This document shows, piece by piece, positions 1 to 35,410 of a stretch of 35,410 bases of DNA (its first letter is position 1; every line of letters begins with the position of its first letter). The notes beneath the pieces are model-generated. The model was given only the letters and a program-made list of their open reading frames with translations, did not search any database and was not told where the DNA came from. The stretch is from Prevotella sp. (GTDB lineage: Bacteria; Bacteroidota; Bacteroidia; Bacteroidales; Bacteroidaceae). A program made the translations under genes and the position numbers. The stretch spans positions 1 through 35,410 of the forward strand of contig JAGCRH010000039.1 of NCBI GenBank assembly GCA_017964785.1, written 5' to 3'.

Positions 1-1
1 T

Positions 2-4245
<4,244 letters not shown>

Positions 4246-4269
<24 letters not shown>

Positions 4270-6708
4270 CTGAAGGATGGCGGTTTTGAGACCTTCGCTC
4301 TGACAAGTCAGCGTGACCGTCGAAGGCGAATCGCCGCTCTGCACGAGTACCTGTGCCAGTCCGTTGAAGGCGGGGATATTGAAGGTCTTGCACTGCTGAT
4401 CTTTGGGATGATCTTCTCCTAAATACATTGGGTCGCCGTTGCCGGCACCAAGGATACGGGCATTACCGTCTAACTTGAAATTCAATGCAGGGCACGCATC
4501 GGGTACGATGCGGCCTTTTTCGTCTTGTACCTCGATGGTCACCACAGCCACATCGCGCCCGTCGGCAGTGAGCGTCTGACGATCTGCTTTGAGCACGGTC
4601 TTCGCCGCAGGCTTCGTGGTCTCGATGGTCTGGGTGAGGATGCGTTTCCCGTTCTTGTAGCCTGTTGCTATCACCTTACCGGGTTGGTAGGTGGCTTTCC
4701 ATTTCAGATGTCCGTTGCGTGGCATCTTCTGTCTGCCCAGTTTCTTCCCGTTGACCGTCAGTTCCACCTCGTCGCAGTTACTGTAGGCCCAGAGTTCCAC
4801 CTCCTCACCTTCGTGTCCCTGTAGGTTCCAGTTGGGGAAGATATGGAGGGTGGGCTCATCGGTCCACCACGACTTCAAATACCAGGCTTCGTCTTTCCAA
4901 AAGCCGCAATAGTCGAGGATGCCGAATTCGGAATCGTGGGCGGGATATTGTAAAGGGTTGGGTTCGCCGCGATAATCAAAGCCTGTCCAATAGAACAGAC
5001 CTGCTGCCCAAGACCTGTCGGCATAGAACTGCCACCCGCGTTCAATCACATTCTCCACACCGGGCTTGTCGGTGCGGTTGATACTGATCATCCGTCCAAC
5101 CTCCCCAGTTGTCGGGAATTTACAATCCCCAACATTGTAAACGCCCCTTGTGCCACAGCCTGTCGTCTCTTCTGTTCCTACAATCCTCCACGAGGGATTA
5201 GCCTTTTTACGGTTGTCAACATCGTTTTGCACGATATAGTTGAAGCCTACCACATCGAGTCCCTTGATGAGTTCCACACCACCGGCATTGGCCACCGTAC
5301 TGGGACGGGTAGGGTCGAACAAACGGGTATATTCCCGCATCGCCTCTGCCACACGGGTACCTTGGATGGTGTTTTCCAGTCCCCACTCCTCATTGCCGTC
5401 GCTCCACAGGATGATACAGGGGTGGTTGCGGTCACGTTTGATCATCCGTTCCAACAGGCGCAGGTGTTCCTCGTTGATGCCCATCAGTCGGTTTTCGTCA
5501 ATCACGAGGATACCCTCGCGGTCGCAGATGTCGAGCAGAGCCGGCGTCATCGGGTTGTGTGAGGCACGGTAGGCATTACAGCCAAAGGTTTTCAGTTGCT
5601 TGATGCGCCACGCCTGCAAGGCATCGGGGATGGCCGAACCGACTCCGGCGTGGTCCTGGTGCATGTTCACGCCCTTCAACTTCAAGGGCTCCCCATTCAA
5701 CAGGAATCCCCGCTCTGCATCGAAGGCAATGTCACGGATGCCTGTCGTGGTCTTGTAGAGATCCGTCACCTCACCGTTCTGACGGATGATGGTCTCTACC
5801 TGGTAGAGATAGGGGTCGGTGGTGCTCCAGAGATGAGGCTCCTGGATGGTGATGGTCTGTTTGGAGGCAACGGTCTGCTTGGATTTCAGACGGAGCGTTG
5901 TGGGCTCGCTCTTTCCGATCTCGTGGCCCTCCGCATCCAATAGCCGCTGACTGACCTCGCACTGTTGGGGTGTCAGACTGCTGTTGTTGACTTCTGTCTC
6001 AATCATCAGTCTGGCCTCTGCATAGGGTTTGTTCATCTCGGTGTAGACAAACGTGCCAAACGGTGCCACGCTTACCTCTGCCGATTTCTCTAACCATACA
6101 TCCCGGTAGATGCCGGCACCCTCGTAGAACCACCCTTCTTCGAGCGAGGCATCGGCGCGCACACAGATGAGGTTGTCATCACCATACTTGATATAAGGGG
6201 TGATATCGTAGATTTGCGTCACGTAGCCGCTGGGCTCCGTCCCCATATAGAAGCCGTTGAACCATACTGTCGCATTGCGGAAGATGCCGTCGAAGCGTAG
6301 CATCAGGCGTTTGCCGAAGTCCGATTCGTCGATTCGCAGTGTCTTCCGGTACCAGCCCACGCTGGTTTCAGGATATTTCCATCCTACCGTCTTATAGCCG
6401 TGCGAATGACTGGCCTCGGGGGCATAGGGGAGGGTTGTCACCCAGTCGTGCGGAATCTGTACTTCCTGCCATGCAGCATCGTCAAATTTAGCCGAATATG
6501 GTCCCTCATTATGGATGGAGTTGGCCTTTGTCAGGTAATTGAAATACTCGGTGCCGCACCCGAAATCTTTCTTCGGGTCAGCGGCATGCCCTAATGCGAA
6601 CTTCCATCCTTTGTCAAGGCGGACGGTCTCGCGCGCGTTACCCCCATACAACATAGTTGATAAAAGGCAGCCTGCGACTGTTACAAGAATTGTTTTCAGT
6701 TTCATCAT
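4246..6708 (-). CDS. GH2 beta-galactosidase-like glycoside hydrolase with DUF4982 domain
   Basis: This 820-residue exported enzyme has a signal peptide (MMKLKTILVTVAGCLLSTM), the GH2 jelly-roll sugar-binding domain, an immunoglobulin-like domain, a TIM barrel, a DUF4982-type domain (from about VELWAYSNCDEVELTVNGKK) and a final Ig-like domain. The acid/base glutamate is in WSDGNEE (E440), and GTEETTGCGTRG (E513 or E514) is the likely nucleophile region. The segment VIDENRLMG corresponds to the usual barrel strand before the acid/base. Such enzymes usually remove terminal beta-galactose, but the substrate cannot be read from sequence and it may not belong to the alpha-glucan pathway beside it. 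The start is ATG 6708 or 6705, about 20 nt below a good promoter. The 3' end overlaps the pullulanase 3' end by 24 bp, convergently, leaving no room for a terminator between them. Confidence 0.9.
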
Positions 6709-6731
6709 ATCGGTATATTAGTATTTGGCGA

Positions 6732-6763
6732 CAAAATTACGCAATTTTTTTGTTTTTCCCAAA
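6732..6763 (-). promoter_or_regulatory. Promoter of the GH2 gene
   Basis: On the minus strand a TTTG (plus-strand CAAA, 6760-6763) is followed after 20 bp by TAATTTTG (plus-strand CAAAATTA, 6732-6739). This matches the Bacteroidetes primary-sigma consensus TTTG / TAnnTTTG in sequence and spacing. The predicted transcript starts around 6726-6728, giving a leader of about 19 nt before ATG 6708. Confidence 0.75.
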
Positions 6764-6780
6764 AATAATGCGTAATTTTG
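6749..6780 (+). promoter_or_regulatory. Promoter of the GH13 neopullulanase gene
   Basis: TTTG (6749-6752), 20 bp, then TAATTTTG (6773-6780) matches the Bacteroidetes consensus exactly. Its -33 box lies inside the spacer of the opposite promoter and vice versa. Transcription should start near 6784-6787. That is only 8-10 nt before ATG 6794 but about 20 nt before ATG 6806, matching the leader length of the divergent gene. Confidence 0.75.
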
Positions 6781-6793
6781 TACCCAAGAATAA

Positions 6794-8761
6794 ATGAATG
6801 ACCATATGAGAACTTTATTATTTGTAACCGCCATGCTGATGGCAAACGTGATGACAATGAGTGCAGCAAAGAAACAAGTGATTGACCGGATAGAGCCTAC
6901 CGACTGGTACGTGGGACTGAAGAATCCCTCGGTGCAGTTGATGGTCTATGGTCCGGGCATCCGTGATGTGGCTGAGGTGACCACCGACTACCCAGGTGTC
7001 CGTATCGATAGTCTGGTGCGTCTTGACTCGCCCAACTATCTCTTAATCTATATGAACGTGCGCGATGCCCAGCCTGGCACTATGACACTGACGTTTAAAG
7101 GTGGAAAGGTGAAAAGTGGAAAAGGTGAGAAAGTGCCGTTCCTATTGAAACAGCGTGAGATGAGCGGCGACAAACGCATGGGCTTTACCAATGCCGACGT
7201 GCTCTATATGTTGATGCCGGACCGCTTTGCGCAAGGTGCCAACCACAATCCCCAGATAGCAGGTATGCGACCCTACAAGGAAGACCGCACCAAACCGTCG
7301 TTGCGTCATGGTGGCGATCTCAATGGTATCCGTGAACATCTCGACTACTTTACGGAACTCGGTGTGACGGCCCTTTGGCTGACACCGGTCTTGGAGAATG
7401 ACTCCCCGGATCAGGAGAATGGCTTTTCTACCTATCACGGCTATGCCACCACCAACTACTACCGCGTAGACCCCCGTTTTGGTACGAATGAGGATTATAA
7501 ACGCCTCTGCGACGAGGCCCATGCCAAAGGACTGAAGGTGGTGATGGACATGATCTTCAACCATAGTGGTTTTGAGCATCCCTGGACCCACGATATGCCT
7601 TCCAAGGACTGGCTGAACGTCCCGGAATGGCTTAACGAGGAACAGTCCGGTCGTGACCCGATAACGGGCTTTACGGCCAATGCCGATGGCTCTGAACCCG
7701 CCAAATCGGCCTATCTGCAGACCTCCTACAAACTCACGCCCGTCCTCGATCCATACGCTTCGAAGGTCGATCTCAAGGAAACTACTGAAGGTTGGTTCGT
7801 GCCTTCCATGCCCGACCTCAACCAGCGTAATCCTCACCTGATGCGTTATCTCATCCAGAACAGCATCTGGTGGATAGAGACCGTCGGCATCGACGGCATC
7901 CGTATGGACACCTATCCATACGCTTATGCTGAGGCGATGGCGCAGTGGATGAAGGAACTCGATGCCGAATATCCCAACTTCAATACCGTCGGTGAGACCT
8001 GGGTCACCGAACCCGCCTATACCGCCGCTTGGCAGAAGGATTCGAAACTTTCCAACCATAACACCTACCTCAAAACGGTGATGGACTTCTCTTTCTTCGA
8101 CAAACTGAACCAGGCTAAGAACGAGGAGACCGACGGCTGGTGGAATGGCTTGAATCGTCTTTACAATTCCTTCGTTTACGACTACCTTTACCCGAACCCA
8201 TCGAATGTGATGGCCTTCATCGAAAACCATGATACGGATCGTTTCTTGGGGAATGGTAAGGACACCCTCGCCCTGAAACAGGCGCTTGCCCTGTTATTAA
8301 TTGTTAATCGCACACCACAACTTTATTACGGCACAGAAGTGCTCATGAATGGCACAAAAGAGGTGACTGACGGAAATGTCAGAAAAGATTACCCTGGTGG
8401 ATTCCCCGGCGACACCCATAACTGTTTCACCAAGGAGGGTCGCTCCAAGTCTGAACAAGCCATGTTCTCTTGGTTATCCCGTTTGCTTCATTGGCGTCAG
8501 GGCAACGAGGTCATTACCAAAGGCAGACAGATTCAGTTCATCCCTTACAATGGTATCTATGTTGTTGCCCGCCAATATAAGGGCAAGACGGCTCTTGCTG
8601 TCCTCAACGGAACCTCCAAGTCTGCCACCCTTGATGTCTCTCGTTACGCCGAGGTCATTGGCTCTGCTGCCCGTGTCAGGGATGTGCTGACCAACCGTTA
8701 TTACAACCTTTCCACCAACTTCGAACTCAAGCCTCGCCAGTCTTTGATCCTTGAGTATTAA
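6794..8761 (+). CDS. susA: GH13 neopullulanase / cyclomaltodextrinase (SusA-like)
   Basis: A 655-residue exported enzyme hydrolysing alpha-glucans, maltodextrins, cyclodextrins or pullulan, probably periplasmic like SusA. Its order is signal peptide, an N-terminal beta-sandwich of the cyclomaltodextrinase-N type, a GH13 barrel with the four conserved regions, and a C-terminal all-beta domain. The regions are MDMIFNH (D252, N256, H257), DGIRMD (nucleophile D372), GETW (acid/base E401) and IENHDTD (H479, D480). ATG 6806 (MRTLLFVTAMLMANVMTMSA) gives a more normal signal peptide and a leader of about 20 nt, so it is a strong alternative start to 6794. A simple-sequence insert at 7097-7135 encodes a Lys/Gly-rich loop in the N-terminal domain. 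The gene is divergent from GH2 with a shared promoter region. A 305-bp non-coding gap follows. Confidence 0.92.
   Translation: MNDHMRTLLFVTAMLMANVMTMSAAKKQVIDRIEPTDWYVGLKNPSVQLMVYGPGIRDVAEVTTDYPGVRIDSLVRLDSPNYLLIYMNVRDAQPGTMTLTFKGGKVKSGKGEKVPFLLKQREMSGDKRMGFTNADVLYMLMPDRFAQGANHNPQIAGMRPYKEDRTKPSLRHGGDLNGIREHLDYFTELGVTALWLTPVLENDSPDQENGFSTYHGYATTNYYRVDPRFGTNEDYKRLCDEAHAKGLKVVMDMIFNHSGFEHPWTHDMPSKDWLNVPEWLNEEQSGRDPITGFTANADGSEPAKSAYLQTSYKLTPVLDPYASKVDLKETTEGWFVPSMPDLNQRNPHLMRYLIQNSIWWIETVGIDGIRMDTYPYAYAEAMAQWMKELDAEYPNFNTVGETWVTEPAYTAAWQKDSKLSNHNTYLKTVMDFSFFDKLNQAKNEETDGWWNGLNRLYNSFVYDYLYPNPSNVMAFIENHDTDRFLGNGKDTLALKQALALLLIVNRTPQLYYGTEVLMNGTKEVTDGNVRKDYPGGFPGDTHNCFTKEGRSKSEQAMFSWLSRLLHWRQGNEVITKGRQIQFIPYNGIYVVARQYKGKTALAVLNGTSKSATLDVSRYAEVIGSAARVRDVLTNRYYNLSTNFELKPRQSLILEY
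7097..7135 (+). repeat. GGTGAAAAGTGG-type simple repeat inside the SusA-like gene
   Basis: The stretch is a purine-rich degenerate repeat of GGTGAAAAG/GGAAAGGTG units, coding KGGKVKSGKGEKV in a loop of the N-terminal domain. The same repeat family occurs at 15726-15752 and, reversed, at 15811-15851. It looks like a nucleotide-level element that stayed in frame. Confidence 0.55.
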
Positions 8762-8768
8762 GTGGGAG

Positions 8769-8907
8769 AAGTCTTTGCACCCCGTGCATAAATGTGCCCT
8801 GAATCCGGGACAAGTCTTTGCACCCGGTGCATAGATTTGCCCTGGGTCTGGGGCATATTTCTACCCCCTGTGCATAGATGTGTCCTGAATTCAGGACATG
8901 TTTGTAC
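8769..8907. repeat. Three 43-bp tandem units, each with two palindromes
   Basis: Units run 8769-8811, 8812-8854 and 8855-8897, followed by the first 10 bases of a fourth. All three are exactly 43 bp. Each carries a GCACC(C/G)GTGC-type palindrome followed about 11 bp later by a second palindrome; in unit 3 the latter is the perfect 16-mer GTCCTGAATTCAGGAC (8882-8897). The units differ by substitutions only, so length and symmetry are better kept than sequence. Possible roles are a terminator array or a dispersed REP-like element. Confidence 0.85.
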
Positions 8908-9018
8908 GATGTTATTTTGTAAATAAAAATTGCCAGTTTTTGAATAGGGGGGGTAAAAATAGTCCTCTTTCTGTTCGTAAAAAAACGTTAAACTTTATGA
9001 TTTTGTCGATAAAATCCA

Positions 9019-9048
9019 TTGATTTTATGGTAATAAGTAGTACTTTTG
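9019..9048 (+). promoter_or_regulatory. Promoter of the DUF3575/fimbrial operon
   Basis: TACTTTTG (9041-9048) fits the TAnnTTTG -7 box. Nineteen bases upstream is ATTG (9018-9021), one mismatch from the TTTG -33 box. The predicted transcript begins near 9052-9055, leaving about 12 nt before ATG 9067. The weak -33 box suggests a moderate or regulated promoter. Confidence 0.55.
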
Positions 9049-9066
9049 TTGTGTCAAACGTTTGAG

Positions 9067-9729
9067 ATGGATATATTTACAACCCAAAAACGACCAATTT
9101 TAATAGCGTTGCTATTATTTTTCTGCGTCTTTCAAGATGCGGTTGCTCAGCGTGTTGCCCTGCGTAACAACCTCCTCTATGATGCCACTTTGACCCCAAA
9201 TCTGGGAGCCGAAATACGGCTTGACAGTACGTGGACGTTGGGTCTGAATGTCGGTCTGAATGGCTGGGATATTGACAAGTCCGCCAACAAGAAATGGCGT
9301 CATATCCTCGTTTCCCCCAATGTCCGCTGGTATCATAACTACAAGCGTGACACGGTCTTTGTTTCCGGTCAGACGAACGGTGACCACAGTACGGTGAACT
9401 ACGATGTTCTTACTCGCCGTGTCAATTATCTGGAGTTGGATGCTATTTATAGCCACTTCAATGTGGGAAATACCAAGATTCCCTTTGGCCTCTACTCCGC
9501 TGTCAAGGACCGTCGTCTGCAAGGCGACCTTTTGGCACTGGGCGGCAAATATGGGTATAGTTGGATACTCTCCCGCGACTGGCGCATTGAGGCCGAGGTA
9601 GGCATTGCCATCGGCTACGCTTGGTTCAAGGAGTACGACTGCGATCACTGCGGCACCTACTATGGCAAGGGTGACCGTATCTTCTTACTACCCCAGTTGG
9701 GTGTAAATGTTGTATATATAATTAATTAG
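9067..9729 (+). CDS. DUF3575-family outer-membrane protein
   Basis: A 220-residue protein with a signal peptide ending in CVFQDAVAQ, then RVALRNNLLYDATLTPNLG and many alternating aromatic/polar strands typical of a small outer-membrane beta-barrel. Length and the opening motif fit the DUF3575 family, which in Bacteroidales is often encoded with Mfa/FimA-type fimbrial genes. The likely role is assembly or anchoring of the fimbria at the outer membrane (inference). I chose ATG 9067 over the upstream in-frame TTG 9046, because 9046 lies inside the -7 promoter box. The first fimbrillin gene starts 67 bp downstream. C-terminal residues CDHCGTYYGKGD contain two cysteines that could pair. Confidence 0.8.
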   Translation: MDIFTTQKRPILIALLLFFCVFQDAVAQRVALRNNLLYDATLTPNLGAEIRLDSTWTLGLNVGLNGWDIDKSANKKWRHILVSPNVRWYHNYKRDTVFVSGQTNGDHSTVNYDVLTRRVNYLELDAIYSHFNVGNTKIPFGLYSAVKDRRLQGDLLALGGKYGYSWILSRDWRIEAEVGIAIGYAWFKEYDCDHCGTYYGKGDRIFLLPQLGVNVVYIIN

Positions 9730-9784
9730 CATAATATCGATTTTACAAATGAGATTAAAAATTAACGTTAATAATAAATTAAAA

Positions 9785-9796
9785 ACTTTCGAAAGT
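9785..9796. repeat. Perfect 12-bp palindrome directly before the fimbrillin start codon
   Basis: ACTTTCGAAAGT ends on the base immediately before ATG 9797. It occupies the place of a ribosome-binding region, where a regulator or hairpin could act. It could also be chance in AT-rich DNA. Confidence 0.5.
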
Positions 9797-11680
9797 ATGA
9801 AAAAGAATTTCATGTATGCCTTTCTGAGCGCGATAGCACTCTCTGGCGCAGTTTCCTTCTCCGCTTGCTCGTCGAGCGATGAGATCATTGACAATCCGAA
9901 TTACGACCCGGAGACAAACACGGTGAAGACACAGTTCACCATCTCTTTCCAGAACAATTTTGCTAAGACTCGTCAGTCTGGTGATGTTGTACAAAGTGCT
10001 CAGACAATAGCCAAATTCCGCGGAATGGATGATATTGTTCTTTATCCTTTTGTTAGGGAAGGCGTTGCTGATAGTGATCCCATAGCTTCAACAGATACGA
10101 GACTTGGTGATGTTATTGTCCTTACAAGTGTGATTAAACCAGAGGGTGTAGATATATCTGCTAATAATAATACAATTCCTGAAGAAAAATTGGTAGGTAA
10201 TAGCAATTCAGTGCTGTTTAATGATATATCTGTTCCTGTAGGTACAGGCTCCTTCCTCTTCTATGGAAAGGCAATTGATGAAGATGGAGGTGATTTTGTC
10301 AATGGAAAATTAACTCCATCCTACACAGGCACAACAGCAGGAAGCATTACTTTTAGCCCCGTCAAAATTAATTCTGAAGGGACAATGACTAAAGGTACTA
10401 CTTTGGCTGAATATCTTTCTAGCATTGCTCAAGCAGAGCACTGGGCAGAGTGTGCAACTCCTTCTACTGCTACTGATTATGCTACTATATCTGCTAATAC
10501 TTGGTTTAATTCAGGTTTGGGTGATCTCTATACTAAATTTACTTCTTTGAAGGCTGGTTCCTCTTTGACCGCTCAGGCTGCCGTACAAGATTTGTACACG
10601 ACTATCCTAAACAATACCGATGTTGTTTCAACAAACATTAAGAATGCCATCACAAATAATACTTATGTGACATCTACTACTGGAGGTACGCTGGTATTTG
10701 CTGATGCTATCAATGGTTTCCCTGGCAACGTAAAACTTCCTGATGGAGCAGCCCTGCTTACATACACTGCAAGCTCTAAAACTTTCGCTCAGAAGAATGA
10801 TGGAACCGGCAATATGGGAACTTTTACTGCCGCATACGCTAATTATGTTTATCCTGCATCTCTTTATTACCATTGTAATAGTGGTATAGTTACTTCTAAT
10901 TCTTCACAGAAAGGTGCATATGATGGCACTAATACCTGGGCTCAGATAACAGATCCCTCAAGAGTAAATGGTTATAATCTAACAGCAGTTGGCGCGGCAA
11001 CTCGTTCGGTAGCCATCTTAGACCAGATTCAGTATGGTGTGGGTCGTCTTGACGCAAAAGTGACGACAGGAGCAAACACGCTTTATGACAAGAAAGGTGA
11101 GGAATATGATGCTAGCAATGGCTTTACTGTGACAGGTATTCTGATTGGTGGCCAGAAGCAAGTAAACTTTGATTTTACGACCAACACCGAGGCTACTCCA
11201 TATACTATTTATGATAATATTGCAACGTCGAATCCCGGATTGAAGGCTACTACAGGAACTAGTTGGTATAATTATACACTTGCCCTTGAAACATATAAAG
11301 ACGTTCCTGTATATATAGCAGTTGAGTTGCAGAATGATGGTGCCGATTTCGAAGGTGCTGATGGTGTTGTTCCTGCAGGTTGTAAGTTTTATTTGGTAGC
11401 AGTATTAGACCCGACAGAAGGAACTGGTTACAATAGTACAACAAAGAATCAGGTGTTTAAGCAGGACTATAAGACAATTGCCAATTTCACTATTCCTGCA
11501 GGAAAGCCTAATACTGATGCATCATTCGACGCAAGTACAGGAAATGTAATTGGTCTCGGAAAGGCTTACAACACGATTCCTGACCTGCGTGCACCAGAGA
11601 TGGAATTGGGTCTCTCTGTCAACTTGGAATGGGTGGAAGGAATTACATTTAATATAGATCTCGGCGACCAAACATTCTAG
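9797..11680 (+). CDS. Fimbrillin-like lipoprotein, paralog 1 (AT-rich)
   Basis: A 627-residue exported lipoprotein with the lipid-accepting cysteine at C24 (FSACSSSDE). A TR motif follows (KTRQSGDVVQ, R59) and then FRGMDDIVLYPF. In FimA/Mfa1-type fimbrillins an arginine about 30-40 residues after the lipid cysteine is where the propeptide is cut to allow polymerisation, so R59 is the candidate maturation site. The C-terminal half shares QYGVGRL, NGFTVTGILIGGQ, DFEGADG and FYLVAVLDP with the genes at 11683 and 13664, so these are paralogs. The tail reads MELGLSVNLEWVEG. DNA from about 10010 to 11560 is clearly AT-richer than the flanks, with GC-richer islands at the conserved motifs, suggesting a diversified or recombined subunit. 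I chose ATG 9797 over 9749 because it gives a standard signal peptide. Which fimbrial class it belongs to is not certain. Confidence 0.82.
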   Translation: MKKNFMYAFLSAIALSGAVSFSACSSSDEIIDNPNYDPETNTVKTQFTISFQNNFAKTRQSGDVVQSAQTIAKFRGMDDIVLYPFVREGVADSDPIASTDTRLGDVIVLTSVIKPEGVDISANNNTIPEEKLVGNSNSVLFNDISVPVGTGSFLFYGKAIDEDGGDFVNGKLTPSYTGTTAGSITFSPVKINSEGTMTKGTTLAEYLSSIAQAEHWAECATPSTATDYATISANTWFNSGLGDLYTKFTSLKAGSSLTAQAAVQDLYTTILNNTDVVSTNIKNAITNNTYVTSTTGGTLVFADAINGFPGNVKLPDGAALLTYTASSKTFAQKNDGTGNMGTFTAAYANYVYPASLYYHCNSGIVTSNSSQKGAYDGTNTWAQITDPSRVNGYNLTAVGAATRSVAILDQIQYGVGRLDAKVTTGANTLYDKKGEEYDASNGFTVTGILIGGQKQVNFDFTTNTEATPYTIYDNIATSNPGLKATTGTSWYNYTLALETYKDVPVYIAVELQNDGADFEGADGVVPAGCKFYLVAVLDPTEGTGYNSTTKNQVFKQDYKTIANFTIPAGKPNTDASFDASTGNVIGLGKAYNTIPDLRAPEMELGLSVNLEWVEGITFNIDLGDQTF

Positions 11681-11682
11681 CC

Positions 11683-13644
11683 ATGCAGTCGGGAAAGATC
11701 ATCTGGGTATGGCTGGTGCTGGCACTGCTGCTCGCAGGCTGCACCACCGGCGATGAGCCGGGGGGGCAGTCTGTAGATGACGTGCCAACGGTACGGGCGC
11801 AGTTTAACTTCTCCCTGCCCCAGCGCATCGTCGGCAAACGCCAGACGGTGCGTACCCGTATGACCTCCGACATCGTGCAGGAGACGGAGAACGAGGCCGA
11901 CTTCCGGGGTCTCGGCGATATCCACATGCTCTGCTTCGACACTTTTCCGACAGAGAACACTCGCAAACTCGGTAGCATGATTGAGATGAAAACCGAGAGG
12001 GGCGAGGAGATTGAAAAGGCCACCGATGAAGACTATTCCCTCCGTCAGGAGATATCCATTCCCATCGGTACGTCACACTTCAGTTTCTATGCCCGTGCCG
12101 ATGATGCGCCCCGTACCCATGAGGAACGGATGCACTACGGCATCATCGAGACCGTCGGTCTGTCGAAGAATACCTACCGGGACAATAGCGCCATCCGCTT
12201 CCGTCCTGTACAGATATGTACCTCCGACGAACCCTTCGGCGGTAGTGCCAAGGGCGCTGCCCTGCTCCGGTTGCTCAACAAGATCATGAGCGTCACGGGT
12301 CCTGAAGCCGCACCTGACGACAAGTGGGCCACAGCGCAGAACTTTCTTCTCATGAATGCTTATGAGCGTATGACGCAACTGAAAACCCTCTCGTCGCAGA
12401 ACGTGCAGATGACACTTCTCTCTCTGGAGAAGACCCTTGCACGGGCTGCCCAAGAAGAGCGGGGCGCTCAGTTGGCGGTAGCCATTGCCGACTGTATCAG
12501 CGAGGCATTTGAAACGCCCGATGATTCCAGTGATCCCGATGATCCGAATGATCCAGGTGATCCGGATGACTCAGGCGAAACGGGTGATCCTGTTGTCAAG
12601 GAGCGTCAGTTGAAGAAGGAGTATCAGGGCTTCCCTGATGACCTCCATCTGCCTTACGGCTCTGCCCGTATCGTGTGGGATGAAGAGAAAAGTGCCTTTG
12701 TGGTACCCGACGTGCAGGCCTACGGTAAGGAGATGGATATTCTGTCGATGAGCGATTATGTGTATCCCATGAACCTGCAATACCAGGTGTTCTCCGACAT
12801 TGTGGCCTCCGACTCACTGGTCATCGCTCCCACAGTACCGGAACCGGAGATTGTCGACAGCCTACAGACCGACTCTACCCAATACAGTAGTTGGCAGGAA
12901 CTGCTCGACAGTGTCTATGTCGGCGCCTCGAAGGTGGTGGAACAGAGCACGCAGTCCGTGGCGATGGTCCAGCAGGTGCAGTATGCCGTAGGGCGTCTGG
13001 CCCTCCATACCCGTATCGCCGGCGGTACCATGTATGATGCCAAGGGTCAGCGGGTCGACGTGTCGAACGGATTTACCTTGAAGGGATATATCATTGGCGG
13101 CCAGCATGAGGTGGACTACAACTTCCAGCCCGTGGCCAACAGTCGTGAGTTTGCCATCTATGACACAGATCTCAATGGTGGACCACAGCCAGTGCGACGA
13201 CTCTCCTGGACCGACTTCGACTATATCCTCGGTCTGGGTACGCCCTCCGACAAGAACATCTACATCGCCCTCGAACTGGTGAACGACGGCAACGACTTCG
13301 AGGGTGCCGACGGCACCATCTTCCATGGGGCGACCTTCTATCTTGTGGCTAACCTGAACCCCAGCGAAGGCACGAACTACACCATCGGTAGTTTGGATCG
13401 CATTTTCTCGAAAGACCATGCCACACAGGTACACCTGACCATCTCTGAGGGCTGGCCCGACAAGGACGGCGACGACATCCCCGACCCCGACCTGGATGAG
13501 AAGGGACAGCCGAAACCCCTCAATGGTCTGGCGACCGCAACATACGGTATGCCGAATCTCGATATCTCCAGACCAACATTAGGTCTGAGTGTCAACCTCC
13601 GGTGGGAAGAGGGCTTGTGGTTTGATGACATTGAATTTGAATGA
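11683..13644 (+). CDS. Fimbrillin-like lipoprotein, paralog 2
   Basis: A 653-residue lipoprotein starting 2 bp after the previous stop, so very likely co-translated. The signal peptide ends LALLLAGC (C20), with TRMTSDIVQE (R59) and FRGLGDIHML after it, which is the same pre-peptide layout as paralog 1 with the arginine at the same residue number. Conserved motifs are QSVAMVQQVQYAVGRL, NGFTLKGYIIGGQ, NDFEGADG and FYLVANLNPSEGTNY; the tail is GLSVNLRWEEG. An Asp/Pro-rich linker (about residues 278-305, repeating DP/DDP/ND units, bases 12516-12597) interrupts the middle. A G7 run (11760-11766) lies in codons 26-28 just after the lipobox. Codon use is GC-richer than paralog 1. The role is a structural or minor fimbrial subunit (inference). 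Confidence 0.82.
   Translation: MQSGKIIWVWLVLALLLAGCTTGDEPGGQSVDDVPTVRAQFNFSLPQRIVGKRQTVRTRMTSDIVQETENEADFRGLGDIHMLCFDTFPTENTRKLGSMIEMKTERGEEIEKATDEDYSLRQEISIPIGTSHFSFYARADDAPRTHEERMHYGIIETVGLSKNTYRDNSAIRFRPVQICTSDEPFGGSAKGAALLRLLNKIMSVTGPEAAPDDKWATAQNFLLMNAYERMTQLKTLSSQNVQMTLLSLEKTLARAAQEERGAQLAVAIADCISEAFETPDDSSDPDDPNDPGDPDDSGETGDPVVKERQLKKEYQGFPDDLHLPYGSARIVWDEEKSAFVVPDVQAYGKEMDILSMSDYVYPMNLQYQVFSDIVASDSLVIAPTVPEPEIVDSLQTDSTQYSSWQELLDSVYVGASKVVEQSTQSVAMVQQVQYAVGRLALHTRIAGGTMYDAKGQRVDVSNGFTLKGYIIGGQHEVDYNFQPVANSREFAIYDTDLNGGPQPVRRLSWTDFDYILGLGTPSDKNIYIALELVNDGNDFEGADGTIFHGATFYLVANLNPSEGTNYTIGSLDRIFSKDHATQVHLTISEGWPDKDGDDIPDPDLDEKGQPKPLNGLATATYGMPNLDISRPTLGLSVNLRWEEGLWFDDIEFE
11760..11766 (+). 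repeat. G7 homopolymer within the N-terminal codons of fimbrillin paralog 2
   Basis: Seven consecutive G span P26-G27-G28, just downstream of the lipid cysteine. Gain or loss of one base would shift the frame and switch the gene off. It is short for a known contingency tract, so this remains a possibility only. Confidence 0.4.
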
Positions 13645-13663
13645 TATATAAATTAATATAATT

Positions 13664-15727
13664 ATGAATAAAGTAAAAACATTCTTCCTTATGTGGGCTG
13701 TAAGCCTGTCTGGGATTATTGGATTCACTTCATGTTCCTCGGCTGATGTTGAGGACAACAGTCAGGTGGTCTACGACGAACAGGGAAAGGCCGGTGTGAA
13801 GCCTGAGTTCGTCATCTCTATCCCTCGTAGCGTCGTTGGCACGACTCGTCAGTCCAACGAAGTGACACAGAGCAGCGGTAGCGTCGACCAGTTCCGTGGT
13901 CTCGACAATATCCGACTGATCCCCTTCAGCAGCGAACCGACATCGTCTTCGACGAAGTTGGCTGACATCATGCGACTGAGTCATATCAATGCACTGAACA
14001 GTCCGGGAGCCGTCAACTACAAGGTGTATGCCGACCAGTTTGTGCCTGTTGGCACAAGGAACTTCCTCTTCTATGCGAAGGCCATTGACATAGAGGCTGA
14101 GCAGGCTATCACAACGATGGATGAGAAGTTCCGTTATGGTGTCCTCCACGTATCCGGCCTCACCAACGACGAGTTCAGAACACCTAATGATATCACGGTG
14201 TCGCTGGAGCAGATCAATACCAGTGCGGAGGCTCAGACGACCAATCCTATCGGACGTAATATTGTGCAGTTGCTCAACAGTCTGGCAAACATTACTGTGT
14301 CAGGTGTGGCCGCTCCTAACGACAAATGGAGCACCACCACCAACGTGGGACTGTCACATTTGTATAAGAACTTCCTCGGCACGACTGTTTCGTCATCGAA
14401 AGGCGTGTCCTTTATCTTGAGCAAACTTTACTTCGGCATGGATCGCGTGCGGTCTAATGATCCGGCACGTCCCCTTGCTGACGCTATCTGCCAGAAGATA
14501 CTCGAAGCATGCAGAACGGCTCCCGTCAACGACGAACCCGTGGATCTTATTAGCGACTACGCTGGCTACCCTGGGAATATCGGTTTACCAGATGGTGCCG
14601 TACGTGTACGCTGGAATGCCGGTGGTCTCAATTCCAATAGTTTCGTTGACGTGACAACCAACTACAGGAAGAATATGCGTACCGAGATTACCGACTATGT
14701 CTATCCCGCTGCTCTCTGGTATCATGTCAGTACCCCGCTGAAGGCTGCCAATAGCATCAAATCGTCGGAATACGACATGGCAGGCAACTGGGATGGTGTT
14801 ATCAACGGTGTCTACTCCGCTGCTGCCGATGAGGTGTTCACCACCACGCAGTCCGTAGCCCTGAATAAGGCGGCAGAATATGGCGTAGGTCGTCTGGAGA
14901 CGCGTATCAACATGGGTGACGGTGTTTTCTATGATGGCGATGGAAAAGAAGTCAACGTCGGCGATGGTTTCACACTGAAGGGCATCCTGCTCGGTGGCCA
15001 GAACAGTGCCGACTTCGACTTTACGTCTAAAGGCAATGAGAATATGACCATCTACGATCGTGACATGACGAGCGGCAGTATCATTGCCGTACCTAACTAT
15101 ACCACAGCCACTGCCAACCAGACACTGGCTCTGGAGACGAAGAGCAATCAGGTGGTGATGGCGGCCCTGGAACTGGTCAATGGCGGCGAGGACTTTAAGG
15201 GTTTTGACGGTGTCATCCCTTCCGGTGCCACCTTCTATCTGACCGTCAGACTTGACCCCGCTACGGCAACGAATTACGTCGACGGTTCTCTCGACAAGAT
15301 TATCAAGAAGGATCACGTCACGAAACTCACTGTGACCATCAAGAACGGCAGCACGACGGCCGACCGTAATGGCGACGGCATTCCCGACGTGTATATCAAA
15401 GATGAAGACGGTACTCCTATCGGCGTGGATGATGACGGCGACGGTGAGGTGGATCCTTATGACATCGACGGTGATGGAAATCCCGACGATTTCATTACCG
15501 ATCCTGCCCACGGCGGCCCAGGTTGGGATACCGACGGCGATGGTGAGGTGGACATTCCTGTTCTTCCCGACCCTGAAGACGGCGATTATCCTGATGGCCC
15601 CAATGTGCCTGAAGGTCTTGGAAATGCCGTCTCTGGTATACCTGACTTGACGAGTCCGGGTGTTGAACTCGGTACGTCGGTGAATCTGGAGTGGCAGGAA
15701 GGTCTGAACCTGACACCGACCATTTAA
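13664..15727 (+). CDS. Fimbrillin-like lipoprotein, paralog 3, with calcium-binding-type repeats
   Basis: A 687-residue lipoprotein with lipid cysteine C24 (FTSCSSADVED), TTRQSNEVTQ (R62) and FRGLDNIRLIPF. It shares QSVALNKAAEYGVGRL, DGFTLKGILLGGQ, EDFKGFDG and FYLTVRLDP with paralogs 1 and 2, and ends VELGTSVNLEWQEG. Near the C-terminus (about residues 567-631) there is an extra block of DxNGDG/DxDGDG motifs (DRNGDGIPD, DDDGDGEVD, DIDGDGNPDD, DTDGDGEVD), like thrombospondin type 3 calcium-binding repeats. Paralog 1 lacks this block, and paralog 2 has only a vestige (DKDGDDIPDPD) at the same place. Calcium could stiffen this region or control subunit contacts (inference). The gap to the previous stop is 19 bp and AT-rich. 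Confidence 0.82.
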   Translation: MNKVKTFFLMWAVSLSGIIGFTSCSSADVEDNSQVVYDEQGKAGVKPEFVISIPRSVVGTTRQSNEVTQSSGSVDQFRGLDNIRLIPFSSEPTSSSTKLADIMRLSHINALNSPGAVNYKVYADQFVPVGTRNFLFYAKAIDIEAEQAITTMDEKFRYGVLHVSGLTNDEFRTPNDITVSLEQINTSAEAQTTNPIGRNIVQLLNSLANITVSGVAAPNDKWSTTTNVGLSHLYKNFLGTTVSSSKGVSFILSKLYFGMDRVRSNDPARPLADAICQKILEACRTAPVNDEPVDLISDYAGYPGNIGLPDGAVRVRWNAGGLNSNSFVDVTTNYRKNMRTEITDYVYPAALWYHVSTPLKAANSIKSSEYDMAGNWDGVINGVYSAAADEVFTTTQSVALNKAAEYGVGRLETRINMGDGVFYDGDGKEVNVGDGFTLKGILLGGQNSADFDFTSKGNENMTIYDRDMTSGSIIAVPNYTTATANQTLALETKSNQVVMAALELVNGGEDFKGFDGVIPSGATFYLTVRLDPATATNYVDGSLDKIIKKDHVTKLTVTIKNGSTTADRNGDGIPDVYIKDEDGTPIGVDDDGDGEVDPYDIDGDGNPDDFITDPAHGGPGWDTDGDGEVDIPVLPDPEDGDYPDGPNVPEGLGNAVSGIPDLTSPGVELGTSVNLEWQEGLNLTPTI

Positions 15728-15752
15728 AAGGTGAAAAATTGAAAAGATGAAG
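15726..15752 (+). repeat. GGTGAAAA-type repeat at the stop/start junction before the anchor gene
   Basis: AAAAGGTGAAAAATTGAAAAG and following bases cover the stop of paralog 3 and the start codon of the Mfa2-like gene (15747). The same family, reversed, sits at 15811-15851, so the first 12 bases (AAAAGGTGAAAA) can pair with TTTTCACCTTTT there. Confidence 0.6.
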
Positions 15753-16856
15753 AGGTTTCAGACGATAGGAGCCATGGTCGGCAGGGCAGGAATGCTTTGC
15801 CGCAGGGCTTTTTCACTCTTTCACCTTTTCACCTTTTCACTTTTCCTCTTCTCTTGTTCGATGATCGACGAGGACCAGAGCGACTGTGAAGTGAGTGCAC
15901 CGGCTGAAGTGGATTACGACCTTCAGTTAGTGACCAACATGACCACTGAGATCCAAACGCAATTGTCGGCACAGACGACCTTTAGGTTGGCCGAGTCACT
16001 GCGCACTCATCTCAGTGAGATCTTCAGCGACTATGCCCACGATGTCGACCTGTCCTTCTATGATACCGTCGACGACTCTGTGCGTCTGCAACACGACCGC
16101 CATATCATGGATGCCAACCAGGCCAGTTATACGTTGAACCTGCCGATGCACGAATATATGCACTTGGCGGTGGCGAATATTGTGGAGAACGATCTGGTGG
16201 GGTTGGCCAACGATGAGTATTGTCATCCGTCGAAACTCCAACAGGTGGATCGCGACACCATCGAGTCCCACGGCACGGGCATCTTTACGGCCCGTTTGCC
16301 GATGGATGTGCTGGAGGGCGTGAGCCAGAGTTTCAACGTCCATCTGTATATGGCCAACTGCGCCGCTTGTCTGGTGATTGATCCGCAGGGGAATGATGTC
16401 TCTGGTGTCAAGGTGTTCAGCACCGGTTTTGCCACAGGCTTCAACATTTGCGACAGCGCATTTGTCTATCCCCAACAGTCGCCCATCGTGCGTACCATAC
16501 TGTTGTCTAAGAAGGAAGAGAGTGATGAGGTGGGCTTTTGCTCCGTCACCTTTCCGTCGCCCGAACCGAAAGAACAGAAGTCCGGACGTACACGAACGGT
16601 CATCGAGACGGAAGAGCCTTTCATCGCCGAGCCTGGCGAGGAGTCATTGTGGGAGTTCCGCGTCTATGTGCCGCAGCCTGACGGAACGGTCACAGAGACA
16701 GTCCTCAGAATCCGGGAACCGTTACGTGCCGGTCAGTTGAAAATTATTAAGGTACGCCTGCGCGCGGACGGAAGTGTTGATCCCGAAACTCCCGAAGTGG
16801 GTGCGAGTGTGACGTTAGACTGGAAGCCTGGCAGTGAACTTAACCCGGGTGTGTAA
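15747..16856 (+). CDS. FimB/Mfa2-family fimbrial anchor lipoprotein
   Basis: A 369-residue lipoprotein of the Mfa2/FimB anchor type, which caps the growing pilus and holds it in the outer membrane. Diagnostic features are the lipobox FSCSMIDEDQSDC (lipid cysteine C37), LVTNMTTEIQTQL, a two-domain beta-sandwich with paired cysteines (NCAACLV), and a tail ending in VGASVTLDWKPG that resembles the fimbrillin tails. It lacks the conserved TR pre-peptide arginine near residue 60, as expected for an anchor that does not polymerise. The signal region is unusual: the core SLFHLFTFSLFLFSC is coded by a CTTTTCAC simple repeat. ATG 15792 (MLCRRAFSLFHLF) is a plausible alternative start. Placed between paralogs 3 and 4, so one anchor appears to serve several subunits. 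Confidence 0.85.
   Translation: MKRFQTIGAMVGRAGMLCRRAFSLFHLFTFSLFLFSCSMIDEDQSDCEVSAPAEVDYDLQLVTNMTTEIQTQLSAQTTFRLAESLRTHLSEIFSDYAHDVDLSFYDTVDDSVRLQHDRHIMDANQASYTLNLPMHEYMHLAVANIVENDLVGLANDEYCHPSKLQQVDRDTIESHGTGIFTARLPMDVLEGVSQSFNVHLYMANCAACLVIDPQGNDVSGVKVFSTGFATGFNICDSAFVYPQQSPIVRTILLSKKEESDEVGFCSVTFPSPEPKEQKSGRTRTVIETEEPFIAEPGEESLWEFRVYVPQPDGTVTETVLRIREPLRAGQLKIIKVRLRADGSVDPETPEVGASVTLDWKPGSELNPGV
15811..15851 (-). repeat. CTTTTCAC simple repeat encoding the signal-peptide core of the anchor
   Basis: A degenerate tandem of TTTCACC/TTTTCAC units, the reverse complement of the repeat at 7097-7135 and 15726-15752. Here it codes the hydrophobic FSLFHLFTFSLFLF segment, so the repeat itself supplies the export signal. 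Confidence 0.65.
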
Positions 16857-16870
16857 ATTGAAAATTAGAA

Positions 16871-18604
16871 TTGAAGAGAAGGATTGACATATGGATTCTG
16901 TTGATGGTCGCTGTAGTCCTTGCAGGCTGCTACGACTATGACTACGACGCGATGCGTGTCGACCCTGTCAGGGTTGACATGGCCTTCTCGCTGTCAGGCT
17001 CCACCGCCAACAAGACCCGTATGGCGGAATCTGTCGTACAGAACGGCTCAACGCGTGATTTTGATATCCTCCATGTGATTCCCCTCAATAATGATGTACC
17101 TACCGCCCTGGAATTGAGTAACTATGAGTTTGTCAATAAGACAGCAGCGAAATTCTTCCGGGCCAACTGTAAGGTGGAGGCGGGTGTAGACGAGATTCTG
17201 GTCTATGCCAAGGCTCAGGCAGAGGGAGACTCTAAGGCCCATAACGGCAGTCTGACGGCAACTTTCCCCAGTGAGATAACCCAATCCAACCTGACTACAG
17301 GCATCACATTCTCCCCCGTGCAGATGGTAGAGAGTAAAGATGCTCCTGAAGAAACTGCCGGGAAACTGGCTACCTATCTGACTAATATCATCACCAAAGC
17401 AAAGGTAACGATGGGTGGTATTGATTATACCTGGGAGGCATCTAATAACTCCATCCTGAAGAAACTCTACCAGAACTTCACCAATAAGGGCGAGATGATA
17501 GCCGGTTCGGCAGCAAATGTCAAAGTCTGGGGGAACCAACTGAAGACGGCACTAAACGCCCAGAATTTCGCAATGGGTTCTGTGGAAGACGCTATCCGTG
17601 ACAAGATTGTAGAACTGTGTGAGACAACCGGCGACATAGACGATATTACTTACCCCCGCAGTTCTGATCTGCCCGATGGAGCAATAGGCATGAAGTGGAA
17701 TGGCACGAATAAAAAATTTGAAGTCCAGACTGTGACCACAACGACGACCAACCTCAACACCATCACACGTTTTGTCTATCCCCCAGAGTTATATTACTTT
17801 GTACGTAGTAGTATCATAACCTCTGACGAGATGGTGGATTATGCGTCATTATATACCAGTAAAAATACGTGGGAATTAGTTCTAAGTGACAACAAGTTCA
17901 CTGCGACACCTAAGACAGTTGTCGATGAAACCACCAAGGCTGTTGCAGTGGTGGATCCTGTGCAGTATGCCGTTGCCCAGTTGAAGGTGGTGATAAGGAC
18001 TACTACCGGGACCATACCCGATGGGAAGAACCCTGCAAACAATATCACAGTGGGAACCACGAACTTCCCCCTGACGGGCGTGATTGTGGGCGGCCAGCGA
18101 TCGGTGGACTATCATTTTGAGCAGACCAGCAATCTAGATGCTGATGTGAAGTTCGTCTATGACAGTCAGGTGAAAACGAATGCCGGTGATTATTTTTATC
18201 TGACATATTCGACAACAGCACCCACTACCAATACCCCTGGCACGAACACTCTCGTCTTGCAGAGTTACGGTGACGAGAATAACGTGGGTGAAGATGTGAC
18301 AATCATCCTAGAGTTTCAGAACGATAGCGATACGCAGTTCTATGGGGTGAACCAACAAATCATCTATCCAGGCACTCGCTTCTATTTGGTGGGTACAATC
18401 CCACACCCGATGTATGACAACGTAAATGACTATACAAGGCGTGTGTTTACTAAGGATTATATCACCCAGTTGAATGTAACGGTGGCTTCGCTGGCCAAGG
18501 CCTACAATGTGCTGCCGAATATCCTGTCGAGTAACTTGGAGATCGGGGTGGAGACGACCCCGCAGTGGATTGCCGCCACGCCGACTACGGTGATTATGGA
18601 ATAA
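16871..18604 (+). CDS. Fimbrillin-like lipoprotein, paralog 4 (TTG start)
   Basis: A 577-residue lipoprotein with the sequence KRRIDIWILLMVAVVLAGC and lipid cysteine C20. An in-frame stop (TGA 16859-16861) lies just upstream and no ATG falls between it and the signal peptide, so TTG 16871 (TTG AAG AGA AGG) is the most plausible start; it looks like a mutated ATG AAG. The TR motif is NKTRMAESVVQN (R50), but FRG is missing. Shared motifs are weaker than in paralogs 1-3: AVAVVDPVQYAVAQL, PLTGVIVGGQRSVDYHF and TRFYLVGTIP. This divergent member may be a minor or adaptor subunit (inference). It starts 14 bp after the anchor stop. Several stretches (for example 17700-17920) are AT-richer than the flanks. 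Confidence 0.8.
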   Translation: MKRRIDIWILLMVAVVLAGCYDYDYDAMRVDPVRVDMAFSLSGSTANKTRMAESVVQNGSTRDFDILHVIPLNNDVPTALELSNYEFVNKTAAKFFRANCKVEAGVDEILVYAKAQAEGDSKAHNGSLTATFPSEITQSNLTTGITFSPVQMVESKDAPEETAGKLATYLTNIITKAKVTMGGIDYTWEASNNSILKKLYQNFTNKGEMIAGSAANVKVWGNQLKTALNAQNFAMGSVEDAIRDKIVELCETTGDIDDITYPRSSDLPDGAIGMKWNGTNKKFEVQTVTTTTTNLNTITRFVYPPELYYFVRSSIITSDEMVDYASLYTSKNTWELVLSDNKFTATPKTVVDETTKAVAVVDPVQYAVAQLKVVIRTTTGTIPDGKNPANNITVGTTNFPLTGVIVGGQRSVDYHFEQTSNLDADVKFVYDSQVKTNAGDYFYLTYSTTAPTTNTPGTNTLVLQSYGDENNVGEDVTIILEFQNDSDTQFYGVNQQIIYPGTRFYLVGTIPHPMYDNVNDYTRRVFTKDYITQLNVTVASLAKAYNVLPNILSSNLEIGVETTPQWIAATPTTVIME

Positions 18605-18614
18605 AGGAGAATCG

Positions 18615-19859
18615 ATGAGAGTGATGAAGACATATATAGGATGGTTGACGGACAAAAAGACCGTTGTCAGGGATTGCAAATCCCTGACCATGGCTCTGCT
18701 ACTCATCTTGCTTGCTTCCTGTGCATCCTATGACAAAGAGTCGCAGCACGAACCTGCCGTACTTAAGATATACGTCTTTGCCCCCGACCGCCCCATTGTC
18801 ACCCGTGGCGACAACGGCAATGTCATTACTCCCTATGAGGAGATTGCCGCAGCGGAGAGTGCCATCAAGAGCCTGAGCGTTTGGGTGTTTGAGCATTCCG
18901 ACGGGAAAATTGTTGGCTATATCAATTCTACCACTGAACAACTGCCCTCTGGCCAGGCCACACTAACAATGGAGGTCAGCGATGATTTCGCCTCACGCAA
19001 GCCCAATGTCGATGTCTATGTGATGGCCAATGTGACGAATGCGAATTGTGGACTCACTTTAAATGGAAGCACCTCCCGCGCCGATTTGGACGCTGCGCTT
19101 ATCGGGAGCAGTTATTACGGACTCAGTTCGCTTGTAACCCCCGATGTGATCACTGCTGACGGCTATGCCGGACTCCCCATGTCGGGCGTGAAGAAAGACT
19201 TGCCTGTCTTCGGTGACGCTCCCGTCTTCGGTGCCGGTTATGAAAACACCCTATATAATGTCAAACTCGTGCGTGCCGTCTCGAAGGTACAGTTTGTCTT
19301 CACCGCCATCGATGACATCGATGAGACGCATAAGCATACGGTGGAAAGCATCACTCTCAATGCGGACATGATACCTACGACGGAATACCTGTTCCTCAAT
19401 GATGCCTATTCTGCAGAAGGTGGTAGTGGCTATCGCTATAAGGTGGGAAGCAGTTATAATGAGAGTGTTGCCACGCTGATGAATAAACACACGGAAATCA
19501 ATAAATGTGCTACAACAAACAGTCCGGATGACTATGTCTATAAGACACAGACGGGGCAGGCTTATGAAACTCTGATAAAGTCAGGCATCGCCAATGGTGA
19601 CCTGACACCGGCAGGCACATACTACCTCCGTGAGTCAGACAAGAATATTAAAGGAACCATCACTTACGACACCAACAAGACCGCCACGTTCCAACTGGTG
19701 ACACCGGAAGAGGACTTCGTGCAAGGCGACTTCGGGCGCAACCACACGTGGATTGTCTATGGTTACTTTACGGAGAAACTGGGTATCATGACCGTCTATA
19801 TCAAGGTGAAGAAGTGGGAGGACCTGGATCCCCTGGAGCATATCATATATAACTGGTAG
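18615..19859 (+). CDS. Fimbrillin family lipoprotein, probable minor/tip subunit A
   Basis: A 414-residue lipoprotein with lipid cysteine C36 (LLILLASCASYD). A TR motif is present (PIVTRGDNG, R64), followed by a VWVFEHSDGKIV strand, LVRAVSKVQFVF, and FGRNHTWIVYGYF near the C-terminus. The VRAVSKVQF and NHTWIVYGYF patterns are typical of Mfa1/FimA-related minor subunits rather than of the paralogs upstream. The n-region of the signal peptide is unusually long (about 25 residues) because a hairpin repeat at 18666-18688 lies within it. ATG 18690, just after the hairpin, would give MALLLILLASC without a positive n-region, so 18615 (or ATG 18624, MKTYIGW) is preferred. The gap upstream is 10 bp and the next gene starts 2 bp after this stop. 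Confidence 0.75.
   Translation: MRVMKTYIGWLTDKKTVVRDCKSLTMALLLILLASCASYDKESQHEPAVLKIYVFAPDRPIVTRGDNGNVITPYEEIAAAESAIKSLSVWVFEHSDGKIVGYINSTTEQLPSGQATLTMEVSDDFASRKPNVDVYVMANVTNANCGLTLNGSTSRADLDAALIGSSYYGLSSLVTPDVITADGYAGLPMSGVKKDLPVFGDAPVFGAGYENTLYNVKLVRAVSKVQFVFTAIDDIDETHKHTVESITLNADMIPTTEYLFLNDAYSAEGGSGYRYKVGSSYNESVATLMNKHTEINKCATTNSPDDYVYKTQTGQAYETLIKSGIANGDLTPAGTYYLRESDKNIKGTITYDTNKTATFQLVTPEEDFVQGDFGRNHTWIVYGYFTEKLGIMTVYIKVKKWEDLDPLEHIIYNW
18666..18688. repeat. Perfect 10-bp inverted repeat (REP-like hairpin) inside a signal-peptide coding region
   Basis: Arms GTCAGGGATT and AATCCCTGAC flank a 3-base loop (GCA). It encodes VRDCKSLT between the charged start and hydrophobic core of the lipoprotein at 18615. 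GGGATT...AATCCC hairpins are a familiar dispersed repeat type in Bacteroidetes genomes, but no second copy is seen in this window. Confidence 0.75.
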
Positions 19860-19861
19860 GG

Positions 19862-21013
19862 ATGAAGATGATGAGACGCTATATACATATTAATGTGCGC
19901 GCGAGGCTGTGGCCGATGGCATGGGGCATGATGTTCTGTGTAGGATGCATGACACTTGCGTCCTGCTCATCCGACAGTGATGTTCCTGATGAGACGCCTG
20001 ACAATCAGTTGAGGCTGGCATCTGTAACCAGGGCCACCGACATCGACGACGGCTATGTTATCCAAGAAGACAGCAAGTTGTGGCTGGCCCTGACCTCCGG
20101 CTCAGGTTCTGTTCCTGATTCAAAGGGCATCTATACATTAGAAAATACAGCCTGGAAGGGTGGTGTCACGGTGAAAGAGGCCAAGCAGTATTATATCTAC
20201 GGTGTCATGTCGCCCACAGGTGCTATTACCGACGGCGCAGTACCGACATGCACGATTACCTCCGGCGACTTCTCCGAGGGTGCCACGCTGACCATCAAAG
20301 GTCAGCCGACGATGGTTGAAGAAGGTCTTGTGCCTTGTGTGGTGGTGGGCGTAAGGGGCGTAACAGATCGAGACGATGCTTCCACTAATTGGGATGTTAA
20401 CGAAGGCAGCTTCGGCTATATGGGTATTCTGAAGAAAGGTCAGGACAATGCACAACTGTTGCTCGACCGCCTCTATGCCGCCCTCTTCTTCAGTTTCACC
20501 ATCGATGAAGACTATGGCAATCTGCGCACCATCAAGTTGAAGACCATGACGATGACGGCAGCCGCAGGCACCAAGGCAACGGTAGACCTTACTGTAAGAT
20601 TGGAAGCAAGGAGCAACGGTACGAGTCCTATTGCCTCGGTGTCGGCAACAGCCGTAGAAAGCGCAGGGGCTTTGGGCTCTATTACAATGTTTGATAACTC
20701 TGCGGGCATGGATATCACCGACCTGACGGCTGAAAAACAGGCAGTAGCCACCAACGAAGGCGGCAAGATCAAATCCGCCTGTTTTGCTCCCGGCGTGGCC
20801 GACGGTCTCATATTGACTTGTGTCTACAATGTCTACGACAAGGCAGGCAACGACCTTGGTAAGCGTACCGCCGTGAACTCCCTCAGCAACGTCGTTACCA
20901 CCGGTTCGCTGCTTCATGGACAGCGGAGGCCCATCGTGCTTAAAGTGACCCCTACCTATTTATATATATTGTCGGATGAAGACCTTGACAACCCCACAAT
21001 TAAGATTCAGTAA
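19862..21013 (+). CDS. Fimbrillin family lipoprotein (Mfa-like), probable accessory/tip subunit B
   Basis: A 383-residue lipoprotein with lipid cysteine C35 (TLASCSSDSD) and a TR motif (RLASVTRATD, R57). It carries the C-terminal signature GQRRPIVLKVTPTYLYILSDEDLDNP seen in Mfa-like fimbrillin-family proteins (split here as GQRRPIVLKV then TPTYLYILSDEDLDNP). Starts at 19862, 19868 or 19871 are all possible because the N-terminus reads MKMMRR. Its 3' end overlaps the annotated start of the giant gene by 38 bp, suggesting translational coupling of this subunit to the adhesin. A role linking pilus tip and adhesin is attractive but inferred from position only. Confidence 0.75.
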   Translation: MKMMRRYIHINVRARLWPMAWGMMFCVGCMTLASCSSDSDVPDETPDNQLRLASVTRATDIDDGYVIQEDSKLWLALTSGSGSVPDSKGIYTLENTAWKGGVTVKEAKQYYIYGVMSPTGAITDGAVPTCTITSGDFSEGATLTIKGQPTMVEEGLVPCVVVGVRGVTDRDDASTNWDVNEGSFGYMGILKKGQDNAQLLLDRLYAALFFSFTIDEDYGNLRTIKLKTMTMTAAAGTKATVDLTVRLEARSNGTSPIASVSATAVESAGALGSITMFDNSAGMDITDLTAEKQAVATNEGGKIKSACFAPGVADGLILTCVYNVYDKAGNDLGKRTAVNSLSNVVTTGSLLHGQRRPIVLKVTPTYLYILSDEDLDNPTIKIQ

Positions 21014-24000
21014 GACATTGAAGACGAAACATATCATAATAAGCATATTGTTGTTCCTGACTGCTGCGGCAGGACAGGCACAGACTCAGATTCTCATCGG
21101 CGGCAGCGTGTATGGCGGCGGTAATATGGGTGTGGTCGATGGCAACACTACCGTCACAGTGAGAGGTGGTGACATCGACCGTGTCTATGGAGGTGCCCGT
21201 ATGGCCAATGTCAATGGCAGAGCCTTCGTCCACCTCGACGGTGAGCACGCCTCCATGCCTTATACCATCATCAACTACGTCTATGGCGGCAACGACATTG
21301 CCGGAAAGATCGGCACATTCAATACCCTTCCTGATACGCTGACACATACCACAGAAAACGAGATCAATGAAACTTGGAATGCTTTTGTACGTATTTCATC
21401 AAAGACCATTACCCCTGCTGTATATTATACGCAGGCAGAAATAGATGCAGCAAATGAAGGTGATCCCGCCTATGGTAAAACGACCAGTGACATAAAGATA
21501 CCTGAGATAGACAACAACCAGAAGATCTACATCGGCCAACTCTTTGGCGGTGGTAACGGTGATTATCCCTATTCCACTAAGAAAGATAATGGCAAATATG
21601 ACCTCACCCTTGACGGCACTGAATATAAGGATATAGAAAAGCCTGAACTTGACAGAACCTACCTGGAACTTCTCGGCGGTTCAATCGTGTATGCTTTCGG
21701 TGGTGGCAACAACGTCACGGTGAAGCAGAAGACGGTAATCTATGTCAACAATCCGACCAAGGTAGTCAACAGCATCATTGACACAGACAATCAAAACGAA
21801 TATACAAATACTTCGACTGGTCAACTGCTGACCAACGACCGTATCCTCTATGGGATGGGTCTGAATACGGCAACCACCTATCCTACCAGCGGCGAATACC
21901 AAATTGGTTGTTTCTTCGGTGGCAACAACAAGGCCGAGATGGCCATTCAGCCTATATGGCATCTCATCGACGGCGATATCCGTAACATTTATTCTGGGGG
22001 TAACCAGGGTGATATGACCTGTTCGGTGGGCTTGCTCTTAGAGATTCCAGAGGGATCCACTATCACGGCTGACAATATCTATGGCGGCTGTCGCCGGGCC
22101 GATGTCCATCCGAAAAACGCTGACGGCTCCGAGGTGTCAGCGGTACCCAGCCCCGAAGGCTATCAATTCCCTGCCGGTCTGTCGGCACGTGTGCTGATTA
22201 AGGGTGGCGAAGACATCAACAATGTCTATGGCGGCAACGATATATCTGGTAGTGTCTGGGGCGGCTCTGCCGTGGGTATCTATCACAGTATCCGTGGTAA
22301 TGTGTATGGCGGTGGAAACGGCTCCTACGCCTATACTGACAGAGACTATTTGAAGGATGACCTCACTTGGGGTGACTTCTACTATGACCCCTCTAAGGCA
22401 GCCTCATCCGTGGAGGCCCTCAACGCCCACCGTCCGAATGTGGAACAGACCTCCGTGCGCCTCTGGGGAAAGGATGCGACCCATCCTACCATCATCGGCG
22501 GTTCTGTCTATGTGGGTGGCAACAGCGCTACGGTGAAGCCAGACCCGGTGAAAGCCGCGGACAAAGTCAATTATCCCAACTATCCTAAAGTGGAATTGAA
22601 GATCGGCTCTTATGTGATTGCCGACGAAGTGTTCCTTGGTAACAACGGTGAGAACATGGTGAGTACGACGGCATACCCGAGTGATCCGGCGAAAAACGAT
22701 CCGTTGCTGAAATATGCGGGCGATGTGACCGACTTCAATGGAAATGATAAAAAGTTCAGTTCATTGGATCTTACCGATGATGACACCTTCGCCACCTATA
22801 TGAAGGGTGCAGAGATGACACAGAAGCCAAGCGTGGTGTTCGATGCCAAGCCTGGCGATCCCGATACCTATAAGGCATACAGTTCCTTCTTCGGATCTAT
22901 CTATTGTGGTGGTAATAGGGGCAGTATGAATGTCAGTGCTTGCACCGAGATTACCTTTGCCCATGAGATTGTCGTATTCGACAAACTCGTTGGTGGCTGT
23001 AACGACGCCTATATACCTGCGACTACCTATAATGCCGCCTTCGACGGTGGACTTATCGGCGCTCCGCCAACATCCGGCGACGATAAAGGAATCAAACTCA
23101 AACTGAACATTGGTGGACTGAAGATCCAGCCCAAGCGTTGGGTGATAGTTGATGGAAAGAAAACACGTCTGGAATGGAACACCGTGGATGAGGATGGTAA
23201 TCCGACAGATCCCGTTGAGACGCTGGACAAGGATTCGGGAAAGGACTACGAGACTACGGATGACAACGACCTGAACCGGCGCTTTGAGGGTGGCAATATC
23301 TATGGCGGTTGCTATAGTAGTGGCCATGTGAATGGCAATGTGGTCATCAACATCAATTCCAGCATCATCGACCGCGACCTACTCTTTGACAAGGTGGTCA
23401 CCGACGATCTGGGCGAGGAGATATCCCTCTATGGTACTGACGTGTTGAACCAACAAGAGGAATACCATATCACTGAGCGTCGCACCGGCGTGATTCTCGG
23501 TCAGCAGGGTATGGACGTGCTCGGCAAGGCCCTCAATGTGTTCGGTGGCGGCAAGGGTAGAGACACGGAGATATGGGGTAGCACCACCATCAACCTGAAC
23601 GAAGGCTATGTCTTCCAGGTGTTCGGCGGTAGCGAAGAAGGTGTTATCGGTAAGCCGAATGACGGCACAGGTACCAATACATGTGTGTTCAACGGCAAGA
23701 CATACAAACAGGACGACAAGTACAGTTGTTACATTAACCTGAACGGTACGGTGCCTGGTACATCGAAGAATGGTACTCAAGGCGATACGGGCAGTAAAAT
23801 GGCTGAGGTGGAGTTCATCTACGGTGGTGCCTTCTTAGGGCCCGTGGCAGGTAATACCGTCATCAACCTCGGTAACGGACGAATCTTCAACTCGTTTGCC
23901 GGCTCCTGTAACGGTGACATCCTCGGACATACGGAGACTTATATCGGCGGCGACGGCACTACCGTGACGGGCTTCCCCTACATCCGTGACTACGTCTATG

Positions 24001-27000
24001 GCGGCAACGACCTCGGCGGCGAGATCAAGGGAACGAAAAACTTTAACGCTTCAGGTAGCAGCCGTTTAAGCACGGATCTGCCGATTACCATACATAGTGA
24101 TGACGTGACAACAGCCTCTGCCTATACGGAGTACACCCAAGGGCGCGCTTTGGGTATCTTCGGTGGTTGTTTCGGTACTTACAATTATAAACTTCGGAAA
24201 TTCAGTGACTACACCGATGACGAAGGCACAGCCCTGACAGGCTTCACCAAGCCCCGTCTGGACAATGCCTTTGTGAACTTCCGTCCGACGAAGACCGACC
24301 TGCTTATGACCAATGAAAACAATGTGGTAAGCACCATCTACGGTGGCGGTCAGGGTTATCCGGGCGATGGTGACCGCGACATTATGCAGAACCGTAGTTA
24401 CATCCTCATCGACATCCCGCAGGAGATGACCAACTATCGTGATCTGGAAGTGTTCGGTGCAGGTGCTTGGGCAGGACAAGGCATGAGGACATATCTGGAT
24501 CCGGCCACAACAGAGGAGACGGAACTTCATAAGGTGTCCGCTATCATCGACCTGGCGCGTGGTCAGATCGGTTCGGTCTATGGCGGCAGTTATAAGGAGG
24601 GCTTCACCCGTCGTACATGGGTCAGCGTGCCTGAAGGCTCCACCATCAGACTGGGCTATCAGACCGTGCATGAAGATGTTGATGATGATGGTAATAAGAC
24701 CACCTATACCATTACTCATGGCGGATCACTCTTCGGCGGTGCCTACGGTGTGACGAACGACAATGTCTGTGATGTCTATGAGGCCAATGTGGAGTACCAT
24801 AGTGAAGATGCCCGTGTGTTCTACATCTATGGTGGTAACAATGCCGCGCGTCGTACGCTCTACGGACGGGTGAACATCGACGTGCCGGTATGGACCTTCG
24901 AACCGTCATCCAAATGGCTGGCCACCGTCTATGGTGCAGGCTACGGTGAAAACACCTGGTCGCAGTATACTGAGGTAAACTTGAAAGGGAACGACGATGC
25001 TAACATCGATGGTGCCAAGGTCTATCAAGTGTTCGGCGGCGGTTATAATGGTAAGGTGATGAATAAGGCGACCGTCCAGAAATGGGCTGGCAGTACGATT
25101 CCGTTGGACATGGGTGTCTATGCAGCAACCGGAAAAGAAACTAACATCAAGGGCCTCGGTCTTGATAATCCGCTGGTCAGGTTGACAGAACTGGGCGATA
25201 CCTGTAATACCAACGTGCGAATTTACCGAGGGGCCACATCCGGACACGATGCCATCACCAAAGGCGGTTATGCCTACGGCGGCGGTCAGGGTACAAAAAC
25301 CATTGACAAGAGCGGCGATGTAAATGGCTCTACCTATATCGCCCTCCTCGGCGGAACGGCCTACAGGGATATTTATGCTGCAGGTACTGTGGGTGCCGTG
25401 CTGGATGAGTATGGCGAACAACTCCCTGAAAAGCAACGTTTTACTGCCACTGCCAATGCCTACATTGCCGGAGGCTCGGTGCGTAACGTCTACGGTGGCG
25501 GTTACATGGGTAGTGTCGGTCTGCACGAGGTAAATGGCAAGCGAGAGGGTGATATCTCTGGCGATACCACTGGTGACATCCTTGGCAGAACCAATGTGGT
25601 CATCGGTATCCGTAAGGATCAGACAGATGCTAATCTGCTGAAGGCTATTCGGGCAGTGAAGGGCAGCAGTGAAACTTCAACAGCCTTGGATTTCTACTGT
25701 GGCGTGCCTACCGTGCAACGTAATGCTTACGGCGGCGGTGAGGGTGAGACGCAGAAGGGTGGACGTGGCGGTGCTGTCTTCGGCACAGCCAACCTGACAC
25801 TGAATAATGGCGCAATAGGATATTATTACGACCCGACGACGGTCACTACCTCTATCGATGGATTACCCGTTGGCTATGCTAGAAAGATCGATGACGAGAC
25901 TTATTATGTGGGTGAAGTCTGGAAGGGTGAGGGTACCCTGAAAGACTATGGCAACCTGTTTGGCGGCGGTTATAGTGATAGGAGTAACGTTGACTTTACG
26001 AATGTCACAATGTGGGGCGGCGTGCTCCGAGGCAGTCTGCATGGTGGTGCCGAGGTGGCTGCCATCGGTCGTGGCAAGACTACAGAGATTCCCAATAGTT
26101 CCCAACGCACGTTGGATGAGATATACAAGCCGGGAAGCACCAAGGTGACGATGTACAACGGTCATGTGAGGCGTAATGTGTTTGGCGGCGGCAAAGGCTA
26201 CAACCTACAGGGCTATGGTGGTGCCAATGAACTCTTTACTGACGGTTATGTGTTCGGTACGACTGAGGTGTATATACATGGCGGCGAGGTTGGTACGGCT
26301 GAAGGTGTGGTCGTCCAGGAAGACGGTTCCGGTGGCGACGGCAACGTGTTCGGCGGCGGCGACATCGGCTATGTGTATAGCGATGCTTACCGGGCTGAGG
26401 CAACAGACTCGCCTGACCATTACTATTACAGAAAAGGCGGTGCAAACGGTGTACTGACGGAGGACTGTAAGGTGGTCATTTCACCCTATCTGCAAATCAA
26501 GAAAAACGGTACACCTGTAACCTATCCTGCATCTGGAACAGGTTCAAAGACATATAATGCCTACGATTATGTGCCGACAGACTATCTGAACACCCTGCCA
26601 AAGAAGAACAGTAGTGGCACTTATGGAGGTGGGTGGACCAACCTCTATACCGGTGCCAACAAGAATAGTACAGATCCTAATGCAGACGACAAAGAGGAAC
26701 GCGGCGTGATTATCCGCAATGCTGTGTTTGGAGGCGGCAATGTGTCGACGAAGAAGGAGACCTTCGCCAACGCCAAGACCGTGTTCGGCAATACAACCGC
26801 CACACTCAACGATGTCTATCACCGCGACTTCATCACGGTGGGTACCGAGCACATCGGCGGTCTCTATGGTGGTGGTAACCTCTCATTGGTTGATGGCTAC
26901 CGTGAACTGAATATCACCAACTACGGCACAGACTACTATGGCCTGAACCAGCGAATCACGTTGAGTGAGTATAATAACATGTCAAACCGCGAGAGAGCCT

Positions 27001-30000
27001 ACTTCCAATTGGAGTATCTGTGTATGACCGAAAACAACGGATATAAAGTTAATGAAAGAATCTCAGAGGAGGTTTATAATGGCTTGCCTGATGACGACAA
27101 GCAATACTGGCAAGAGTTCGGCTTCTGCAGTATCTATGCCGGACGACTGCTGAACACCATCCAACGAGCCGACTTCTGTGGCGTCTTCGGCAGTCGTATG
27201 GTACTGCAGGGTGCCAAGGATCGTGTGCCTGACGTGGCCGATGCTACACCCTACACCATCAACCGTGTGAGTGAATTGTCGCTCAACAAACAGCGTTCGG
27301 CAAGAACGGGAGAGGGATATACTGATCCTGATGAAGGCGACGACGCCATCCATGGCAACTACTTCGGCATCTACAGTTACGTCAACTACCTCGGTAACTT
27401 GACCAGCGACGTGAATTTCTACGAGGACACACGTCAGGTGTTGAAAAAAGATGGAAATGGAAATGTTGAAACAGATGCAAATGGAAAAGAAAAGATCACG
27501 GATGCCTCAGATGGTAAGGAATACTATAATTATAAATTGGATAACCCGGCCAGTAAAACCCGTAATGAGGGCTGTAGCCTCAACCAGGTGGCTCTGGCAT
27601 CAGGTGTGTTCCTGGAACTGACCACAGAGGAGAGTACGGAAGAGGAGAAGGTCTATGGCTATATCACGGGTGTCATCGAACTCGACCTGATCAATGTGAA
27701 GCAGGACATCGTGGGCGGTGGCTATGTGTATGCCAAGAACGAGCATGGAACAAGATATAAAAAAGATAACTTCCAGACTGTAATTTTGTCTCCTTATAAT
27801 AAGATTGAAGGTAATCTGGTACGTACCCACAAAGAGGATGGATACTATGAAGGTGCTGAAAATCTTAAAGAAATCGAGACCTCGGGTAACTTCATTCACC
27901 GAAGCAAGACCATCATCGACGACTGTTATCCCACCAACAATGCCTTTAATCCTAGTAATAAGCCTTATTCCGAGGCGCACTATTGGTATATCAAAGGTTC
28001 GGTATATGTCTACGAACAGGTGGTGTCGGCCTATACGGGTAGTGCCAACGCCTATTCGAAGGAAGTGAACCTGCCGCTGACCATCACCGCAGCCTCGAAT
28101 GGTAAACTGAAACTGCTCAACGTGCAACCCAGTAAATATGCCTATTATAAGTCATATACAGATGCCAGTACAAACACACCAATGGGCACGGACGATGAGA
28201 TCAAGGTGAACAACGAGGTGGATATCTACCACCTGAACGATGTCATCAGTTATTGGGACTGGAGTCTGCTGCCAGCGAATGAACAGAAATACTTCGTTGA
28301 CAAGACTTACGTTAATGCCATCACGGTGACGGTTGGCGAAACATCGTATGCTCCTGGCACAATCGTGATGCTTCCCACTGAGTATAACACATACAGTCAG
28401 ACCATTACTTATAATGATGCGACGGGCAATCCTGTAACCAAGAGCAGCGGTGATACAGGTTATGCCGACGCTAAGGCATACGTGTTCCGCTTGTCTAACG
28501 ACATCAGTCACGATACGGGCTATGTGCTCACCTTCGACATGAAGAACCCCAAAGACTGGGACAACTGGTTCTCGATAAAGGATATGTCAACAGATGGTTA
28601 CTCGAAGATCGACAGTGTAACTTATAAAAATCTGACTCCTGAAGAGAAGAAATTATTATATTTGGAAGGCCCGTCGTTCAGACCGAAAGAAGTAACAACA
28701 GGTACTTACGAATACACATACGGCCAGAAGCAGCATACTAAAGGCGAAATCATCACCAAAGAGGTCTATAACCTCTATCCAACCGCCGACAAGAGTAAGG
28801 CAGCGGTGGCCTATGTGGCAACAGAAGCAGTCACTTACACCTATAACGGTCTAAAAAAGACTGTCAACAAAGGAATGGCGATACCGTATGAGGAATATAA
28901 TCATGACGATCTTGCTTCTGTGAAGAGTAAATTTGCCAAGGCATACGTCTGCTTTAGCACGCTGAAGTTGGACGAGGAGAAGTATATCACCAAGGGCGAC
29001 CTGCTGACAAGCGACTCTATCACAACCTTGAAGACCACCTATTCAGCACTTGCTACAAAAATACAAGATGTGATGACAGAGGCCTATATTTGTAAGGAGG
29101 ATGGTAAGTATGGCGGTCAGGTATACAACACCAACACTAACTATAGTGCCATTGGCAGTTGGTGCTCCATTAATGAAGACGAACATGATAAATTCGTATT
29201 TAACTACGATGCCCTCGACCTGCTGATAGACAAGAACTATAGAGGTATTCCGGCACGCTATGATGTTGAGACGGGTACTCCGTCACCGGCTCTATACAGT
29301 GCAGAGAAGTCGATAGAGTACACTGCCAAATTTGTACCGGTGACAAATGTTATATCATCTATAACCTATAACGATGGAACCACAGACCATACGCTCACAG
29401 GTAGTTCGGATGCCATATCCAGTTACGACTACGAGCACTTTATTACCAACGAACAGCGTCACTATACCAAGTTGACGAGTGGCATTCATGTATATAAAGT
29501 CACGACCGCCTTCACTGACGGAAGTGTAACATATAGTGTAGGGGAAACAGTGGAACAAAGTGTTTATACTGCACACCAAGATAATGTGAAGGATATTGTA
29601 TATATTGCTAAGGATAATTTCATATACAAAGGTGAGCCGTATTCTATCGGACAGACGGTGAAGGAGGAGATTTACACTGCAAGTCAAGACCCAAGAAACT
29701 CAGAAAGTGACTTCTATCAAAAGGTGGCCGATCACGAATATAATGATGCTGAACCATACTACTGCTACGAGGCGTATGGCAGCACCCCCGTGGGTACAAC
29801 AATAACAGAGAATGAATATACCAACACTCTGGTAAACGATCAGCAGTACTTCACGATACAGGGTACACAGCCCACCGAGACCACCACCTTCTATGTCAGC
29901 AGCGAGAGCGATGTCTACAACCTGTCGAAGGAGAAGATCATCACCGTGGTCTATCAGTACACCTATAATGAAGAGAGTGAGGGAGGCGGTTTGAAGACCA

Positions 30001-33000
30001 CCAGCGAACTGCATGTGGTGAACATCCACCTGCAGATGGAGAGTGGTGTGCCGGAGATAGGACCGCTTGCACCGCCTGCTACCGTACTGCCCGGTGAGAC
30101 CGTCGGCATGGAGAGGCCAACGGTGTCGGAAGGACTCTATGAAATCCTGACCACCGGATGGGAACTGTATGCCAGCAAGGATGATGCCGAGCACCACCGC
30201 AACGGTAAGCCGTTTGTGAATGGTGGTACTCCTGTGTACTGGTATCAGAACGGCCATGATAACATGGGCGGCTACGTGGCCTTCTATGCACAGACCTATC
30301 TTGGCTATACTTATTCGAAACCTGTGCCCCTGAGCGTGGCCAACTACCATGACCTGAAGGCGGTGATGGAAGACAAGGAGAACCACTACTTTATCGACCA
30401 GGTCGGTATGGAGCGCGCCCCAAAGATCTATATCAACGACTACACCACCGATAACCCGGCAACATCGCAGAACGGCCTCGACCTGCTGAAGAATCTCTTC
30501 GACCTGAGTTGCAGTAGTACGGCTGAGACAGATGAAACAAAACCTCTCTATGGCCATACTTTGCTGAACACGAATCAGGTGGGAGCCTGTAAGAACCTGG
30601 AGTTCATCCTGCGTACAGACATCAACCACACAGGTACATGGGATGGTATAGGTACCAATAATACCACTGGCTGCTTCGACGGCACAATCCACGGTGACGG
30701 ACATACCATCAGCGGACTCACGGGTTCGCTCTTCAACCACCTCTGCGGCGATGTCTATAACCTTGGCGTGACAGGTACGTTCACTTCCGCCGGTATTGCC
30801 GACGAAGGTAACGGTTACCTCGAGAACTGTTGGGTGAAGGGTGGTGCGGCTGCATCAGGTATCAAGGCGGTGTTCAATAACCCCAGCGGCTCAGGATCGC
30901 ATACCATTAACATGGTGAACTGCTACTATCCCTCTTCTGCGGGCTATACGGCTCAGACAGGTGCCAAGGGTATGCCGGACAAGAGTTTCTATAACGGTGA
31001 GGTGGCCTACAACCTGAATGAGTTCTACCTCTTCAAGCGCTACTGCGACAACACATCGTCTATTACAAGTAATGATTATACCTACCTGACGGATGAGGGC
31101 GGTGAGACGCTGACTCCGCATATTAACGGACATTATGCGGATATCAGCGGTCCATGGCTGGTGAAGGATGGAGAAAATCACTACATACCGGGCAAGGGCA
31201 GTTATGTGGAGAGCCGCTATACCGACGGTGACTTCATCTATGATGCCGGTAACGAGGGAGAAATACCCACAAAGGCCAACATCCGCTACTACACATACAC
31301 GGATACGAGCACCTCACCGGCTACGGTCAAGACTGGCTATGCACCCATCTGGCCCGACGACTATCTCTTCTTCGGACAGATGCTGACCTATGGACACGAC
31401 AGCAACCGCAGTTATCAGGACTTGCCGTCCGTCATCAATAGGGATGCTGACAATGGCTTCCGTCTGATGACTGGCATGAAGATTGAGAACAGTAACCGCG
31501 TGTACCGCGCTCCGGCCTACTACGGCTCGAGCACGATGGACGTGGCGCACTTCAACCCCAGTGCCATCTTCGCCAAGACAAAGAAGGACGATGCAAGCGT
31601 GGAGGCCTACAAGGGCATGACAGCCATCGACTTCACGGGCTATCATGACAATACAACCTCTAACTACGTGTGCGGCTGGGCCGACCATAAGGAGGCATCG
31701 CCCTATTGGACTGCCAACACTACCAGCACGGGCCAGTTCTATCCGCCACTGCTCGACGATGACGGACTGATAGGCTTCAAGAACGTAGACCTGACGAAGA
31801 ACCTGCTGGTATATACCGGTACTGCGGCTCCAGCCAAGGAGGCGACAAACGATAAGGTAAGAGCCTATCTCGGTGATATGGCATACGCAGACAAAGTGAC
31901 AAACACCACCTACGGCACAGTGGCTCCGTCGGGCGATATCGACAAAGAGACCAACCTCATCCTGGCTGAGAATATACATGGCCATCGTGTGGAACTGACG
32001 GAAGGCAATTACAAGGCCCTGAACGACCACCTGCTGGTGGACAAGCAGGACTTCAATGCGCCTATATCGTACACCTTCGACACAGGCTGTCGTATGTGGT
32101 ACCAGCGCAACCCGGACAACTTTGTGACGTCTGAGTGGGACAACGCTGGCAACCGGTCAACGAAGGGCTGGGAGGGTGTCAGCATCCCGTTCAAGGCGGA
32201 AATCGTGACCACGCAGACGAAGGGTGAACTGACGCACTTCTATAGTACGAGCCTCAAGGGCCATGAGTACTGGCTGCGCGAGTTCAAGGGTGATGTCCAA
32301 CAAGTGGGTACGTCAGATGTCTGGACAGCCAAATTCAGTGCTCCAACAGCAAACAGTGACGGCTCGAAGACGGTTACTAATTCTTTCCTATGGGACTACT
32401 ATTATTGGGAGATCAATGAGCCTCATCATCAGGATTCCAATAACGATATTTACCAGCAGCCTCAGGATGAGAACGACTATCAATATTATAAGCCTGGTAC
32501 TAATCATGTTGTGAATACTTTCGAGAACTATCCGCGACTGGCTGCGGGACGTCCGTATAATATCGGATTCCCAGGTGCTACTTACTATGAGTTTGACTTG
32601 AGCGGCACCTTCGCTCCCACCACCACTGCCGATCCTGATCCCGTAAAACTTGCCGATCCGCAGATCATCACTTTCGCCTCGGCGACAGGTACCACCATTC
32701 TCGTGAGCGAAACGGAACTTGAAGCAGGTGCAGTAACCCCATCGGAGTGTAACTATACCTTCACGCCCAACTACATGAGCAAGAGCATCGACGCTGGTGC
32801 ATTCTTCCTCAATAGCAATGGAAACTGTTATGTTGAGACTGCTGCCGCGACAGAGGCTGTACCGTTCCGTCCGTACTTCACGACAACAACCACAGCCCGC
32901 GAGAAGACCCGTAGCATCATCTTCAACAATGATGATGAACAATTGAAGGGTGTGGAAGAACGCGACCTGCGCGGCGAGGAGTATGGTAGTCTGGACATCT

Positions 33001-33200
33001 ACGCTAAGCGTAAGAAGATCGTCGTGGAGTCGAACCTCCACGAGACCACCGAGGTGCGCATTGTGAATACTGCCGGTATCACCGTCACCACCTTCGACAT
33101 TGAGCCGGGCGAGACCGTTGAGACCCGTATCAACAACGCCGGTGTCTACATCGTCCAGACCGCCGATGCCCACTATACCAAGAAACTCATCGTGAAATAA
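20976..33200 (+). CDS. Giant YGG-repeat secreted protein with T9SS sorting domain (putative adhesin)
   Basis: A 4074-residue exported protein with the signal peptide core IIISILLFLTAAAGQAQ. TTG 21018 (KTKHIIISILL) would give a shorter signal and remove the overlap with the upstream gene, so the start is uncertain. Residues about 40-2250 hold more than 30 glycine repeats of the form [VIL][YF]GG[GNSCA], best seen as a unit of about 25 residues: VYGGGN.G.v.GNT.V.v.GG.i. Examples are VYGGGNMGVVDGNTTVTVRG, VFGGGYNGKV and LYGGGNLSLVDGYRE. This suggests a long beta-solenoid. Residues about 1987-2052 and 2405-2965 contain a second, tyrosine-rich repeat (aY...Y..G..i...EYn...ddq.Yf). Residues about 3195-3330 are GLUG-like (FDGTIHGDGHTISGL). 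The end, from about 4005 (LDIYAKRKKIVVESN ... VRIVNTAG ... AGVYIV ... KKLIVK), matches a T9SS type A sorting domain. It is probably surface-attached; the ligand is unknown. I do not recognise a named family for the repeats. Confidence 0.85.
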   Translation: MKTLTTPQLRFSKTLKTKHIIISILLFLTAAAGQAQTQILIGGSVYGGGNMGVVDGNTTVTVRGGDIDRVYGGARMANVNGRAFVHLDGEHASMPYTIINYVYGGNDIAGKIGTFNTLPDTLTHTTENEINETWNAFVRISSKTITPAVYYTQAEIDAANEGDPAYGKTTSDIKIPEIDNNQKIYIGQLFGGGNGDYPYSTKKDNGKYDLTLDGTEYKDIEKPELDRTYLELLGGSIVYAFGGGNNVTVKQKTVIYVNNPTKVVNSIIDTDNQNEYTNTSTGQLLTNDRILYGMGLNTATTYPTSGEYQIGCFFGGNNKAEMAIQPIWHLIDGDIRNIYSGGNQGDMTCSVGLLLEIPEGSTITADNIYGGCRRADVHPKNADGSEVSAVPSPEGYQFPAGLSARVLIKGGEDINNVYGGNDISGSVWGGSAVGIYHSIRGNVYGGGNGSYAYTDRDYLKDDLTWGDFYYDPSKAASSVEALNAHRPNVEQTSVRLWGKDATHPTIIGGSVYVGGNSATVKPDPVKAADKVNYPNYPKVELKIGSYVIADEVFLGNNGENMVSTTAYPSDPAKNDPLLKYAGDVTDFNGNDKKFSSLDLTDDDTFATYMKGAEMTQKPSVVFDAKPGDPDTYKAYSSFFGSIYCGGNRGSMNVSACTEITFAHEIVVFDKLVGGCNDAYIPATTYNAAFDGGLIGAPPTSGDDKGIKLKLNIGGLKIQPKRWVIVDGKKTRLEWNTVDEDGNPTDPVETLDKDSGKDYETTDDNDLNRRFEGGNIYGGCYSSGHVNGNVVININSSIIDRDLLFDKVVTDDLGEEISLYGTDVLNQQEEYHITERRTGVILGQQGMDVLGKALNVFGGGKGRDTEIWGSTTINLNEGYVFQVFGGSEEGVIGKPNDGTGTNTCVFNGKTYKQDDKYSCYINLNGTVPGTSKNGTQGDTGSKMAEVEFIYGGAFLGPVAGNTVINLGNGRIFNSFAGSCNGDILGHTETYIGGDGTTVTGFPYIRDYVYGGNDLGGEIKGTKNFNASGSSRLSTDLPITIHSDDVTTASAYTEYTQGRALGIFGGCFGTYNYKLRKFSDYTDDEGTALTGFTKPRLDNAFVNFRPTKTDLLMTNENNVVSTIYGGGQGYPGDGDRDIMQNRSYILIDIPQEMTNYRDLEVFGAGAWAGQGMRTYLDPATTEETELHKVSAIIDLARGQIGSVYGGSYKEGFTRRTWVSVPEGSTIRLGYQTVHEDVDDDGNKTTYTITHGGSLFGGAYGVTNDNVCDVYEANVEYHSEDARVFYIYGGNNAARRTLYGRVNIDVPVWTFEPSSKWLATVYGAGYGENTWSQYTEVNLKGNDDANIDGAKVYQVFGGGYNGKVMNKATVQKWAGSTIPLDMGVYAATGKETNIKGLGLDNPLVRLTELGDTCNTNVRIYRGATSGHDAITKGGYAYGGGQGTKTIDKSGDVNGSTYIALLGGTAYRDIYAAGTVGAVLDEYGEQLPEKQRFTATANAYIAGGSVRNVYGGGYMGSVGLHEVNGKREGDISGDTTGDILGRTNVVIGIRKDQTDANLLKAIRAVKGSSETSTALDFYCGVPTVQRNAYGGGEGETQKGGRGGAVFGTANLTLNNGAIGYYYDPTTVTTSIDGLPVGYARKIDDETYYVGEVWKGEGTLKDYGNLFGGGYSDRSNVDFTNVTMWGGVLRGSLHGGAEVAAIGRGKTTEIPNSSQRTLDEIYKPGSTKVTMYNGHVRRNVFGGGKGYNLQGYGGANELFTDGYVFGTTEVYIHGGEVGTAEGVVVQEDGSGGDGNVFGGGDIGYVYSDAYRAEATDSPDHYYYRKGGANGVLTEDCKVVISPYLQIKKNGTPVTYPASGTGSKTYNAYDYVPTDYLNTLPKKNSSGTYGGGWTNLYTGANKNSTDPNADDKEERGVIIRNAVFGGGNVSTKKETFANAKTVFGNTTATLNDVYHRDFITVGTEHIGGLYGGGNLSLVDGYRELNITNYGTDYYGLNQRITLSEYNNMSNRERAYFQLEYLCMTENNGYKVNERISEEVYNGLPDDDKQYWQEFGFCSIYAGRLLNTIQRADFCGVFGSRMVLQGAKDRVPDVADATPYTINRVSELSLNKQRSARTGEGYTDPDEGDDAIHGNYFGIYSYVNYLGNLTSDVNFYEDTRQVLKKDGNGNVETDANGKEKITDASDGKEYYNYKLDNPASKTRNEGCSLNQVALASGVFLELTTEESTEEEKVYGYITGVIELDLINVKQDIVGGGYVYAKNEHGTRYKKDNFQTVILSPYNKIEGNLVRTHKEDGYYEGAENLKEIETSGNFIHRSKTIIDDCYPTNNAFNPSNKPYSEAHYWYIKGSVYVYEQVVSAYTGSANAYSKEVNLPLTITAASNGKLKLLNVQPSKYAYYKSYTDASTNTPMGTDDEIKVNNEVDIYHLNDVISYWDWSLLPANEQKYFVDKTYVNAITVTVGETSYAPGTIVMLPTEYNTYSQTITYNDATGNPVTKSSGDTGYADAKAYVFRLSNDISHDTGYVLTFDMKNPKDWDNWFSIKDMSTDGYSKIDSVTYKNLTPEEKKLLYLEGPSFRPKEVTTGTYEYTYGQKQHTKGEIITKEVYNLYPTADKSKAAVAYVATEAVTYTYNGLKKTVNKGMAIPYEEYNHDDLASVKSKFAKAYVCFSTLKLDEEKYITKGDLLTSDSITTLKTTYSALATKIQDVMTEAYICKEDGKYGGQVYNTNTNYSAIGSWCSINEDEHDKFVFNYDALDLLIDKNYRGIPARYDVETGTPSPALYSAEKSIEYTAKFVPVTNVISSITYNDGTTDHTLTGSSDAISSYDYEHFITNEQRHYTKLTSGIHVYKVTTAFTDGSVTYSVGETVEQSVYTAHQDNVKDIVYIAKDNFIYKGEPYSIGQTVKEEIYTASQDPRNSESDFYQKVADHEYNDAEPYYCYEAYGSTPVGTTITENEYTNTLVNDQQYFTIQGTQPTETTTFYVSSESDVYNLSKEKIITVVYQYTYNEESEGGGLKTTSELHVVNIHLQMESGVPEIGPLAPPATVLPGETVGMERPTVSEGLYEILTTGWELYASKDDAEHHRNGKPFVNGGTPVYWYQNGHDNMGGYVAFYAQTYLGYTYSKPVPLSVANYHDLKAVMEDKENHYFIDQVGMERAPKIYINDYTTDNPATSQNGLDLLKNLFDLSCSSTAETDETKPLYGHTLLNTNQVGACKNLEFILRTDINHTGTWDGIGTNNTTGCFDGTIHGDGHTISGLTGSLFNHLCGDVYNLGVTGTFTSAGIADEGNGYLENCWVKGGAAASGIKAVFNNPSGSGSHTINMVNCYYPSSAGYTAQTGAKGMPDKSFYNGEVAYNLNEFYLFKRYCDNTSSITSNDYTYLTDEGGETLTPHINGHYADISGPWLVKDGENHYIPGKGSYVESRYTDGDFIYDAGNEGEIPTKANIRYYTYTDTSTSPATVKTGYAPIWPDDYLFFGQMLTYGHDSNRSYQDLPSVINRDADNGFRLMTGMKIENSNRVYRAPAYYGSSTMDVAHFNPSAIFAKTKKDDASVEAYKGMTAIDFTGYHDNTTSNYVCGWADHKEASPYWTANTTSTGQFYPPLLDDDGLIGFKNVDLTKNLLVYTGTAAPAKEATNDKVRAYLGDMAYADKVTNTTYGTVAPSGDIDKETNLILAENIHGHRVELTEGNYKALNDHLLVDKQDFNAPISYTFDTGCRMWYQRNPDNFVTSEWDNAGNRSTKGWEGVSIPFKAEIVTTQTKGELTHFYSTSLKGHEYWLREFKGDVQQVGTSDVWTAKFSAPTANSDGSKTVTNSFLWDYYYWEINEPHHQDSNNDIYQQPQDENDYQYYKPGTNHVVNTFENYPRLAAGRPYNIGFPGATYYEFDLSGTFAPTTTADPDPVKLADPQIITFASATGTTILVSETELEAGAVTPSECNYTFTPNYMSKSIDAGAFFLNSNGNCYVETAAATEAVPFRPYFTTTTTAREKTRSIIFNNDDEQLKGVEERDLRGEEYGSLDIYAKRKKIVVESNLHETTEVRIVNTAGITVTTFDIEPGETVETRINNAGVYIVQTADAHYTKKLIVK

Positions 33201-33201
33201 G

Positions 33202-33220
33202 CCACAGATAACACAGATTG
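33202..33220. repeat. CCACAGATAACACAGATTG dispersed-type repeat between the last two genes
   Basis: The sequence in the short gap resembles the CCACAGATTACACAGATT motif found between genes in many bacterial genomes. Only one copy is present in this window, so the assignment rests on recall. Confidence 0.35.
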
Positions 33221-33223
33221 AAT

Positions 33224-35410
33224 ATGACACAAGATATGAAGAAGGATACGATATTACAGACCATAGCGCAACTGGCAGTCCGCTTCAAGCGGACTACCAG
33301 TCCGCTTCAAGCGGACTGCCAGTCCCCTTCAAGCGGACTGCGAACAATACTCCTGCTCCTGATATTTACGTTAGGAGCCGTAACTTCGTGGGGAGATCCG
33401 ACAGAAATCACTTCTCTTAGTGATATTGGTGCAACTGGAAATTATATTATAAAGAATGATATTAGTGCATCTGGGTTCACGACCTCCATTTCTACTTTTA
33501 GTGGTACATTGACTGCTCAAGCAAAGAGTGATGGAACATTCCCTGTTATTACGGGACTCACTGTGCCCATTTTTACCACGGCAACAGGCGCCACTATCAG
33601 CAACCTTATGTTTAAGAGTATCGCTGTTTCTGGCAGTGGATACGTTGGCGCAATCTGTGGCACGGCTAATGGCACCACCAGAATTTATAATTGTGGTATA
33701 CTGCCCAATACACCCGACAATCCTAACAATACGGCAGAGAAACCAACAAATCGCTCTACTGTGACTAGCAGTGACAATCATTGTGGTGGTTTAGTTGGCT
33801 ATCTTGACGGTTATGCCCGTGTTATTAATTGCTTCAGTTATGCTAATGTTTCTGCGGGCAGTAGTAGTAATGCAGGAGGTTTAGTGGGTCATAATACCAC
33901 CGCTACCATGCAGGGCAATAGTCAGGAAAACTTCAATAACAACGTCAAAACAATGGTTGTGAACTGTATGTTCTATGGAGACATTACCGCAGGCGGCACA
34001 AAACGCCCTGTCTATGGTGGTACAGCCATTGTTAACAACGCTGCAGACAAGGTTAATAACTACAACTACTATTGTGAAGAAGAGGCCTCATTTGACGATA
34101 GCTATAATAATATTAGCAACTACAATTATTCTTGGCCTGTTGCAAAAAAACACCTGATACGCTTTGAAATTTATCGTAACATTCTCAACAGTAATCGCCG
34201 TCTCTGTACTTGGTGGGTAAACGGATCATATAATACTTGCCCAACTGATGCAAATGTAGAGTCTGTTGGCATAGCCAAGTGGGTGCTGGATCAGACTATT
34301 GCCCCCTATCCTATATTGAAGAAATGGGGCAAGTATTATTCTACCTTTGACATCGACCCTGATAAGGTCTGGAACCCTGAAAAAAAAGAGAAGGTGGCAC
34401 GTAGTAATGCCAAACCATGGCAAGGCAAAAGTTATTCTACACTGAGTGTTACTATTAAGGCAGGTTCGAACAATAGCAGTGCAGACGATGTTACGAAACC
34501 TATTACCATCACAGATATGGACACATTGAACTACGACTATTGTGCAAAAAAGATACAACTGCCTTACTACAATGAAATCTTTGGTAATTCCCAAGGTGCC
34601 ACATGGGCTGCAAAATATGGCAATAATTATACAACTAAGGTGGTCACAGGTTGGAAGGTGACGAAGGTTAATGGTAGTGAAACAGGTTCTGGCCCGGATT
34701 TTTCCGAAGACTGGGAAAGTGGTTACAACTTCGCCGATCGTACTTCCACCAAAAAGGACCTATATGGTGTCAGTGGTCGGGTCTTTGCTCAAGGTGGTTA
34801 CTACTATGTGCCTGATAACGTTACTAGTATTGAAATCGAAGCCTATTGGGGTAATGCCGTTTATCTATGCAACAGCAATCGCCGCCTTGACAAAATGAAT
34901 AATGGTACAAGTGAGTTCTACATTTCAGGCAAATTGCCAGAAAAAGTAGGTGGAATAACTGATAATCCAACGGTACAGACCTCTTTGCAAAGTGCCGTTG
35001 GTGCATTGAAAAAAATTAGTGAAAATGACTCACCAGGTAATACGGTCTATGACCAGGCCATTGTTCTCGTAGGCAACTATCAGGACAATAGTTGTCATAC
35101 TTACCTTACTCTTGCAGGCAATAAATATGATACAGATGCCAAACCCTTTACCATTATGAGTGCAGACTTCGACTTTGACAATGAGCCTGACTTCTGCTTT
35201 CAGGCTGGTATGAACAATGTTAGCCGTCCTAACTTCCAGCCCATCCGTTTCGATTTCCTGATGGTGCCGGACATTACGATGGCCATCCGCTCCGGCCTCA
35301 ACTATTGGGGCGTTCGTAACATCTGTCCGCAGGGGCATTACGAAGTGACAGAAACTTCGTATATGTATGTAACTCAGTTCGAATATGAAATAAGGACAGG
35401 CGATAACAAA
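33224..35410 (+). CDS. Large exported surface protein with GLUG-like repeats, 3'-truncated by the window edge
   Basis: The frame from ATG 33224 is open for 729 codons to the last base, so this is a real gene that runs off the window. ATG 33236 (MKKDTILQ) is an alternative start. The N-terminus has a charged region coded by three palindromic repeats, then a hydrophobic core ILLLLIFTLGAVTSWG and probable cleavage. Residues about 70-290 form a GLUG-like beta-helix (GGLVGYLDGYARVINCFSYA, GGLVGHN). Later parts (GYNFADRTSTKKDLYGVSGR, YYYVPDNVTSIEIEAYWG, RPNFQPIRFDFLMVPDITMA) resemble regions of large Bacteroidales surface proteins, but no named domain is assigned. It starts 23 bp after the giant adhesin and is AT-richer from about 33370. 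It may be a partner of the giant protein; a sorting domain, if any, would be outside the window. Confidence 0.8.
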   Translation, partial: MTQDMKKDTILQTIAQLAVRFKRTTSPLQADCQSPSSGLRTILLLLIFTLGAVTSWGDPTEITSLSDIGATGNYIIKNDISASGFTTSISTFSGTLTAQAKSDGTFPVITGLTVPIFTTATGATISNLMFKSIAVSGSGYVGAICGTANGTTRIYNCGILPNTPDNPNNTAEKPTNRSTVTSSDNHCGGLVGYLDGYARVINCFSYANVSAGSSSNAGGLVGHNTTATMQGNSQENFNNNVKTMVVNCMFYGDITAGGTKRPVYGGTAIVNNAADKVNNYNYYCEEEASFDDSYNNISNYNYSWPVAKKHLIRFEIYRNILNSNRRLCTWWVNGSYNTCPTDANVESVGIAKWVLDQTIAPYPILKKWGKYYSTFDIDPDKVWNPEKKEKVARSNAKPWQGKSYSTLSVTIKAGSNNSSADDVTKPITITDMDTLNYDYCAKKIQLPYYNEIFGNSQGATWAAKYGNNYTTKVVTGWKVTKVNGSETGSGPDFSEDWESGYNFADRTSTKKDLYGVSGRVFAQGGYYYVPDNVTSIEIEAYWGNAVYLCNSNRRLDKMNNGTSEFYISGKLPEKVGGITDNPTVQTSLQSAVGALKKISENDSPGNTVYDQAIVLVGNYQDNSCHTYLTLAGNKYDTDAKPFTIMSADFDFDNEPDFCFQAGMNNVSRPNFQPIRFDFLMVPDITMAIRSGLNYWGVRNICPQGHYEVTETSYMYVTQFEYEIRTGDNK
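33276..33340. repeat. Three tandem 19-bp palindromes (22-bp period) in a signal-peptide coding region
   Basis: AGTCCGCTTCAAGCGGACT occurs at 33277-33295 and 33299-33317, and with one substitution at 33321-33339, separated by ACC and GCC. Each can form a 9-bp stem. The 22-bp period is not a multiple of three, so the copies are read in three different frames (VRFKRT, SPLQAD, SPSSGL). This shows conservation at DNA rather than protein level. Confidence 0.9.

Follow-up and report, generated by a model that had tools for sequence, protein, structure and literature searches.

A giant YGG-repeat protein with a T9SS sorting domain at the end of a type V pilus operon in a Prevotella-related gut bacterium

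A protein of about 4000 residues, in which some 30 glycine repeats are largely fixed, is encoded by the last gene of what its sequence matches identify as a type V pilus operon, in a Prevotella-related gut bacterium. The protein represents an uncurated family, and both the family and its size are new. It is paired with a fimbrillin-like lipoprotein, here called X, encoded directly upstream, and the module formed by the two genes is also new. The giant most likely serves as an accessory or tip adhesin of the pilus. That a T9SS cargo works with a type V pilus is already known, the precedent being Mfa5 of P. gingivalis. The DNA analyzed here is a contig of 35,410 nucleotides (C128; hereafter the window) from a host genome of 2.88 Mb in 147 contigs, 81% complete. 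The open reading frame of 4074 codons on which an earlier note on this DNA had centered is real. The features discussed below are collected in Table 1.

Table 1. Features of the pilus operon, the giant protein and the downstream gene in the window.
Feature	Coordinates	Strand	Basis or remark
DUF3575 protein, first operon gene	9046..9729	+	PF12099, E=9e-43
F1, large lipoprotein, 643 aa	9749..11680	+	lipobox Cys40, TR at 75; alignment A7
F2, large lipoprotein, 653 aa	11683..13644	+	lipobox and TR; alignment A7
F3, large lipoprotein, 687 aa	13664..15727	+	lipobox and TR; alignment A7
Mfa2-like anchor lipoprotein, 369 aa	15747..16856	+	PF08842 in family; alignment A5
F4, large lipoprotein, 577 aa	16871..18604	+	lipobox and TR; alignment A7
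FimA-like fimbrillin lipoprotein, 414 aa	18615..19859	+	PF06321 P_gingi_FimA
X, fimbrillin-like lipoprotein, 383 aa, proposed adaptor	19862..21013	+	alignment A2; directly upstream of giant
Giant protein ORF, 4074 aa	20976..33200	+	last gene of the type V pilus operon
YGG-repeat region of giant, residues 45 to about 1990	21108..26945	+	motif, profile and alignment
GLUG/M26-like region of giant, residues about 3236-3372	30681..31091, boundaries approximate	+	profile A9, weak
T9SS type A C-terminal sorting domain, residues 4014-4074	33015..33197	+	TIGR04183
D1, second giant, 5' part, open at window end	33218..35410	+	GLUG/M26_N-like: PF05342 6e-9, PF07581 7e-5

The pilus operon adjoins a set of starch and oligosaccharide genes (GH97, pullulanase-like, GH2 and cyclomaltodextrinase) at positions 11-8761. 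Its first gene, that of the DUF3575 protein, encodes about 500 residues in many orthologs, one of which (L048:6131-7726) combines DUF3575 with OmpA and TPR matches below the cut-off. The bulk of the operon consists of four related lipoproteins, F1 to F4, whose alignment (A7) contains a near-invariant R75. This group gave no PDB match and, in Pfam, two chance-level matches, each in one of 14 members; no known fimbrial family was recognized. In the anchor family, PF08842 (Mfa2) matches six of the 11 members aligned, at best with 3.6e-8, but not the window's own; the alignment (A5) has an invariant Cys37, where the lipobox script gave Cys18 instead. The FimA-like gene matches PF06321 (P_gingi_FimA) with 25.1 bits (cut-off 21.4). 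Its profile (A6) yields weak matches to solved fimbrial proteins (E between 0.0019 and 0.06), with the tip subunit Mfa3 at 0.016.

Lipoboxes were located by a simple script, and signal peptides were judged by eye. A lipobox and a TR site were found by the script in F1 to F4, in the FimA-like protein and in X, and a putative arginine cleavage site is invariant or near-invariant in the alignments of X (A2) and of the FimA-like protein (A6). The earlier description of a fimbrial operon of lipoproteins is borne out by the Mfa2-like anchor family, the FimA-like subunit and the lipoboxes.

The ATG start of the giant gene gives an overlap of 38 nt with the reading frame of X. An in-frame TTG at 21018, 4 nt past the stop codon of X, yields an N-terminus that resembles, by eye, those of several close orthologs. 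The overlap is therefore probably a start-codon artefact, and the TTG is probably the true start. Unlike the overlap, the tight spacing between X and the giant is real; across 31 loci, the giant is separated from its upstream gene by -4 to 78 nt. Thus, of the earlier claim that the giant follows and by its ATG overlaps an accessory fimbrillin gene, the first part stands, with X as the fimbrillin-like gene, and the second probably falls. A promoter at 20900-21000 had been proposed as a feature that would uncouple the giant from the operon. In a scan with the Bacteroidetes-type consensus, only two exact matches were found, both at 6732-6780, and none in 20900-21000. A match of sigma-70 type at 20917-20946 does not exceed chance expectation (three in 1601 bases compared to 1.5 +/- 1.0 expected).

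The giant was previously described as containing more than 30 repeats of a unit VYGGGN.G.v.GNT.V.v.GG.i, separated by insertions of very different length, and our counts agree with this description. Strict [VILMFA][YF]GG motifs occur 28 times, all within residues 1-2050; when the residues are shuffled 500 times, the count averages 1.5 and reaches at most 7. A looser pattern detects 33 motifs, spaced by 10 to 332 residues. A repeat profile of 32 positions was trained on the units of 32 other giants (30 family loci, L004 and the partial L003), with the window giant held out. In the window giant it identifies 31 sites that score at least 8 bits, whereas a shuffled sequence gives 0.19 such sites on average; the top score among 200 shuffles was 14.9 bits. 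This profile had replaced a first repeat HMM built from seeds of D1, the second giant encoded downstream, which found no place in the window giant. The resulting unit, G-N-[VI]-[YF]-G-G-G-N-x-[GA]-x-V-x-G-x-T-x-V, closely resembles the one proposed before.

The window giant was aligned with 31 orthologs, over which 402 of its residues are invariant. Eleven of the 28 strict motifs keep their GG columns in at least 30 of the 31 orthologs. The weakest columns have GG in two of 31 orthologs (residue 1917) or nine of 31 (residues 1121 and 1963), with the Y/F still present in 30 or 31. Since most motifs hold their column in this alignment, the number and order of the repeats appear to be old and largely fixed. 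An expanding, slippery repeat array was also considered and is ruled out by the fixed motif columns across the 31 orthologs.

No match for the giant was obtained in Pfam (E<=0.01) or PHROGs, and NCBIfam recognizes the tail only, in line with the earlier statement that the repeat has no named family. In sequence searches of the PDB, the YGG repeats gave no credible match and the giant only a chance-level dehydrogenase (E=0.6). A pattern scan of IMG/VR returned three matches, none of them a relative of the giant, and, as judged from titles and abstracts of open-licence papers, no paper was found that describes the family, its size or its constant pairing with X. AlphaFold2 models, computed from alignments with one ortholog row (L004), have a mean pLDDT of 33 for residues 37-699 (a 2-row alignment) and 27 for residues 3090-4074. 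At this confidence they show no fold, and the solenoid suggested for the repeats in the earlier note is a putative one. The profile of the C-terminal third (A9) matches 3n6z, a putative IgA1 protease, weakly (E=0.043 only). Between the YGG region and this third, at residues about 1990-2960, another repeat, of loose form and marked by EYN...E..YF motifs, can be seen by eye.

The C-terminus of the giant matches the T9SS type A sorting domain model TIGR04183, with 29.4 bits for the last 160 residues (cut-off 23) and 22.2 bits, 0.8 below the cut-off, for the whole protein. The T9SS-type tail reported previously is thus recovered, and we regard it as a type A signal on the basis of this match. TIGR04183 matches 27 of 32 aligned giant tails at E<=0.01 and leaves five without a match; the type B model is absent among the four families matched by these 32 tails. 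The Pfam tail model has no match in the window and matches two other places of the genome. Given the type A tail, the giant may be anchored covalently, as the earlier note proposed.

The export machinery is present in the host genome, which encodes SprA (2621 bits), GldL and a single frame with a Peptidase_C25 domain (1220 aa; G000:C63:38120-39271). We take this frame to be PorU-like, given its size; no further C25 frame was found that could cut the pilins at their conserved arginine. SprA was detected in 233 of 301 genomes of the family, namely in 45 of 46 with the giant versus 188 of 255 without it (Fisher p 7.5e-5, uncorrected for kinship). The sole giant-bearing genome without SprA (G010) has GldL. 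The tail might nevertheless be a relic on a protein that is periplasmic or unexpressed, as the whole-protein score just under the cut-off could indicate. Stop codons inside the giant probe match in two of the 46 matched genomes (G104 and G133) point the same way. This reading is very improbable in our judgment, as the 30 fetched family loci, which were chosen for long frames from a set in which several are short, have open frames of 3384-4388 aa, the 402 invariant residues extend over 31 orthologs, and the host has a T9SS.

X belongs to a family (A2) with an invariant lipobox cysteine (Cys35), a near-invariant arginine (Arg57, in TRA) and a conserved PTYLYQLSD-type C-terminus. PF13149 (Mfa_like_1) matches three of 19 members, the window's X not among them, and the best PDB match of X is the fimbrial protein BF1861 (E=0.17). 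X lies directly upstream at 53 of the 56 giant or giant-like loci with a readable upstream gene, and the pairing is seen in three families within the order and with two or more kinds of pilus backbone. These 53 loci comprise the 30 fetched family loci (29 genomes), L004, the window, nine more loci, six at contig ends, G238 (whose divergent giant gets its higher score with D1) and five in two other families. The 30 fetched loci were picked from the 46 matched genomes for long frames and contig room; the others were checked for the neighbor gene only. The upstream gene was not readable at G068, G145, G279 and G288, and only a piece of X is present at G102. That orthologs always sit behind a fimbrillin gene, a point raised in the earlier note, holds at all but three loci: the shorter paralogs G590:C43 and G410:C24, and the distant homolog G636, which comes from a further family and lies behind other YGG giants.

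A blastp search with the window's X matched the upstream gene at 28 of the 30 fetched family loci. The X group had been defined by position; therefore, the test was repeated with 26 X proteins for training and six held out. The resulting profile scores 101-230 bits on all six held-out proteins, both blastp misses included, and at least 100 bits on all 14 further X genes adjacent to a giant in the set searched, while the best non-adjacent gene reaches 26.5. Independent scans detected X in 46 and the giant in 46 of the 301 family genomes, with 42 genomes shared (Fisher 5.6e-42). In the four genomes with X only, the start of a giant is present, truncated by the contig end. A chance pairing of X and the giant is ruled out by this co-occurrence and by the held-out profile.

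Along starred, well-supported branches of the giant tree, the operon switches its backbone type three or more times, and X stays; G063 and G081 are almost identical in this tree. The second operon type is defined by the lack of a match to the window's F, anchor and FimA genes and is thus a mixed class. In the second-type operon of G243, five of seven genes scanned, X included, match Mfa_like_1. Among G250, G161, G152, G235a, G187, G173 and G021, the same model matches five of ten genes scanned, all five from the first three genomes. In four second-type operons, the single gene scanned in each has no fimbrial match.

The joint occurrence of X, the giant and D1 with different backbones would also be expected if X were a folding or retention partner of the giant, with neither protein in the pilus fibre and a distinct surface system residing in fimbrial operons through shared expression. 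The locus of G250, where one Mfa_like_1 gene, X, the giant and D1 are found and the rest of the operon is unrecognisable, would fit such an arrangement. We nevertheless consider it improbable, as X carries the marks of a pilin (lipobox, conserved TR site and Mfa_like_1 in three of 19 members). The recurrence of the X-giant pair in relatives suggests a joint surface structure to which two different export machines contribute.

D1 begins directly downstream of the giant. Complete D1 homologs are 1276-3961 aa long with YGG repeats in their C-terminal part, and the repeat profiles of D1 and the giant align with an hhalign probability of 98.6 (E=9e-16). None of nine D1 tails matched NCBIfam, T9SS models included; D1 proteins such as L049:6828-16145 have a signal peptide-like start and YGG repeats, without a T9SS tail model. 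D1 was detected downstream at 24 of 30 loci by blastp with the window's D1 part and at 29 of 30 with a profile that holds the repeats, as well as at L004 and in the window; no D1 was found in 4 kb of downstream sequence in G241. D1 and, weakly, the C-terminal third of the giant resemble proteins with the GLUG/M26 IgA1-protease N-terminal region. Unlike these, the proteins scanned have no protease domain, and the YGG repeats lie outside the GLUG/M26 models.

Several other features were observed in and around these genes. Three near-identical 17-bp palindromes (GTCCGCTTGAAGCGGAC type) with a 22-nt spacing are located at window positions 33278-33338, near the 5' end of the D1 coding sequence and before the signal peptide; the assembly contains no other exact copy of the pattern. 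Long low-complexity stretches (RLSRVSR, LMRLMGL) are seen by eye before the signal peptide in the giants of G152, G235a, G241 and G173 and in several D1 proteins, where it looks as though short DNA repeats grow. ORFs of 382-491 aa lie between the giant and D1 in G250, G235a, G010, G166 and G139 (L071, L073, L077, L089 and L091); by eye, we take them to resemble REP-associated tyrosine transposases. Other ORFs at this place (L039:7321-10797 in G155, and similar ones in G173, G021 and L004) encode 477-1327 aa with GLYI...KKI-type C-termini that look tail-like by eye; the one such tail scanned, that of G155, has no NCBIfam match.

The module has a patchy distribution. In an order-wide draw, the N-terminal part of the giant was found in seven of 393 genomes (the window's own included) from four families, and in the window's genus two of 22 drawn genomes carry the giant. 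Outside the window's family, the full operon type of the window occurs in G410 only; the rest have lipoprotein-like genes, an assignment made outside the Pfam scan. Two shorter YGG paralogs, L120 (G590:C43, 7103-14383; 2426 aa) and L121 (G410:C24; 1472 aa), stand alone without fimbrial genes. By eye, both are at a similar chromosomal place near an adenylosuccinate synthetase-like gene, and their last 160 residues have no T9SS-like end.

The giant resembles SprB of Flavobacterium, a giant T9SS adhesin that is not part of a pilus, in being a very large, repeat-rich T9SS cargo with a predicted place on the surface. Unlike in SprB-type adhesins, the giant tails match type A and none type B, and the giant is linked to pilus genes. 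The existence of such non-pilus adhesins, and of stand-alone YGG paralogs, would be consistent with a separate T9SS surface adhesin that is linked to surface polysaccharide by its cleaved C-terminus and shares no more than regulation with the pilus, X being the last pilus subunit. In Prevotella intermedia, T9SS tails are reported to be cleaved and the mature C-terminus to be glycosylated (PMC11969387), which would also agree. We consider a separate adhesin rather unlikely, as co-regulation leaves unexplained why X, rather than another of the subunits, is the constant neighbor while the rest of the operon varies.

The closest precedent for an adhesin that belongs to the pilus is Mfa5, described as a T9SS-exported accessory protein of the Mfa1 fimbriae of P. 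gingivalis (PMC8313007, PMC5954841). PorU cleaves the tail of Mfa5, and Mfa3 is the adaptor that binds it (PMC5954841, PMC8313007, PMC7835359); mfa5 is reported to be transcribed apart from mfa1-4 (PMC5954841). A vWF A domain is located in the N-terminal half in genotypes A-C, other genotypes being without it, and some strains have a tandem mfa5 pair (PMC8313007). Like Mfa5, the giant has a T9SS C-terminal signal and is encoded beside type V pilus genes and accessory lipoproteins, and the giant plus D1 recall the tandem mfa5 genes. Unlike Mfa5, it has YGG repeats and no vWF or other Pfam domain, and D1 has no T9SS tail. With no Pfam match, and hence no vWF domain, the giant is not an Mfa5 homolog by sequence; it is presumably about three times as long. 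X is comparable to Mfa3 and Mfa4 as a lipoprotein with a conserved arginine site and, in three of 19 members, Mfa_like_1, encoded beside a T9SS-exported protein; it differs from them in having no match to a named accessory-pilin model. The Mfa5 precedent therefore answers the surprise expressed in the earlier note at finding two export systems in one operon: the fimbrial genes and the T9SS tail are both there, and their combination is not a novelty.

We thus lean, with slightly better than even confidence, towards the giant being a T9SS-exported accessory adhesin of the type V pilus with X as its dedicated pilus-side partner. Gene order, the T9SS tail with its machinery, the largely fixed repeat layout and the X-giant pairing are the observations behind this model. 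X and the other lipoprotein subunits would take the lipoprotein route and assemble once cut after the conserved arginine (TR). The giant, directed by its C-terminal signal, would pass the outer membrane via the SprA translocon and then be cleaved by a PorU-like sortase. X would hold it at the pilus, either at the tip or in a surface complex, much as Mfa5 is connected to the Mfa1 fimbriae by Mfa3. We infer these steps of export, cleavage, physical contact with X and adhesion from the sequences.

If this model holds, Mfa5, so far one oddity of an oral bacterium, would become a recurrent Bacteroidales arrangement, and X and the giant would be a defined pair for asking how T9SS cargo joins type V pili. 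A tentative extension, which we view as possible and somewhat doubtful, is a portable tip cassette, made up of X, the giant and in most cases D1, that is swapped among different type V pilus backbones. In it, the T9SS would export a fixed glycine-repeat fibre of several thousand residues, which a dedicated pilin would then receive. If so, two unrelated export routes would meet at the cell surface to build one organelle.
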